Assembly (NCBI RefSeq): GCF_002138415.1
Contig: NZ_CP015612.1
Coordinates: 3,698,001 to 3,762,000 of the forward strand
Direction: 5' to 3'
Length of the DNA: 64,000 nt
From: Stenotrophomonas maltophilia
GTDB lineage: Bacteria; Pseudomonadota; Gammaproteobacteria; Xanthomonadales; Xanthomonadaceae
The first letter of the stretch is position 1; the number at the start of each line of letters is the position of its first letter. Below the pieces are notes generated by a model, which was given only the letters and a program-made list of their open reading frames with translations, was not told the origin of the DNA and did no database searches. This document shows, piece by piece, positions 1 through 64,000 of this stretch. The translations under genes were made by a program, and so were the position numbers.

Positions 1-220
1 AGAAGATCAGCGGCACGATCAGCATGAAGATCAGGTTGAGGAACAGGCCCGACGCCGGGGTGGTGACGTAGTCCATTACCCACTTGGCACCGGCCTGCAG
101 ACCATCGACGCTGCCGCCCAGGGCGTGCACGATCAGTCCCAGGACCAGGCCGATCGCAAAGCCGATGCCCATCTTCCAATGCAGGGGCAACTTCTTCTTG
201 TCGGCAGCAGCTGCTGTCAT
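1..220 (-). CDS. Dicarboxylate/amino acid:cation symporter (DAACS family), N-terminal part
   Basis: The window edge cuts this gene, so only the first 73 residues are visible. The protein opens with a short basic cytoplasmic stretch (MTAAAADKKK), then a hydrophobic helix (GIGFAIGLVLGLIVHAL) and, after a loop, the segment ASGLFLNLIFMLIVPLIF, which matches the second helix of the GltP/DctA family. Such proteins import dicarboxylates or acidic amino acids with Na+ or H+ across the inner membrane. The ATG at 220 is preceded by GAGGAAA. Substrate cannot be assigned from this fragment. It is transcribed in the same direction as the Bat operon, 57 bases after batD, and may be cotranscribed. Confidence 0.8.
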   Translation of the reverse strand, partial: MTAAAADKKKLPLHWKMGIGFAIGLVLGLIVHALGGSVDGLQAGAKWVMDYVTTPASGLFLNLIFMLIVPLIF

Positions 221-277
221 ACGCGGGTTTCCTCGAAAAATGAATGCACTCTAACAAAGCGCGCAAGCGGCGCCGGT

Positions 278-1993
278 TCAGGTTCGCCGTGGCGGATACA
301 GCGGCGCCAGCCCAGTGTCGACGGCACCCGCAGCCTTCGACCAGTGCGGTCCGTCACGGAAGACTTCGCGCAGGCGCGCACGCAGCGGCGCCAGATCACC
401 CTGCCCGCCCCAGCGCGCCTGCTGCAGGTCCTGCAGTACCTGGCGCTGCGCTGCATCCTCAAGCCGCGCGATGACCTGTTCGATGCGTTCAACGCCGGCC
501 ATCGCACACAGCTGAGCTTCAACCTGGTCGAACCCCTCGCCATCAAGCGTGCGGCGCAGTTCGGCCAGGCCGGCACGCCCGCTCGCCACAGTCGGCACAG
601 CGGGCTTGCCAGCTACAGGCGCCACTGCACGCGGGCGCCGGCCTCGCTGCCAGCCCCACAACAGGGTCAACAACCACAGCAGCGCCAGACCGATGGCCGC
701 CGCCATCCACGGCCACGGACGCTCGGCCAGGCCGCTGGCGCGCGGATCGGTGGCCGCGATACGGCTGTCCTGGCCATCGGTGCCGGGCAGCGCGGCGTCG
801 GTGTCGATCGGCGGCAACGGTGCAGGTGAGGCGCTGCCGCTCCCGTTACCGGCAACCACGGCCAGCGTCAGGTCCGGCAGCTTCGCTTCCTGTGCCTTGC
901 CCGCACGCACGTCCCACCATGGCAGGCGCGGCCCCGGCACCACCAGCGAACCCGGCTGGCGCGGCACGATCGAATAGCGGCGGGTGATTTTCAGCCGCGG
1001 CGTACTGCCATTGAATGTCTCTTCGTACTGCGCGGGTTCGGCAAACACCTGCGCATTGGCGCCGACATCCGGCACCGGCAGGTCGGTGAACTGCGCGCGG
1101 GTGGCACCTTCGGCAATCGCCTCGACCACCACGTTGGCCGCTTCGCCGGTACGGGCACTGGTCGGCGCACTGGTGTAGCGCAGCTGCAGGCTCTGCAGTG
1201 GCAGCCATGGCTGCGGCGCCTGTGCCGGCTGTGCCTGCACCTGCAACGTGCGATCCGCGCCGGTGGCATTCATGCGGCCGTCGCCGCCACCAAAGAAGTC
1301 ATCGAAGAAGCCGCCGGCGCTGCGCCCGTTGAAGCGGGCACCGACGAGGCGCAGCGGGCCACTGCGCTCCGGAATCAGCAGGAAGCGGCGCTCGACCACG
1401 TTGTAGCGGCGGCCGTTGATCTGGCGCACGTCGGTGCGGTCATCGCCTACCCGCTGCAGCGACGCACCGGCCGGGGTATCCAGCACCAGTTCGCCCGATG
1501 CCAGCTGCGAGGCGAAATACAAGCGCACCACCACACCCACGCTCTGCTGCACATACGGCGTATCGTCATCGACAACGGTTTCGATGAAGGCCATCGCGTT
1601 GCTGTCGGGCCCGGCCACGGCAGCGGCATCCACCTGCAGGGTCAGCGGCGCGGTACGTACGCTGCCCACCTGCAGGCCCGGCACCACCAGTGCACCGCTG
1701 CGCCGTGGCGTGAGTGCCACGCCGTACAGGTTGCGCTGCTGCATGCTGCCGTTGCTCCACTCCACCTGACGGCTGCTGGTCTGCCCGCTGAGATCGAAGT
1801 CGGTACGCAGCGGCGTGAAGTCTGGCGCGCCCTGGTCGCTCTCGACATTGAGGGTGACCGTGTCGCCCATCGCAATGCGGTCGCGGTCCAGCCACGCGCG
1901 CGGCTGCGCCCAGGCCAGCAGCGGCAGCCACAGCAGCAGTGCCGCCAGTACCTGCAGTGGCCAACGCCCGTGCATGTTGATCGCCCGCGTCAT
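278..1993 (-). CDS. batD: BatD-family protein (oxygen tolerance / aerotolerance family)
   Basis: A 571-residue protein with a signal peptide (about residues 1-29, ending ...LLAWAQ), a long beta-rich periplasmic part and one membrane helix near residues 425-447 followed by a cytoplasmic tail. This is the architecture of BatD, the last member of MoxR/Bat operons, thought to work at the inner membrane with VWA-domain partners in envelope stress resistance or complex maturation. The biochemical role is not established in the family. The ATG at 1993 overlaps the stop of the upstream VWA/TPR gene (ATGA), pointing to translational coupling. Confidence 0.85.
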   Translation of the reverse strand: MTRAINMHGRWPLQVLAALLLWLPLLAWAQPRAWLDRDRIAMGDTVTLNVESDQGAPDFTPLRTDFDLSGQTSSRQVEWSNGSMQQRNLYGVALTPRRSGALVVPGLQVGSVRTAPLTLQVDAAAVAGPDSNAMAFIETVVDDDTPYVQQSVGVVVRLYFASQLASGELVLDTPAGASLQRVGDDRTDVRQINGRRYNVVERRFLLIPERSGPLRLVGARFNGRSAGGFFDDFFGGGDGRMNATGADRTLQVQAQPAQAPQPWLPLQSLQLRYTSAPTSARTGEAANVVVEAIAEGATRAQFTDLPVPDVGANAQVFAEPAQYEETFNGSTPRLKITRRYSIVPRQPGSLVVPGPRLPWWDVRAGKAQEAKLPDLTLAVVAGNGSGSASPAPLPPIDTDAALPGTDGQDSRIAATDPRASGLAERPWPWMAAAIGLALLWLLTLLWGWQRGRRPRAVAPVAGKPAVPTVASGRAGLAELRRTLDGEGFDQVEAQLCAMAGVERIEQVIARLEDAAQRQVLQDLQQARWGGQGDLAPLRARLREVFRDGPHWSKAAGAVDTGLAPLYPPRRT

Positions 1994-3828
1994 CGCCCTT
2001 CCCTCTTCCTGCGTTCGTTTTCCAGCTGGAACTTGGCCCGCAGCAATGCGCCCGGATCATCCGGCACACGTCGCATCCACGCCTCCACGGCCTGTTGCTC
2101 CTCGCGCTGGCGCGGGGTGGTGCCTTCGCTGCCTGGCACGGGCTTACCGTTCTGTTCGTCCTTGCCCTCACGTGCCTGCTGCATTGCCTGCTGCATGCGC
2201 TGCCGCTGCTGCTCATCGGCCTGCGCCTGCGCCTTGGCATCCTCCACCTGTGGTGGCGCCTGCTGTCCGTCTCGACCGCGCTCACCGGGTTGAGGCGTCG
2301 ACTGCGTGTTGTCGTCACCGGGCTTGGGCTGCCCCTGCTGGCCCGGTTGCGGCTGGCCCTGGCCGGGATTCTGCTTGCCCTGCTGCGGCTGTTGGCCCTG
2401 CGGATTCTGCTTGCCCTGCGAATCGTTCTGCTGCTTCTGCTGGCCGCTCTGCTGTGGCTTCTGCTGGTCCTGGCCTTGGCCGCCGGATGACTTGCGCTTG
2501 CGCGCGGCATCGACCACCGCGCGGTTGGCCACCGCATCTGGCATGCCCGGATGCAGCGCCAGCGCGCGGTCGTAGGCGGCGATGGCCTCATCGTAGTGGC
2601 CCTGGCGTGCCAGTGCGTTGGCCAGGTTGTACCAGCCCGCATCGCTGTCGATGCCTTCGAATTGCTTGCGTGCGTTGGCAAAGTCGCCGTTGCGGTAAGC
2701 CTGTACGCCTTCCGCCAAACGCTCGTGCTGCAGTTGATCAGCACGCTTCCACAGCGTGCCCTGCACCGGCGGTGAAGCCGGCACCGCGGGCGCCTGTGCC
2801 TGCACATCCCCCATCCACGGCAGCAGGCCCACCGCCAGCACGGCGGCCAGCAGCGCGCGGCGACGGAAGGCGAGCAGCGCCAGCAGCATCACCGGTGGCA
2901 CCAGCCAGAACCCTTCATCACGCCATTGCTTGCCCTCGCCCGGCCGCTGCGCCGCAGTACCTTCACGTGCATCAAGTACACCCAGTGCGCGCAGGTCACT
3001 GTCATCGGCAGCGATGCGGGCATAACGGCCACCGCCTGCGGCAGCCACCGCACGCAGGCTGCCTTCGTCCAGCGCAGCCTGGCGGATCTGCCCACTGCCA
3101 TCCCGGTACGCCGCACCAGCGGACGTACCCAGACCCAGTACCGACACCTGCAGGCCGAGGCTGCGCGCCTGCGCTGCGGCAAGTGCCGCTTCATCATCCG
3201 CCTGATCGCTGACCAGCAGGATCTGCCCCCGCAATGCCCCGATCTGGCGCATCAACCGCGTCGCCCAGTCGATGCCGCGGTCGGCACGCTGGCCCTCGCG
3301 TGGCATCACATCTGGCGACAACGCGTCCAGATACAGCGCAACGTTGCTGCCGTCGTCGGTCAGCGGCGCCACGGTGTAGGCATCCTCGGCGTAGACCACC
3401 AGGCCTACCTGGCCACCCTGGCGTGCGCGCAGCAGCTCGCCCACCTTGGCCCGCGCCTGCAGCAGGCGCGAGGGCGGCAGATCGGTGGCGGTGATCCGGC
3501 TGGACAGATCCAGCACCACCAGCAGCGGTGCGCTGGCTTGGAACATCGGTTGCGCCTGCTGGCGCCAGCTCGGACCGGCCATGGCCAGCGAGGCCAGCGT
3601 CCAGCCCAGCAGCAGCGCCCACGGCAAGCGCGCACGACGGCGCGTGCCCGCTGCCAGCAGATGCGGCAACAGGTGGGCATCCACCGCTGTTCGCCACACA
3701 TCGCTGCGCCGCTGCCGGTACAACGCCAGCGCCAGGATCAACGGCAATGCCAGCAACGCCCACAGCCATTCCGGGCGCAGGAAGTGCAGCGCGTTCCAGT
3801 CAGGAAGATTCGAAGCCAACGCGATCAT
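1990..3828 (-). CDS. VWA domain protein with TPR repeats and a Gln-rich tail (BatB/BatC-type fusion)
   Basis: From the ATG at 3828, which overlaps the stop of the preceding VWA gene as ATGA, this is a 612-residue protein. N-terminal hydrophobic segments (about 18-75) precede a von Willebrand A domain (about 85-265). Another membrane segment lies near 310-345, TPR-like repeats at about 376-440 (YNLANALARQGHYDEAIAAY), then a low-complexity Gln/Pro/Gly tail, closing with a conserved-looking motif (QAVEAWMRRVPDDPGALL). The fusion of BatB and BatC modules is common in gammaproteobacteria. The expected metal site DxSxS reads D107-L-S109-S110-R111, so the second serine is replaced by arginine and metal binding may be lost or altered. 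Confidence 0.88.
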   Translation of the reverse strand: MIALASNLPDWNALHFLRPEWLWALLALPLILALALYRQRRSDVWRTAVDAHLLPHLLAAGTRRRARLPWALLLGWTLASLAMAGPSWRQQAQPMFQASAPLLVVLDLSSRITATDLPPSRLLQARAKVGELLRARQGGQVGLVVYAEDAYTVAPLTDDGSNVALYLDALSPDVMPREGQRADRGIDWATRLMRQIGALRGQILLVSDQADDEAALAAAQARSLGLQVSVLGLGTSAGAAYRDGSGQIRQAALDEGSLRAVAAAGGGRYARIAADDSDLRALGVLDAREGTAAQRPGEGKQWRDEGFWLVPPVMLLALLAFRRRALLAAVLAVGLLPWMGDVQAQAPAVPASPPVQGTLWKRADQLQHERLAEGVQAYRNGDFANARKQFEGIDSDAGWYNLANALARQGHYDEAIAAYDRALALHPGMPDAVANRAVVDAARKRKSSGGQGQDQQKPQQSGQQKQQNDSQGKQNPQGQQPQQGKQNPGQGQPQPGQQGQPKPGDDNTQSTPQPGERGRDGQQAPPQVEDAKAQAQADEQQRQRMQQAMQQAREGKDEQNGKPVPGSEGTTPRQREEQQAVEAWMRRVPDDPGALLRAKFQLENERRKREGR

Positions 3829-4829
3829 CGACGGCGCTCCGGCCACATCCATGCCAATGCGCCCAGCAGCAACGCCAGGCCCAACGGCCAGGCGTAGCGC
3901 TCTTCGCGCGGGCGCAGGCTTGGCCCCTTCGCCGCGATCGGTTCCAGCCGATCCAGTTCGGCATAGATGCCGGCCAGCTGCGCGGTATCGCGGGCGCGGA
4001 AGAACTGGCCGCCGGTCATGCTCGCGATCTTCTTCAAGGTAGCCTCGTCGACCGGATCCTGATCGGCGGAAATGGGAATGCCGAACAGGCGCATGCTGCC
4101 ATCGCCGCCAAAGGCGACGGTGTGGATACGTACACCTTCGGCGCGGGCCACTTCCGCCGCGCGCAGCGGTTCCAGCACGCCGGCGTTGCTGACGCCGTCG
4201 GTCAGCAGGATCAGCACGCGCTGTCCCTCGGGTTGGCTGCGCAGGCGTTTCACTGCCAGGCCGATGGCATCACCGATGGCCGTCTCGCGCCCGGCCAGGC
4301 CGACCACGCTGTCGCGCAGCTGGTCACGCACGCTGGCCAGATCGGCAGTAAGCGGTGTAAGCGTGTAGGCACGGTCGCCGAAGATCAACAGGCCGATGCG
4401 ATCGCCGGCACGACGATCAAGGAAATCGGCCAGCACGGCCTTGGCCGCGGTCAGGCGATCCACCGCCTGCCCGCCCAGCACCATGTCGCCCTCGCCCATG
4501 CTGCCGGACACGTCCATCGCCAGCATCATCTGCCGGCCCTCCTGCGGTGGCGTGATCGCTTCGCCCAGCTGTTGCGGGCGAGCCAGTGCGATGCACAGCG
4601 CGCACCAACCCAGCCACAACAGCAGCGTACGCAGCCACGACACATCGACGCGGCCGCCTCCGGCCAGCGCTTCCAGCTCCGTCGCCGCGTAGGGCACGCG
4701 CAGCGCAGCGCCGGGATCGGCACGACGCTTCCACCAGCGCATCAGCAACGGCAACGGCAGCGCCAGCAGGGCCAGCGGCCATGCCAGCTGCAGGTCCGGC
4801 CATGGCCAGTAACTTGCCAGCAGGTTCAT
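3825..4829 (-). CDS. batA: VWA domain protein, BatA type
   Basis: A 334-residue membrane-anchored von Willebrand A protein. Two N-terminal hydrophobic helices (about 12-30 and 58-78) are followed by a VWA domain with an intact metal-ion-dependent adhesion site, D106-V-S108-G-S110, and a C-terminal helix that ends in basic residues. The start at 4829 (MNLLASYW) overlaps the upstream DUF4381 stop as ATGA and excludes the non-homologous upstream extension of the open frame. With the MoxR ATPase and DUF58 protein of the same operon it forms the usual MoxR-VWA chaperone-like set. Its client is unknown. Confidence 0.88.
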   Translation of the reverse strand: MNLLASYWPWPDLQLAWPLALLALPLPLLMRWWKRRADPGAALRVPYAATELEALAGGGRVDVSWLRTLLLWLGWCALCIALARPQQLGEAITPPQEGRQMMLAMDVSGSMGEGDMVLGGQAVDRLTAAKAVLADFLDRRAGDRIGLLIFGDRAYTLTPLTADLASVRDQLRDSVVGLAGRETAIGDAIGLAVKRLRSQPEGQRVLILLTDGVSNAGVLEPLRAAEVARAEGVRIHTVAFGGDGSMRLFGIPISADQDPVDEATLKKIASMTGGQFFRARDTAQLAGIYAELDRLEPIAAKGPSLRPREERYAWPLGLALLLGALAWMWPERRR

Positions 4830-5275
4830 CGGCGCCGCTCCAGCAGCATGGCCAGATAGCGCTCGCGCGCCCAGCTGCGCAGCGCCGCCACATCGTTGGC
4901 GTCCACCCGCGGGCGATAGGCGCCGTCCGCCAGCAGACTGCGACGTGCTGCGGGCAGCGTGCCTTCCGGGTCCACGCGCTGCCACCAGGCGTCATCGCGC
5001 AGGGATTCACTGCCGGGCTGTGCCTGGCGTGCGGCGCGACGCAGCAGCCCTGCGATCGCCGCCAGTTCTGCAGCCGCATCGGCGGTGGTTGCCAGCTCCT
5101 GATCGAACAGCTGCAACCAGCGTTGGCGGCGTCGGCGGCGCTGCCACCAGAAGAAGGCAGCCACCAGCAGCAACAGCAGCACCACACCGCCGATCATCAG
5201 ATAGCCTGGCGCCGGTGGCCACCAGGATGGGACCGGCGGCAGCTGCACATCGCGCAGCGGCAGGTTGGCGCTCAT
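4826..5275 (-). CDS. DUF4381 domain-containing membrane protein
   Basis: A 149-residue protein with one strong membrane helix (about residues 26-44, LMIGGVVLLLLLVAAFFWW) followed by an Arg-rich stop-transfer stretch and a mostly helical, Trp-containing soluble domain. The pattern (PPxxSWWPPAPGY just before the helix) is typical of the DUF4381 family found between DUF58 and VWA genes in MoxR operons. Start and stop both overlap neighbouring genes by four bases, so the protein is probably made in fixed ratio with them. No enzymatic motif is visible. Confidence 0.85.
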   Translation of the reverse strand: MSANLPLRDVQLPPVPSWWPPAPGYLMIGGVVLLLLLVAAFFWWQRRRRRQRWLQLFDQELATTADAAAELAAIAGLLRRAARQAQPGSESLRDDAWWQRVDPEGTLPAARRSLLADGAYRPRVDANDVAALRSWARERYLAMLLERRR

Positions 5276-6201
5276 GCCGGCACCTCGGTAGGCGATGGCG
5301 CCAGCCAGGCGTCACTGGGCGCATCGGTGGACAGCACCTGCACATCGACGCGGCGCGCGCCAAGCTGGCGTCGCAGTTCCTGCAGCGGTTCGACGAAGTG
5401 GGCCTGCCAATGGGCCTGGACCTCACTGCGTCGCAGGTCGAGGCCGATGCGCTGTTGCAGGGTCTGGAACTGCAGCGGGGCCGACGGAGGCTGCAGTTCC
5501 AATGGATCGACCAGCAGCACCAGGCTGAGGTCATGATGCTGGGCCAGCGCGCTCCAGCGCGCAGGCGGAATGCGGATGGCCTGCTGCGGATCGGCCAGCA
5601 CCAGCATGCGCGCACCCGGGCGCAGCACGCGGGCCGCATGGTCCAGCGCGCGCTCCAGGCCAAGGTCATCGGCCGGGGGCTGCGCATACCAGCGGGTGAG
5701 CGCGTCCAGCACGCGCAGTACGCCGCGCGGGCCGCCTGCCGGTGCAATCGGTGGTTCACGGTCGCTGCCACGCAGGGCGCCGATGCGATCACCACGACGC
5801 TGCGCCGACCACGCAGCGACGGCGCCCGCACGTGCGGCCTGCACCGATTTGAAGCGTACGCGGGTGCCGAAGTACAGGGCCGGCGAGGTATCGGCCACGA
5901 TCAGGCTGACCCGCTCGCGCTCGGCCTGGAACAGCTTGGTGTGGGCACGGCCGGTCCGTGCGGTCACCCGCCAGTCGATATGCCGCGCATCATCACCGGC
6001 CACGTACTCGCGTGACTCGGCATATTCCATGCCACGCCCGCGCAGCGGCGACGGTGCCTGCCCGGCGTTGCCGGCACGGCCACGGCGTGGCGGCGGGGGC
6101 CGCTGTGCAAGGCGGCGCAGCGCCACCAGCTCGGACAGCTGCGGGCGCAGGCCATCGCCATCGCTGACGTTGGAGACGGGTTCCTGGGATGGATCGGTCA
6201 T
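5272..6201 (-). CDS. DUF58 domain-containing protein
   Basis: A 309-residue soluble protein whose central part carries the DUF58 signature (GMEYAESREYVAGDDARHID followed by WRVTARTGRAHTKLF), a degenerate VWA-like fold. DUF58 proteins accompany MoxR AAA ATPases and BatA/B/D proteins and are thought to be adaptors or clients of the ATPase. It starts at ATG 6201, eight bases after the MoxR stop at 6210, and its stop overlaps the DUF4381 start. The N-terminal 50 residues are Pro/Arg rich and probably disordered. Confidence 0.88.
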   Translation of the reverse strand: MTDPSQEPVSNVSDGDGLRPQLSELVALRRLAQRPPPPRRGRAGNAGQAPSPLRGRGMEYAESREYVAGDDARHIDWRVTARTGRAHTKLFQAERERVSLIVADTSPALYFGTRVRFKSVQAARAGAVAAWSAQRRGDRIGALRGSDREPPIAPAGGPRGVLRVLDALTRWYAQPPADDLGLERALDHAARVLRPGARMLVLADPQQAIRIPPARWSALAQHHDLSLVLLVDPLELQPPSAPLQFQTLQQRIGLDLRRSEVQAHWQAHFVEPLQELRRQLGARRVDVQVLSTDAPSDAWLAPSPTEVPA

Positions 6202-6209
6202 GCGCAGGC

Positions 6210-7235
6210 TCAGGGTGCCGGCACCCGGGCCAGCAGCTCCTGCACCAGGCGTTCGCCATCCCAGCCTTCAGCGGTGGCTTCATAGCTGGGCAGCACGCGA
6301 TGGCGCAGCACATCGGCGGCAACCGCTCGCACGTCATCAGGGGTGACGAAGTCGCGGCCGGCCAACCAGGCGCGCGCGCGCGCGCAGCGTTCCAGCGCGA
6401 TGGAACCGCGCGGGCTTGCCCCCCAGGCAATGCGGCGGCCAAGGCCAGCGTCATAGCGCGACGGATCACGCGAGGCCAGCACCAGCTCGATCAGGTAGCG
6501 TTCCAGCGCCGGCGCCATGTGCAGGTCCAGCACTTCGCGGCGGGCATCGAACACATCCTGCATCGGCAGTTTCTCCGGTGCCGGTGCCGCCTCGCCCAGC
6601 GCGCCACGGGCTCGCTCGCGGGCCAGGCGCAGGATCTCCGATTCGGCGGCCTGATCGGGGTAGCTGATGCGCACGTGCATCAGGAAGCGGTCCAGCTGCG
6701 CTTCGGGCAGCGGGAAGGTGCCTTCCTGCTCGATCGGGTTCTGCGTGGCCATCACCAGGAACAGCGACGGCAGTGCATAGGTGTGTCGGCCAACGGTGAC
6801 CTGGCGCTCGCCCATCGCTTCCAGCAGCGCCGACTGCACCTTGGCCGGTGCGCGGTTGATCTCGTCGGCCAGCAGGATCGGGTGGAAGATCGGGCCGGGC
6901 ACGAATTCGAAACGGCCTTCCTGCGGGCGCCAGATCTCGGTGCCGGTCAGATCGGCCGGCAACAGGTCCGGGGTGAACTGCACGCGGGCGAAGTCGGCCT
7001 CCAGGCGCGCGGCCAGCGCCCGGATCGCCGTCGTCTTGGCCAGGCCCGGAGCGCCTTCCACCAGCAGGTGGCCATCGGCCAGCAGCGCGATCAGCAGGCG
7101 TTCGACCAGTGCCGCCTGGCCGACGATCTCGGCCGACAGGGCGTCGCGCAGCTGGGTGAAGGCGCCATGCAGGCGGGAGGCGGCCGGCGCGGGCGGCGGC
7201 GTGGCGGATTCGGGCATCGGCGGTGGCAGGTTCAT
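6210..7235 (-). CDS. MoxR-family AAA+ ATPase
   Basis: A 341-residue AAA+ ATPase. Walker A is GAPGLAKT (about residues 60-67), Walker B is ILLADEINRAP, and sensor 1 is in MATQNPIEQEGTFPLPEAQ, all standard for the MoxR/RavA clade. MoxR proteins act as chaperones that mature or insert metal cofactors in partner complexes, in combination with VWA-domain proteins, which here are encoded directly downstream. I chose the ATG at 7235 (MNLPPPMPES) rather than upstream in-frame ATGs because the extra residues are not family-like. It heads a six-gene operon running to batD at 278. Confidence 0.9.
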   Translation of the reverse strand: MNLPPPMPESATPPPAPAASRLHGAFTQLRDALSAEIVGQAALVERLLIALLADGHLLVEGAPGLAKTTAIRALAARLEADFARVQFTPDLLPADLTGTEIWRPQEGRFEFVPGPIFHPILLADEINRAPAKVQSALLEAMGERQVTVGRHTYALPSLFLVMATQNPIEQEGTFPLPEAQLDRFLMHVRISYPDQAAESEILRLARERARGALGEAAPAPEKLPMQDVFDARREVLDLHMAPALERYLIELVLASRDPSRYDAGLGRRIAWGASPRGSIALERCARARAWLAGRDFVTPDDVRAVAADVLRHRVLPSYEATAEGWDGERLVQELLARVPAP

Positions 7236-7323
7236 GGGGGCCTTTGACCGGCGCGGGACGGCACGGGTTCCCGACATCATCGCAGGGTGCCCTGCGATTG
7301 GCATCAAGAACGGCTGAACGGCC

Positions 7324-7347
7324 CATCCACGCATGGTGTGGATCTAC
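7324..7347 (-). repeat. SMAG/REP palindrome
   Basis: Read on the minus strand it starts with GTAG and forms the hairpin ATCCACACCATGCGTGGAT. It lies between moxR and pilQ, upstream of moxR and beside the pilQ terminator. Confidence 0.75.
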
Positions 7348-7352
7348 TGGCG

Positions 7353-7393
7353 GAAACGCAGAAGGGCCGCGCATGGCGGCCCTTCTGCGTTTC
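7353..7393 (-). terminator. Hairpin terminator of the pil operon
   Basis: Two perfectly complementary 18-base arms (7353-7370 and 7376-7393) separated by five bases sit 16 bases after the pilQ stop. There is no long T run, so termination efficiency is uncertain, but position and strength fit the end of pilMNOPQ. Confidence 0.7.
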
Positions 7394-7408
7394 GCGGGTG
7401 ACGCGGGC

Positions 7409-9382
7409 TCAGTTCTGCTTGGCCACGCGCAGCACCTTCGGGGTGACGAACACCAGCAGCTCGGCCTTGTCCTTGTTGCGGCCACGCTTCTTGAACAGGT
7501 TGCCCAGGAACGGCACGTCGCCCAGGAACGGCACCTTGCTGATGCTGCTGCGGTCGGTGAACTCATACACGCCACCGATGACCACGGTCTGCCCATCCTC
7601 GACCAGCACCGCGGTATTGACCTCGCGGCGGTTGATCGACGGCACCGTGCCGTAGCCCTGCAGTTCGATCAGGCGGTCGACTTCGTCCTTCTTCACCTGC
7701 ATGTTGAGGAACACGCGGTTGTCGTTGGTGATGGTGGGGGTCACCCGCAGTTCCAGCACCACTTCCTTGAACTGCACGTTCGGGGTGGAACCGGCGCCGC
7801 CAGCAGCTCCGGCGCCGCTGATGGTGACGTAGCCGATTTCCTTGCCCTGCTTGATCATCGCCTCGCGCTGGTTGGTGGTGACCACGCGCGGGTTGGAGAT
7901 CACTTCACCACGTGACTCTTCCTGCATGGCCGACAGCTCCACGTCCAGCAGGTAGCCTGCGTTGAGGATCGACAGCGCCAGCGAGCCGGGGTTGTTGGCC
8001 GCTGCCACCGGCAGATTCCAGTTCAGGCCGCGCTTGATGGTCGGGCTACCGGGAATCGGGGCCGGACCGACACTGCCACCGGCCTGCCATTCACGGACCG
8101 CCTTGGCGTTGGCCAATGCCGTATCCACCTGCGAATTGCGGGTGGCCTCGTTGGCATCCAGGCTGCCGCTGAAGTACACATTGTCACGGCTGCCGCTGAT
8201 GCCGAACTTTGCACCCAGCTCGCGGGCGAAGGTATCGGTGGCGATGACAATGCGGCTTTCGATCAGCACCTGGTCGACCGGACGGTCGATCACCCCGATC
8301 AGCTCACGCATGCGCGCGATCTTCTTCGGAATGTCGCTGATCATCAGCGTGTTGGTGCGCTCGTCGGCGACGATGCGGCCGCGCGAGGACAGGAAACCAC
8401 TGTCTTCCTGCGACGAGCCGCCACCACCACCATTGCCGCCACCACCGCCGCCACCGATGCCCTTGGCCTCGGTCAGCGCTTTGAAGATCTGCGTGGCGCT
8501 GTGGTAGTTGATCTGGACGTAGTCGGTGACCAGGTCTTCGCGGTTCTCGATGGCGATGCGCGCGTCTTCCTTCTCCTGCTCGAACTTGGCCAGTTCGGCC
8601 TGCGGAGCCACCCAGATCACGCTGCCGTCGCGGCGCTTGTCCAGGCCCTTGGCACGCAGCACGATGTCCAGTGCCTGGTCCCACGGCACATTGACCAGGC
8701 GCAGGGTCACATTGCCCTGTACCGAATCGGACGCCACTACGTTGAGATTGGATTCTTCGGCGATCAACTGCAGCACGGTGCGCACCGGCACGTCCTGGAA
8801 GTTGAAGGTCACCGGCTTGCCGGTGAAACCGCGCTGGCCGACAGCCTTGGCCGCCTGGGTGACGCTGCCGGCAGTGACTGCACCGACAGCGGCCGGAGCC
8901 TGCCGCGGGCTGATTTCCACCACGTACTCGTTGCCGCTCTGGTAGGCCAGCGATTCGACCGCACCGCCGGTGCTCAGCACCAGCTGGGTGCCGGCACCGG
9001 ACGGCTTGGCGTCGATGCGCTGCACCGGCGTGGCGAAGTCGGTCACGTTCATCGGCTTCTGCAGGTTGGCCGGCAGTCGGGCATTGCCGACGTCGACCAC
9101 CACGCTGTTGCCCTGCGTGCGCAGGTCCGGAATCGCACCCTGGCCGTCGAACTGGACGATCAGGCGCCCGGCGCCGTCATCGCCCCGCTTGAAATCGATC
9201 TTGGCCACCGACAGGCCAGCCGGCGCGGTCGCCGGGGCCACGGTGGCGCCCACCGGCTTTTCCGCCGGTGCGGCGGCCAGCGCCGGAGCGCAGGCCAGCA
9301 TCAGCGCGACTCCCAACGCGCTGACACGGTTCAAGGTAGAGCGCCGGATGGGACGCAGCCCCTTGGCTTGGTGAAAGGTCAT
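7409..9382 (-). CDS. pilQ: Type IV pilus secretin PilQ
   Basis: A 657-residue outer-membrane secretin through which the type IV pilus leaves the cell. A signal peptide (ends near ALAAAPA, residue about 37) is followed by AMIN domains (about 50-170) that bind peptidoglycan, a short secretin/TonB N-terminal domain (about 195-245, FNFQDVPVRTVLQLIAEESN), N1-type domains and the C-terminal secretin barrel (about 420-650) with VPFLGDVPFLGNLFKKR near the end. A Gly-rich insertion near residue 310 (GGGGGGGNGGGGG) lies in a loop that is variable in the family. Last gene of pilMNOPQ. Confidence 0.97.
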   Translation of the reverse strand: MTFHQAKGLRPIRRSTLNRVSALGVALMLACAPALAAAPAEKPVGATVAPATAPAGLSVAKIDFKRGDDGAGRLIVQFDGQGAIPDLRTQGNSVVVDVGNARLPANLQKPMNVTDFATPVQRIDAKPSGAGTQLVLSTGGAVESLAYQSGNEYVVEISPRQAPAAVGAVTAGSVTQAAKAVGQRGFTGKPVTFNFQDVPVRTVLQLIAEESNLNVVASDSVQGNVTLRLVNVPWDQALDIVLRAKGLDKRRDGSVIWVAPQAELAKFEQEKEDARIAIENREDLVTDYVQINYHSATQIFKALTEAKGIGGGGGGGNGGGGGSSQEDSGFLSSRGRIVADERTNTLMISDIPKKIARMRELIGVIDRPVDQVLIESRIVIATDTFARELGAKFGISGSRDNVYFSGSLDANEATRNSQVDTALANAKAVREWQAGGSVGPAPIPGSPTIKRGLNWNLPVAAANNPGSLALSILNAGYLLDVELSAMQEESRGEVISNPRVVTTNQREAMIKQGKEIGYVTISGAGAAGGAGSTPNVQFKEVVLELRVTPTITNDNRVFLNMQVKKDEVDRLIELQGYGTVPSINRREVNTAVLVEDGQTVVIGGVYEFTDRSSISKVPFLGDVPFLGNLFKKRGRNKDKAELLVFVTPKVLRVAKQN

Positions 9383-9403
9383 CGTGCTATCCCCAGTAAA
9401 CGA

Positions 9404-9940
9404 TCATTGATCTTCAAGCGAGAGCGTTGCCGGCCGTTCCAGCCAGCCGCCCGCGCCATCCGGCACCAGTTCGATCAGCTCCACGCGGTCTTCGAAGACC
9501 GCCGTGACCCGCCCGTCGCTCTGCCCGAGGTAACCGCCAGGGCGCACCCGGTAGGTCACCTTGTCCGGCCCCATCACCAGCGCCACGGTGGCCGCGCCGG
9601 TGCCGATGGTACCGACCATGTCCAGTGCATCCAGCGGGAAGCCTTCCAACGGCTCCTTGCGCCGGTTCGGATCCGGACGCAATCCGCCATTCCCCTGCTG
9701 CGGATTGGTCCAGGCATCGGTGAACGGATCGCGCATGCCCTGCGCGGAGTACTCGAAGGTCTCGAACTGCTGCATCACCGGCAGCGGCTCCAGCGGCTGT
9801 GCCGGTCGCGCACGCTCACCCTCCACCCACTTTTCAAGATTCGGCGCATCGCCCGGCGTGCTGGTCACGCCGCGGCCACAGGCGGCCAGCAGCAGCACGG
9901 CAGCTGCCATTCCACAACGTGCAAAGAAGGAACGGATCAC
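9404..9940 (-). CDS. pilP: Type IV pilus inner-membrane lipoprotein PilP
   Basis: A 178-residue lipoprotein with lipobox LLAAC (Cys21). The disordered N-terminal half contains the PilO-interacting region, and the C-terminal beta domain (about 95-175, MVGTIGTGAATVALVMGPD) contacts the PilQ N0 domain, linking inner- and outer-membrane parts of the pilus machine. The ATG at 9940 overlaps the pilO stop as ATGA, and 21 bases separate its stop from pilQ. Confidence 0.96.
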   Translation of the reverse strand: MIRSFFARCGMAAAVLLLAACGRGVTSTPGDAPNLEKWVEGERARPAQPLEPLPVMQQFETFEYSAQGMRDPFTDAWTNPQQGNGGLRPDPNRRKEPLEGFPLDALDMVGTIGTGAATVALVMGPDKVTYRVRPGGYLGQSDGRVTAVFEDRVELIELVPDGAGGWLERPATLSLEDQ

Positions 9941-10593
9941 TTCTTGTCCTCCTTGCCGGCTTCAGCCTTCTGCTGTTCCTGCACCTCGGTCTCGTCCAGG
10001 TAGCGATAGGTCTTGACCGTGCCGGACAGTTCCAGCGCGCCACTGCGGACGTTGCCGCTGGTCTTGTCCTTGGGCTTGAGGTTGATGTCGTGCATGGTCA
10101 GGATGACCACGCGCGGCAGCGACGCCACGCCACTGACGAAGGCACCGAACTGGTGGTAACTGCCCACCATGCGCAGCTTGATCGGCTTCTCGGCGTAGAA
10201 CTCCTTGACCTGCTCCTGCTCGGGCTCGAACAGCTCGTTGGTCAGGCCGCTGGACAGCGCGGTCTGCGAGATGTCGATGATCAGGTCGGGCATTTCGGTC
10301 TTGCTGGGCAGCTGCCGCAGCATCTGCTGCAGCACCTGCTCCATCTGCGCCAGCTGCTGCTTCAGCGGCGCCAGGTTCACCGCGCGTTCCTGCTGCTTGG
10401 TGAACTCCGAACGCAGCTCGGTTTCCTTCGATTCCAGGCCGGCCAGTTCCTCGCGCTTGCCGCTGATCAGCAGCATCCACGCGACGAACATGATCACCAC
10501 CGCCAGCAGCGAGCAGAAGACGATCTTGGCCTTCTGCGGCCAGTTGCCGATGTCGTTGAAATCCAGGTTCTTCAGATCGATCTTCTGGCTCAT
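9937..10593 (-). CDS. pilO: Type IV pilus alignment protein PilO
   Basis: A 218-residue bitopic inner-membrane protein: short cytoplasmic N-terminus, one membrane helix (about 27-46), a periplasmic coiled coil (about 48-105) and a ferredoxin-like fold at the C-terminus. It pairs with PilN and connects the PilM-PilN ring to PilP and PilQ. The sequence GSYHQFGAFVSGVASLPRVV is characteristic of the family. The C-terminus is Lys/Glu rich. Starts and stops overlap pilN and pilP by four bases. Confidence 0.96.
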   Translation of the reverse strand: MSQKIDLKNLDFNDIGNWPQKAKIVFCSLLAVVIMFVAWMLLISGKREELAGLESKETELRSEFTKQQERAVNLAPLKQQLAQMEQVLQQMLRQLPSKTEMPDLIIDISQTALSSGLTNELFEPEQEQVKEFYAEKPIKLRMVGSYHQFGAFVSGVASLPRVVILTMHDINLKPKDKTSGNVRSGALELSGTVKTYRYLDETEVQEQQKAEAGKEDKK

Positions 10594-11458
10594 GCGCGGT
10601 CCCCCTGCAGCGGGGCATTGAAGGCCTGCGGCGGCTGCGCCAGGCGGCTGCCCTCAGGCTTCGGCGCAGGCTTGGCGGCCGGGGCTGCCGGCTGGTTCGG
10701 CGTGGCCGGGGTGGCAGCGGGTGCGGTGGGTGCGGTCGGTGCAGCAGCGGGCTGGCCTGCGGCCGGGGCAGCGGGTGCCGCTGCATCCGGACCGGCTGCA
10801 AGCGGTGCCACTGCGGGCGGAGCCGGCGTTGCCACCGAACCATCCGCGTTGAGGCCTGGCGTACCCGCCACTTCTTCGCTCTGCGCCGGCAGCTTCACCT
10901 TGACCACGAACACGTAGGGCAGCGCCTTGATGTCCGCAACCGGGCCGGTCTTGCCGTCCTTGTCCTTCTCGGGGTCACGCGCTTCGATGATCGACAGTTC
11001 CGGGTTGGTCATCCAACCGGAGGTCTCCAGGTTGCGCATGTACGCCGAAACACGGGCGTTGGACTGGGTGCGGCCTTCCAGGGTCAGCACGTCGCCTTCC
11101 TGCTTCAGCGCAGTCAGCACCAGGCCATCGGGAATCGTGCGCACCAGCGCATCGAACAGGTGCACCATCTGCGAGCGCTTGGCCTGCAGTTCCTCGATCA
11201 CCTTCTTGCGGGCCAGCAGGCGGTCCTTCTGGGCGTCGAGGCGGTCGATCTCCTTGTTCTGTTCCTTGACCTTCTCGATCTCGGCTTCCAGATAGGCATT
11301 GCGGTCCATCTGGCCGCTCACCTGGCGGTCGTAATAGAACCAGATCAGCAGCGACAACAGCAGGCCACCGATCGCGGCCATGCCCAGCATTGCGTAGAAC
11401 TCGCGCTGGCGTTGCTTGCGCCGCTCGGCGCGCCAGGGCAATAGATTGATGCGTGCCA

Positions 11459-11459
<1 letters not shown>
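10590..11459 (-). CDS. pilN: Type IV pilus protein PilN with a long Ala/Pro-rich C-terminal tail
   Basis: A 289-residue protein. The N-terminal motif MARINLLPWRAERR (the conserved PilM-binding INLLPWR peptide) precedes a membrane helix (about 24-42), a coiled coil and a periplasmic ferredoxin-like domain ending near residue 195. The remaining roughly 90 residues are an Ala/Pro-rich low-complexity extension (repeats of PAA, PTA, PAP) not present in the shorter PilN of Pseudomonas or Neisseria. Its ATG overlaps the pilM stop by one base. Confidence 0.95.
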
Positions 11460-15160
<3,701 letters not shown>

Positions 15161-15183
15161 GGAAGGGGGCGGTGGGTGCCGCT

Positions 15184-15442
15184 CTGGTAGATGCCAACCT
15201 TGGTTGGCGCCCCGTGCCGACCAAGGTCGGCACCTACCAAAGCGTTGGTGGGTGCCAACCTTGGTTGGCACTGATGCTGCCCTGGTAGACGCCAACCTTG
15301 GTTGGCGCCCCGTGCCGACCAAGGTCGGCACCTACCAAAGCGTTGGTGGGTGCCAACCTTGGTTGGCACTGATGCTGCCCTGGTAGACGCCAACCGTGGT
15401 TGGCGCCTCGTGCCGACCAAGGTCGGCACCCACCAGAGCGGT
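15184..15442 (+). repeat. Tandem array of SMAG/REP hairpins, period 98 bases
   Basis: About 2.6 copies of a 98-base unit (starts at 15184, 15282 and 15380). Each complete unit contains three hairpins: one headed GGTAG with stem GCCAACCTTGGTTGGC, one in the opposite orientation (TGCCGACCAAGGTCGGCA then CCTACC), and one headed GGTGGG with TGCCAACCTTGGTTGGCA. The first two units are almost identical; the third has small changes (CCGTGG in the first stem; CACCCACC). Eight hairpins in all fill the gap between the PBP1a stop and the next gene and could block transcription read-through. Confidence 0.9.
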
Positions 15443-15516
15443 TGCATCCGCCATACCCACGCAGATGTCACATCCGTGCGCTAGTCTGTAGCCAGGTCGC
15501 AACAGGGAGTCATCGC

Positions 15517-16161
15517 ATGCATCGCGCCCGTCAGCATGCTGCCAGCCAGACCCGCGAGCGGCGCCACCGCCTCGCCCACGAAGCCGCCCGCCTGATGGCC
15601 GAAGGCGGCATCCGCGACTACCACCAGGCTAAGTTGAAGGCCGCCAGCCGGCTCGGCATCCACGACGATGCCTCCCTGCCCCGCAATACCGAGATCGAAG
15701 ACGCCCTGCGCGAGTACCAGCGGCTGTTCTCCGGGCCCCAGCATGGCAACGAACTGCAGCGCCGCCGCGAAGCCGCCATGCGCGCGCTGGAGTTCCTGCA
15801 CGGCTTCTCCCCGCGCCTGGCCGGCCCCGTGCTGGACGGCACCGCCGACGCCAACAGTCCCGTGCAGCTGCACCTGCACAGTGACGACCCGGAAGCCGTG
15901 CACCGCTTCCTGGACGAACACGGCATCCCCGCCGAATCGCGGACGCGCCGCCTGCGCATGGACCGCGAGCGCTGCCTCGACGTGCCGGTGTGGGTGTTCA
16001 GTGCCGAGGAGCTGACCTTTGACCTGGCCGTGCTGCCCTACGACGCCCTGCGCCAGGCACCGCTTTCGCCGGTGGATGAGAAGCCGATGCGGCGTGCGTC
16101 GGTGGCGCAGTTACGGCAGGTGCTGGCCGAGGCGGAGATCACTGCGTACATCGGCGGGTGA
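15517..16161 (+). CDS. Nucleotidyltransferase-like hypothetical protein
   Basis: A 214-residue soluble protein, starting at ATG 15517 with AGGGAG upstream. The N-terminal half is helical and very rich in Arg, His and Ala (AHEAARLMAEGGIRDYHQAK). The middle (LAGPVLDGTADANSPVQLHL then HSDDPEAVHRFLDEHGIP) resembles the beta-strand core of nucleotidyltransferase-fold proteins of unknown role in Xanthomonadaceae and Bordetella. I see no complete catalytic GS...DxD motif, so activity is not assured. It stands alone, flanked by SMAG elements on both sides. Confidence 0.7.
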   Translation: MHRARQHAASQTRERRHRLAHEAARLMAEGGIRDYHQAKLKAASRLGIHDDASLPRNTEIEDALREYQRLFSGPQHGNELQRRREAAMRALEFLHGFSPRLAGPVLDGTADANSPVQLHLHSDDPEAVHRFLDEHGIPAESRTRRLRMDRERCLDVPVWVFSAEELTFDLAVLPYDALRQAPLSPVDEKPMRRASVAQLRQVLAEAEITAYIGG

Positions 16162-16178
16162 CGGTAGCGCCGGTCCTG

Positions 16179-16262
16179 GTGGGTGCGGACCGGTGGTCCG
16201 CACTGCATTTCAGACGTCCGGATACCTGACCGAAGAGCAGCCGAGCGTGGGCTCGGCTCTAC
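16179..16262. repeat. Two SMAG/REP hairpins
   Basis: 16179-16202 (plus, GTGGG head, stem TGCGGACC/GGTCCGCA) and 16239-16262 (minus, GTAG head, stem AGCCGAGC/GCTCGGCT). They separate the convergent genes ending at 16161 and 16306. Confidence 0.75.
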
Positions 16263-16291
16263 AGGGAGCGTGGCATCCGCGGGCGCCCCCC

Positions 16292-16309
16292 AGCATGGCA
16301 GTGCTCTAC
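16292..16309 (-). repeat. Degenerate SMAG-like hairpin carrying a stop codon
   Basis: On the minus strand GTAGAGCACTGCCATGCT: a GTAG head with a weak AGCA(C)T/ATGCT stem. The TAG of the head (16308-16306) is the stop codon of the gene to its right. Confidence 0.45.
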
Positions 16310-17055
16310 AGCTGCATGCCATTGCCGGTGGTCGGCTCCGGGCCAATCAACCACTCCGGCAACCACGGTGCGGGTGCGCGCTTCGGGTACTCCGCCATCA
16401 TCCGCGCGTGCATGGTCTGCAGATCGTTCAACAGCCATACCTGGTGAAGGATGTCACTGAACGAATCCGACCAGCCGCTCTTCACCCGTTGGCGATCGAC
16501 GCTCGTGAGACCGGGCACCAGATCACGCGGGCCATCCAGAATGGGCTGCAACGCCCTGTTGATGCCCGCGTTCTCCGTCGCGGCCTCACGCAACTGGCTG
16601 ATGTGCGCCTGCACCCGTGTGCATTGATACGGCACGCAGCCCGCGGTCGCCTCGATGTAATCGGCGATATCCGCCAGCAGGTTGGCCTTCAGCCGCCATG
16701 CCACCTCGCCATCCAGCACCTGCCGTACCTGAATTGTTCTCCGCGTACTGGCGCGGATATCCTCTGCCGTGGTGAATGGCTGGCCCGGCGTGCTGCCACC
16801 GTGACGCACCAGAACAATGCGGTGGATCGCCTCGTTGGTGATGCCCTCCACCCGTAGCGCCGCTACCTGCGGATGCATGCGCGGAAGCGGCACATTGGTG
16901 AACCGCCAGTAGTACCAGAGCAACGCCACTCCCCCCAGGAAGCACAGCACACAGGCCAGCATCCAGACGTCCAGATGGCGGGTGTAGTAGTAGTACCGCG
17001 CCCGCCAAACGTAGAACGTGCGGTAGCTGACGAATCGACTCACCCATCGGTACAT
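16306..17055 (-). CDS. Hypothetical bitopic inner-membrane protein downstream of the trimeric adhesin
   Basis: A 249-residue protein that I do not recognise. An aromatic/basic cytoplasmic N-terminus (YVWRARYYYYTRH, residues 15-27) leads into one membrane helix (about 30-50, WMLACVLCFLGGVALLWYYW), followed by a roughly 200-residue helical periplasmic domain with a CVPYQC pair near the middle that could form a disulfide. Start MYRWV at 17055 is favoured because GAGGAG lies six bases upstream; the in-frame ATG at 17061 would leave no spacing. It follows the adhesin stop by 69 bases on the same strand, so it may be a dedicated accessory protein, but this is only inference from position. Confidence 0.7.
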   Translation of the reverse strand: MYRWVSRFVSYRTFYVWRARYYYYTRHLDVWMLACVLCFLGGVALLWYYWRFTNVPLPRMHPQVAALRVEGITNEAIHRIVLVRHGGSTPGQPFTTAEDIRASTRRTIQVRQVLDGEVAWRLKANLLADIADYIEATAGCVPYQCTRVQAHISQLREAATENAGINRALQPILDGPRDLVPGLTSVDRQRVKSGWSDSFSDILHQVWLLNDLQTMHARMMAEYPKRAPAPWLPEWLIGPEPTTGNGMQL

Positions 17056-17124
17056 TGCCATCTCCTCGGCAAGGCCCCCGGCGCGGCGGGGTTCATTACG
17101 CGCGTCACGCCGGGGCTGCATGGC

Positions 17125-20100
17125 TTACCAGCCGATGCCCACACCGACGCCCATGCTGCGCTCACCACTGTTGGTGAACGCCCCATTGAGGCTGAAGGTG
17201 GCTGAGCCCTTCTCGTTGAGCACGCGCTGGTAGCCCACCGCCATCGCCGACTCACCCTCGCTGTAACCCACGCCCGCACCAAGGCGGTTGTAGGTGGCCA
17301 GGCCGGCGGTGTTCATCGCCATCGCCGTCTGCGCACTGCTCATCGCCGCCATGCGGTTGAAGCGCTTGTCCATCTTGTCCAGGCGGCGCTCGAAGTTGCT
17401 GATCGCACCATCGGTGTACTCGTTGGCGCGGGCCAGCATCTTCTCCAGCTCAGCGGTGTCGACCTGCGGCTTCGGCGAGTCGTCCTTGTTGGCCTTCGGC
17501 TGCGGCGTGGGCTTGTCACCCTCGCCTACCGAGGCGACCTGCTGGGAGTCCTTGCCTTCCGGCACTACGGGGGTCTCTTCGGCCTGCGGCTTCGGCACCG
17601 AGGACGTCGCCAGCGCACGCGGTAGCGGGGCATCGTCGATGCGCTGTTCCAGCCCATCCATGCGGCCGTTGAGCTGCTGCTGCATCGAATGCAGCTGGCC
17701 GCCGTTGACCGCATCGCGGCTGCCGGCCGCGATCAGGCCGTTGGCCACGTTGGAGATGACCATGCCGTTGGCACCGGCGAGGGTGAGCTGGTTGACACCG
17801 TCGGCGCGGACCGAGGGAGTGTCCTGGAACACGGAGCGGAGCTGGGTTTCGACCTTGTCCACACGCGAGGTGTTGGTGACGACCGCGCCATCCAGCGCTT
17901 CAAGTGCGCCATTCAAGGTGGACTGCGCCTGGCCCTGGACGTTGAAGCGCGGGCCGACGATGTTGCCGTTGGCATCCACCTCGCCGCCAAGGGAGGAGAG
18001 CGCACCGCGCAGCTGGCCGACGGTGGCGGCGTTGTGGTTGGCTGTGCCGTTGGCGATGTTTACGAGACGGCGTTCAGTTCCTGCACTCCCAAAGGATGCA
18101 GTTCCTGCCTCAGTAGCTTCAGACCCCACGCCCAGCGCCAATGATCCGTCTGCGCCCGCATGGACTCTTGAACTTGCTCCAATTGAAACTCCGTTCGTCG
18201 ACGCGACATGTGCACCAGCCCCCACCGCGAAGCCATTCAAAGCGTTCGCTGACACGGAAGATCCACGACCTATAGCGACAGAATTTACGCCCAACGAAGA
18301 GGCGAACGAACCGATAGCCGTCCCTCCCTCGCCCTGCGTGCGAGCCGAGTCACCAATTGCAACACCCAAGAAACCTGCGAAGGCATCCTTGCTGAGCTGA
18401 TCCGTATTGATTTTGAGGAAGCGCCCCTGATACTCAATCTCGGATACGCGATCAGTCACCGCAAACAACTGGCGCCCAGTAACTACGTCTCGACTATCGG
18501 CAGAGAGGGAGCCATCGGCCACACCAGTCAAACGCGCACCACCGTAGTCGATGACGCTCGCATCCAACCCACGCATTGCCTGCTGCCCCATCTCCCGCTC
18601 CTTGCGCATCGCGTCCAGATCATTCCGATTCTGCGAGATCTTCTGCTCTGCGGCGTACAGCTGGTTGCCCGTTACGGCATCACGGCTTCCTGGGGCCACT
18701 CGGCCATCGGCAAGATTGGTCAGCACCATGCCGTTCACGCCATTCAGCGCGATCTGGCTCATGCCGTCGGCACGGGCCGAAGGTGAATCCTGGAAGATCG
18801 AGCTCAGCTGACCTTCCACCTTGTCCGCGCGACGGCCGGCGGTGATGACGGCGCCATCGAGTGCCATCAGCGCATCCTCGACGGTGCTCTGCGTTCCGCC
18901 CTGCATCGTGTAGGTCGGGGCGATGATGTTGCCATTGGCATCCATGCCTGCGCCGCCGCCGAGGGTGGCGAGGGAATCCTTGAGCTGGGAGACGGTGGTG
19001 GCATTGTGATCGGCGGTGCCTCGGGCAATGTTTACAAGCCGGCGCTGCATGCCTGCATTCCCAAATGACGCAACACCTTCTTCATTCGCCTGAGAGCTAC
19101 TTCCAAGTGCCAGCGAGCCGTGAGCCCCGCTTTCAACTCTTGCGCCAGCACCGATCGCGACGCCACCACTCGCGCCGCCAGCGGCTCCGCCAACTTCTGC
19201 GCCGGCTCCCATTGCAAATCCATTCTCGGAGCCAACGGACACAGTTGCCCCTCGACCAATCGCAGTGGAGTTCCTGCCCATCGCTTCTGCAAGAGTACCC
19301 ACCGCGGTTCCTCCCTCCAGGCCCGTCTTTGCTGAATTTCCGACCGCAACGCCTGCCATACCCGCTTGTGCGCGTTCACTGATGGGAGCTGACCCGATAC
19401 TCACAAACTGCGCGACACCCTCAAGATCTGAGACCCGTGAATTGGTTGAATACAGCTGCCTACCAGACACAGCTTCGGCACTGCTGGCGCTCAAGACCCC
19501 ATCCGCCACACCACTGATCTTCCGATTGGCATTGGCACTGTTACGCACATCCAACGTCGTACCACTGTTCTTCTCACCCAGGCGCACATTGCCAGTCGCG
19601 GATACCTGCGCCACCAGCCCGCCCAGCACTGCAGCCTCGCCCAGCGCCGTGGCTGCATCCCTCTTTGCCACGGCAGCCTCCGTGCCCGCAGCCCTGGCAA
19701 TGCCCTCCACCGTCGCCATCTTGTCATTGGTCGCGTTGAGCTGCCTGCCGTTGACGGCCTCATAGCTGCTGGCGCTGACCGCTCCATCGGCTACGCCGGT
19801 CAGCTTCCGATGCGCATTCGCGCTGTTACGTACATCCAACACGGTGCCGCTGTTCTTCTCGCCAACACGCACGTTGCCATTGACAGCGACTTGACCGACA
19901 AGACCACTTAGCACTCCGGCTTCAGCCAACGCCTTGTCCGCACTGACCTTCGCTGCGCTGGCTGTCGTCTGTGCCGCAGTCACGTTCGCGTTGGTTTCAT
20001 GGAGCTGCTTACCGGTCACGGCCTCGTTGCTGGTCGCGCTGATGGCCCCATCGGCGACGCCCATGATCCTGCGGTTCGCATTGGCGCTGTTGCGCACATC

Positions 20101-21909
20101 CAGCTGCGTGCCACTGTTCTTCTGGCCCAGACGAACACTGCCATTGGCAGCGGTCTGGTTCACCAGGCCACCCAGCACCACCGTCTCGGCCAGTGCCTTG
20201 CCCGATTCCACCTTTGCGGCATTGGCGGTGGTCGTCGCGCCGTCAGCTGCTGTCTGGGCCTTGGTCACGGCCTGGTTGGTGGCATGAAGCTGGTTGCCAG
20301 TGATGGCATCGGTGCTGCCGGCGCCCACCACACCATCGGCGATGTACTGGATCTTCCGCTTCCTGCTGGCGCTGCCCACCGATACCGAATTGGCCGAAGC
20401 GGTCACTGCACCTGCACCCAGCGCAACGGCATTCTCATGTGAAGCCTGAGCACGGTCACCCAGTGCCACGGAGCCTGTTTTCGTAGCCTTGGCCAGGTTG
20501 CCCAGTGCGCTGGCGTACTGCGCCGTCGCTTCGCTACCGCGACCCAGTGCCGTTGCCTGGCTGGCGCTGGCCTTGCTCAGATAGCCAACTGCCGTACCGT
20601 GCTCAGCCTGAGCCTTGGCGTCGCCGCCTATGGCAATCGAGAAGTTCCCGCTTGCGTTTGCGCGGAAGCCGGTTGCTACGGCACCGTTGGCGCTACGGGT
20701 TCCGGCGCCGACCGAGACACCTGCATTCTGGTTCGCCACCTTGTTACCATCCGCATCTACACCAGCGCGTGCGTCATCGCCCAGCGCTACGCTGCGGCCG
20801 TTGTACGCTTTGGCGTTGTTGCCGAGTGCGGTGCTGATGCCGTAGCTGCCGTTCTCTGCGCTAGCTCCCTTGCCCAAGGCCAGAGTCGCAGCGTCGATCC
20901 GATTCACGGCTGCCTGCGCAATGCTCCGTACCGCTGCCACGTCCACTTTCGCAGCATCCGCGGTCTTCTCGACGACTCCCAGCTTGGTATTGGTGGAATG
21001 AAGCTGCTTGCCGGTGACCGCGTCGGTGCTGTTTGTGCCCAGGGTACCATCCGCCACGCCGCTGACCCTGCGAACTACCCCCGCTCCGTTGCGCACATCA
21101 AGTATTGTCCCGGTATTACCCGAGCCAAGCCTGATGCTTCCGGCCCCAGACATCTCGTAAATCATGGATTCGGTTTTCCAACGCTCTTCATACAGCTGCT
21201 TTCCCGTGACCGCATCTGTGCTACCAGCATCCAAACGTGCGTCCTGGACATTGACGATGCGACGCTTTTCGCTGGAGCTGCCCACAGAGACGACATTGTC
21301 TTCGTGGGTGACTGCGTTGGCTCCCAGCGCCACCGAGTTCTGGTTCTGTGCAAGCGCGCCACTACCCAACGCCATCGCATTCGTGCGCGTTGCGCTGGAA
21401 CCATTGCCTAGCGACGTTGACCCGAATCCAGATGCTCTGGATTTCGCTCCCAAGCCCACACTGTGTCCGCCCAACGCCTTCGACTGATAGCCTATGGCGA
21501 CGTTGTCGACGCCGTAGGTCTCTACCGAGTTGCCAAACGCGGAGCTGTTGTTTCCGTTGATGCGAATCCCATGCCCGAACCCGGTGGTACTCTGCCCGGT
21601 CGCTATTGTCCCAGCACCCGTAATCAAGGGTAACGTCGAACTCAGCAGCGAGAATGCGCGGACGCCCGGAGCCGTCGCCGCCGTATAGAGGCACCCCTCC
21701 CGCTCCTCCTCTTCCGCTCCGCAGTCAGGGTTCGTCACCGCAGAGGCGTGAGCGACCACCGCGAGCGACTGGAAGGCTACAAACAAAGCCACGCGCTGGG
21801 CGCTCTTGCGACGCTGCGACGATGACCTGCACACCGCCTTGGCAAGTTCACTGCCCACCACCCAGCACTGCTTGGCCACACTCCAGATACGTCGATAGAT
21901 TCGATTCAT
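17125..21909 (-). CDS. Trimeric autotransporter adhesin (YadA/Hia-like)
   Basis: A 1594-residue surface adhesin. The N-terminus is an extended signal peptide region (MNRIYRRIWSVAKQCWVVGS, ESPR type) with cleavage near residue 57. Head segments of YadA-like heptad/14-mer repeats (patterns such as AxAxGxxSVALGxxA) occur near 115-200, 350-505, 850-950 and 1185-1285, separated by neck motifs (DAVTGKQL/EAVNGRQL). Four stalk modules share VRLGxKNSGTxLDVRNSANA. A Pro/Glu/Lys-rich linker (about 1430-1480) precedes a coiled coil and the 4-strand membrane anchor (about 1510-1594), ending VGVGIGW. Start ATG 21909 has AAGGAG upstream. Parts of the head segments have lower GC than neighbouring genes, suggesting mosaic evolution. 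Confidence 0.95.
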   Translation of the reverse strand: MNRIYRRIWSVAKQCWVVGSELAKAVCRSSSQRRKSAQRVALFVAFQSLAVVAHASAVTNPDCGAEEEEREGCLYTAATAPGVRAFSLLSSTLPLITGAGTIATGQSTTGFGHGIRINGNNSSAFGNSVETYGVDNVAIGYQSKALGGHSVGLGAKSRASGFGSTSLGNGSSATRTNAMALGSGALAQNQNSVALGANAVTHEDNVVSVGSSSEKRRIVNVQDARLDAGSTDAVTGKQLYEERWKTESMIYEMSGAGSIRLGSGNTGTILDVRNGAGVVRRVSGVADGTLGTNSTDAVTGKQLHSTNTKLGVVEKTADAAKVDVAAVRSIAQAAVNRIDAATLALGKGASAENGSYGISTALGNNAKAYNGRSVALGDDARAGVDADGNKVANQNAGVSVGAGTRSANGAVATGFRANASGNFSIAIGGDAKAQAEHGTAVGYLSKASASQATALGRGSEATAQYASALGNLAKATKTGSVALGDRAQASHENAVALGAGAVTASANSVSVGSASRKRKIQYIADGVVGAGSTDAITGNQLHATNQAVTKAQTAADGATTTANAAKVESGKALAETVVLGGLVNQTAANGSVRLGQKNSGTQLDVRNSANANRRIMGVADGAISATSNEAVTGKQLHETNANVTAAQTTASAAKVSADKALAEAGVLSGLVGQVAVNGNVRVGEKNSGTVLDVRNSANAHRKLTGVADGAVSASSYEAVNGRQLNATNDKMATVEGIARAAGTEAAVAKRDAATALGEAAVLGGLVAQVSATGNVRLGEKNSGTTLDVRNSANANRKISGVADGVLSASSAEAVSGRQLYSTNSRVSDLEGVAQFVSIGSAPISERAQAGMAGVAVGNSAKTGLEGGTAVGTLAEAMGRNSTAIGRGATVSVGSENGFAMGAGAEVGGAAGGASGGVAIGAGARVESGAHGSLALGSSSQANEEGVASFGNAGMQRRLVNIARGTADHNATTVSQLKDSLATLGGGAGMDANGNIIAPTYTMQGGTQSTVEDALMALDGAVITAGRRADKVEGQLSSIFQDSPSARADGMSQIALNGVNGMVLTNLADGRVAPGSRDAVTGNQLYAAEQKISQNRNDLDAMRKEREMGQQAMRGLDASVIDYGGARLTGVADGSLSADSRDVVTGRQLFAVTDRVSEIEYQGRFLKINTDQLSKDAFAGFLGVAIGDSARTQGEGGTAIGSFASSLGVNSVAIGRGSSVSANALNGFAVGAGAHVASTNGVSIGASSRVHAGADGSLALGVGSEATEAGTASFGSAGTERRLVNIANGTANHNAATVGQLRGALSSLGGEVDANGNIVGPRFNVQGQAQSTLNGALEALDGAVVTNTSRVDKVETQLRSVFQDTPSVRADGVNQLTLAGANGMVISNVANGLIAAGSRDAVNGGQLHSMQQQLNGRMDGLEQRIDDAPLPRALATSSVPKPQAEETPVVPEGKDSQQVASVGEGDKPTPQPKANKDDSPKPQVDTAELEKMLARANEYTDGAISNFERRLDKMDKRFNRMAAMSSAQTAMAMNTAGLATYNRLGAGVGYSEGESAMAVGYQRVLNEKGSATFSLNGAFTNSGERSMGVGVGIGW

Positions 21910-21941
21910 GCTTGTTCTCCTTAACACCAAAGGGAAATGGA

Positions 21942-21961
21942 GCCCCGCGCTTACGCGGGGC
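21942..21961 (-). terminator. Hairpin between fimbrial chaperone and adhesin genes
   Basis: Stem GCCCCGCG/CGCGGGGC with a 4-base loop, 10 bases after the chaperone stop; followed on the minus strand by a T/C-rich but not uninterrupted T tract. It could be a partial terminator that sets the adhesin apart from the fimbrial operon. Confidence 0.45.
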
Positions 21962-21970
21962 GATAGAAGG

Positions 21971-22678
21971 TCAGGCGCTCGGCGCCAGGGTCGTTACGTG
22001 ATCGCGATAGCTGTCGTTCGACAGGCGGTACTGCAACTGCAGGGTGTTGCCGGGCTGGAGCTGGAATGGCAGGGTCAGCGCGGCGTCTGGATAGAGGCTT
22101 TTTGACAGCTCACGCGGCGTGCATACGCCACCGGCATTGCACTCGGCAGCACCGGTAATGCCTACACGCAACGTGCCGGTGTTGCGCAGGGTGTTGCCCT
22201 GCAGTTGTAGATCCACGCTGCCCTTGGCGGGCACTACGTTCACCAGCGCGCCCCAGACCAGACTGACGCCGACGTTGGCCTGCGCCGCCTGTTCATCGCC
22301 TTCCAGGACCGTGCCATCGGGACCTTTCACCCCCTCGAAGTAGATACGGTAGGCCGCCTCCTTCTCGACGGTCCGCAGCGGGATCACCCGGATCAGGCGA
22401 TTGCCACCACCACTGAGTGCGAACTTGCCGGGCGTGATGGCAATCGCCGCATCGGCCGCTTCCACTTCAATCTCTTCCTCGCCCACCTGTGCCGGGTTGG
22501 CGATGCGCAGCAGACGTGCCTGCACGTACTGCGGCTGAGTGGATTGCGAGTACACGCGGATCTTCGTGCCGTGCTTGGCATCCACCGCTGCGCGCATCGG
22601 ATGAATGGACAGATTGGCCTGTGCCGGCGAGGCCAGCAGTGCGCTCAACGGCAACAGGCAGAACAGCAGCTTCTTCAT
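21971..22678 (-). CDS. Fimbrial periplasmic chaperone (CS1/alternate chaperone-usher type)
   Basis: A 235-residue exported protein (signal peptide 1-21, ...ASPAQA). The sequence is that of a PapD-like two-immunoglobulin-domain chaperone: strand signatures NRLIRVIPLRTVEKEAAYRI and the C-terminal domain LQLQGNTLRNTGTLRVGI. A Cys pair (about residues 180-186, CNAGGVC) may form a disulfide in domain 2. It would cap pilin and tip subunits by donor-strand complementation and deliver them to the usher encoded two genes upstream. It starts 18 bases after the tip gene stop. Confidence 0.88.
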   Translation of the reverse strand: MKKLLFCLLPLSALLASPAQANLSIHPMRAAVDAKHGTKIRVYSQSTQPQYVQARLLRIANPAQVGEEEIEVEAADAAIAITPGKFALSGGGNRLIRVIPLRTVEKEAAYRIYFEGVKGPDGTVLEGDEQAAQANVGVSLVWGALVNVVPAKGSVDLQLQGNTLRNTGTLRVGITGAAECNAGGVCTPRELSKSLYPDAALTLPFQLQPGNTLQLQYRLSNDSYRDHVTTLAPSA

Positions 22679-22696
22679 GATGAGCCTCCGTGGGGA

Positions 22697-23830
22697 TCAG
22701 GGTTTGGCGGTCGGCACGCGCAGCTCTACCGTCAGCTCGCCGTCGTAGAGACCAGGACGCTTGCTGGCGATGGGCGTGGGCGGTGTTTCCAGCGTCAGTG
22801 GCGTGGGCACGCAGTACACGGGTTGGCTGATGCCGGGCAGCAGCACCATGCGCAGCTGCGCGCTGTCGATGCCGCGCAGCAGCTGTTCCTCACCGTGCTT
22901 CATGGCCAGCAGATTGCCGCCGTAGTTCAGGCCGACCTGGTAGTCGAGGCGCTGGGTATCGTCGCTGCCGCCGTCCTGATGCCAGACCGCGAAGTCCCGC
23001 CCTGGCGGTGGGCGCGGCCCGCTGTCGCGCACGGTGACGCCGAGAAATTCGCTCTGCGAACCCACGCCGTCGTACAGGCACATATCCACTTCCTTGCGCC
23101 CGGCGACGACCTTGCGGATGGGGTCGTAGCGCAGATCCATGTTGACCAGGGGCGCGACACCGTCGAAGCCCGGGAAATAGATCGTGATGGCGTCGTAGTC
23201 GGTGACGGTGAAGTCGAAGTTGAAGGTGGCTGTTGCAACCGGTGCGGCGGCTGGGTCGGCCTTGATGTTCAGGCGCATCGTTGCCTTCCAGTGGCCGGCG
23301 ACGAGCCTCGCAAGCTCAGACGCCGGAACCGTTATAGCCGCACCTGTACCGATCGGTTCATCCGCTCCACATCGGTACCAGTAGGTTGCGTTCAGCTTGC
23401 GCTGCTCACCGTCCCAGTAATCGAAACCACAGCGATAGCCCGACATAGCCCGCTGCAGGCTTCCCAATGCCCGAATCTCCGCATGCAGCCCCGTCCGCAG
23501 CTCTACAAGGCGCAATGCGATCTCAGTTGTTCCTGTAGATATCGCCGGAGTTCCTTCCGTCGGACACCGTCCAAACTCAGGATCAGAAGCAGACCCACAA
23601 ACCACATGGATCTGCCCATACTTCAGCGCCAGGTCGTGGCTAAACCCCAGCACCGTCCGCGGTGCCCACAGCTCCACATCACCCGGCACCGCCGAGCGAT
23701 CCCAGGTCATCACGATGTCCCGGCTCTGATCCGCCGGATGCGTTTCCGGCGGCCACTGCGCCCACGCCCTCGGCGCCAGCACCACCAGCGCACACACCAG
23801 CATCAACACCAACAACATACGCCGGTTCAT
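22697..23830 (-). CDS. CS1-type fimbrial tip/minor subunit (CfaE/CblD family)
   Basis: A 377-residue exported protein starting at ATG 23830, which overlaps the usher stop as ATGA. Signal peptide about 1-25 (ends APRAWA). It is twice the pilin length and contains several Cys residues (VVCGSASDPEFGRC, YRCGFDYW, WYRCGADE, MCLYDG, VYCVPTP), as expected of the two-domain tip adhesins CfaE/CooD/CblD that nucleate fibre assembly and bind host surfaces. Gene order pilin-usher-tip-chaperone differs from the chaperone-first order of the E. coli CS1/CFA operons. Receptor unknown. Confidence 0.82.
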   Translation of the reverse strand: MNRRMLLVLMLVCALVVLAPRAWAQWPPETHPADQSRDIVMTWDRSAVPGDVELWAPRTVLGFSHDLALKYGQIHVVCGSASDPEFGRCPTEGTPAISTGTTEIALRLVELRTGLHAEIRALGSLQRAMSGYRCGFDYWDGEQRKLNATYWYRCGADEPIGTGAAITVPASELARLVAGHWKATMRLNIKADPAAAPVATATFNFDFTVTDYDAITIYFPGFDGVAPLVNMDLRYDPIRKVVAGRKEVDMCLYDGVGSQSEFLGVTVRDSGPRPPPGRDFAVWHQDGGSDDTQRLDYQVGLNYGGNLLAMKHGEEQLLRGIDSAQLRMVLLPGISQPVYCVPTPLTLETPPTPIASKRPGLYDGELTVELRVPTAKP

Positions 23831-26559
23831 GGCGTTCCTCCTGCAGCAGCGGTCTGGGGCGTGGCGGCAATCAATGCGCGTTCCTGCAGCAGGCGGGTCA
23901 CCCGGGCCTGCTGGCGGATCTCTGCCGGCAGCTGGGCCACGGCCAGCGGCTGGCAATGCACGGCGCCCACCAGCAGCACCACCTGGCGGCGCTCGCGCAC
24001 CTGCAGCGGGCAGTGCAGCAGGCGGTCGTCCTGCAGCAGGTACAGCGTTGTCTCGCGACGCGGGAAGTCCGCGACGAAGCCGCCGTTGGCGCTGGTGCCG
24101 GGCACCGGCGCGTTGAGGATGCGGGCACCGCCCAGCGGCGCTCCGGCAAGATCCTTGGCATTGCCGATGAAGGTGTAGGTCACCTCGATCGGCACCGGCA
24201 TGCGCATCAGCCGCCCGGGGCTGAGAAACATCGGCCGTGCGCCACCCACGCCGGTCACGCGGATGGCGGCGATGCTGTCCAGTGTGCTGGCGTCCTGTAC
24301 TTCGGCGCGGTGCGACTGGTACGACGACAGCGGCAGCAACCTGCGCTCGCCAATCTGCAGGCGTTGCCTGCGCAGGCCGCCCACCTGCAGTTCTGCCGCC
24401 ACACCACGCAGATCGAAGTCGTCGGTGTCGGCCACCTGCACCGCCAGGCCGGCGTCGGCGCCGTTGCTGCCGCTCCAGTAGAAGCCGCGCTTGCCCAGTG
24501 CGAAGCCGGAGCTGTGCATGCCGCTGTAGGCGGTCTCACTGCGGCCGCGCTGCTGGTAGTGCGCCAGCGTGGCGCCGCTCTGGCCCAGGCTGTTCTGCAG
24601 CTGGCCGCTGAGCGTGGCGCTGTAGCGGTCGCTGTTGTTGGCGCGCAGTTCGGCTGACAGCTCGCGGTACTGTGCGTCCACTTCCTGGCGCAGGCTGTGG
24701 CCGACGCTGTAGTTGATGTCCGGACGCTCGTGCTGCGGTTGGCGCACGTCAACGCTGTAACGCCGCTGGCCGCTGCCGGCGGTGCCGCGCAGCAGGCGGG
24801 TCAGGCTCAGGTTGAAGTAGATGCCGCGGTCGCGCTGGTCACTGCCGCGCAGGCTGTCGCTGGCACGCTGCTGCCACACACCCACGCGGGTGGAGACGCT
24901 GAAATCCTGCCAGCGATGGCTGCGGCTGAAGCTGGCCTGCCAGGTGCGGCTGAGCTGCGGCTCGCGGCGCGGTTGCCACGGCGGTGGCGGTGGCAGCAGC
25001 GGGTCCAGCCCAGCCAGAGGGTCGCCCTCCGCACCCGGCAGGACACGCCCCGCGCGCCAGGTCTGGCGCCGCGTGTAGCCCACATAGGCGCTGCCACCGG
25101 CCAGCGGCAGCGCCATCGAGGCGCTGAGCGAATTGGTGCAGCCCAGCTGGTCGCGCGCGTCGGCCTCGAACTGGCAGGCCTTGCCGCGCATGCGCTGCTG
25201 GTAGATGTTCCAGGATGCGGTGCGACGGTACGACAGCTGGTGCTGCTGGCCGGTGCTGCCATCGTTGCCGCGCATACCGCCGAAGCTGGCGCGCAGTTCC
25301 TGGGTGGCGTACACGCGGCGCAGGTCCACGCGCAGCTCGCCGTAGCGGAAGCCGCCGAGGTCGGCGGCGCCGGCCACCATCGCCACGTCGCGGCCCAGCG
25401 GCACGCGCATGCCGGCCACCGCCACGCGTTCGCCATCGAAGCGGTCACTGCGACGCTCGTTGCGCCTGCCGCCCTGCACGAACCACTGCCACTGGCTGTT
25501 GGTCCAGTCGCCGCCCTTGTCGAACGGCGCGTCTTCGCTGCGCACCAGCACGCCGTCTTCGTAGATGCGCAGGGTGACGTTGTAGTTGCCGAACGGGAAG
25601 TTGCGGGTGTCGATCTGGTTGATGCCGGCCTGCAGGTAGGAGGTCTGCAGCAGCCGCGTGCCGTCGTAGGCATCCACGCGTGCATCGCGCGCCAGCAGCA
25701 CGGTCAGCGGCGTGGCCTGCACGGCGGCATCGGCATCCACGTAGGCCTGGGTAGTACCCACGCGCAGGCCCTGCAGGCGGTCCAGCGGCAGCATGCTGAA
25801 ACTGAAAGTGCCGCCCTGCGGGCTGGACAGGTTGCGGCGGTCCATGCGCCCGGCCTGCAGGTAGTGCGTCTGCCCCAGGTCATGGCGGTAGTAGACGTTG
25901 TCGAACTGGAACGCGCTGTCACTGCCGCGGCTGCGGTAGCGCTGCTGGTTGAAGTTCCATTCGGCGGAGACATGCCCGCGATCGAACAGGCCCAGTACGC
26001 CGGTGCCTCGCGCGGACAGCGTCTGGTAGTCGCGGCTGCCACTCACATTGATCACCTGCTGGTGCAGGAACGCGTTTTCGGCGTTGGCACTGACGGTGTG
26101 GAAGCGCTCGGCAGCCGGCTTGCCCGGAATCCACTGGCGGGCGACGAACAGGTGCACCGCGCCCTCGCCTTCGTCGTACAGCGCGCGCGCGTCGGCGGGG
26201 TCCTCCGGTGGATCGAGATAGCCGCAGCCGGCGGTGGCGCCACCGAAGCGGCAGGCCAGATGGCTGTTGCGCGGCATGGGCTGTGACAACGCGGGCAGCA
26301 GAGCGGCCTGCGCCTCGGCGGGCAGGTCGAGCGCCTGCAGCACGCTTGCTGGATCTTCCAGTTGTACGTGCTCCAGGGTCACACGCACCGGCCACAGCCC
26401 GGCCGAGCGGCCGAACAGCTGGATGTCGAGTTGTTCGGTCTGGCCTTCGACCAGATCCTCGAAGCCGGGCGGGACGCCGCGCGCCGCCGCCAGCGGCGTT
26501 GCCAGCGCCAGGGCGAGCGCGACCGCCAGCCGGGTGATGGCGGGGGCGTGTGGGGTCAT
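23827..26559 (-). CDS. Outer-membrane fimbrial usher (CS1/TcfC type)
   Basis: A 910-residue outer-membrane usher with signal peptide (about 1-27). N-terminal periplasmic domain (about 30-150) is followed by a beta-barrel with alternating aromatic strands (VYYRHDLGQTHYLQAGRMDR), a plug region, and C-terminal periplasmic domains ending near ...ALIAATPQTAAAGGTP. Residues LPFG-like (NFPFGNYNVTLRIYEDGVLV) match the conserved usher barrel segment. It secretes and assembles the fibre with the chaperone and pilin of this operon. GC-rich and in line with its neighbours, unlike the adhesin gene. Confidence 0.92.
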   Translation of the reverse strand: MTPHAPAITRLAVALALALATPLAAARGVPPGFEDLVEGQTEQLDIQLFGRSAGLWPVRVTLEHVQLEDPASVLQALDLPAEAQAALLPALSQPMPRNSHLACRFGGATAGCGYLDPPEDPADARALYDEGEGAVHLFVARQWIPGKPAAERFHTVSANAENAFLHQQVINVSGSRDYQTLSARGTGVLGLFDRGHVSAEWNFNQQRYRSRGSDSAFQFDNVYYRHDLGQTHYLQAGRMDRRNLSSPQGGTFSFSMLPLDRLQGLRVGTTQAYVDADAAVQATPLTVLLARDARVDAYDGTRLLQTSYLQAGINQIDTRNFPFGNYNVTLRIYEDGVLVRSEDAPFDKGGDWTNSQWQWFVQGGRRNERRSDRFDGERVAVAGMRVPLGRDVAMVAGAADLGGFRYGELRVDLRRVYATQELRASFGGMRGNDGSTGQQHQLSYRRTASWNIYQQRMRGKACQFEADARDQLGCTNSLSASMALPLAGGSAYVGYTRRQTWRAGRVLPGAEGDPLAGLDPLLPPPPPWQPRREPQLSRTWQASFSRSHRWQDFSVSTRVGVWQQRASDSLRGSDQRDRGIYFNLSLTRLLRGTAGSGQRRYSVDVRQPQHERPDINYSVGHSLRQEVDAQYRELSAELRANNSDRYSATLSGQLQNSLGQSGATLAHYQQRGRSETAYSGMHSSGFALGKRGFYWSGSNGADAGLAVQVADTDDFDLRGVAAELQVGGLRRQRLQIGERRLLPLSSYQSHRAEVQDASTLDSIAAIRVTGVGGARPMFLSPGRLMRMPVPIEVTYTFIGNAKDLAGAPLGGARILNAPVPGTSANGGFVADFPRRETTLYLLQDDRLLHCPLQVRERRQVVLLVGAVHCQPLAVAQLPAEIRQQARVTRLLQERALIAATPQTAAAGGTP

Positions 26560-26581
26560 CGGGGGTACCGCTGGAAAGGCA

Positions 26582-26604
26582 GCCGGCCCGGCGTGCGGGC
26601 CGGC
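26582..26604 (-). promoter_or_regulatory. Intercistronic hairpin between pilin and usher genes
   Basis: A 9-bp perfect GC stem (GCCGGCCCG/CGGGCCGGC, five-base loop) lies in the 52-base gap between the pilin stop and the usher start. Position and shape suit an mRNA-stabilising or partial-termination element that would give more pilin than usher. Confidence 0.6.
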
Positions 26605-26611
26605 GCGGGGA

Positions 26612-27121
26612 TTACGGCGTGGTGGCCTTCTGGTTCAGCACGATATTGACGACGCCGGTGTAGCGACCCTGGCTGGTCAGCGGTGCCGGAGCGGTCTGGG
26701 CGATGACCAGCGGCATCGAGATCGACGCGCCCGGGGTGGAGCCGGCACCGGTGAACAGATCGGCTGCCTTGAATTCGACAGCAGTGAGGCCCAGTGCACG
26801 GTTGTTGAGGCTGACCGTCATCGGCACGGTGATCTTGCCGTCACCGTTGGCCAGCACGAATGCACCACCGATCTTGGCTTCGATATCAGCGGTGTCGTCG
26901 TTGGAGTGGATGCGCACGTGCTGGGTGTCCGGAATCAGGCCACGCAGCGGATCGTGGGTCAGGGTGACGGCGTCCGGCAATGCGCTGCCGTCATCACGCA
27001 GCAGGGCCAGGGTCGGGTCGACGTCGGCATAGACGGAGATCTTGGTTTCCACGGCGTGCGCGGACAGCGAAGCCGTGGCCAGCGCTGCAGCGAGCGCGGC
27101 CTTCTTGAGAATGGCGTGCAT
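26612..27121 (-). CDS. CS1-type fimbrial major pilin
   Basis: A 169-residue exported subunit (signal peptide about 1-23, ...SLSAHA-VETKISVYADVDPT). The mature start VETKISVYADVDPTLALL and the segment IPLRG-like LRGLIPDTQHVRIHSND are typical of alpha-fimbrial (CS1/CblA) pilins, which polymerise by donor-strand exchange using their N-terminal strand. Start ATG 27121; upstream ATG at 27169 gives non-signal-like sequence. First gene of pilin-usher-tip-chaperone, with an AT-rich repeat-bearing region upstream. Confidence 0.88.
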   Translation of the reverse strand: MHAILKKAALAAALATASLSAHAVETKISVYADVDPTLALLRDDGSALPDAVTLTHDPLRGLIPDTQHVRIHSNDDTADIEAKIGGAFVLANGDGKITVPMTVSLNNRALGLTAVEFKAADLFTGAGSTPGASISMPLVIAQTAPAPLTSQGRYTGVVNIVLNQKATTP

Positions 27122-27267
27122 GGGTTGTCTCTCTCGGACAAGGGGGAATGAGAAAGCCCCCCTCCCCAAAGGAGAAAGGGAGGGAGGCGCCGCCCGCAGA
27201 GGTGGTTGCGGGCGACGGAGAGAATGTTAGGAACCCATTGTCCTGCAGGCCATGCAAGCATTCCTAA

Positions 27268-27361
27268 AACGTTGAACGTTAAGGAGAATTCTTGAAGGCG
27301 CTCAATGTTTGAGGCTTATGCAATTTCCCTCATTCGTTGAATGCAATAAACCTCATTGCAT
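27268..27361 (-). promoter_or_regulatory. AT-rich upstream region of the fimbrial operon with direct and inverted repeats
   Basis: The 337 bases between the pilin gene and the BOF gene contain a relatively AT-rich stretch. Two 17-base direct repeats, ATGCAATttcCCTCATT (27318-27334) and ATGCAATaaaCCTCATT (27341-27357), are 23 bases apart. The second overlaps an inverted repeat ATGCAAT-N7-ATTGCAT (27341-27361). AACGTTGAACGTT lies at 27268-27280. These are candidate regulator sites; I cannot fix the promoter itself. Confidence 0.5.
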
Positions 27362-27400
27362 CGCCTTTGTAGACACAGCTTCTCCGGTCATTTCCACCTC

Positions 27401-27448
27401 ATCCACGCATGGCGTGAATCTATTGTAGAGCCGAGCCCATGTTCGGCT
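27401..27448. repeat. SMAG/REP pair, one copy degenerate
   Basis: 27425-27448 is a plus-strand GTAG element (AGCCGAGC/GTTCGGCT). Just left of it 27401-27424 (CATCCACGCATGGCGTGAAT) is a decayed minus-strand copy. They lie downstream of the BOF gene stop at 27459. Confidence 0.6.
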
Positions 27449-27458
27449 GCCGTTCGCT

Positions 27459-27821
27459 TCAACCGGCGGGCACCACGGTCACGCGATCAACATCGATGTC
27501 GGTCGGCTTGAACCGATGCGTGTCGACCTTGCCATGCAGTTCCACCACGGTGTCCGCACCAATGGCCTGCGGCGGCAGGTCGTCGTCATCGATCTCCACT
27601 TCGATCTGGCCACTGGCGTCGCGGAACTGGTAACGCTCGTGGCCAAGCTTGGCGACCAGGGTGCCACGCAGCACCACCGGGTGGTCATCGCGCTGGGCGC
27701 GCGCATCGGCCACGGTGCTGGCAGCGGTTCCGGCACCCGGGCCGGTGTACTGCGCGAACCCCTGCGGGCTCAGCAGGGTGAGCGGCGTGGCGATGAGGGC
27801 AATGGCAAGCAGTCGGTTCAT
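27459..27821 (-). CDS. BOF-domain periplasmic protein, YgiW/YdeI stress-tolerance family
   Basis: A 120-residue exported protein (signal peptide about 1-23, ...LLSPQGFA-QYTGPG). The mature part is a single bacterial OB-fold (BOF) with the family pattern VVLRGTLVAKLGHERYQFRD followed by IEVEIDDDDL and a C-terminal basic strand. YgiW/VisP and YdeI are periplasmic proteins linked to stress tolerance and ligand sensing. Start at ATG 27821 with GGAGA upstream. Monocistronic as far as can be seen, between SMAG pairs. Confidence 0.88.
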   Translation of the reverse strand: MNRLLAIALIATPLTLLSPQGFAQYTGPGAGTAASTVADARAQRDDHPVVLRGTLVAKLGHERYQFRDASGQIEVEIDDDDLPPQAIGADTVVELHGKVDTHRFKPTDIDVDRVTVVPAG

Positions 27822-27952
27822 GTTGGTCTCCATGGCTGAGTAAGTGTCCTCAGGTTCTATCGCCCCGGATGTGATGCCTATGCAATAGATCCGAAAAGAT
27901 GTGGAAGCGACACTCAGTGTCAGAATTCGTTCAGATCCTGAAGCAAGGTTTT

Positions 27953-28007
27953 GTAGAGTCGAGCACAGCTCGACTCTACAAATACCCATCCACGCATGCG
28001 TGGATCT
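27953..28007. repeat. Inverted SMAG/REP pair
   Basis: 27953-27979 is GTAG-headed with a very long perfect stem (AGTCGAGC/GCTCGACT, closing into CTAC). 27987-28007 is the oppositely oriented copy CATCCACGCATGCGTGGATC. Both lie in the 200-base gap between the BOF gene and the small peptide gene. Confidence 0.75.
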
Positions 28008-28022
28008 CGCATTGGCGCGCGA

Positions 28023-28094
28023 TCAGAAGAAGATCGCGTACAGGATCAGCAGCGGAATCGGTACGCCCAACAACCAGAGCAGAATCATTTTCAT
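28023..28094 (-). CDS. 23-residue hydrophobic membrane peptide
   Basis: A short gene: ATG at 28094, preceded by GGAGA, encodes 23 residues, MKMILLWLLGVPIPLL then ILYAIFF, and stops at TGA 28025-28023. The peptide is one membrane helix with a Pro-Ile-Pro kink and a charged N-terminus, like known single-helix membrane microproteins. It starts 27 bases after the stop of the polytopic membrane protein and on the same strand, so it may be cotranscribed. Function unknown; coding status rests on the ribosome site and composition. Confidence 0.6.
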   Translation of the reverse strand: MKMILLWLLGVPIPLLILYAIFF

Positions 28095-28121
28095 GGCAGG
28101 TCTCCTTGCATGGAACGGGGG

Positions 28122-29192
28122 TTACAGGTCGCGACGGCGGCCGCCCCAGGTGGCGCTGAGGCTGGCGAAGAACGCGCCGATCAGCAGCGTGATGAACAGC
28201 CACAGCGCGGCATACGCTGCTGCCTTGCGGGCGTCGTCGGCGGCCTGCTTGGCGGCGTTCTTGGCCTTCTCCAGCGCAGCACGCATGCGCGTCTGCACAT
28301 CGGTCACGCGCGCCTGCGCTTCGGCCTGACTCATGCCGGTCTCGCGCGCGATCAGCTGGGACAGGTACTGGGTGTCGGCCGGATCCAGGCCATCGCCCTG
28401 CAGACTGTTGACGATGATGCGATTCACCTCGGCACGCACTTCGCGGCGATCACCCATCGGGCCGTTGCCGGGCATCGGGCGCGGCGGAGGGGCCATGCGC
28501 GCGTCGCGCGGGCCGACGCTTGCGGCCGGCGGCGGCGGTGCCGCATTCGGATCCATCGGCGCACCCGGCGGAGGCGGCGCTGCAGGATCAGACGGCCCTG
28601 CGCTGGTGGCGCTGCGGAACAGCGAGTCCACCCAGTAGTTGAGGTCGCCTTCCGGCGCAGCCGCGGCGGCGCTACCGGCACCCGCTGCGGCAACGCCTGC
28701 CGTGGAGGCAGCGGCGCCTGCAGTGGCGCCGGCCACTTTCGCGCCCGTGCCGAGCACGCCGCCGATGGCCGAGGTGAGCAGACCGGCGGTGAGCAGCGTG
28801 GCCACCGCCCACGACACGAAGCCATGTGCGGTATCGCGGAAGTAGGTTTCGTCGCCGTGGATCTGCGTCCACTTGGTACGCAGGCGTCCTGCCAGATAGC
28901 CACCCAGACCCGAAGCCGCCAGCGCGGTGAAGGTGAGCCAGATGATGCTGGACCAACCGAAAGTTTCCTTGCTGACGCCTTCGAACGACCACGGCGACAC
29001 CGAGGACAGCCCCAGGCCCACGCCGAGAATCAGCAGGATGAGGGAGAGTGCAGCGGCAGCGGCGGCGCCGGCGAAGATCGCGCCCCAGGACACGGCGCTT
29101 TCGCTTGGAGGGGCGACGATGGGGGCGGTGACGACAGTGGCGACGTCAGGACCGAGCGGACCGCGCTCGGGTGGGTCGAATCGGGTACTCAT
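28122..29192 (-). CDS. Polytopic membrane protein of unknown function
   Basis: A 356-residue protein. Helices are predicted near 35-60, 80-104 and 125-150. Then comes an Ala/Gly/Pro-rich periplasmic or cytoplasmic segment (about 165-260, with PPPPGAPMDPN and PPPPAAS), a charged coiled-coil-like region (about 260-330, ARETGMSQAEAQARVTDVQT) and a final helix (about 330-350). The N-terminal motif WGAIFAGAAAAAALSLILLI resembles TIGR04086/YrzE-like membrane proteins. Role unknown. The 23-residue peptide gene follows on the same strand. Confidence 0.75.
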   Translation of the reverse strand: MSTRFDPPERGPLGPDVATVVTAPIVAPPSESAVSWGAIFAGAAAAAALSLILLILGVGLGLSSVSPWSFEGVSKETFGWSSIIWLTFTALAASGLGGYLAGRLRTKWTQIHGDETYFRDTAHGFVSWAVATLLTAGLLTSAIGGVLGTGAKVAGATAGAAASTAGVAAAGAGSAAAAAPEGDLNYWVDSLFRSATSAGPSDPAAPPPPGAPMDPNAAPPPPAASVGPRDARMAPPPRPMPGNGPMGDRREVRAEVNRIIVNSLQGDGLDPADTQYLSQLIARETGMSQAEAQARVTDVQTRMRAALEKAKNAAKQAADDARKAAAYAALWLFITLLIGAFFASLSATWGGRRRDL

Positions 29193-29307
29193 GGGACGGA
29201 CGCTCCGGATCAGATGCTGCGGATGCAGCTGGCGTCCTGAGGCTGCGCGAGCGCCTGTGAAGCTGGCGAGACCCTTGAATCACGCGGTCTTGGCACGGTG
29301 AAGAGCG

Positions 29308-29331
29308 TGCCAACCAAGGTTGGCACCCACC
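29308..29331 (-). repeat. SMAG/REP palindrome
   Basis: Minus strand GGTGGG head with stem TGCCAACCTTGGTTGGCA, the same stem as in the 15.2-kb array. It lies 12 bases beyond the gltA terminator. Confidence 0.75.
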
Positions 29332-29342
29332 GGAGCCGAAGC

Positions 29343-29372
29343 AAAAAAAACGCCCCGCGGATGCGGGGCGTT
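29343..29372 (-). terminator. Intrinsic terminator of gltA
   Basis: Ten-base arms AACGCCCCGC/GCGGGGCGTT with a 4-base loop, followed on the minus strand by a run of eight T, 24 bases after the gltA stop. A textbook Rho-independent terminator. Confidence 0.92.
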
Positions 29373-29395
29373 CTCGGCACAACCTACGCGGGCAA

Positions 29396-30673
<1,278 letters not shown>

Positions 30674-30914
30674 TGTGTGCGCTCCTTCATGGGAAGGCGC
30701 CTGCCCAAGCGCATTGGTCAGGCACGTGAATGACGTCCTCGGCCTGTGCCGGGGATCAGGTCATTATCGCACAGCAGCATTTGCCCGGCGCTAGACAGAA
30801 GTCGTATACGACAGGCGGCCAGACGCCGGCCGTTGAGCGGCCCGGATCGGCAAAAGCGTTGTCACACGAACGCAGTGTTCCGTCCATCCAAACGCCCGTT
30901 GGGTAGGCGTTGGG

Positions 30915-30945
30915 GAAAAACAAACGGCCGCGCAGAGCGCGGCCG
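30915..30945 (-). terminator. Intrinsic terminator of rpmE2
   Basis: Stem CGGCCGCGC/GCGCGGCCG (three-base loop) followed on the minus strand by TTTGTTTTT, 24 bases after the rpmE2 stop. The remaining 240 bases to gltA hold only the gltA upstream region; GATAAT-like hexamer at 30770-30775 (minus) could be its -10. Confidence 0.85.
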
Positions 30946-30969
30946 TCGGTTCGAAGCTGGATCGACAGA

Positions 30970-31212
30970 TCAGCGCGCGTAGCGCTTCTGGAACTTGTCG
31001 ATACGGCCCGAGGTGTCGATGACCTTGTGCTTGCCCGTGTAGAACGGGTGCGAAGCCGAGGAAATTTCAACCTTCACCAGCGGGTAGTCGTTGCCGTCTT
31101 CCCACTTGATGGTTTCCTTCGTCGCCATGGTCGAGCGGGTCAGGATCTTGAAATCGGAGGTGACGTCATGGAAGACGACGTCGCGGTAGTTCGGATGGAT
31201 ATCGGCCTTCAT
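30970..31212 (-). CDS. rpmE2: 50S ribosomal protein L31 type B (zinc-free paralogue)
   Basis: An 80-residue L31 of the type B class. It has no cysteine at all, so the CxxC zinc ribbon of type A L31 is absent, as in paralogues induced under zinc limitation. Characteristic stretches are [17 protein letters not shown] and [20 protein letters not shown]. In many bacteria the gene is under Zur control; I do not see a clear Zur palindrome near the promoter here, and it may be the constitutive L31 in this lineage, as in other Xanthomonadaceae. Confidence 0.96.
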
Positions 31213-31250
31213 GGGCTCACACCGTAAATGGGCTGGTGGTCAAGAGCGGC

Positions 31251-31285
31251 ATTATAAGCACCGGTTGCCGCTCGGGGCAACCGGT
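31251..31285 (-). promoter_or_regulatory. rpmE2 promoter overlapping a hairpin after the nucleoside hydrolase gene
   Basis: Minus strand TTGCCC (31280-31275), 18-base spacer, TATAAT (31256-31251), about 40 bases before the rpmE2 ATG. The same bases form the hairpin ACCGGTTGCC/GGCAACCGGT (31285-31260), which sits directly after the hydrolase stop, so one sequence can serve as end of one unit and start of the next. Confidence 0.65.
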
Positions 31286-31300
31286 GCCGGTCAATCAACT

Positions 31301-32239
31301 TCAGTCAGCGCCCAGGGCCTGGCGCACCAGGGCCTCGAAACGCTGCTGGTCGTAGGCCATCAGTAGATCGCAGTTGTCCGGCTGGCCGGTCTGGCGGTTC
31401 CAGTCGACGATGGTGGCGCCGCGGCTGAACGTACCGTTCAGCTCCACGTTCAGCGGACGCGATTCGACCTGCAGCTGCCCTTCCGGGTTCAGCGCCCAGG
31501 CCATGGCCACCGCATCGGCGGTGTACCAGCGCCCGCCCTTGCTGTCTTCTGACAGGCCACGGGTCTTGCGCGAGATCAGCTCGTAGAAGCGGGCGCGATC
31601 GGAATCGGCCTGCAGCCACTTCTCGGCGTCCTGCAGCGGCAGGCCATGGGCGACGGTAGCCTCCCAGTCCGACACCAGCAGGTGCTTGAACGAAGTGAAC
31701 ACCACGTGCGCCGCTTCCGGATCGAACGCAATGTTGAATTCGGCCGCCGGGGTGATGTTGCCGTGGCAGGTGACCGCGCCACCCATCACCACGATGCGCT
31801 TGATGCGCTCGGGCAGGGTCGGGTCCAGCTTCAGTGCCAGGGCAAGGTTGGTCAACGGGCCAAGCATCACCAGCATCAGTTCGCCGGCGTGCTCGTGCGA
31901 CAGGCGCAGGATGGCCAGTGCGGCGTGCTCGGCCTCGGCCTGGCGGCTCGGCGGCGGCAGATCGACGTCGCCGTAGCCATCACGGCCATGCACGTGGGCG
32001 GCGTCGACGGAGGGATGCAGCAGCGGATCCGGGCTGCCGGCAAACACCGGCACGTCGGCGCGGCCGACGATGTCGCAGAGCTTGAGGGCGTTGCGGACGG
32101 TGTACTGCAGGCCGACATTGCCGGCGGCGATGGTCAGGGCGACCACGTCATGCCGTTCATCGGCAAAGGCCATCAGCAGGGCCAGGGCGTCGTCCACACC
32201 GGGGTCGGTGTCGATCAACAGGGGGATCTTGTGGGTCAT
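31301..32239 (-). CDS. Inosine-uridine preferring nucleoside hydrolase family protein
   Basis: A 312-residue nucleoside N-ribohydrolase, splitting ribonucleosides to base and ribose for salvage. The calcium-binding signature is IDTDPGVDDALAL (Asp10, Asp12, Asp16, Asp17), with further family segments GPLTNLALAL and VMGGAVTCHGNITPAAEFNI (the latter supplying the ribose/calcium ligands) and a late Asp in YTADAVAMAW. Start at ATG 32239 (MTHKIPLLIDTDPG); the open frame upstream to 32425 is not homologous. Substrate range cannot be read from sequence. Confidence 0.92.
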   Translation of the reverse strand: MTHKIPLLIDTDPGVDDALALLMAFADERHDVVALTIAAGNVGLQYTVRNALKLCDIVGRADVPVFAGSPDPLLHPSVDAAHVHGRDGYGDVDLPPPSRQAEAEHAALAILRLSHEHAGELMLVMLGPLTNLALALKLDPTLPERIKRIVVMGGAVTCHGNITPAAEFNIAFDPEAAHVVFTSFKHLLVSDWEATVAHGLPLQDAEKWLQADSDRARFYELISRKTRGLSEDSKGGRWYTADAVAMAWALNPEGQLQVESRPLNVELNGTFSRGATIVDWNRQTGQPDNCDLLMAYDQQRFEALVRQALGAD

Positions 32240-32428
32240 CGTTGCCGTCTTCAGATCGGCAACGAAGTGTGGACCGGGATGATGACCGTTGCAAGAGCGC
32301 CCTGTCCCAACGGCAAAGGTGTCGGGGAGAGGGTCGGATCCGTTGCTCGCCATTGTCGGCCCGCCCAACTCACTCACGAACATGAACAGATTTTGATTGG
32401 GCACGCTTGGAGCGCTCAACATCATTTG

Positions 32429-32455
32429 CTATAAAAAGTGATGCATTTTTTATAG
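32429..32455 (+). promoter_or_regulatory. Inverted repeat at the fic translation start
   Basis: CTATAAAAA (32429-32437) and TTTTTATAG (32447-32455) form a perfect 9-bp inverted repeat with a 9-base gap, ending nine bases before the fic ATG. It is AT-rich in an otherwise GC-rich context and overlaps where a ribosome site would be. It may be an operator or an mRNA hairpin. Confidence 0.6.
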
Positions 32456-32464
32456 AAAACGACC

Positions 32465-33793
32465 ATGAAGCTGCCCACACCAGCTCCCGATCTGGCAACC
32501 CTTACCCGGAAGTACATCGAGACCCTCGGTACCATCCTGGACGCCCGGATCGGGCCCGAGGTGAACGGCGCCTATGAGCACTGGGACAAGGTGCGCCACA
32601 GAATGCCACCGGCAGGCCTGAACGCGGAACAATGGTGGTTGGGTATCACGTGGACGCGCGCAGCGTTGCTGAAGCCGCTACCGCTGTTGCTGGACAAGAC
32701 CCAGCAACCCTTCAAGCTCGCACTCACCGATTCGATGCAGCGGCACCTGCATTACATCGACCGGGAGGCCGCAGGCTCGGTGAAGGGGGGGGATGCCGCC
32801 AGCGGGCAAGGACGGTTCCTCATCCGCTCGCTGATTGAGGAAGCCATGACCTCATCGCAGTTGGAGGGCGCCTCGACCACGCGGGCCGTGGCGAAGGAAA
32901 TGCTGAGCACGGGCCGTGCGCCGCGCGACCAGTCCGAGCGCATGATCTACAACAACTACGTGGCAATGAACGTGATCCGCGAGCGCGGCATACGCCCGAT
33001 CACTCCCGGCGAGATTCTGGAGCTGCACAGCATCCTCACCGACGGCACACTGGAGTTACCAACCGACAGCGGGCGTTTCAGAACCGCCGAAGACAACGTT
33101 GCGATCTTCGATCGCGGCTCACCACCTACGCTGCTGCACGTCCCTCCTCCGGCCGAGGAAGTGCCTGCACGGATCGAGCGGCTGTGCACGTTCATCAATG
33201 AAGAAAGCACACCATTCATCCATCCTGTCGCCAAAGCCATCGCACTGCATTTCCAGATTGGCTATGACCATCCTTTCGTGGATGGCAATGGCCGTACGGC
33301 CCGCGCACTGTTTTACTGGGCGATGATGAATGCCGGGTACTGGATGACCGAGTATTTCTCCATTTCCAGCGTGCTGAAGAAATCCCCAGGCAAGTACATG
33401 CGGGCCTACCTCTACACCGAAAGCGATAACCGCGATCTTGGCTACTTCGTGGCGCAACAACTGGAGGCCATTGAGCAATCGATCCAGGGTTTGCATGCCT
33501 ACATCGCCAGGAAGCATGCAGAGGATCAGGCAGCGCGACGCGTGCTGCGAACCGCCCGGCTTGGCGGTGTGCCTCTCAATCATCGTCAACGCGCGTTGCT
33601 GGCCAACGCGCTGAAGGATCCTGACCGGACCTACACCGTCGCCAGCCACCAGGCGGCACACACCATTACCTATCCGACCGCGTTGAAGGATCTGAACGGA
33701 TTGGTGGCTTCCGGGCTTGTCAGCAAAGAGCGCGTCGGGAAGGCCTCCGAGTATCTCGTGCTTCCCGGCCTGTCGGAACGTTTGGCGCTGTAG
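32465..33793 (+). CDS. Fic/DOC family protein (class II) with C-terminal winged-helix region
   Basis: A 442-residue Fic-fold nucleotidyl (AMP) transferase. The catalytic motif is H269-P-F-V-D-G-N-G-R followed by TAR, complete for activity. The autoinhibitory helix motif [S/T]xxxE[G/N] is present as S130-S-Q-L-E134-G, N-terminal to the Fic core, which places it in class II; Glu134 should block productive ATP binding. An N-terminal Fic_N-like region (about 35-125) precedes it. The C-terminal 80 residues (HRQRALLANALKDPDRTYTV...SGLVSKERVG) resemble a winged helix and may bind DNA. Its TAG stop is part of a SMAG element. No antitoxin gene is adjacent. Confidence 0.93.
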   Translation: MKLPTPAPDLATLTRKYIETLGTILDARIGPEVNGAYEHWDKVRHRMPPAGLNAEQWWLGITWTRAALLKPLPLLLDKTQQPFKLALTDSMQRHLHYIDREAAGSVKGGDAASGQGRFLIRSLIEEAMTSSQLEGASTTRAVAKEMLSTGRAPRDQSERMIYNNYVAMNVIRERGIRPITPGEILELHSILTDGTLELPTDSGRFRTAEDNVAIFDRGSPPTLLHVPPPAEEVPARIERLCTFINEESTPFIHPVAKAIALHFQIGYDHPFVDGNGRTARALFYWAMMNAGYWMTEYFSISSVLKKSPGKYMRAYLYTESDNRDLGYFVAQQLEAIEQSIQGLHAYIARKHAEDQAARRVLRTARLGGVPLNHRQRALLANALKDPDRTYTVASHQAAHTITYPTALKDLNGLVASGLVSKERVGKASEYLVLPGLSERLAL

Positions 33794-33837
33794 ATCCACG
33801 CCATGCGTGGATGTGTGGACCAAGGTCCACACCCACC
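33790..33837. repeat. Inverted SMAG/REP pair overlapping the fic stop codon
   Basis: 33790-33813 is a plus-strand element whose GTAG head includes the fic TAG (33791-33793), stem ATCCACGC/GCGTGGAT. 33813-33837 is the opposite orientation, TGTGGACCAAGGTCCACA plus CCCACC. Confidence 0.8.
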
Positions 33838-33865
33838 AATGCGCCGTGGATGAACGCCAGGGCAT

Positions 33866-33904
33866 GGGGTCAGAGCCCTTTGCCATGCAAAGGGCTCTGA
33901 CCCC
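33866..33904. repeat. GGGGTC-type hairpin, copy 1
   Basis: Perfect 18-base arms GGGGTCAGAGCCCTTTGC and its complement with a 3-base loop, between the fic SMAG pair and the recG stop (33910). The same terminal GGGGTC(A/G)GA(G/T)CC sequence recurs at 36480, 36545 and 45133. Confidence 0.85.
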
Positions 33905-33909
33905 ACCAC

Positions 33910-36021
33910 TTACGCCGAGGCGTAACGCACGGCGGTGCCGATCCAGCGTTGCACCACGCGATCGGCCAGCGCGGGTTGCTGGTCCAGCAGGCGCTCGGCC
34001 AGGTCATGCACGCCGGGCAGCAGGCCGGCGTCGCGGGCCAGGTCCGCAATGCGGAAGCCGGCCAGGCCAGTCTGGCGGGTACCCAGCAGTTCGCCGGGAC
34101 CGCGCAGTTCCAGATCCTTTTCGGCGATGACGAAACCATCGTTGGTTTCGCGCATGGTCTGCAGGCGCTCGCGCGCCATCTGCGAGAGCGGTGCCTGGTA
34201 CAGCAGCACGCAGCGCGATACCGCCGAACCACGACCCACGCGACCGCGCAGCTGGTGCAGCTGCGCCAGGCCGAGGCGCTCGGCATTCTCGATCACCATC
34301 AGCGAGGCATTCGGTACATCCACGCCCACTTCAATCACCGTGGTCGCCACCAACAGATCGATGTCGCCGGCCTTGAACGCCACCATCGTCGCCAGCTTCT
34401 CGGCGGCCTTCAGGCGGCCATGCACCAGCCCGACGCGCACGCCCGGCAGCAGCGCCTGCAGCGACTCGTAGGTGGCCTGCGCCGGCGTTGCATCCAGCTC
34501 TTCGCTTTCCTCGATGAGCGTGCACACCCAGTAGACCTGCCGCCCTTCCTGACAGGCCAGCGCGATGCGCTCGATCAGTTCGGGACGACGATCGTTGTTG
34601 AGTGCGACGGTCTGCACCGGCGTGCGGCCCGGCGGCAGTTCGTCAATGGCCGACACGTCCAGGTCCGCGTATTCGGACATCGCCAGCGTGCGCGGAATCG
34701 GCGTGGCGGTCATCACCAGCTGGTGCGGCACGCTGTGCGCGCCCGCGCCCTTGTCGCGCAGGGCCAGCCGCTGGTGCACGCCGAAGCGGTGCTGCTCATC
34801 GACAATCGCCAGCGCCAGGTCCTGGAACACCACCGCCTCCTGCATCAGCGCGTGCGTACCGACCACCACCTGCGCTTCGCCGCTGGCGACCTGCTCCATC
34901 ACCTTGGCGCGCGCCTTGCCGGTGACCTTGCCGGCCAGCCAGGCGATACGCACGCCCAGCGGCTCCAGCCAACCGCGCAGGTTGTTGAGATGCTGTTCGG
35001 CCAGCAGTTCGGTGGGTGCGGCCAATGCGACCTGCTTGCCCTGCTCCACCGCCAGCATCGCGGCCAGTGCGGCGACCACAGTCTTGCCAGAGCCGACGTC
35101 GCCCTGCACCAGCCGCAGCATCGGGCTGGGCCGCGCCAGGTCCTCGCGGATCTGCTTGAACACACGCGCCTGTGCGCCGGTCAGCGCGAACGGCAGCTGC
35201 TTCAGCAGCGCCTTGGCCAGCTTGCCGGGACCGGCCAGCGGCGGCGCGTGGTGTGCCTGCAAGGCGATCCGCTGGCGACGCAGGCTGAGGTGGTGGGCCA
35301 GCAGCTCTTCCATCGCCAGGCGGCGCTGCGCCGGGTGGGTGCCGGCGGCCAGCGCAGCCAGGTCGGCATCCGGCGGCGGCCGGTGCACGGTCAGCAGCGC
35401 GCTGCGCAGTGACGGCAGGCCCAGGCCATCCAGCCAGCCGCTGGGCAACAGTTCCAGCGCGCTTTCCTCGGGCAGGCGGTCCAGCGCCTGGCCGATCAGC
35501 TTGCGCATGGTCATCGGGCCGACGCCTTCGACGGTGGGATACACCGGGTCGAGGCGGTCGCCGAGTTCGGGATCGTCGTTGCGGCCCAGCACCTGGTAGC
35601 TGGGATGGACGATTTCCAGGCCGAGGTGGCCGGGTTTGGGCGTGCCGAAGCAGCGCAGCCGGTTGCCGACCGCGAACTGGCCGACCTGCTGCTGGCGGAA
35701 ATGGAAGAAGCGCAGCACCAGGGTGCCCTGCCCCTCATCCTCCACCGCCACTTTCAGCATCGGCCGGTAGCGCATGCCGCGCTCGACCGCGACCACCCGC
35801 ACTTCCACCTGCGCCGGCACGCCATTGCGCAGGTCTTCGATGCGGGTCAGCCGGGTCCGGTCTTCATAGCGCAGCGGCAGATGAAGCCAGAGATCCTGCA
35901 GGGTGGCCAGGCCACGCGCCTGCAGTTTGGCGGCCACGGCCGGGCCCACGCCCGCAAGCATCGCCAGGGATGCTTCGCCGGACGGTGACAGGACCGGGGT
36001 GACCGCCGCCTTGCGTGCCAC
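33910..36021 (-). CDS. recG: ATP-dependent DNA helicase RecG
   Basis: A 703-residue branched-DNA translocase that remodels stalled forks and R-loops. The N-terminal wedge/OB region (about 60-170) carries GVGPAVAAKLQARGLATLQD at its start. Helicase motif I is GDVGSGKT (about 312), motif II is DEQHRFG (about 405), motif III is TATPIPRTL, and the C-terminal lobe has LVATTVIEVGVDVPNA and LRGRVGRG with the RecG TRG-type ending. Last gene of the minus-strand gmk-rpoZ-spoT-ridA-recG cluster, starting seven bases after the ridA stop. Confidence 0.98.
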   Translation of the reverse strand: MARKAAVTPVLSPSGEASLAMLAGVGPAVAAKLQARGLATLQDLWLHLPLRYEDRTRLTRIEDLRNGVPAQVEVRVVAVERGMRYRPMLKVAVEDEGQGTLVLRFFHFRQQQVGQFAVGNRLRCFGTPKPGHLGLEIVHPSYQVLGRNDDPELGDRLDPVYPTVEGVGPMTMRKLIGQALDRLPEESALELLPSGWLDGLGLPSLRSALLTVHRPPPDADLAALAAGTHPAQRRLAMEELLAHHLSLRRQRIALQAHHAPPLAGPGKLAKALLKQLPFALTGAQARVFKQIREDLARPSPMLRLVQGDVGSGKTVVAALAAMLAVEQGKQVALAAPTELLAEQHLNNLRGWLEPLGVRIAWLAGKVTGKARAKVMEQVASGEAQVVVGTHALMQEAVVFQDLALAIVDEQHRFGVHQRLALRDKGAGAHSVPHQLVMTATPIPRTLAMSEYADLDVSAIDELPPGRTPVQTVALNNDRRPELIERIALACQEGRQVYWVCTLIEESEELDATPAQATYESLQALLPGVRVGLVHGRLKAAEKLATMVAFKAGDIDLLVATTVIEVGVDVPNASLMVIENAERLGLAQLHQLRGRVGRGSAVSRCVLLYQAPLSQMARERLQTMRETNDGFVIAEKDLELRGPGELLGTRQTGLAGFRIADLARDAGLLPGVHDLAERLLDQQPALADRVVQRWIGTAVRYASA

Positions 36022-36028
36022 GTGGCGG

Positions 36029-36415
<387 letters not shown>

Positions 36416-36479
36416 GGGTCGCTCCGGTGCTTGGGGGAAAACAGAGCGGTGATTGTACCGGGTGGGCGCGATGTCGGCT

Positions 36480-36583
36480 GGGGTCGGATCCGTTTCCCGT
36501 CGGGAAACGGCTCTGACCCCGTGCATGCGATCGGGTCACGCGATGGGGTCAGAGCCCTCTCCGCAGGAGAGGGATCCGACCCC
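36480..36583. repeat. GGGGTC-type hairpins, copies 2 and 3
   Basis: Copy 2 (36480-36520) has arms GGGGTCGGATCCGTTTCCC and GGGAAACGGCTCTGACCCC, pairing with G-T wobbles. Copy 3 (36545-36583) has GGGGTCAGAGCCCTCTCC and GGAGAGGGATCCGACCCC. The two lie in reversed order of GGATCC and GAGCC halves, so one is an inverted relative of the other. They fill the spoT-ridA gap. Confidence 0.85.
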
Positions 36584-36592
36584 GGCTTCGCG

Positions 36593-38755
36593 TTACTGGC
36601 GGCGTACCGACTGCACCACCGACAGGCGGCGCAGGCGGCGCATGACTTCGGCCAGGTGGTTTCGGTCGCGCACCTGGATGTTGAACGCCAGTACGGCGGC
36701 GTTGAAGTCGCGGTCCAGGTAGTCCACGCGCTCGATGTTGGAGTGGCTCTGCGCGATGGCGGCGGCCAGCTGCGCCAGCACGCCGGTGCCATTCTCCACT
36801 TCCACCACCAGCGAGGTGTCGTAGTCGCCGGAAACAGTGGTGTCCCAACCGATCGGCACCCAGCGCTCGGGCGACTTGCGCAGTTCGGCCAGGTTCGGGC
36901 AGTCCATGCGGTGCACCACGATGCCCTTGCCGGCGGTGTGGTAGCCCATGATCTCGTCGCCGGGAATCGGCTGGCAGCAACCGGCAAAGGTGACCACGCC
37001 GCGCTCGCTGCCATTGATCAGGATCTTTTCCTGCGAGTGGTGGCGCGAATGCGGGCCGCCACGCAGTTCGGCGTAGGCCATCAGTGCCTGCGCGGCCTGG
37101 GTCGGCATCCAGTTGCCCAGCGCGACCTCGGCAAGCAGCGCCTCCAGGCGCGGGAAGCGGTGCTCGGCCAGGAACGCATCCAGGCGCCCCTTCGGCAGCC
37201 GTTCCAGCGACGAATCCATCGCTTCCAGCGCACGGTCGAGCATGCGGTGGCCCAGCTGCACGGCATCTTCGTGCTCCAGCTGCTTGAGCTGGTGGCGGAT
37301 GGCGGTGCGCGCCTTGCTGGTGACCACGAATTCCAGCCACTGTGGTTTCGGCGTGGCCGAGCGCGCGGTGATGATCTCCACCGACTGGCCCGAGACCAGT
37401 TTGGTACGCAGCGGCACCAGTTTCTTGTCCACGCGCGAAGCCACGGCCATGTTGCCGACATCGGTATGCACGGCGTAGGCGAAGTCCAGCGCGGTGGAAT
37501 TGCGCGGCAGGGCGAGGATCTTGCCCTTCGGGGTGAACAGGTAGACCTCGTCCGGGAACAGGTCGACCTTGACGTTGTCGAGGAATTCCAGCGACGAACC
37601 GGCTGCGCGCTGCGAGTCGATCAGTTCGACGATCCAGGCATGCGCGCGGCTCTGCGCGCTGTTCGGTGAATCGCCACCGAACTTGTAGGTCCAGTGCGCG
37701 GCCACGCCACGTTCGGCGATCAGGTCCATTTCCTCGGTACGGATCTGCACTTCAATCGGCGAACCATACGGCCCGAACAGCACGGTGTGCAGCGACTGGT
37801 AACCGTTGGCCTTGGGAATGGCGATGAAGTCGCGGAAGCGGCCATCCAGCGGCTTGAAGGTGGCATGCACCGAACCCAGCGCGTGGTAGCAGCTGGGCAC
37901 GCTGCGCACGACCAGGCGGAAGCCGAACACGTCCATCACCTGGTCGAAGGATTTGTTCTCGTCGCGCATCTTGTTGTAGATGCTCCACGGGGTCTTGATG
38001 CGGCTGACCAGGCGGTGCTCGATGCCTTCCTTCGCCAGCCGCTGCGACAGCTGTACTTCCACCTGCGCCAGCGCTTCACGGCGTACCACCGGCTGGCTGC
38101 GGATGTGTTTTTCCAGGATCGCGTGACGCCACGGATACAGCGCCTTGAAGCCGAGGTTCTGCAGCTCGCTCTTGACCAGGCTCATGCCCAGGCGCTGGGC
38201 GATGGGCGCGTAGATCTCCAGCGTCTCGCGGGCGATGCGGCCGCGCGCTTCACGGCTCTGCGCGCCCAGCGTGCGCATGTTGTGCAGGCGGTCGGCCAGC
38301 TTGATCATGATCACGCGCAGGTCGCGCGACATCGCCAGCAGCATCTTGCGGAAGCTCTCGGCGGCCGCTTCCTGGCGGTCGCGGAACTTCAGCTTGTCCA
38401 GCTTGGTCACGCCGTCGACCAGCTCAGCCACGGCTTCGCCGAACTCGGCGGCCAATGCCTCACGGGTCAGCGGCGTGTCTTCGATGGTGTCGTGCAGGAT
38501 CGCGGCGATCAGCGCTTCCACGTCCAGGCCGAGCTCGGCCAGCACCTGGGCCACGGCCACCGGATGGGTGATATAGGGCTCGCCCGACTTGCGCGTCTGC
38601 CCAGCGTGCGCGGCGGCGCCGACTTCCCAGGCGCGGCGCAACAGCGGCAGCTGTTCCGGCGGCAGGTAATGGGCGGCGCGTTCAAGCTGGAGGACGTAGT
38701 CGGGTACGGCGGCAGCCGGGGCTGCGGCGACCTTGGCAGTGGGGCCTGGGTTCAT
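36593..38755 (-). CDS. spoT: Bifunctional (p)ppGpp synthetase/hydrolase SpoT
   Basis: A 720-residue long RelA/SpoT homologue controlling the stringent response. The hydrolase domain keeps His64 (YITHP) and H88-D89-T-I-E92-D93. The synthetase domain (about 240-370) keeps MDVFGFRLVVRSVPSCYHAL and AIPKANGYQSLHT, so both activities look intact. TGS (about 395-460, VYLFTPKGKILALPRNSTAL), the helical and zinc-finger-like region with GCCQPIPGDEIMGYHT, and the ACT domain (about 640-715) follow. Lies between rpoZ and ridA in the classical cluster. Confidence 0.98.
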   Translation of the reverse strand: MNPGPTAKVAAAPAAAVPDYVLQLERAAHYLPPEQLPLLRRAWEVGAAAHAGQTRKSGEPYITHPVAVAQVLAELGLDVEALIAAILHDTIEDTPLTREALAAEFGEAVAELVDGVTKLDKLKFRDRQEAAAESFRKMLLAMSRDLRVIMIKLADRLHNMRTLGAQSREARGRIARETLEIYAPIAQRLGMSLVKSELQNLGFKALYPWRHAILEKHIRSQPVVRREALAQVEVQLSQRLAKEGIEHRLVSRIKTPWSIYNKMRDENKSFDQVMDVFGFRLVVRSVPSCYHALGSVHATFKPLDGRFRDFIAIPKANGYQSLHTVLFGPYGSPIEVQIRTEEMDLIAERGVAAHWTYKFGGDSPNSAQSRAHAWIVELIDSQRAAGSSLEFLDNVKVDLFPDEVYLFTPKGKILALPRNSTALDFAYAVHTDVGNMAVASRVDKKLVPLRTKLVSGQSVEIITARSATPKPQWLEFVVTSKARTAIRHQLKQLEHEDAVQLGHRMLDRALEAMDSSLERLPKGRLDAFLAEHRFPRLEALLAEVALGNWMPTQAAQALMAYAELRGGPHSRHHSQEKILINGSERGVVTFAGCCQPIPGDEIMGYHTAGKGIVVHRMDCPNLAELRKSPERWVPIGWDTTVSGDYDTSLVVEVENGTGVLAQLAAAIAQSHSNIERVDYLDRDFNAAVLAFNIQVRDRNHLAEVMRRLRRLSVVQSVRRQ

Positions 38756-38803
38756 GCCCGAAGCCTATTCCAGCGCGACGTTTACGGCAAATCCTGAATG
38801 CGA

Positions 38804-38828
38804 AACAGCCCGCACGGGGCGGGCTGTT
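38804..38828 (-). terminator. Hairpin between rpoZ and spoT
   Basis: Ten-base arms AACAGCCCGC/GCGGGCTGTT with a 5-base loop, 34 bases after the rpoZ stop. Only a short T tract follows, so it may attenuate rather than end transcription into spoT. Confidence 0.6.
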
Positions 38829-38861
38829 CGGCACATCCAACGATTACGTTGATCGATGCGA

Positions 38862-39161
38862 TCAATCGTCGTTCTTGGACATGTCTTCGTCGGCGACCAC
38901 TTCGGCGGCAGCCCACTCCAGCGCTTCGCGCTCGGCGCGCTCACGCTCGGCCTTCTCGACTTCGTCGATCAGCGCGTTGTCGATCTTGCGGGCGGCGATT
39001 TCGCGCAGCGCCAGCACGGTCGGCTTGTCCTCGGTCTCGCTGTTGTCCAGCGTGGCCTGCACGCCGTTGGCGAGCTGGCGGGCACGCTTGGAAGCCATCA
39101 TGACCAGTTCGAAACGGTTGTTAACGACTTCCAGGCAATCTTCTACGGTGATGCGGGCCAT
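38862..39161 (-). CDS. rpoZ: RNA polymerase omega subunit
   Basis: A 99-residue omega subunit, which helps fold and hold beta-prime and contributes to the ppGpp site. The conserved start [20 protein letters not shown] and the segment KRARQLANG, then [11 protein letters not shown], are diagnostic. The C-terminal third is acidic and longer than the core, ending SKNDD. Located between gmk and spoT as in E. coli. Confidence 0.98.
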
Positions 39162-39271
39162 ACGGGCTCCCGGCGACCGGTCGGCCGCTCAGTCGAATGA
39201 GGGAAAGGGGACGGAGTGTACTGGCAGGGGCTGGACAAAATCAAGCCAACCCCTACCCGATTCTTTTGGAA

Positions 39272-39937
39272 TCAGTCAGTTGCGCCCGGATCGGGGGTCA
39301 ACAGGGCCTGGATCAGGCCGGCGTGGCGGACCTTCTGGGCCTCCCGGCGCAGGCGGCTGGCGGTGAAGATGGCGCACAGTTCGTCCACCGCGGTGTCGAA
39401 CACCTCGTTGACGATGACGTAATCGAACTCGTTGAAGTGCAGCATCTCGTCACGGGCCGCGCCCAGGCGCTGGGCGATGACCGCCTCGCTGTCCTGCCCG
39501 CGCTTGCGCATGCGGTCCTGCAGGGCCTGCTTGGACGGCGGCAGGATGAACACGGTGACCGTGCCCGGCACCAGCTGGCGCACCTGCTGCGCGCCCTGCC
39601 AGTCGATTTCCAGCAGCACGTCCTGGCCGGCGGCCAGTTGCGGTTCCACCGACTGGCGGGCGGTGCCCTTCCAGTCGCCGTGCACCCAGGCATGCTCGAA
39701 GAAGTCGCCGGCGGCGATCATTTCCTCGAACTTCTCCGCAGAGACGAAGTGGTAATGCTGGCCGTTCACTTCACCGGGGCGCATCGCGCGCGAGGTGAAG
39801 GAGATCGACAGGGCGATCTGCGGGTCACGCGCCAGGGTGGCATTGACGATGCTGCTCTTGCCGGCGCCGGACGGGGCGGCAACGATGTACAGCGTGCCGC
39901 GCGCAACGGCGTCCGACGGCTTCGACGGGGCGCTCAT
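39272..39937 (-). CDS. gmk: Guanylate kinase
   Basis: A 221-residue GMP kinase (GMP + ATP to GDP + ADP). P-loop APSGAGKSSI, the GMP-binding segment SFTSRAMRPGEVNGQHYHFV and the DVLLEIDWQGAQQV motif are all present. Start MSAPSK at 39937 agrees with family length; the open frame upstream to 40078 is not supported. First gene of gmk-rpoZ-spoT-ridA-recG; the 290 bases between it and fdnG hold both divergent promoters and a TATAAC at 40162-40167 on the plus strand. Confidence 0.97.
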   Translation of the reverse strand: MSAPSKPSDAVARGTLYIVAAPSGAGKSSIVNATLARDPQIALSISFTSRAMRPGEVNGQHYHFVSAEKFEEMIAAGDFFEHAWVHGDWKGTARQSVEPQLAAGQDVLLEIDWQGAQQVRQLVPGTVTVFILPPSKQALQDRMRKRGQDSEAVIAQRLGAARDEMLHFNEFDYVIVNEVFDTAVDELCAIFTASRLRREAQKVRHAGLIQALLTPDPGATD

Positions 39938-40227
39938 GCGGGGGATCCAACGGGTTGATTTCGCAAAATTTTTCCTCGGTGTTCCAGATCCGGCGCGGAG
40001 GATCGCGCCAGGACGGCGGGGGCTGCGCGGAACATCCTGGAACCAGGCCCGGCAGACGCTTCCCCGGGGTGCGGGCACGCAACTTTACCAGAGCCGCCCC
40101 TTTGCGCGCCCGCCCGGCAGGCGCCGGGCCTTGTGCCACATGGGCATCCGGGCGCCTGTGCTATAACCGGGCCGTACCCAACGACAGCCCGGAGGCCTGC
40201 GCCTCCCCGCCATCCCAGGAGAACGGC

Positions 40228-43200
40228 ATGCCATCGATGAGCCGCCGCCAGTTCCTGAAAGTGACCGGGACAACCCTGGTCGGCTCCAGCCTGGCACTGA
40301 TGGGCTTCGCGCCCGGCATCGCGCTCGCGGAGGTCAGGCAGTACAAGCTGACCCGCGCGACCGAGACCCGCAACACCTGTACATACTGTTCGGTGGCCTG
40401 CGGCATCCTGATGTACAGCCTCGGCGATGGCGCCAAGAACGCCGAGCCGAGCATCTTCCATATCGAGGGCGACCCGGACCACCCGGTCAACCGCGGCACG
40501 CTGTGCCCGAAGGGTGCCGGCCTGGCCGACATCATCCACAGCAAGTCGCGCCTGCTCTACCCCGAGTACCGCGCGCCGGGCTCGAACGAGTGGAAGCGGC
40601 TGAGCTGGGACGATGCGCTGGACCGCATCGCACGGCTGATGAAGGAAGACCGCGATGCCAACTTCGTGCAGAAGAACGAGGCCGGGCAGACGGTCAACCG
40701 CTGGCTGACCACCGGCATGCTGGCCGCCTCGGCCACCAGCAATGAAACCGCGGTGCTGACCCACAAGGTCGTGCGCTCCCTTGGCATGTTGGCATTCGAC
40801 AACCAGGCACGTGTCTGACACGGCCCGACGGTGGCAGGTCTTGCCCCGACGCTAGGCCGTGGTGCGATGACGAATCACTGGGTCGACATCAAGAATGCCG
40901 ACCTGATCCTGATCATGGGTGGCAATGCCGCCGAGGCGCATCCGTGCGGGTTCAAATGGGTGACCGAGGCCAAGGCACACAACAAGGCCCGGCTGATCGT
41001 GGTCGATCCGCGCTTCAACCGCTCCGCCGCGGTGGCCGACGTGTACGCGCCGATCCGTACCGGCACCGACATCGTGTTCCTGGGCGGCCTGATCAACTAC
41101 CTGTTGACCGAGGACCGCATCCAGCACGAGTACGTGCTGAACTACACGGATATGTCGTTCCTGGTGAAGGACGAGTTCGCCTTCAAGGATGGCCTGTATT
41201 CGGGCTACAACGAGGAGAAGCGCAGCTACGATCGCTCCAGCTGGGACTACGCGTACGGTGACGATGGCTTCGTGCGCAGCGACCCGACGCTGAAGGACCC
41301 GCGTTGCGTCTATAACCTGCTCAAGCAGCACTACGCGCGCTACACCGTGGAGATGGTCGAACGCATCTGCGGCACGCCCGCCGACAGCATCCGCCAGGTC
41401 TGGGAGATGATCGCGTCCACCGCCGGCAAGGACAAGGCGATGACCATCCTGTACGCGCTGGGCTGGACGCAGCACTCCATCGGTGCGCAGAACGTGCGTG
41501 CCGGCACCATGGTGCAGCTGCTGCTGGGCAACATCGGCGTGGCCGGTGGTGGCATGAACGCGCTGCGCGGGCATTCCAACATCCAGGGCCTGACCGACAT
41601 CGGCCTGATGTCGGACCTGCTGCCCGGCTACCTGACGCTGCCGAAACAGGACGAGCAGGACTACGACGCCTACATCGCCAAGCGCACGCAGAAGCCGCTG
41701 CGCGCCAACCAGATGTCGTTCTGGCAGAACTACCCGAAGTTCCACGTCAGCCTGATGAAGTCGTGGTGGGGCGACGCCGCTACCGCCGACAACAACTGGT
41801 GCTTCGACCACCTGCCCAAGCTCGACAAGCCATACGACATGCTGCAGGCGTACGAGCTGATGAACGAGGGCAAGATCCACGGCTACATCTGCCAGGGCTT
41901 CAATCCGCTGGCTTCGGCGCCGAACAAGGGCAAGCTGATCAGTGCGTTCTCCAAGCTGAAGTTCATGGTCAGCATGGACCCGCTGGAAACCGAGACCATC
42001 GCCTTCTGGCAGAACCACGGTGCGTTGAACGACGTCGACCCGAGCACGATCCAGACCGAAGTATTCCGCCTGCCGACCACCTCCTTCGCCGAGGAGAACG
42101 GCGCGGTGGTGAACTCCTCGCGCTGGCTGCAGTGGCACTGGAAGGGTGCCAATCCGCCGGGCGAAGCGCGCAGCGACATTGAGATCATGTCCGAGCTGTT
42201 CCATCGCATCAAAGCGATGTACGAGAAGGACGGCGGTGCGTGGTGGGAGCCGGTGCGCGACCTGGCCTGGAAGTATTCCAACCCGGAGCTTCCGACACCG
42301 GAAGAACTGGCGATGGAATACAACGGCAAGGCGCTGGCCGACGTGTTCGATCCGAAGGACCCGACCAAGCTGGTGCGCAAGGCCGGCGAGCAGCTGGCCG
42401 CGTTCGGCGACCTGCGCGACGACGGCAGCACGTCCTCCGGTTGCTGGATCTACATCGGCGCCTGGGGCCCGACCGGCAACATGATGGCGCGACGTGACAA
42501 CAGCGACCCCACCGGCATCGGCAACACGCTGGGCTGGGCCTGGGCATGGCCGGCCAATCGCCGCGTGATGTACAACCGCGCCTCGTGCGACGTGGCCGGC
42601 CAGCCGTTCGATCCGCGCCGCACGCTGCTGGCCTGGAACGGCAGGAACTGGGGCAATGTGGACGTTCCGGACTTCAAGGCCGACGAAGATCCCGCCGGCG
42701 GCATGGGCCCGTTCATCATGAATCCGGAAGGCATCGCCCGCTTCTTCGCCAAGGCCGGCATGGCCGAGGGCCCGTTCCCGGAGCACTACGAACCGTTCGA
42801 CACGCCGCTGCGCAGCAATCCGCTCAGCCCTGGTCAGGCACTGACGCTGAACAACCCGGCGGCACGCGTGTTCGCCAGCGATCGCGCACAGATCGGTTCG
42901 CCGGACGAGTTCCCGCATGTGGCCACCACCTACCGCCTGACCGAGCATTTCCACTTCTGGACCAAGCACGGCAAGTTGAACGCCATCATCCAGCCCGAGC
43001 AGTTCGTCGAGATCGGCGCGGCCCTGGCCGACGAACTGGGCATCAACAATGGCAGCCGCGTGCGCGTCAGCTCCAAGCGCGGCCACATCGAAGCGGTGGC
43101 GATGGTGACCAAGCGCATCAAGGCCCTGCAGATTGATGGCAAAACCGTGCACCAGGTGGGCGTGCCGATCCACTGGGGCTTCCTCGGTGCGGCCAAGCCT

Positions 43201-43296
43201 GGATACATCGCCAATACGCTGACCAACGCCATCGGTGACGGCAACTCGCAGACGCCCGAATCGAAGTGCATCCTGGTCAAGGTCGAGAAGGTGTAG
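40228..43296 (+). CDS. fdnG: Formate dehydrogenase-N alpha subunit, selenocysteine-containing
   Basis: A 1022-residue periplasmic molybdo-bis-MGD catalytic subunit oxidising formate to CO2. SRRQFLKV (residues 5-12) is a twin-arginine signal. Cys51, Cys54, Cys58 and Cys93 ([16 protein letters not shown]) ligate [4Fe-4S]. The in-frame TGA at 40816-40818 is residue 197 in [19 protein letters not shown], exactly where E. coli FdnG/FdoG has its metal-ligating Sec; reading continues with full homology to GYIANTL...VKVEKV at the end. ATG 40228 has AGGAGA five bases upstream. An automatic caller would split this gene in two. Stop at 43296, 10 bases before fdnH. Confidence 0.97.
40816..40861 (+). promoter_or_regulatory. 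Selenocysteine TGA codon and bacterial SECIS element
   Basis: Directly after TGA (40816-40818) CACGGCC (40819-40825) can pair with GGCCGTG (40855-40861). The apical stem GGCA/TGCC (40833-40836, 40842-40845) closes the loop GGTCT, the loop type bound by the SelB C-terminal domain in enterobacterial fdh mRNAs. Spacing of the loop from the UGA fits the bacterial SECIS rule. Confidence 0.92.
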
Positions 43297-43306
43297 GAGA
43301 CACGCC

Positions 43307-44224
43307 ATGTCACTGCAATCCCTGGACATCATCCGCCGCTCGGCCACCACCACGCCCTCGCCGGAGGCGCGCGGTGCGCACACCGGCCAGGTCGCCAAGC
43401 TGATCGATGTAAGCAAGTGCATCGGCTGCAAGGCCTGCCAGGTCGCCTGCATGGAGTGGAACGACCTGCGCGACGAGGTCGGCAGCTGCGTCGGCAGCTA
43501 TGACAACCCGCCCGACCTGAGCGAACAGTCGTGGACGGTGATGAAGTTCCGCGAGTACGAGGACGAAAAGGGCAAGCTGGAGTGGCTTATCCGCAAGGAA
43601 GGCTGCATGCACTGCAGCGATCCGGGCTGCCTGAAAGCCTGCCCGTCGCCGGGCGCGATCATCCAGTACGCCAACGGCATCGTCGACTTCCAGGAAGAGA
43701 ACTGCATCGGCTGCGGCTACTGCGTGACCGGCTGCCCGTTCGACGTACCGCGCATTTCCAAGAAGGACCACAAAGCCTATAAGTGCACACTGTGTTCGGA
43801 CCGGGTGGCGGTGGGCCAGGAACCGGCCTGCGTGAAGACCTGCCCGACCGGTGCGATCACCTTCGGCAGCAAGCAGGCGATGACCGAGCATGCCGCCGGC
43901 CGCGTGGAGGACCTGAAATCGCGTGGCTACGAGAACGCCGGCCTGTACGACCCGCAGGGCGTCGGCGGCACCCATGTGATGTACGTGCTGCAGCACGTGG
44001 ACAAGCCCGAGCTGTACGCCGACCTGCCCAAGGACCCGCGCATCAGCCCGATGGTGGAGGTGTGGAAGGGCGTGGCCAAGCCGTTGGGCGTGCTGGCGAT
44101 CGCCGCCACCGCCTTCGCCGGCTTCCTGCATTACATCGGCATCGGCCGCAACACGGTCAATGACGAGGAAGAAGAGGAAGCCGAGCACGAGGCGAAGAAG
44201 ATCGAAGAGGAGCAGCGGCCATGA
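43307..44224 (+). CDS. fdnH: Formate dehydrogenase-N beta subunit (four [4Fe-4S] ferredoxin)
   Basis: A 305-residue electron-transfer subunit. Sixteen cysteines in four groups ([42 protein letters not shown]...ACVKTC) ligate four [4Fe-4S] clusters that pass electrons from the alpha subunit to the heme subunit. A single C-terminal helix (about 265-287, [20 protein letters not shown]) anchors it in the membrane, followed by an acidic tail. The N-terminal 20 residues match FdnH/FdoH ([10 protein letters not shown]). Start ATG 43307; the stop overlaps fdnI by ATGA. Confidence 0.97.
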
Positions 44225-44868
44225 AGTACGCCCCGCACCCGCGGCAGATCGTGCGCTACCGCGCACCGACCCGTATCAACCACTGGATCGTGGCGATCTG
44301 CTTCGTGCTGACGGCGCTGTCCGGGCTGGCCCTGTTCCACCCTGCCCTGTTCCCGCTGACCCAGCTGTTCGGCGGTGGGCCGTGGACGCGCATCCTGCAT
44401 CCGTTCATCGGCCTGGCCATGGTGGTGGGATTTGCGCTGCTGGCTTTCCGCATGTGGCGCGACAATCTGCCGACCGCCGACGATGGCAAGTGGATGCGCG
44501 GCATGCGCGATGTGCTGCGCAACGAGGATGAGAAGCTGCCGCCGGTGGGCCGCTTCAATGCCGGCCAGAAACTGCTGTTCTGGTCGATCATCGGTTGCCT
44601 GTCGGCGCTGCTGCTGACCGGCTTCGTGATCTGGCGGCAGTACTTCAGCCACTTCTTCCCGATCGGGGTGATCCGCTTCTCGGTACTTGCCCATGCGCTG
44701 TTCGGCTGGGTGCTGGTCTGCGCGATCGTGGTGCACATCTATGCGGCGATCTGGATCAAGGGCTCGGTGCGGGCGATGACCCAGGGCAAGGTGACCTATG
44801 GGTGGGCGTACAAGCATCACCGGCAGTGGTTCCGGGACATCCTGCGCGGACGGCGGGAAGAGGGTTAG
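44221..44868 (+). CDS. fdnI: Formate dehydrogenase-N gamma subunit (cytochrome b556)
   Basis: A 215-residue four-helix membrane subunit with two b hemes that reduces quinone. Candidate heme ligands are the histidines in [32 protein letters not shown] and VVHIYAAIW, matching FdnI/FdoI. It overlaps fdnH by four bases, completing the structural operon fdnGHI. After its stop a 390-base region with three kinds of hairpin precedes fdhE. Confidence 0.95.
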
Positions 44869-44935
44869 CGGCAGGGCCTGCGGCCCTGCACCCGCCTCAA
44901 GCCAAGGCAACAGCAACAGCTGCTATCCATGGGAT

Positions 44936-45037
44936 GGCGGGGTGGGTCCGGTTGCGGGGGACGCCGTAAACCCGTCCCTGGGGGCTTGGCCGCGGCATCC
45001 ATGCCGCGGACACCCCCGCAACCGGACCCACCCCGCC
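44936..45037. repeat. Two-level hairpin element, copy A
   Basis: A perfect 25-bp outer stem (44936-44960 with 45013-45037) encloses about 52 bases that contain an inner palindrome CCGCGGCATCCATGCCGCGG (44990-45009). The internal segment GACGCCGT..CCC.TCCCTGG.GGCTTGG is shared with the elements at 60311 and 60570, whose outer stems have other sequences. It lies 68 bases after the fdnI stop. Confidence 0.9.
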
Positions 45038-45085
45038 TTCGACAGAGTTCTGCGATCTGTCGGGACGGCGTTCTGAGTTGCTGTT

Positions 45086-45110
45086 GGTGGGTGTCGACCT
45101 TGGTCGACAC
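45086..45110 (+). repeat. SMAG/REP palindrome
   Basis: GGTGG head followed by stem GTGTCGACC/GGTCGACAC. It lies between the large hairpin and the GGGGTC-type hairpin, upstream of fdhE. Confidence 0.75.
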
Positions 45111-45132
45111 AATGAACACGGCAACAACCGAT

Positions 45133-45173
45133 GGGGTCAGATCCGCTTTCCTATGGAAAACGGATCTGACCCC
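45133..45173. repeat. GGGGTC-type hairpin, copy 4
   Basis: Arms GGGGTCAGATCCG(C)TTTCC and its complement GGAAAACGGATCTGACCCC with a 3-base loop; about 85 bases before fdhE. The 390-base fdnI-fdhE gap therefore contains three different repeat classes and little else. Confidence 0.85.
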
Positions 45174-45257
45174 AACCATTTCAAATGGCCGGCAGTGCGC
45201 TGGACGCCAGCGCCGACAACGGCGAGGATGGAGGCTGGTTCTTCTGGCTGGCCCTGC

Positions 45258-46241
45258 ATGGCGCAACGCATCCTTGAACCCGGTGAGATCGAGACACTGG
45301 CCTCGCGCGATGTTCCGCGCATCATCCTGCCCGATGTCGCTTCCCTGTTCGCCGAGCGCGCGACGCGCCTGCGCAACCTGGCTGCGCACAGTGCCATCGG
45401 CGGTTACCTGCAGCTGCTGGCGGCGTTGGCAGATGCACAGCAGGCACTGCTGGACGAACTGACACCACAGCAACGCGAAGCGCTGCAATCGCAGGCACGC
45501 GCGCAGCAGTCGAGTGCGGCGGCCGGCGCGGGGATGCCGTTGCGGCCGGCCAACACACTTCAGCTGGATGGCCGTTGGCGCGACTGGCTGCGCACGCTAT
45601 GCCGGCACTGTGCCGACGAAGCGGGGCTGCCGGCGGAAACCCGTCAGGAGCTGCAGCGCGTCGCCGCGGCCGACGACGCTTGGCTGGATGCGCAGGCGCA
45701 TGCGGTGCTGGAGCGTGATGACGCGCCGTCGGTGGATGCGGTCGCTGCGCTGCTGGTGATGAACGCGCTGCAGGTGTACTGGGCAGTGCTGGCGGACAGC
45801 TTCCGCCCCGCCGAGCTGAAGCCGCTGGCCGATGCACCGGGGCTGTGCCCGCTGTGCGGCACCCTGCCGGTGGTCAGCGTGGTGCAGGCACGGCCGCCCT
45901 ATGCGTCCTACCGCTACCTGTCGTGCTCGCTGTGCGCCTGCCAGTGGCACTACGTGCGTGTGCAGTGCAGCCAGTGTGGCACCGCCGGCAAGGACATCGC
46001 CTACCGCGCCCTGGCCGATGTGGATGGCGACAGCGGCGAGGCCGTGCGCGAGAGCGCGGTCCGTGCCGAGACCTGCGACCACTGCCACAGCTACCGCAAG
46101 ATCCTGTATCTGGAAAAGGATCCCTCACTGGAACCGGTCGCCGATGACCTCGGCACGCTGGCACTGGACCTGCTGCTGGGCGAGGAAGGTTATGCGCGCG
46201 CCAGCCAGAATCCGCTGCTGTGGCAATCCGACGGCGAGTGA
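45258..46241 (+). CDS. fdhE: Formate dehydrogenase accessory protein FdhE
   Basis: A 327-residue cytoplasmic protein needed for activity of membrane-bound formate dehydrogenases; it is thought to act on maturation of the catalytic subunit. The C-terminal half has rubredoxin-like Cys motifs: [24 protein letters not shown] and CDHCHSY, as in E. coli FdhE, where they bind iron. The N-terminal half is helical ([20 protein letters not shown]). Start ATG 45258 ([10 protein letters not shown]). Five bases separate its stop from selA. Confidence 0.94.
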
Positions 46242-46245
46242 GGCG

Positions 46246-47670
46246 ATGACAGCCATGCCCCCCACCCCGGCATCGGTTTCCGCGCTGCCCTCGCTGGACC
46301 GGTTGCTGCGTCTGCCTGCCTTGGCAGCATTGATCAACGGCCACGGCCGCAGCCGTATCACCCAGCTGCTGCGTTCGCACCTGCAGGCGCTGCGCGATCG
46401 TGTCAGCGCCGGCCAGCTCTCGGCCACGCAGCTGCAGGAAGCGGTTGACGGCCCGGCGCTGGTGGCAGCAGTCGAGGCCGCACTGGCCGCTGATGCACGG
46501 TTGGACCTGCAGCCGATGTTCAACCTGACTGGCACCGTGCTGCACACCAACCTTGGCCGCGCACTGCTGCCCGACGCCGCCGTGCACGCGGTCACCCGCG
46601 CGATGACCGCGCCGGTGGATCTGGAGTTCGACGTTGTCCGTGGTCGTCGCGGCGACCGCGATGCACGGGTGCAGGCATTGATCTGCGAACTGACCGGCGC
46701 TGAAGCCGCCACCGTGGTCAACAACAATGCTGCGGCGGTCCTGCTGCTGCTCAACAGCCTGGCCAACCGCCGCGACGTGGTGGTGTCACGCGGCGAGCTG
46801 GTGGAGATCGGCGGTGCCTTCCGTATTCCCGATGTGATGCGCAGTGCCGGCGCGCGGCTGCTGGAAGTGGGCACCACCAACCGCACCCACCCGGCCGACT
46901 TCGCCCACGCCATCGGCACCCGCACCGCGCTGCTGATGGAGGTACACGCCAGCAACTACGCGATCACCGGCTTCACCGCCAAGGTCGACACTGCGGCGAT
47001 GGCAGCGATCGCGCACGAGCATGGCCTGCCGCTGGTGGTGGACCTGGGCAGTGGCAGCCTGTGCGATCTGGCCACGTTCGGCCTGCCGCACGAACCCACC
47101 GTGCAGGAAACGCTGGCGGCCGGCGCCGATCTGGTGTCGTTCAGCGGCGACAAGCTGCTGGGTGGTCCGCAGGCCGGCATCATCGCCGGCCGCGCCGACC
47201 TGATCGCTCGAATCAACCGCAACCCGCTGAAGCGGGCACTGCGCATGGACAAGATGGGGCTGGCCGCACTGGAAGCGGTGCTGGCCCTGTACCGCGAGCC
47301 GGAGCTGCTGGCACAGCGACTGCCGACCCTGCGCACGCTGTCGCGCACACAGGATGACATCGATGCGCAGGCCCAGCGCCTGCTGCAACCGATGCGTGCT
47401 TCGCTGGCGGCAGACTACACCCTCGTGCCTGCGCCGATGTGCAGCCAGATCGGCAGCGGCGCGCAGCCACGGGCGCAGCTGGCCAGCGCCGGACTGCGCA
47501 TTGCCAGCGCACGCCGTGGCGGACTGGATCGCCTGGCCAAGCGCTTGCGTCAGCTGCCGCGGCCGGTGCTGGGCCGCATCGCCGATGACGCGTTGTGGCT
47601 GGACCTGCGCTGCCTGGAACCCGCAGACGAAGCGGTTTTCCTGGCCCAATGGGACATGCTGCAGGCATGA
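46246..47670 (+). CDS. selA: L-seryl-tRNA(Sec) selenium transferase
   Basis: A 474-residue PLP enzyme converting Ser-tRNA(Sec) to Sec-tRNA(Sec) with selenophosphate. The PLP lysine is Lys303 in [15 protein letters not shown], and the sequence [18 protein letters not shown] and [13 protein letters not shown] are typical. The N-terminal domain (about 15-70, [20 protein letters not shown]) binds the tRNA. Start taken at ATG 46246; ATG 46255 is possible. Its stop overlaps selB by ATGA. Confidence 0.97.
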
Positions 47671-49598
47671 TCGTCGGCACCGCCGGGCATATCGACCATG
47701 GCAAAACAAGCCTGGTGCGTGCACTGACCGGCATCGAAACCGATCGCCTGCAGGAAGAACGCACGCGTGGCATCTCCATCGAACTGGGTTACGCCTATGT
47801 CCCGGTGGAAAGCACGGAGGACGACGGTCCGTCGACAACGCTGGGCTTCGTCGACGTGCCGGGCCATGAGCGCTTCGTGCATACGATGGTGGCCGGCGCC
47901 ACTGGCATCGACGTCGCCCTGCTGGTCGTTGCCGCCGACGACGGGGTGATGCCACAGACCCGCGAGCATCTGGCCATCCTGCAACTGCTGGGCGTGGATC
48001 GCGGTGCGGTGGCCCTGACCAAGATCGACCGTGTGGATGCGGCGCGCATTGCCCGGGTCGAGATCGAGATCGCTGCGCTGCTGGCCGCGACACCACTGCA
48101 GGATTCCCCTCTGTTCGCCTGCAACAGCACCGCACCCGACGATGCCGGCATCCGCGCACTGCGTACCCAGCTGCACGCGTGGGCGGCGGACAACGCCAGC
48201 ACGCGCCAGGCCGAACTGCGCAACGAACTGTTCCGCATGCCGGTGGACCGCGTGTTCTCTCTGGCCGGCCACGGCACACTGGTGACCGGCGCGGTACATG
48301 GCGGCATCGCCGCGGTGGGTGAGCATCTGCAGCTGATGCCGGCCGCCACTGAGGTGCGCGTGCGCAGCATCCACGCACAGAACCAGGCCAGCGACCACGC
48401 GATGGCCGGGCAACGCTGCGCGTTGAACCTGGCCGCCATCGCCCGTGACGAGATTCATCGTGGCGACTGGATTGCCGACCCGCGCGCGCTGCTGGCCACT
48501 ACCCGCGTCGACGTGCGCCTGCGGCTGTCCGCGTTGGCCGCACCGTTGCGCGACTGGGCGCCGCTGCATATTCACTGGGGCACGATGCACCGGCAGGCCC
48601 ATGTGGTGCTGCTGGAGGACCACGACCACGGCGATGGGCAGTTGGTGCAACTGGTGTTCGATGCACCGGTCTGCGCGATGTGTGGCGATCGTTTCATCGC
48701 ACGCGATTCAGCGGCCACCCACACGCTGGGCGGTGGCATCGTGCTCGATCCGGACCCGCCACAGCGGCGCCGGCGCAGTCCTGCACGGCTCGCGTGGCTG
48801 GGAGCACTGGAGCAACTGGCCGCGGGTGCGGGAATCGGCCCACTGTTGCAGCAGGCGCCCTTCGGCATTGCCATGGCCGCGCTGCAGCGCTACTGCCGGC
48901 GTGCGGCCGACCGGATCGATCTTCCTGCAGACGCACAGCGCATCATCACCCGCGAAGACACGGTGATCATCCTCGCCTCGCACTGGCAGGCGCTGCGCGA
49001 GCAGGTGATCACCTCGCTGCGCGGCTGGCACGAGCGACGCCCGGACGAACCCGGTGTCGACAGCGGGCGCCTGCAGCGCAGCACCCTGCCCTCGCTTGCA
49101 GCGAGCCTCTGGAATGCGCTGCTGCAGGACCTGCTGGCCGATGGCACGCTGCAGCACGTGGGCGCGTGGTGGCGCCTGCCCGGCCATGACCATGCGCCGC
49201 CGGAACGCGAACGTCTCCTGCTTGAACGCGTGCTGCCGCAACTGCACGCCGGTGGCTTCGATCCACCGTGGGTGCGCACCCTGGCCGCCGACATCGGACT
49301 GGCCGAAGACGAGTTCCGCGCCGCTCTGCGTCGCGCCGCCGCGCGTGGCGATCTGTTCCAGGTGGTGCCCGACCTGTTCTATGCGCCGGCCCGCATCGCC
49401 GAGTTGGCCACGATCGTCGCGCAGCTGTCACAGGCCAGCGGCACGGTGGATGCAGCGGCGTTCCGCGATGCCATCGGCCTCGGCCGCAAACGCAGCATCC
49501 AGATCTTGGAGTTCTTCAATCGCGTTGGCTACACTCGACGCGTCGGTGACCAGCATCGGCCGCGCGGCGACCTGCAGTGGAACGCAGCCCGCGACTGA
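47667..49598 (+). CDS. selB: Selenocysteine-specific translation elongation factor SelB
   Basis: A 643-residue GTPase that brings Sec-tRNA(Sec) to UGA codons next to SECIS hairpins. The N-terminal EF-Tu-like part has G1 [14 protein letters not shown]3 DVPGHERF and G4 TKID; residues [10 protein letters not shown] form switch I. C-terminal winged-helix domains (from about residue 375 on, ending ...[20 protein letters not shown]) bind the SECIS loop. Start ATG 47667 overlaps the selA stop; the upstream extension of the frame is within selA. Confidence 0.97.
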
Positions 49599-49622
49599 GC
49601 CCACCGGTACCGCCGTACTTTC

Positions 49623-49718
49623 GGAAGGCATGCGCATCCGGGCATGCGGCTGGGCTTCAAACCCAGTAGGGGGCGTCGATCGTTCCCTGGTAGGTTCGAC
49701 TCCTGCTGCCTTCCGCCA
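49623..49718 (+). tRNA. selC: tRNA-Sec (anticodon TCA)
   Basis: A 96-base tRNA with the selenocysteine-specific shape: an 8-bp acceptor stem (GGAAGGCA with TGCCTTCC), discriminator G and encoded CCA (ends 49718), a long D stem (CGCAT/ATGCG), anticodon stem CTGGG/CCCAG with TCA at 49657-49659, a long variable arm and T arm GTAGG-TTCGACT-CCTGC. It reads UGA. Placed 24 bases after selB and 26 bases before selD. Confidence 0.97.
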
Positions 49719-49744
49719 TTCGTGTTTCCGCAGGAGATGTCGGC

Positions 49745-50824
49745 ATGGCCACGCACGCGCAGTCCCCCGCTCCTTCAACGGCCGATGCCCCGCAACGACT
49801 GACGTCTCTCGCGCATGGCGGTGGCTGCGGCTGCAAGATCGCGCCGGGCGTGCTGACCGAACTGCTGCGTGGGGTTCCGGCGCTTCCGGCACCGGCTGAG
49901 CTGCTGGTCGGCCGTGAGACCAGCGACGACGCGGCGGTGTACCGCCTCGATGACCGACAGGCGATCGTCGCCACCACCGATTTCTTCATGCCGATCGTCG
50001 ACGACCCCTTCGACTTCGGCCGCATCGCCGCCACCAATGCCTTGTCGGATCTGTACGCGATGGGCGCGCGCCCGCTGTTCGCGCTGGCCATCGTCGGCAT
50101 GCCGATCAACACGCTCCCGCAGGACACCATCCGCGGCATCCTGCAGGGCGGCGAACGCGCCTGCGCCGATGCCGGCATCGTGGTGGCTGGCGGCCACAGC
50201 ATCGATTCGGTGGAACCCATCTATGGCCTGGCCGCGATCGGCGTGCTCGATCCGCAGCGGCTCAAGCGCAATGCCGATGCCCGCGCCGGCGATGTGCTGG
50301 TGCTGGGCAAGCCGTTGGGTGTGGGCGTGTATTCGTCGGCACTGAAGAAGGAGATGCTGGATGCTGACGGCTACCGGCAGATGATCGAGTCGACCACCCG
50401 CCTGAACAGCGTGGGCGTGCCCCTTGCCGCGCTGGACGGCGTGCACGCGATGACCGACGTCACCGGCTTCGGCCTGCTCGGCCACCTGCTGGAAGTGTGC
50501 CGCGCCAGCGGCGTCGCCGCCGAAGTGGACAGTGCACAGGTGCCGCTGCTGCCGCAGACCCTGGACCTGCTGCAACGCGGCTGCGTGACCGGCGCCTCCA
50601 ACCGCAACTGGGCTTCCTATGGCGCCGAGGTGCGCTTCGCCGAGGGCTTGCCCGCCCATTGGCAGCCGCTGCTGACCGACCCGCAGACCAGCGGTGGCCT
50701 GCTGGTGTCCTGCGCCCCGGAGGCAGTGGATGCGGTGCTGGCCAGCTTCCACGACGCGGGATTCGGCCAGGCGGCCGTGGTGGGGCGCTTGAGCGAAGGA
50801 ACGCCGGGCGTGAACGTGGTTTGA
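49745..50824 (+). CDS. selD: Selenide, water dikinase (selenophosphate synthetase)
   Basis: A 359-residue AIR-synthetase-fold enzyme making selenophosphate from selenide and ATP. The catalytic site is in AHGGGCGCK: Cys28 and Lys31 correspond to the essential Cys17/Lys20 of E. coli SelD; the residue is Cys, not Sec. Other signatures: TTDFFMPIVDDPFDFGRIAA, TNALSDLYAMGA and VTGFGLLGHLLE. Start ATG 49745 with AGGAGA upstream. Last gene of the plus-strand selenium block. Confidence 0.97.
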   Translation: MATHAQSPAPSTADAPQRLTSLAHGGGCGCKIAPGVLTELLRGVPALPAPAELLVGRETSDDAAVYRLDDRQAIVATTDFFMPIVDDPFDFGRIAATNALSDLYAMGARPLFALAIVGMPINTLPQDTIRGILQGGERACADAGIVVAGGHSIDSVEPIYGLAAIGVLDPQRLKRNADARAGDVLVLGKPLGVGVYSSALKKEMLDADGYRQMIESTTRLNSVGVPLAALDGVHAMTDVTGFGLLGHLLEVCRASGVAAEVDSAQVPLLPQTLDLLQRGCVTGASNRNWASYGAEVRFAEGLPAHWQPLLTDPQTSGGLLVSCAPEAVDAVLASFHDAGFGQAAVVGRLSEGTPGVNVV

Positions 50825-50867
50825 GACGTGAAGGTTTGCCAACGTGCCGCTTCCGGGGACTTGAATT

Positions 50868-51386
50868 ATGTCCAAAATATTGGACACTCAAGCCATGAAC
50901 CTGATCGACATCGGCAAGGCGGTTCGTGCCCGCCGTGAGCAGCTTGGCCTGTCGCAAGGCCAACTGGCTCATCTCAGCGGCCTGTCCCGGCAGACCGTGG
51001 TCGGCCTGGAGGGGGGCACCCTGAGCGACCTGGGTGTCAATCGCGTGGGACAGTTGATGGCCGTGCTCGGTCTGGATGTACCGGCACCCACCACCGAAAG
51101 CCGGCTGCGCAAGCAAGGCCTGAAAATGGCTGCACGCACCGCGAACGTGAGCTACGCGAGCGAACTGACGGCTGACGAGTTGGCGCGCGTACTGGTCAGC
51201 GGAGAAGTTCCTGCCACCTACGCGGCGCAGATGGCGCACCTGCTGGATGAAGCCCCTCCCGCCATGATGGTGATGGCAGTCGAAGAAGCTGCAATCGGCG
51301 CGCAGATGCCACCACGGCGCGTCTGGCGCAACGTGGCGAAGATGGCCAACACACTTTCTGCCCATCGCAAGGACCTATGGATGTGA
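50868..51386 (+). CDS. XRE-family helix-turn-helix regulator / putative antitoxin
   Basis: A 172-residue protein (163 if translation starts at ATG 50895, MNLIDIGKAV). The N-terminal 65 residues are a Cro/CI helix-turn-helix (IGKAVRARREQLGLSQGQLA then HLSGLSRQTVVGLEGG). The rest is helical without known motif. Start is uncertain: GGGGA eight bases before 50868 favours the long form, while an operator-like palindrome overlapping 50869-50886 favours the short form. It overlaps the AbiEii-like gene by 10 bases, the arrangement of antitoxin-toxin pairs of the AbiE type. Confidence 0.82.
   Translation: MSKILDTQAMNLIDIGKAVRARREQLGLSQGQLAHLSGLSRQTVVGLEGGTLSDLGVNRVGQLMAVLGLDVPAPTTESRLRKQGLKMAARTANVSYASELTADELARVLVSGEVPATYAAQMAHLLDEAPPAMMVMAVEEAAIGAQMPPRRVWRNVAKMANTLSAHRKDLWM
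50869..50886 (+). promoter_or_regulatory. Palindrome at the XRE gene start, candidate autoregulatory operator
   Basis: TGTCCAA-AATA-TTGGACA, perfect 7-bp arms around a 4-base AT core, at the 5' end of the gene. TTGCCA lies about 30 bases upstream as a possible -35. Confidence 0.6.
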
Positions 51387-52036
51387 ACCGCGAATTGCCT
51401 GCCGGCGCCTGGCAGGCGCTGCTGCCCCGGGCGCTTGTCCTCATCGGGGAGATCCGGCGCCACGGCGGCATCACCGATCCGTTCTGGACGTTGGGCGGCG
51501 GAACGGTACTGATGTTTCGACATCGGCACCGACTCAGCAAGGACATCGACATCTTCCTGCCGAATCCCCAGTACCTGGGATTCGTTACTCCCCGCTTGAG
51601 CGATGTGGCCGCGAGCCTTACCGGCGACTACAGCGAAGATCCCAGCGCCTGGGTGAAGCTGCAGTTCGAGGAGGGCGAGGTGGATTTCGTCGCGGCCCCC
51701 AATCTTCTCGATGATGCCTGGGAGGAATGGACGATCGATGGTCAGCGCATACGGGTGGAAACGTCGGCGGAAATCATCGCCAAGAAAATGTTCCATCGCG
51801 GGCATAGAACAACCGCCCGAGACCTGTTCGATCTTGCGCTGGTCATCGAACGCGAGCCGGACGCGCTGGCGGCCGCCGCGCACGCGCTGGTCCGCCATCG
51901 ATCAACGTTTCTTGATCAGATCCGCAATCCCCACCCGACATTGAAGATTGCGTTCAAGGCCATCGACACGCTGGACTACACGCCAGGCTTCGACCACTGC
52001 GTCGCGATAGCCGGGGACTACCTGGAAGGACTTTGA
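51377..52036 (+). CDS. Nucleotidyl transferase AbiEii/AbiGii toxin family protein
   Basis: A 219-residue nucleotidyltransferase-fold protein. The motif LGGGTVLMFRHRHRLSKDID, continuing IFLP, supplies the GG...S.DID pattern typical of AbiEii toxins (metal-binding Asp pair in DID), and EIIAKKMFHRGHRTTARDLF is the conserved helical segment with the K.HR..RD signature. Related toxins modify tRNA 3' ends. With the overlapping XRE gene it forms a likely toxin-antitoxin unit or phage-defence pair directly after selD. The substrate is unknown. Confidence 0.85.
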   Translation: MDVNRELPAGAWQALLPRALVLIGEIRRHGGITDPFWTLGGGTVLMFRHRHRLSKDIDIFLPNPQYLGFVTPRLSDVAASLTGDYSEDPSAWVKLQFEEGEVDFVAAPNLLDDAWEEWTIDGQRIRVETSAEIIAKKMFHRGHRTTARDLFDLALVIEREPDALAAAAHALVRHRSTFLDQIRNPHPTLKIAFKAIDTLDYTPGFDHCVAIAGDYLEGL

Positions 52037-52061
52037 TCCTCCCAGGCGATTGCGCAGAACA

Positions 52062-52922
52062 TCACTCGATGTTCTGCACCTGTTCGCGGATCTGGTCGAT
52101 CAGCACCTTCAGCTCCACCGCCGCATTGGAGGTGCGGCTGTCCACCGACTTCGAGCCCAGCGTATTGGCTTCGCGGTTGAACTCCTGCAGCAGGAAGTCC
52201 AGGCGGCGACCGACCGGCTCGCGCTGCTTGAGCACGCGGCGGATTTCCACGATGTGGCTGCCCAGGCGGTCCAGTTCCTCATCCACGTCCAGCTTCTGCA
52301 GCCACAGCACCAGTTCCTGCTCGGCGCGGCCGGGATCGACCGGGTGCGGCAGGTCAGCCAGGCGTGCGGCCAGCTTGGCGCGCTGGCCGTCGCGAATGGC
52401 CGGAATCAAGGTGCGCACTTCGGTGGCGATGCGTTCGATGCCGTCCACACGCTCGCTGATGGCCGCGGCCAGCTTGCCGCCTTCGCGCTCACGGGCCTCG
52501 ACGAAGCCGTCCAGCACCTGGTCCAGCAGGGCCAGTGCCTCGACCTGCAGGGCGGCGGCATCGGTGGCCTCGCCGCGGGTCACGCCCGGCAGCTGCAGCA
52601 GGTCGGTGAAGCTGACCTGCAGGTTGGGGAAATCGGAGGTCAGGCGGTGCGCCAGGCGGCCCAGCTGGCCCAGCAGGGCCTCGTCGACCTGCAGGTTGGC
52701 GGCCGCTTCCGGCGCGCGCAGGCGCATCACCAGATCCAGCTTGCCGCGGCTCAGGCGCGCGGCGATGCGCTCGCGCAGCTGCGGTTCGAGCGCCCGCAGT
52801 TCCTCGGGCAGGCGGGTGCCGACCTCCAGGAAGCGGTGGTTGACCGAGCGCAGCTCGCAGCCCAGCGTGCCCCACGGGGTAACCCGCTCGCCGCCGGCGT
52901 AGGCGGTCATGCTTCGAATCAT
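52062..52922 (-). CDS. yicC: YicC/YloC-family endoribonuclease
   Basis: A 286-residue protein of the YicC family, recently recognised as ring-shaped endoribonucleases. The start [20 protein letters not shown] then [12 protein letters not shown] and the C-terminal DUF1732 part ([20 protein letters not shown] then KSVD) are diagnostic. The conserved Glu/His/Asp positions of the C-terminal region are present. Divergent from rph, the common arrangement in proteobacteria. Its stop faces the AbiEii-like gene stop with 25 bases between. Confidence 0.95.
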
Positions 52923-53046
52923 GGATTGTGTCCGGTGCGTGCAAAGGGGGAATGGTACCCTAGCGCCCTCACCACAGCCCCCTTGCCCGCCCCGTGAAGG
53001 CTGCGGGCGTGGCGGCGTACTCCCACGCCATTACGGAACCCGCACC

Positions 53047-53772
53047 ATGTCCGATTCCCGCCCCAGCGGCCGCCAGCCCGACCAGCTCCGCCCGGTCGTC
53101 ATCCAACGCGGCTTCACCCGCCACGCCGAAGGTTCGGTGCTGGTGTGCTTCGGTGAAACCCGCGTGCTGTGCACCGCCAGCGTCGAGAACCGCGTGCCGG
53201 GCTTCCTGCGCGGCAAGGGCGAAGGCTGGGTGACCGCCGAGTACGGCATGCTGCCGCGCGCCACCCACACCCGCAGCGACCGCGAAGCCGCCCGTGGCAA
53301 GCAGAGCGGCCGCACGCTGGAGATCCAGCGCCTGATCGGCCGCAGCCTGCGTGCCTGCGTGGACCGCAACGCGCTGGGCGAGCGCACCATCACCCTCGAC
53401 TGCGACGTGCTGCAGGCCGACGGTGGCACCCGCACCGCTGCCATCACCGGCGCCTACGTGGCCCTGGTCGATGCGGTGAACGTGCTGATGAAGCGTGGCG
53501 ACATCAAGCGCAACCCGATCCTGGGCGCGGTGGCCGCCGTGTCCGTGGGCGTGTACCGCGGCACTCCGGTGCTGGACCTGGACTACGCCGAAGACAGCGA
53601 CTGCGACACCGACATGAACGTGGTGATGAACGACGGCGGCGGTTTCATCGAACTGCAGGGCACCGCCGAAGGCCATGCCTTCCGTCGCGATGAACTGGAC
53701 GCGCTGCTGGGCCTGGCCGAAAAGGGCGTGCGCGAGCTGCTGGACGCACAGCAGGCGGCGCTGTCGGCATGA
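53047..53772 (+). CDS. rph: Ribonuclease PH
   Basis: A 241-residue phosphorolytic exoribonuclease that trims tRNA 3' ends using phosphate. Signature segments: [58 protein letters not shown] and [17 protein letters not shown]. Start at ATG 53047 ([10 protein letters not shown]). The stop overlaps the downstream VOC gene by ATGA. Confidence 0.98.
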
Positions 53773-54158
53773 ACCGGCGCATCGCCCTGACCACCCTGGT
53801 GGTGGCCGACTACGACGAAGCCATCGCCTGGTACACCGGCAAGCTCGGCTTCGCGCTGCTGGAGGACATCGACCAGGGCCACAAGCGCTGGGTGGTGGTG
53901 GGCCCGACCGACGGCAGCGCCGCCGCCCTGCTGCTGGCCCGTGCCAGCGACGAGGAACAGCGCAGCCGCATCGGCAACCAGACCGGTGGCCGCGTCGCCT
54001 TCTTCCTCAACACCGACGACTTCCACCGCGACCACGCGGCGATGCTGGCCGCCGGGGTCGAGTTCCTGGAAGCGCCGCGCGAAGAACCCTATGCAACGGT
54101 CGCGGTGTTCCGCGATCTGTATGGCAACACCTGGGACCTGCTGGAGCCCCGTCAATGA
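53769..54158 (+). CDS. VOC-superfamily (glyoxalase/dioxygenase-like) protein
   Basis: A 129-residue single-module VOC protein. [20 protein letters not shown] then [15 protein letters not shown] begins the first beta-alpha-beta-beta-beta unit, and [20 protein letters not shown] is the second, with the terminal Glu (DLLEP) as likely metal ligand. Exact substrate is unknown. It is wedged between rph and rdgB with four-base overlaps on both sides, so it is probably translated with them; rdgB removes damaged nucleotides, which may hint at a housekeeping role but proves nothing. Confidence 0.9.
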
Positions 54159-54751
54159 AGAAACTGGTACTGGCCAGCCACAACGCCGGCAAGCTGGTGG
54201 AGATGCAGGAGATTCTCGCCGACCTGCCGCTGCAGATCACCTCGGCCGCCGAGCTGGGCCTGGGCGACGTGGAAGAGACCGGCCTGACCTTCGTCGAGAA
54301 CGCGCTGCTGAAGGCGCGCGCGGCCTGCGAAGCGACCGGCCTGCCGGCGCTGGCCGATGATTCGGGCCTGATCGTCGATGCCCTCGGCGGTGCACCGGGC
54401 CTGTACAGCGCGCGCTATGCCGGCCACCCGACCAACGCCGCAGCCAACAACGCGAAGCTGCTGGAGGCGATGGCCGACGTTCCCGATGGCCAGCGCGGCG
54501 CCCGCTTCTATGCGGTGATCGTGCTGCTGCGCCACGCCACGGACCCGCAGCCGCTGATCTGCGAGGGCCGCTGGGAAGGGCAGATCATCCGCGAACTGCG
54601 TGGCACCAATGGCTTCGGCTACAACCCGGTGTTCCTGGATACCACCCACGGCCTGACCGCCGCGGAGATGGAGCCGGCCCTGAAAAATGCCATCAGCCAT
54701 CGTGCCCTCGCCCTGCAGCAGCTCAAGCAGCAGCTGGCCACCTGGCTTTGA
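54155..54751 (+). CDS. rdgB: RdgB/HAM1 non-canonical purine NTP pyrophosphatase
   Basis: A 198-residue enzyme hydrolysing dITP, ITP and XTP to monophosphates, keeping deaminated purines out of DNA and RNA. Conserved stretches: LVLASHNAGKLVEMQEIL (nucleotide-binding), ETGLTFVENALLKARAAC, LPALADDSGLIVDALGGAPG (catalytic Asp) and GTNGFGYNPVF with SHRALAL near the end. Starts by ATGA overlap with the VOC gene. Confidence 0.98.
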   Translation: MKKLVLASHNAGKLVEMQEILADLPLQITSAAELGLGDVEETGLTFVENALLKARAACEATGLPALADDSGLIVDALGGAPGLYSARYAGHPTNAAANNAKLLEAMADVPDGQRGARFYAVIVLLRHATDPQPLICEGRWEGQIIRELRGTNGFGYNPVFLDTTHGLTAAEMEPALKNAISHRALALQQLKQQLATWL

Positions 54752-54775
54752 CGCCTTGCTGAATATCCAAGGGAA

Positions 54776-54797
54776 GCCGGCCAGCGGCCGGCACTAC
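54776..54797 (-). repeat. SMAG/REP palindrome at the hemW start
   Basis: Minus strand GTAGTGCCGGCCGCTGGCCG, continuing GC: a canonical GTAG element ending three bases before the hemW ATG. It replaces any recognisable ribosome-binding site for that start. Confidence 0.85.
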
Positions 54798-54799
54798 CG

Positions 54800-56035
54800 A
54801 TGAAGCCCATGCCGCACGCCCACGACCACTGCAACCACCTGCCCGGCGAAGCCTGCCCGGCGGATCACAACGCGGCGCCGCGCCTCGTACCGCCCCCGCT
54901 GTCGCTGTACGTGCACCTGCCGTGGTGCGTGCGCAAATGCCCGTACTGCGATTTCAATTCGCACCAGGCCAAGGGCGAACTGCCGTTCGATGCCTACATC
55001 GATGCGCTGCTGCGCGACCTCGACCAGGACCTGCCGCTGGTCTGGGGCCGGGTGGTGCACAGCGTGTTCTTCGGTGGCGGCACGCCCAGCCTGTTCCCGC
55101 CGGAAGCGATCGACCGCTTCCTGCAGCAGGCCAGCGCGCGCCTGCGCTTCGCACCCAACGCCGAAATCACCCTGGAAACCAACCCGGGCACGGCCGAGCA
55201 TGGCCGTTTCGACCGCTACCGCGCGGCCGGCGTGAACCGCCTCAGCTTCGGCATCCAGAGCTTCGACGACGCCATGCTCAAGCGCCTGGGCCGCATCCAC
55301 GACAGTGGCGAAGCCGAGCGCGCGGTGAAGATGGCGCAGGACGCGGGCTACGACAACTTCAACATCGACCTGATGTACGCGCTGCCGGAACAGACCCTGG
55401 CCGGCGCAGAGGCCGATCTGGAGCGCGCCTTCGCACTGCAGCCTGCGCATATCTCGCACTACCAGTTGACCCTGGAACCGAACACGGTGTTCTTCGCGCG
55501 GCCGCCGCAGGGTATTCCCGATGAAGACAATGCCTGGGACATGCAGGAACACTGCCAGGCGCTGCTGGCACAGGCCGGCTTCGGCCAGTACGAGGTCAGC
55601 GCCTACGCGCGCCCCGGTCGGCAGAGCGCGCACAACCTGAACTACTGGCGTTTTGGCGACTACCTGGGCATCGGTGCCGGCGCACACGGCAAGATCAGCT
55701 CGGGCGCCGAGGAACACGTGCTGCGCCGCTGGAAGCTGAAGCATCCGCAGGCTTACCTGGACAACGCCGGCACCCCGGCCTCGTTCGGGGGTGACGATGT
55801 GATCGCGCCCGAGCGCCTGCCGTTCGAGTACATGCTGAACCTGCTGCGCCTGCACGAAGGTTTCGGCCTGCGCGATTTCGAGTCGCGCACCGGGCTGCCG
55901 CGCAGCGTGCTCGATGCACCGCTGGCCGAGGCCGTTCAGCGCGGCTGGCTGGACGTGACGGATGGCCATGTGCTGCCAACCGAGCTGGGCCGCCGCTTCA
56001 CCAACGATGTGGTGAGCCTGTTCCTGGAGGAGTGA
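54800..56035 (+). CDS. hemW: HemW-type radical SAM heme chaperone (former HemN-like protein)
   Basis: A 411-residue radical SAM protein. The [4Fe-4S] motif is CVRKCPYC in LSLYVHLPWCVRKCPYCDFN, with GGGTPSLFP and ETNPGT for SAM binding. It lacks the extra features of true coproporphyrinogen oxidase HemN; HemW is a heme-transfer protein. Compared with E. coli HemW, which begins just before PPLSLYIH, there is an extra N-terminus of about 30 residues rich in His and Cys (MPHAHDHCNHLPGEACPADH). No later start codon fits, so the extension is probably real. The first ATG follows a SMAG hairpin by two bases. Confidence 0.94.
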   Translation: MKPMPHAHDHCNHLPGEACPADHNAAPRLVPPPLSLYVHLPWCVRKCPYCDFNSHQAKGELPFDAYIDALLRDLDQDLPLVWGRVVHSVFFGGGTPSLFPPEAIDRFLQQASARLRFAPNAEITLETNPGTAEHGRFDRYRAAGVNRLSFGIQSFDDAMLKRLGRIHDSGEAERAVKMAQDAGYDNFNIDLMYALPEQTLAGAEADLERAFALQPAHISHYQLTLEPNTVFFARPPQGIPDEDNAWDMQEHCQALLAQAGFGQYEVSAYARPGRQSAHNLNYWRFGDYLGIGAGAHGKISSGAEEHVLRRWKLKHPQAYLDNAGTPASFGGDDVIAPERLPFEYMLNLLRLHEGFGLRDFESRTGLPRSVLDAPLAEAVQRGWLDVTDGHVLPTELGRRFTNDVVSLFLEE

Positions 56036-56052
56036 TCCTCCTGCCTCGCATC

Positions 56053-56116
56053 CGCCGGGCATGGCCCGGCGCTACCCAGCAGGCAAGCGCCCGGTAGCGC
56101 CGGGCCATGCCCGGCG
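56053..56116. repeat. Inverted SMAG/REP pair
   Basis: 56053-56076 (minus) and 56093-56116 (plus) are the same element, GGTAGCGCCGGGCCATGCCC plus GGCG, in head-to-head orientation 16 bases apart, between hemW and the DUF1631 gene. They could also pair with each other to make a larger cruciform or hairpin. Confidence 0.85.
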
Positions 56117-56210
56117 AACAAGGGGCACGTTCACCCTAAAGTAGCGCCGACTGCGGCCGACACGGTAGATTCACAGGATCGATCCGCGGGAATCCGGGTA
56201 CCGCTCGCCG

Positions 56211-58490
56211 ATGTCAGCTGTCTTTTCCATCACCTCTGCCGACAAAGCCCGCCTGGCCGCCAGCGACCTGCCACCGCGGGTGCGTGAGCTGCTGGGTGCG
56301 TTGATCGGCCTGTGCCGGCAAACGCTGGCCGCGCCCCTGATCCTGACCGTCGAAGCGCTGGAGCAGACGCTGCTGCACGACGCCGACCGCGCACGCAATC
56401 CGATGCAGCAGGCGGACCTGATGGCCCAGCGTGGCCAGCTGCATGCGTTCGCCGGCCACTTCGCCGACCGCATGCTCGATGCCGTGGCCGAGGCGCTGGC
56501 GGGCCTGCGCGAGCCACCCACCGCCGCTGCGGCGAATACTTCTCCACCGCCGCTGCCGGGCATGCTCGGCCTGTCGCTGGTCGATGAGCATGAGGTGGAT
56601 CGCGACCTGCTGCTGACCGAAATGATCCGGCGCGAGACGCTGCGCTCGACCAACACGCTGAACCTGCTGGGCCAGCGCCTGGGCGTGCTCGCTGCGGCGC
56701 CAGCCTTCGAGGCCGACACCCTGCCACTGGCACCGCAGGCCCTGTGCGCGATGGTGCGCCGGATCGCCGAACAGGACGCGCTCGGCGTGGAGGTGCAGCT
56801 TGCGCTGTACCGCAGCTTCGAGCGGCAGGTGCTGGAGCGCCTGGGCGATGTGCTGGACCGCGCCAACGCGCTGCTGGCCCAGCACGGCGTGCTGCCGGGG
56901 CTGGTCTACACCCCGTACCTGGCGCGCTCGTCGAGCACCCGGCGGATCCTCACCCAGTCGGTGGGCGGCGGCCGCGCAACCCAGCCTGCCAAGCGTGCCG
57001 CCGCGCCGTTGACCGGCTGGAACGGCTCTGCCCCCGCCGGTTCCTGGTCGAACCTGGTGCAGGACGCCTTCAACGATGCGGTCACCCCGGGCGCCGCAGC
57101 CCCCGGCGTGACCACGTCCACCGGCAGTGCGCTGCATGAACTGCTGCAACAGGCGCGCCACGCCACGGCGCCCCCCGCAGATGCCGCTGCCGTGCCCAGT
57201 GCGGCGGTCGATGCGGTCCTCGCGCGGCTGCAGGCCCAGTCCAGCGCGGCCACCGGCGTCGCCGACCTGCAGGCTGCGGTAGTCGCCCAGCTGCGCAGCG
57301 AGCACGGCGCGCAGGCCCAGTTGGGCAGCCACGACCGCGACAACCTCGACCTGCTGCGCATGCTGATGCAGCAGGTACAGCAACAGCAGCGCCCCGACCC
57401 GGTACCGGCCGCCCTGCTGGCGCGCCTGCAGGTTCCGCTGGCGCGTGCGGCGATGGCCGACCCCGGCTTCTTCGTACGCGACGAACACCCCGCACGCGAA
57501 CTGCTCAACCAGATTGCCGAAGTCGGCGCCAACTGGCTGGGCGACGATGATGTAGACCCCCAGCTGCTGCAGCGCATGGCGCAGAGCGTGCAGGGCCTGC
57601 TCGGCCAGGATGCGCGCTCGCCCGAAGCCTTCGCCACCGCCAACGAAGACGTGCAGCAGCACCAGCGCGCGGCGGCCCATCGCGCCGAACTGGCCGAGCG
57701 CCGCCACGTCGAGGCCGCGCGTGGCAAGGAACGGCTGGAACTGGCGCGTCGCCAGGCCAATGCACAGATCGACCAGTGCTGCGACGCACAGGATCCGCCG
57801 CGCTTCGTGCAGACCCTGCTGCGCCAGGCCTGGGCCGATGCACTCACCCTCACCCGCCTGCGCCATGGCGACGATTCACCGCAGTGGCAGGAGCGCCTGC
57901 ACCAGACCGAGCGCATCGCCGCGGTGACCGCGCAGGCCGTCGACGCGCCCGGCGGTACCGATGCATCGCTGGCCAGCGATGTCGAGTCCGCGCTGGTGCA
58001 GGTCGGCTATCACGCCGAAGAAGCGGCCGCCGTTGCCCGCCGCCTGGCCACGCCCGGTGGCGAGGACGAAAGCACCTCGCGCACTGAACTCAGTGCCCGG
58101 CTGAAGGCGCGTGCACGGTTGGGCGAACATGCCGCCAGCGGCGGCGGCAATGCCGCGCTCGCACCGCGCAGCAGCGCCGAAGAGGCCGCCTACCAGCAGC
58201 TGGCCACCCTGCCCTTTGGCAGCTGGTTCGACATCGACAACGGTGACGGCACCCAGCGCCGCCAGCGCCTGTCCTGGTACAGCCTGCTGACCGGCCACGC
58301 GCTGTTCGTCAATCCGCGCGGGCAGAAGATCGCCGATACCGACCTCGATACGCTGGCCCGGCAGATCAGCGCCGGGCGCGCGCAGCTGGTCACCGAAGAC
58401 AAGGGCCGGCTGGTCGATCGCGCGTGGCAGGCCAGCCTCGGCGCGCTGCGTGCGCTGGCCGGCGGCCGTTCCAAGGAGACGTCCGCTTGA
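56211..58490 (+). CDS. DUF1631 family protein
   Basis: A 759-residue soluble, mostly helical protein. Segments such as PPRVRELLGALIGLCRQTLA, LPGLVYTPYLARSSSTRR and QLATLPFGSWFDI near the C-terminus fit DUF1631, a family found in proteobacteria often next to or fused with PilZ domains. The middle (about 230-330) is Ala/Pro rich and probably flexible. The C-terminal region (about 655-750) has a beta-rich module typical of the family. It is followed at once by a PilZ gene, which suggests a role in cyclic-di-GMP signalling, an inference from context. Confidence 0.85.
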   Translation: MSAVFSITSADKARLAASDLPPRVRELLGALIGLCRQTLAAPLILTVEALEQTLLHDADRARNPMQQADLMAQRGQLHAFAGHFADRMLDAVAEALAGLREPPTAAAANTSPPPLPGMLGLSLVDEHEVDRDLLLTEMIRRETLRSTNTLNLLGQRLGVLAAAPAFEADTLPLAPQALCAMVRRIAEQDALGVEVQLALYRSFERQVLERLGDVLDRANALLAQHGVLPGLVYTPYLARSSSTRRILTQSVGGGRATQPAKRAAAPLTGWNGSAPAGSWSNLVQDAFNDAVTPGAAAPGVTTSTGSALHELLQQARHATAPPADAAAVPSAAVDAVLARLQAQSSAATGVADLQAAVVAQLRSEHGAQAQLGSHDRDNLDLLRMLMQQVQQQQRPDPVPAALLARLQVPLARAAMADPGFFVRDEHPARELLNQIAEVGANWLGDDDVDPQLLQRMAQSVQGLLGQDARSPEAFATANEDVQQHQRAAAHRAELAERRHVEAARGKERLELARRQANAQIDQCCDAQDPPRFVQTLLRQAWADALTLTRLRHGDDSPQWQERLHQTERIAAVTAQAVDAPGGTDASLASDVESALVQVGYHAEEAAAVARRLATPGGEDESTSRTELSARLKARARLGEHAASGGGNAALAPRSSAEEAAYQQLATLPFGSWFDIDNGDGTQRRQRLSWYSLLTGHALFVNPRGQKIADTDLDTLARQISAGRAQLVTEDKGRLVDRAWQASLGALRALAGGRSKETSA

Positions 58491-58861
58491 ACACGCAACC
58501 GCCGCAGGACACCCGCCGCGCGCCGCGCCGCCAGGTCTCGGACCTGGTGCCGGTCACCGACCAGATGCGCGAAAGCGTGGTGGGCCGGCTCGGCAATGTC
58601 TCCGAGACCGGCATGCTGATGCTGGCCAGCACGCCGCTGCGCGAGGATGCGCTGTACCAGTTCCGCTTCCCGCTGCCGATGGGCGACGGCCGCCACGAGG
58701 CCATCGACGTGGGCGTGCACCTGCTGTGGAGCGAACCGGCGCATGCGCCGGGCCAGAGCTGGACCGGCTTCCGTTTCCTCACCCTGTCGCGCGAGCATCG
58801 GCAGCTGCTGCGCCAGTGGGTAGGCGAAGACAGCGACGAGGGGCCGGTTTCGACGGCCTGA
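58487..58861 (+). CDS. PilZ domain protein, TTG start
   Basis: A 124-residue single PilZ domain. The c-di-GMP-binding motif RxxxR is seen in RRAPRRQV (about residues 10-17) and the second motif (D/N)xSxxG as NVSETG (about 37-42), so ligand binding is plausible. No ATG fits: the best start is TTG at 58487, with AAGGAG eight bases upstream and a 4-base overlap with the DUF1631 stop. The frame extending to an ATG at 58424 lies inside DUF1631. Confidence 0.85.
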   Translation: MNTQPPQDTRRAPRRQVSDLVPVTDQMRESVVGRLGNVSETGMLMLASTPLREDALYQFRFPLPMGDGRHEAIDVGVHLLWSEPAHAPGQSWTGFRFLTLSREHRQLLRQWVGEDSDEGPVSTA

Positions 58862-58936
58862 GTGCCGGTTCCAGCACAGCGGTTTTCCCCGGTATGCGGC
58901 AGAATCTAGGGCCGTTTTCCGTGTCGAGCCACCGCA

Positions 58937-60268
58937 ATGATCCAGCAAGACCCCGGCGCCCTGTATCCCGACCACCTGGCCGTGCTGTGCCGACGTGCCG
59001 AACAGGCGCTGGCCCGCGGCGGCTTCGATCACCTGGTGGTGCCCAGTGGCACCCTGCACTACCAGGTGTTCGACGACCGCGACTACCCGTATGCGGTGAA
59101 CCCGCAGTTCAAGGCCTGGCTGCCGCTGACCCGCGTGCCCAACAGCTGGATCGTGTTCACCCCCGGCAAGCGCCCGGCGGTGATCTTCCACCAGCCCTTC
59201 GATTACTGGCACGTGGTGCCCGATGCGCCGAGCGGCTGGTGGGTGGAGCACTTCGACATCCACATCATCCGCAAGCCCGAAGAGGCGCTGGCCCTGCTGC
59301 CGGCCGACCCGTCGCGCTGCGCGATCCTCGGCGAGCCGCAGAGCGCGCTGGGCAACTACGTGCCGAACAACCCGGCGCCGGTGGTGAACTACCTGGAATG
59401 GCACCGCGGCAGCAAGACGCCGTATGAAATCGCGCTGATGCGCCAGGCGCAGGTGCTGGGCGTGCGCGGCCACCGCGCCGCCGAAGCCGCGTTCCGCAAC
59501 GGCGCCGACGAGTTCAGCATCCACATGGCCTACTGCCAGGCCGTCGGCCAGGACGCCAACGAGCTGCCCTACGGCAACATCGTGGCGCTGAACGAACACG
59601 CCGCCGTGCTGCATTACACCGAGCTCGGCCGCAAGGCACCGCAGCCGCTGCGCAGCTTCCTGATCGATGCCGGCGCCAGCGCGCACGGCTATGCCAGCGA
59701 CATCACCCGTACCTACGCTGCGAACGGCCACGACGAATTCGCTGCGATGATCGCCGCCGTCGACGCCGCCCAGCAGCAGATGTGCGCGGCGGTGCGCCCG
59801 GGCTTCGACTACAAGCAGCTGCACGTGGACGCACATCTTTCGCTGATGGGCGTGCTGAAGGACTTCGGCGTGATCAAGGTGTCGCCGCAGACCGCGCTGG
59901 AAACCGGCGTCAGCGCCGCGTTCTTCCCGCACGGCATCGGCCACCTGATCGGGCTGCAGGTGCACGACGTGGCGGGGTTCGCGGCCAGCGACGAAGGCGG
60001 CCGCATCGAGCGCCCGGCGGGCCACCCGTACCTGCGCCTGACCCGCGTGCTGGAACCGGGCATGGTGGTGACCATCGAACCGGGCCTGTACTTCATCGAC
60101 ATGCTGTTGAATGAAGTGAAGGACGCCGGCCATGGCGATGCGATCAACTGGGACCGCGTGGACTTCTTCCGTCCGTATGGCGGCATCCGCATCGAAGACG
60201 AAGTGCTGTGCACCGAGGGCGAAGCGGACAACCTGACGCGGCCGGAGTTTGCGGCGGCGAACGGCTGA
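58937..60268 (+). CDS. pepQ: Xaa-Pro dipeptidase PepQ
   Basis: A 443-residue metallopeptidase (prolidase, M24), the same length as E. coli PepQ. The N-terminal creatinase-like domain has VNPQFKAWLPLTRVPNSWIV. Metal ligands lie in SFLIDAGASAHGYASDITRT (two Asp), FFPHGIGHLIGLQVHD (His), VTIEPGLYFI (Glu) and GGIRIEDEVL (Glu). It hydrolyses X-Pro dipeptides and can also cleave organophosphate esters in this family. Convergent with pepP; two large hairpins lie between. Confidence 0.96.
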   Translation: MIQQDPGALYPDHLAVLCRRAEQALARGGFDHLVVPSGTLHYQVFDDRDYPYAVNPQFKAWLPLTRVPNSWIVFTPGKRPAVIFHQPFDYWHVVPDAPSGWWVEHFDIHIIRKPEEALALLPADPSRCAILGEPQSALGNYVPNNPAPVVNYLEWHRGSKTPYEIALMRQAQVLGVRGHRAAEAAFRNGADEFSIHMAYCQAVGQDANELPYGNIVALNEHAAVLHYTELGRKAPQPLRSFLIDAGASAHGYASDITRTYAANGHDEFAAMIAAVDAAQQQMCAAVRPGFDYKQLHVDAHLSLMGVLKDFGVIKVSPQTALETGVSAAFFPHGIGHLIGLQVHDVAGFAASDEGGRIERPAGHPYLRLTRVLEPGMVVTIEPGLYFIDMLLNEVKDAGHGDAINWDRVDFFRPYGGIRIEDEVLCTEGEADNLTRPEFAAANG

Positions 60269-60310
60269 GCCCCTCGTGGTTGGGCGCTTGGAGCAAAAGC
60301 CGCGCTTGGC

Positions 60311-60408
60311 GGGGCGGGGTGGGTTCGCGGGGGACGCCGTGAATCCATCCCTGGAGGCTTGGCCGCGGCATCCATGCCGCGGACACCCCCGCGAACCCAC
60401 CCCGCCCC
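60311..60408. repeat. Two-level hairpin element, copy B
   Basis: Outer stem 60311-60333 with 60386-60408, 23 bp perfect, sequence different from copies A and C. Inner palindrome CCGCGGCATCCATGCCGCGG (60363-60382), identical to that of copy A. Internal consensus GACGCCGTGAATCCATCCCT, then GGAGGCTTGG. Confidence 0.9.
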
Positions 60409-60490
60409 ACCTCTGACAGTTTCCTGCGCGCGTCCAACCACGGAAAAGAAAAAGAAGATCAAAAGCGGGTCGCTCGCTGCGCTCGCTCTG

Positions 60491-60514
60491 TGTCGACCAA
60501 GGTCGACACCTACC
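60491..60514 (-). repeat. SMAG/REP palindrome
   Basis: Minus strand GGTAGGTGTCGACCTTGGTC, continuing GACA, between hairpin copies B and C. The same stem occurs at 45086 next to copy A. Confidence 0.75.
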
Positions 60515-60569
60515 AACAGCCGCGCGTGCCAACAACCGCCGTTACCAACGGCCGCGTGAACCTGTCGAA

Positions 60570-60671
60570 GGCGGGGCACTGTGGGTTTGCGGGGTGTGAG
60601 CCGCATGGATGCGGCGACCAAGCCTCCAGGGATGGATTCACGGCGTCCCCGCAAACCCACAGTGCCCCGCC
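60570..60671. repeat. Two-level hairpin element, copy C (inverted)
   Basis: Outer stem 60570-60594 with 60647-60671, 25 bp perfect and unlike A or B (GGCACTGTGGGTTTG within the arm). Inner palindrome GCCGCATGGATGCGGC (60600-60615). The loop sequence is the reverse complement of copies A and B. The 484 bases between pepQ and pepP hold only these elements. Confidence 0.9.
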
Positions 60672-60752
60672 ATCCCACGGAATGCCCGCTTTGGCCTTGG
60701 CTTTGGCTGTTGCCTCTGCGGGTGCAGGGCTGCAAGCCCTGCAGAACACCTC

Positions 60753-62081
60753 TTACCCCGCCATCACCGCTTCGATCTCGTCGGCGCTGCGCGCCAGGCC
60801 TTCGGTCAGCACGCGATGACCGTCGTCGGTGATCAGCACGTCATCCTCGGTACGGATGCCGATACCGCGCCAGCGCGGCTCCACCGTCGTGTCGTCCACG
60901 CCGACATACAGCCCCGGCTCGATGGTGAACGCCATGCCCGGCTCCAGCAGGCGCGAATCGCCCGCCAGGCGGTAATCGCCCACGTCGTGCACGTCCAGCC
61001 CGATCCAGTGCCCGGTCTTGTGCCGGTAGAAACGCTGGTACAGGCCCTCGGACAGGTTCTTTTCCAAGGTGCCCTTCAGCAGCCCCAGCCGCAGCAGGCC
61101 TTCGGTCAGGGTCTGCACTGCGGCCAGATGGCCGGCCTCGTACGGCACGCCCGGCTTGGCCTGGGCCAGTGCTGCGGCCTGCGCATCACCGACCAGGTCA
61201 TGCAGCGCGCGCTGTTCGGCGCTGAAGCGGCCATTCACCGGGAACGTGCGGGTGATGTCGCTGGCATAGCCGCGATACTCCGCGCCGGCATCGATCAGCA
61301 CCAGCTCGCCGTCGCGCGAACGTGCGTTGTTGTCGCGGTAATGCAGGATGCAGCCGTTGCGACCGGCACCGACGATGCTGCAGTAGGCCGGCACGGCATC
61401 GTTGGCGCGGAACACGCGTTCCAGTTCGGCCTGCAGTTCGTATTCGTGGATGCCGGCCTTCGCCGCTTTCATCGCCGCCAGATGTGCACGCACGCTGATC
61501 TGCGCGGCGTGGTGCATCAGCGCCACTTCAGCACCGGACTTGAACAGGCGCTGCTCGTGCAGCAGGTGGCCCAGCTCCAGGAACTCATGCGGCGGCTGCG
61601 CGCCGTGGCGCACCTGCGAACGCACGCGGTTGACCCAGCCGATCAGCTTCAGGTCGAAATCGGCGTCACGGCCGAAGTGGTAGTAGACGCGCGAACGCCC
61701 TTCCAGCAGGCCCGGCAGGATGTCGTCCAGATCATCGATCGGGTACGCATCGTCCATGCCATACTGCGCCACCGCGCCTTCCTGGCCCGCGCGGCTGCCA
61801 TCCCAGGCCTCGCGTTCGGCATCGCGCTCGCGGCAGAACAGGATGGCCTCGCCGTGGCGTCGCCCCGGAATCAGCACCAGCACCGCTTCCGGCTCCGGGA
61901 AGCCGCTCAGGTACTGGAAGTCCGAATCCTGGCGGAACGGGTAATGGGTATCGAGGCTGCGCACCTTCTCGGCGGCGGCGGGAAGCACCAGGATCGCATC
62001 CTCACCGGCCATGTCCATCAACTGGCGGCGCCGACGCTTGTATTCGCCGGCCGCGATGCCGGTGCGCTGCTTGATATCCAT
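60753..62081 (-). CDS. pepP: Xaa-Pro aminopeptidase PepP
   Basis: A 442-residue M24 metallopeptidase removing N-terminal residues before proline. Metal ligands are in VLIDAGAEYRGYASDITRTF (two Asp), HKTGHWIGLDVHD (His), FTIEPGLYV (Glu) and GIGIRTEDDVLI (Glu). The N-terminal domain begins DIKQRTGIAAGEYKRRRRQL with YPFRQDSDFQYLSGFPEPEA. Its ATG overlaps the ygfB stop by one base, the ygfB-pepP order seen in many gammaproteobacteria. Confidence 0.97.
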   Translation of the reverse strand: MDIKQRTGIAAGEYKRRRRQLMDMAGEDAILVLPAAAEKVRSLDTHYPFRQDSDFQYLSGFPEPEAVLVLIPGRRHGEAILFCRERDAEREAWDGSRAGQEGAVAQYGMDDAYPIDDLDDILPGLLEGRSRVYYHFGRDADFDLKLIGWVNRVRSQVRHGAQPPHEFLELGHLLHEQRLFKSGAEVALMHHAAQISVRAHLAAMKAAKAGIHEYELQAELERVFRANDAVPAYCSIVGAGRNGCILHYRDNNARSRDGELVLIDAGAEYRGYASDITRTFPVNGRFSAEQRALHDLVGDAQAAALAQAKPGVPYEAGHLAAVQTLTEGLLRLGLLKGTLEKNLSEGLYQRFYRHKTGHWIGLDVHDVGDYRLAGDSRLLEPGMAFTIEPGLYVGVDDTTVEPRWRGIGIRTEDDVLITDDGHRVLTEGLARSADEIEAVMAG

Positions 62082-62629
62082 CAGTTCAGGCGCTGCCGAT
62101 GGCGCGAGGCCAGCACCACGTCACCGTGCAGCAGCAGAACCGCCACGCGGATGAATTCCTCGATCTCCGACAGGGCTTCGTCATCGTCATCGCCACCGGC
62201 CTCGAAATCCTCGCTGGAGGCACGCGCCAGGCTGGCCATGTCGGTCAGCGCTTCTTCGCCCTCTTCGGACAGGGTCGGGCGGCGGCCGCCGCTGCCCAGA
62301 CCGAAGCCGCCCAGGAACGAACGGGTCCAGCTGAACATGGCATCGGCCTGCGCAGACACGTCGTCGCCGTCGGTCAGCAGCAGTTCGAAGGCGAAATCGC
62401 GGTCTTCCAGCTGCTTGATGGTGGCCTGCAGCAACTGCCCCAGCACGCTGTCGGCGGCCACCGGCGGCAGGTTGTCGTCGGCCAGCACACGCGCCGGCCA
62501 GTCATTGCCGGGGGCACCGCCGGCGGCCAGCCAGCCGCACAGTGCGCCGTGCAGCTCGGCAGCGGTAGCGCCCAGGCCCAGTTCCTGGCTGGCGCGGGTA
62601 ACGTCGTCGACGGAGGGAAGTTCGGTCAT
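62081..62629 (-). CDS. ygfB: YgfB/UPF0149 family protein
   Basis: A 182-residue helical, acidic protein of the YecA/YgfB family (UPF0149). The core ASQELGLGATAAELHGALCG and SWTRSFLGGFGLG are conserved. The C-terminus has a DDDDE run and ends with the family segment EEFIRVAVLLLHGDVV. Start ATG 62629; the frame to 62998 is antisense to the zapA neighbour. In Pseudomonas YgfB influences stress and resistance gene regulation; here its role is unproven. It is translationally coupled to pepP. Confidence 0.92.
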   Translation of the reverse strand: MTELPSVDDVTRASQELGLGATAAELHGALCGWLAAGGAPGNDWPARVLADDNLPPVAADSVLGQLLQATIKQLEDRDFAFELLLTDGDDVSAQADAMFSWTRSFLGGFGLGSGGRRPTLSEEGEEALTDMASLARASSEDFEAGGDDDDEALSEIEEFIRVAVLLLHGDVVLASRHRQRLN

Positions 62630-62782
62630 CGTGCGGCTCGTTCGGAAAGGAAACCCGGGGCGCGCACGCGCGCGCCCGTGAGACCCGGTAGTGTAGCAAC
62701 CCGACGGCATCCTCTCTGCGACCGTCAGGCCTTGCTGCGACAACGCTTGACCGCCCTTACCCGGCTTGCCTATCGTGCCCGC

Positions 62783-63004
62783 ATGGAACCCGCCGATCCC
62801 CTTGCCCAGCTGCAGGACTTCGCTGCCCGCGTGGAAGCGTTGCTTGACCGCAACCAGCGCCTGGCCGAGGAGAACCGCAGCCTGCGTCACCAGCAGGAAC
62901 AGCTGGTGGCCGAGCGCTCGACGTTGCTGGCCAAGAACGAACAGGCGCGCTCGCGGGTGGAAGCGATGATCAGCCGGCTCAAATCCCTGGAGCAGCACAC
63001 ATGA
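62783..63004 (+). CDS. TIGR02449 family small coiled-coil protein
   Basis: A 73-residue protein that is almost entirely a coiled coil (LQDFAARVEALLDRNQRLAE then ENRSLRHQQEQLVAERS). It belongs to the TIGR02449 family of short proteins encoded just before zapA in many gammaproteobacteria; the pattern resembles ZapB. A role with ZapA at the division ring is likely from context. Its stop overlaps the zapA start by ATGA. Confidence 0.9.
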   Translation: MEPADPLAQLQDFAARVEALLDRNQRLAEENRSLRHQQEQLVAERSTLLAKNEQARSRVEAMISRLKSLEQHT

Positions 63005-63297
63005 GCGCCGAACCGGTCAGTGTCCGCATCCTCGATCGTGAATACACCGTGGGCGTCGGCGGCGATGAACGCGACAGCCTGATGGCCGCCGCGCGCCTGC
63101 TCGATGCGCGCATGCGCGAGATCCGCGGCAGCAACCGCATGGCCGCGGTCGATCGCGTCGCCGTGCTGGCCGCGTTGAACCTGGCCCACGAACTGCAGCT
63201 GCTGCGCGACGAGAACGCCCGCCAGGCGGTGGCGCTGCAGCAGACGCTGGCCGACCTGAACCGGCGCCTGGACCGTGCGATTGACGGCGGTGCGTGA
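63001..63297 (+). CDS. zapA: Cell division protein ZapA
   Basis: A 98-residue FtsZ-ring-associated protein that cross-links FtsZ filaments. The N-terminal globular part (VSVRILDREYTVGVGGDERD) is followed by the dimerising/tetramerising coiled coil (about 45-95, RVAVLAALNLAHELQLLRDE). It follows the TIGR02449 gene and precedes 6S RNA, the usual zapA-ssrS-ygfA order. Confidence 0.95.
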   Translation: MSAEPVSVRILDREYTVGVGGDERDSLMAAARLLDARMREIRGSNRMAAVDRVAVLAALNLAHELQLLRDENARQAVALQQTLADLNRRLDRAIDGGA

Positions 63298-63393
63298 GAA
63301 ACGCGCATAACGCGTCTTCTCATATCTGAATTGGCACGGACTGTTGCCGACGAACGGCCTATCCAGATCCTGCGTGCTGGCTATAATGGCCAC

Positions 63394-63580
63394 GCGTTCT
63401 CTGCGGTACTCGACGGCATGTGCAAACATTCGCCTTGTCCCTTAAGAACGACACCGGGAGCGCGACAGCGCCGGGAGTGCAGGTCCGCCTTGTAGCGGGA
63501 AGCCCGATGGTTCTCCAGCGTTCCCACTTGAGCCCCCGGGTTCAAGGTCGTTTCGCATGCATCGACATTGCGGAGAATGC
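63394..63580 (+). ncRNA. ssrS: 6S RNA (ssrS)
   Basis: The 366 bases between zapA and ygfA hold a 6S-like RNA of about 187 bases. The 5' end GCGTTCTCTGCGG and 3' end GCGGAGAATGC can form the closing stem, with a second paired block CGACGGCATG / CATGCATCG; the centre can fold into a long interrupted hairpin with an open bubble that mimics promoter DNA and binds sigma-70 RNA polymerase. A TATAAT at 63382-63387 sits about seven bases before the proposed start. Ends are estimated from pairing, and the position before ygfA is the conserved one. Confidence 0.87.
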
Positions 63581-63591
63581 AATATTCCAGC

Positions 63592-63619
63592 AAGGGCGGC
63601 GTCTTCGGGCGTCGCCCTT
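63592..63619 (+). terminator. Hairpin after 6S RNA
   Basis: AAGGGCG...CGCCCTT stem with an inner TTCG loop, followed by GTTCTTTCC. Likely end of primary 6S transcripts or an attenuator before ygfA. Confidence 0.65.
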
Positions 63620-63663
63620 GTTCTTTCCGGCACAATGACGGCTGATCCTTGCCGCACGCTGCC

Positions 63664-64000
63664 ATGACCGACCCGCGCCAGGCCCTGCGCCACGACCTGC
63701 GGCAACGCCGCCGCGACCTTTCCGCCGCTGAGCGCATCGCCGCCGCCGAATCCCTCGCCGATGCACTGCTGGCCCTGCCGTTCGCCCCGCGCGAAGGTGC
63801 CGTGGCCGGCTACTGGGCGCTGGATGGCGAGATCGCCCTGCACCGCTGGCAGCTGCAGCTGCCCGAGCGGCTCACCTACTGCCTGCCGGTGCTGGCGGGC
63901 GACGTGCTGCGCTTCGCACCGTGGCGCCCCGGGCAGCCACTGACCAGCAACCGCTACGGCATTCCCGAGCCGGACGTGGCGGTGGAAGACACCCTGGAAC
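63664..64000 (+). CDS. ygfA: 5-formyltetrahydrofolate cyclo-ligase, N-terminal part
   Basis: The first 112 residues are visible before the window ends. The start MTDPRQALRHDLRQRRRDLS is the usual basic N-terminus of the family, followed by VAGYWALDGEIAL (substrate/ATP-contact region) and LPVLAGDVLRFAPWRPGQPL then RYGIPEPD, the conserved core of 5-FTHF cyclo-ligases (MTHFS), which convert folinic acid to 5,10-methenyl-THF. The position directly after 6S RNA is conserved from E. coli. Confidence 0.93.
   Translation, partial: MTDPRQALRHDLRQRRRDLSAAERIAAAESLADALLALPFAPREGAVAGYWALDGEIALHRWQLQLPERLTYCLPVLAGDVLRFAPWRPGQPLTSNRYGIPEPDVAVEDTLE

Follow-up and report, generated by a model that had tools for sequence, protein, structure and literature searches.

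What keeps a hairpin perfectly paired while its sequence changes? The question is raised by three elements in the window, a 64,000-nt stretch of Stenotrophomonas maltophilia DNA, for which a first-pass annotation had described outer arms of 23–25 bp that differ in sequence yet each pair perfectly with themselves. All three were recovered where that annotation had placed them (Table 1), with mutually different, perfectly paired arms of 25, 23 and 25 bp in copies 1, 2 and 3 and with predicted RNA minimum free energies of -85.7, -82.0 and -76.7 kcal/mol, respectively; none of 200 shuffles of each copy folded as well (z-scores in Table 1). The internal segment that they had been said to have in common gave three matches in the window with 0 mismatches used (≤3 allowed) and none in 100 shuffles. 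Throughout, the R strand denotes the complement of the GACGCCGT strand; it is the one that shows the loops as CANGGANG, and copy strands are given as the R strand. Copy 3 is inverted relative to copies 1 and 2, and copies 2 and 3 form a pair whose R strands diverge. The gene before copy 1 (stop at 44868) we take to be FdnI/FdoI-like, and the gene just before copy 2 (stop at 60268) is presumably pepQ-like.

Table 1. Elements and their parts in the window (strand given as the R strand; CM, covariance model).
Feature	Position	Strand	Evidence and remarks
Element copy 1	44936..45037	-	fold z -7.70; CM match G000:C1:3742930-3743051; ORF analysis; single copy
Copy 1, P1 arm (25 bp)	44936..44960	.	partner 45013-45037
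Copy 1, P1 partner arm	45013..45037	.	
Copy 1, P2 loop and closing pair	44973..44980	-	R strand CAGGGACG; sequence and alignment structure
Copy 1, P3 loop and closing pair	44996..45003	-	R strand CATGGATG; sequence and alignment structure
Element copy 2, left pair member	60311..60408	-	fold z -8.73; CM match
Copy 2, P2 loop	60346..60353	-	R strand CAGGGATG
Copy 2, P3 loop	60369..60376	-	R strand CATGGATG
Spacer separating copies 2 and 3	60409..60569	.	contains SMAG-like stem 60490-60509
Element copy 3, right pair member	60570..60671	+	fold z -8.35; CM match
Copy 3, P3 loop	60604..60611	+	CATGGATG
Copy 3, P2 loop	60627..60634	+	CAGGGATG

A covariance model, which the annotation had proposed building, took the family far beyond three copies. 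Built on the copies of this genome, model R1 gave at least 133 matches in the same genome at E 0.001 (150 of 4516 candidates scored), and BLAST of the genome with the core gave at least 41 matches, one of them weak (40 of 70 candidates scored). Distinct copies in this genome number at least 144, a lower bound because only the best 150 of 261 matches were aligned, the 261 including many opposite-strand shadows; 93 of 99 fetched loci were searched for this count, and these 93 also contain the elements of the other six. Thirteen of the 144 are copies of ~200 nt that carry an insert.

An alignment, A1, that took in 29 of the 30 copies found first (the one with an insertion was excluded) revealed a structure of 42 pairs in three helices, in which a conserved three-way junction with two small hairpins, P2 and P3, forms a head atop P1, a long stem of free sequence. 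P2 consists of GCC, a 5-nt bulge, a short stem and a loop, the bulge being conserved as UUCAC, UUUAC or CUUGC. Among the 1217 cells of A1, 97.0% are paired, a value that falls to 39.5–46.6% when the partner is slid, and 25 of the 42 pairs show two-sided changes; four of five covariation measures were reached by none of 500 shuffles and the fifth, pair types, by 33. A core model (R2), built on 33 diverse sequences whose members were picked with the loop pattern, showed 90.8% of 693 cells paired and two-sided changes in 16 of 21 pairs, its five measures being reached by 0, 3, 0, 107 and 0 of 500 shuffles. The C-G pair that closes each loop never varies in these 33 loop-pattern-picked sequences, with variation at the adjoining positions. 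Nothing in Rfam scored above the gathering threshold over the window elements or 15 loci of other lineages, in line with the earlier failure to match a named family, and no title or abstract among those listed described the family. Six of its core words occurred in none of 5.39 million papers searched, a scope that leaves aside supplements and most subscription papers. From their sequences, the elements appear to form a large family of DNA repeats of mobile appearance, present in many gammaproteobacteria and seemingly undescribed.

On the R strand the P2 and P3 loops both read CANGGANG, which is the published hairpin site of CsrA/RsmA. This site is given as 5'CANGGANG3' or A/UCANGGANGU/A, with the SELEX consensus RUACARGGAUGU, in an excerpt of PMC6849547, and as ACARGGAUG for RsmA in an excerpt of PMC3937308; the hairpin-loop position of GGA in Csr/Rsm sites is described in an excerpt of PMC4347634. 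CANGGA(N)G, with N free, was found in P2 of 84 and in P3 of 83 of 95 covariance-model matches from 69 loci, counts that are less biased than regex-limited ones, although loops of this kind, and part of these same loci, had gone into the training of the model. In some copies the P3 loop is only five bases long and still reads ANGGA, and the GGA-to-GGA distance in the window copies is 20 nt, counted by eye. Non-xanthomonad relatives were found with a pattern of gap 12–24, which fixes their P2 and P3 loops, passes over the prevailing xanthomonad form with its gap of 10 and says nothing about frequency. Relatives from Rheinheimera, Arsukibacterium and Saccharospirillum have a further 5' hairpin, whose loop carries GGA at a fixed place preceded by free bases in 61 of the 61 copies matched by a hairpin pattern that leaves GGA unspecified. 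By eye, a fourth hairpin was often seen in those relatives, as in GGCATGGATGCC.

The R-strand head, the sole widely conserved part of the element, thus has the layout of two paired CsrA/RsmA sites, two CANGGANG-loop hairpins on a three-way junction, such that RNA of R-strand sequence would bind one dimer of CsrA/RsmA. We judge it slightly more probable than otherwise that the element is a non-autonomous, MITE-like mobile hairpin with a head that, as RNA, is bound by CsrA/RsmA, the long stem presumably holding and protecting the head. The presence or absence of GGA does not by itself decide whether RsmA binds: X. citri RsmA did not bind the hrpC or hrpE leaders despite their GGA, according to an excerpt of PMC3937308, and RsmU retained RsmA binding after each of its four predicted GGA had been altered, according to an excerpt of PMC7694677.

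R1 matched 34 of 120 genomes and 15 of 44 genera in the family of the window's host, and the arms of one genus bear no relation to those of another; a species belonging to the window's own genus gave no R1 match. The first-pass annotation had held that the hairpin, not its sequence, is maintained, naming unpaired outer arms in other genomes as the finding that would speak against it; the other genera carry unrelated arms that are nevertheless paired, which supports the annotation's view. Across Gammaproteobacteria, R2 matched 74 of 370 genomes, about one in five, and 62 of 272 genera (per-genome counts reaching 29 in the R1 survey or 14 in the R2 survey are to be read as at least those numbers). 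csrA was matched in 73 of the 74 element-bearing and in 251 of the 296 other genomes (Fisher P 2e-4, genome handles compared by eye), an association that is confounded because csrA-negative genomes are often small; the genome G334, in 270 contigs, had 9 matches to the element and none to csrA. A metagenome-assembled genome labelled Verrucomicrobia (MAG G156), a label that may reflect binning, carries many copies and csrA. Plasmids gave a single match, which was partial, with 52% coverage at E 3e-6, phages none with one query, and viral contigs none with the gap 12–24 pattern, from which the main xanthomonad form is excluded. This breadth, the copy number, the three-way-junction head, the CsrA/RsmA-type loops, the strand asymmetry described below and the mobile-element hallmarks in young families all go beyond the first-pass annotation.

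The gene-conversion-like copying that the annotation had suspected was seen at the pepQ-like locus, where 30 loci were fetched and 18 species or strains were readable (no stop was located in 10, and 2 ran off a contig). The flanks there are alike, and arms plus head differ en bloc between several species, in both members of the pair; mismatches in some arms have the look of breakpoints of exchange, and the head has suffered partial deletion in some loci and is absent in 3 of the 18. Covariation among copies must therefore be partly exchange and not only compensatory mutation, and copies within a genome would exchange arms plus head by recombination. The en bloc replacement and the apparent breakpoints, together with the low frequency of wobble mismatches (~2–3% of P1 pairs), are also what would be expected if the hairpins had no function and were perfect only through templated quasi-palindrome correction and gene conversion between copies. 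We consider this very unlikely, as the loops and junction persist from one bacterial family to another and the arms do not, and as correction predicts no strand bias. Wobbles in P1, counted over distinct contexts with the outermost four pairs excluded, favoured R-strand G.U over A.C by 24:8, 5:1, 18:4, 6:3 and 16:3 in five slightly overlapping sets, or 69:19 overall (P 4e-8; two sets were non-significant alone, P 0.11 and 0.25), the P values being optimistic because the copies are related. The covariance-model-aligned copies of this genome gave 47:18, and a first count that included the stem ends gave 73:16 (122 of 133 copies located by regex, 11 skipped). Mutations within the arms were nearly symmetric (G to A 48/2247, C to T 52/2173), as were those of both flanks taken together (G to A 36/1393, C to T 45/1531), with a mild bias in the same direction in the 3' flank alone (C to T 14/624 vs G to A 5/614). 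The wobble bias indicates that the hairpin of one strand is under constraint, either as RNA or as ssDNA of one strand.

Gene contexts, taken from our own frame-model gene calls, were convergent for 50 of 133 copies, divergent for 12, tandem for 32 and 30 in the two orientations and unresolved for 9; read in the GACGCCGT orientation, 88 copies lie downstream of a gene on the same strand and the other 45 do not. From these counts promoters seem to be avoided, with no sense preference, and the annotated location after gene 3' ends, which holds for all three window copies, is genome-wide a tendency only. Close pairs in this genome are always head to head: all 45 neighbour pairs less than 600 bp apart had one order, GACGCCGT strand + then -, at 96–261 bp, independently of the flanking genes (17 convergent, 15 tandem and 2 divergent among the 34 pairs then known), and, where the flanking genes converge, the R strands of pairs are directed at the 3' ends of those genes. 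The same order was found for 12 of 19 pairs at 69 loci, nearly all from other genomes, with other orders for 7. A link of arm classes with the leading or lagging strand was weak with the origin assumed near coordinate 0 (class A, lag 31 and lead 17; class B, 28 and 22; unclassed, 18 and 17).

The very stable stems and the enrichment between convergent over divergent genes would suit terminators, or stabilisers of mRNA 3' ends, that replace ordinary intrinsic terminators at gene ends, as would the finding that two of the three headless pepQ-like loci (L309 and L311) have, by eye, ordinary U-tract terminators. We regard this role as unlikely, given that no U-tract follows the stems, that terminator-like sites at 60200–60800 numbered 1 against 0.7 expected, that copies between tandem genes show no sense bias, and that the conserved loops and junction would be left unexplained. 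A sense 3'-UTR element was likewise dropped after the orientation counts, and a 3'-UTR sense role is not favoured by the random orientation in tandem contexts and the R-strand direction in pairs. The 60200–60800 interval, which covers the spacer, contained no sigma-70-like site, the scanned promoter type, and none was expected by chance.

Evidence for mobility comes from two lineages. MAG G156 has 12 head-bearing units of 187–192 bp with common terminal repeats and two further, headless units (38 terminal-end matches), and identical 4-bp flanks adjoin 10 of the 14, against a mean of 1.75 and a maximum of 7 in 2000 shuffles. One Methylotuvimicrobium copy interrupts a host repeat with a TA duplication relative to an uninterrupted stretch of the same repeat, although a truncated element in turn comes after that comparison stretch, and the right end has 134 matches at ≤3 mismatches in Methylotuvimicrobium buryatense. 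The hallmarks of MITEs, namely terminal inverted repeats, target-site duplication and no gene, were thus found in G156 and at one Methylotuvimicrobium site, and the elements of the window's genus may be mobile in the same manner. Ends and duplication lengths differ between the lineages (TA at one site vs 4 bp), so that the head and not the ends is the common part; copies would spread via lineage-specific ends, probably served by different transposases. It is conceivable, though doubtful in our view, that the element acts at the DNA level alone, the head being a ssDNA hairpin whose GGA loops are the recognition bases of a transposase or accessory protein and whose likeness to CsrA sites is chance. 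The terminal repeats and target-site duplications fit such an element, as do the patchy and high copy numbers and the random gene orientation in tandem contexts, and the one-strand wobble bias is equally expected for ssDNA of one strand. The variable ends and duplication lengths imply no single transposase, and yet the head is conserved; ANGGA is kept through changes of loop size and in the extra hairpin, which fits a known RNA site; and no linked transposase, which with a known transposon end was the annotation's other stated counter-evidence, was found in a small search (330 bp upstream of 30 of the 134 M. buryatense end matches).

If the head does bind CsrA/RsmA as RNA, the reading that we prefer, the effect could be that of a decoy, of a cis site in the RNA of neighbouring genes reached by read-through, or of recruiting CsrA for the element's own regulation. 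The 144 or more copies would amount to up to 288 CsrA/RsmA-like sites. We raise only tentatively the possibility that selfish mobile hairpins captured or evolved from a CsrA/RsmA decoy, act jointly as an RsmA sponge dispersed over the genome or bring new genes into the Csr network as they move, and are the main RsmA antagonists of xanthomonads beside RsmU. The family is a structured element without an Rfam match, found in roughly a fifth of the gammaproteobacterial genomes sampled, with over a hundred copies in one; were it bound by CsrA/RsmA, mobile DNA would shape a regulator that acts globally after transcription, and the identity of the RsmA antagonists of xanthomonads would become a testable question.

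Among known repeats, ERIC, Correia/NEMIS and RUP are short intergenic palindromic repeats with terminal repeats, target duplication and internal structure, and our element resembles these MITEs by description rather than by sequence comparison; neither a three-way junction of this kind nor CsrA-like loops are known to us to have been reported for them. SMAG/GTAG REPs are also multi-copy intergenic palindromes, and SMAG-like GTGTCGACC stems adjoin the elements at 45091–45110 and 60490–60509, where the annotation had noted neighbours with a GTCGACC stem. REPs are palindromes of 20–40 bp, according to the abstract of PMC3733652, whereas the window copies are branched, 98–102 nt long and have arms of 23–25 bp, so that membership was rejected and the annotation's view of them as longer than SMAG/REP was borne out. 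RsmU of Xanthomonas campestris, the one RsmA antagonist that we found reported in xanthomonads, is likewise a xanthomonad RNA with GGA motifs that binds RsmA, but it is confined to one locus in the 3'-UTR of a comEA gene, according to an excerpt of PMC7694677, unlike the scattered elements; it was rejected as a family member, as searching with R2 around comEA-like genes in 4 genomes, the flanks of which were taken as the RsmU locus from the gene, brought no match (lowest E 0.67). Homologues of rsmB were not identified in Xanthomonas, according to an excerpt of PMC3937308. The several GGA-apical-loop hairpins of the CsrB/CsrC and RsmX/Y/Z sRNAs recur in the element, Rheinheimera-type members having at least three, and the CsrB/RsmZ-type feature of several GGA in hairpin loops is present. 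Unlike those sRNAs, the elements are scattered and mobile-looking, occur in tens to over a hundred copies, are enclosed by a long stem of free sequence and gave no Rfam match; at the one pair examined, neither a promoter nor a terminator was recognised.

In the contig of the S. maltophilia source genome (G000:C1), five copies of the hairpin element, near 189500, 469342, 480483, 3473222 and 3672680, all carry a shared interrupting sequence (either TGATCTGGCCCCCC or the complement of this), with the break point falling at a nearly identical position after P3. The insert lying between 469461 and 470864 encodes a transposase, IS3-like in appearance by its motifs, and the combination of a common interrupting sequence, a near-identical break point and this transposase suggests that an IS favours the element hairpin as an insertion target. 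In two further copies of the same contig (1681371 and 3368443), the P2 loop was split by another insert with a GTCACTTCACC end; the insert located between 3366807 and 3368443 encodes a protein which, judged by eye, resembles an IS4-type transposase.

Longer and modified forms of the element were also observed, including variants of approximately 200 nt that carry a structured insert (13 copies in the source contig, for example 61137-61339) and the Methylotuvimicrobium copies L423 and L424, which possess an additional inserted hairpin with the opposite-strand loop GCCATCCATGGC. Among the 120 genomes surveyed from the window's bacterial family, loci L154 and L159, from two genera with one detected copy apiece, had the element at an identical place, upstream of a kbl-like gene.

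Rfam matches located in the window
RNA	Window positions	Source
SECIS_3	40813-40871	Rfam
tRNA-Sec	49623-49714	Rfam
6S RNA	63395-63580	Rfam

A csrA match was not found in genome G334 despite nine element matches there, the sole exception among the 74 element-bearing genomes. In four genomes (L433-L436), the region 3' of comEA-like genes was conserved and contains a U-tract terminator as well as several hairpins with GGA; it is probably the locus of RsmU, the RsmA-binding RNA from the 3'-UTR of a comEA gene in Xanthomonas campestris (PMC7694677).
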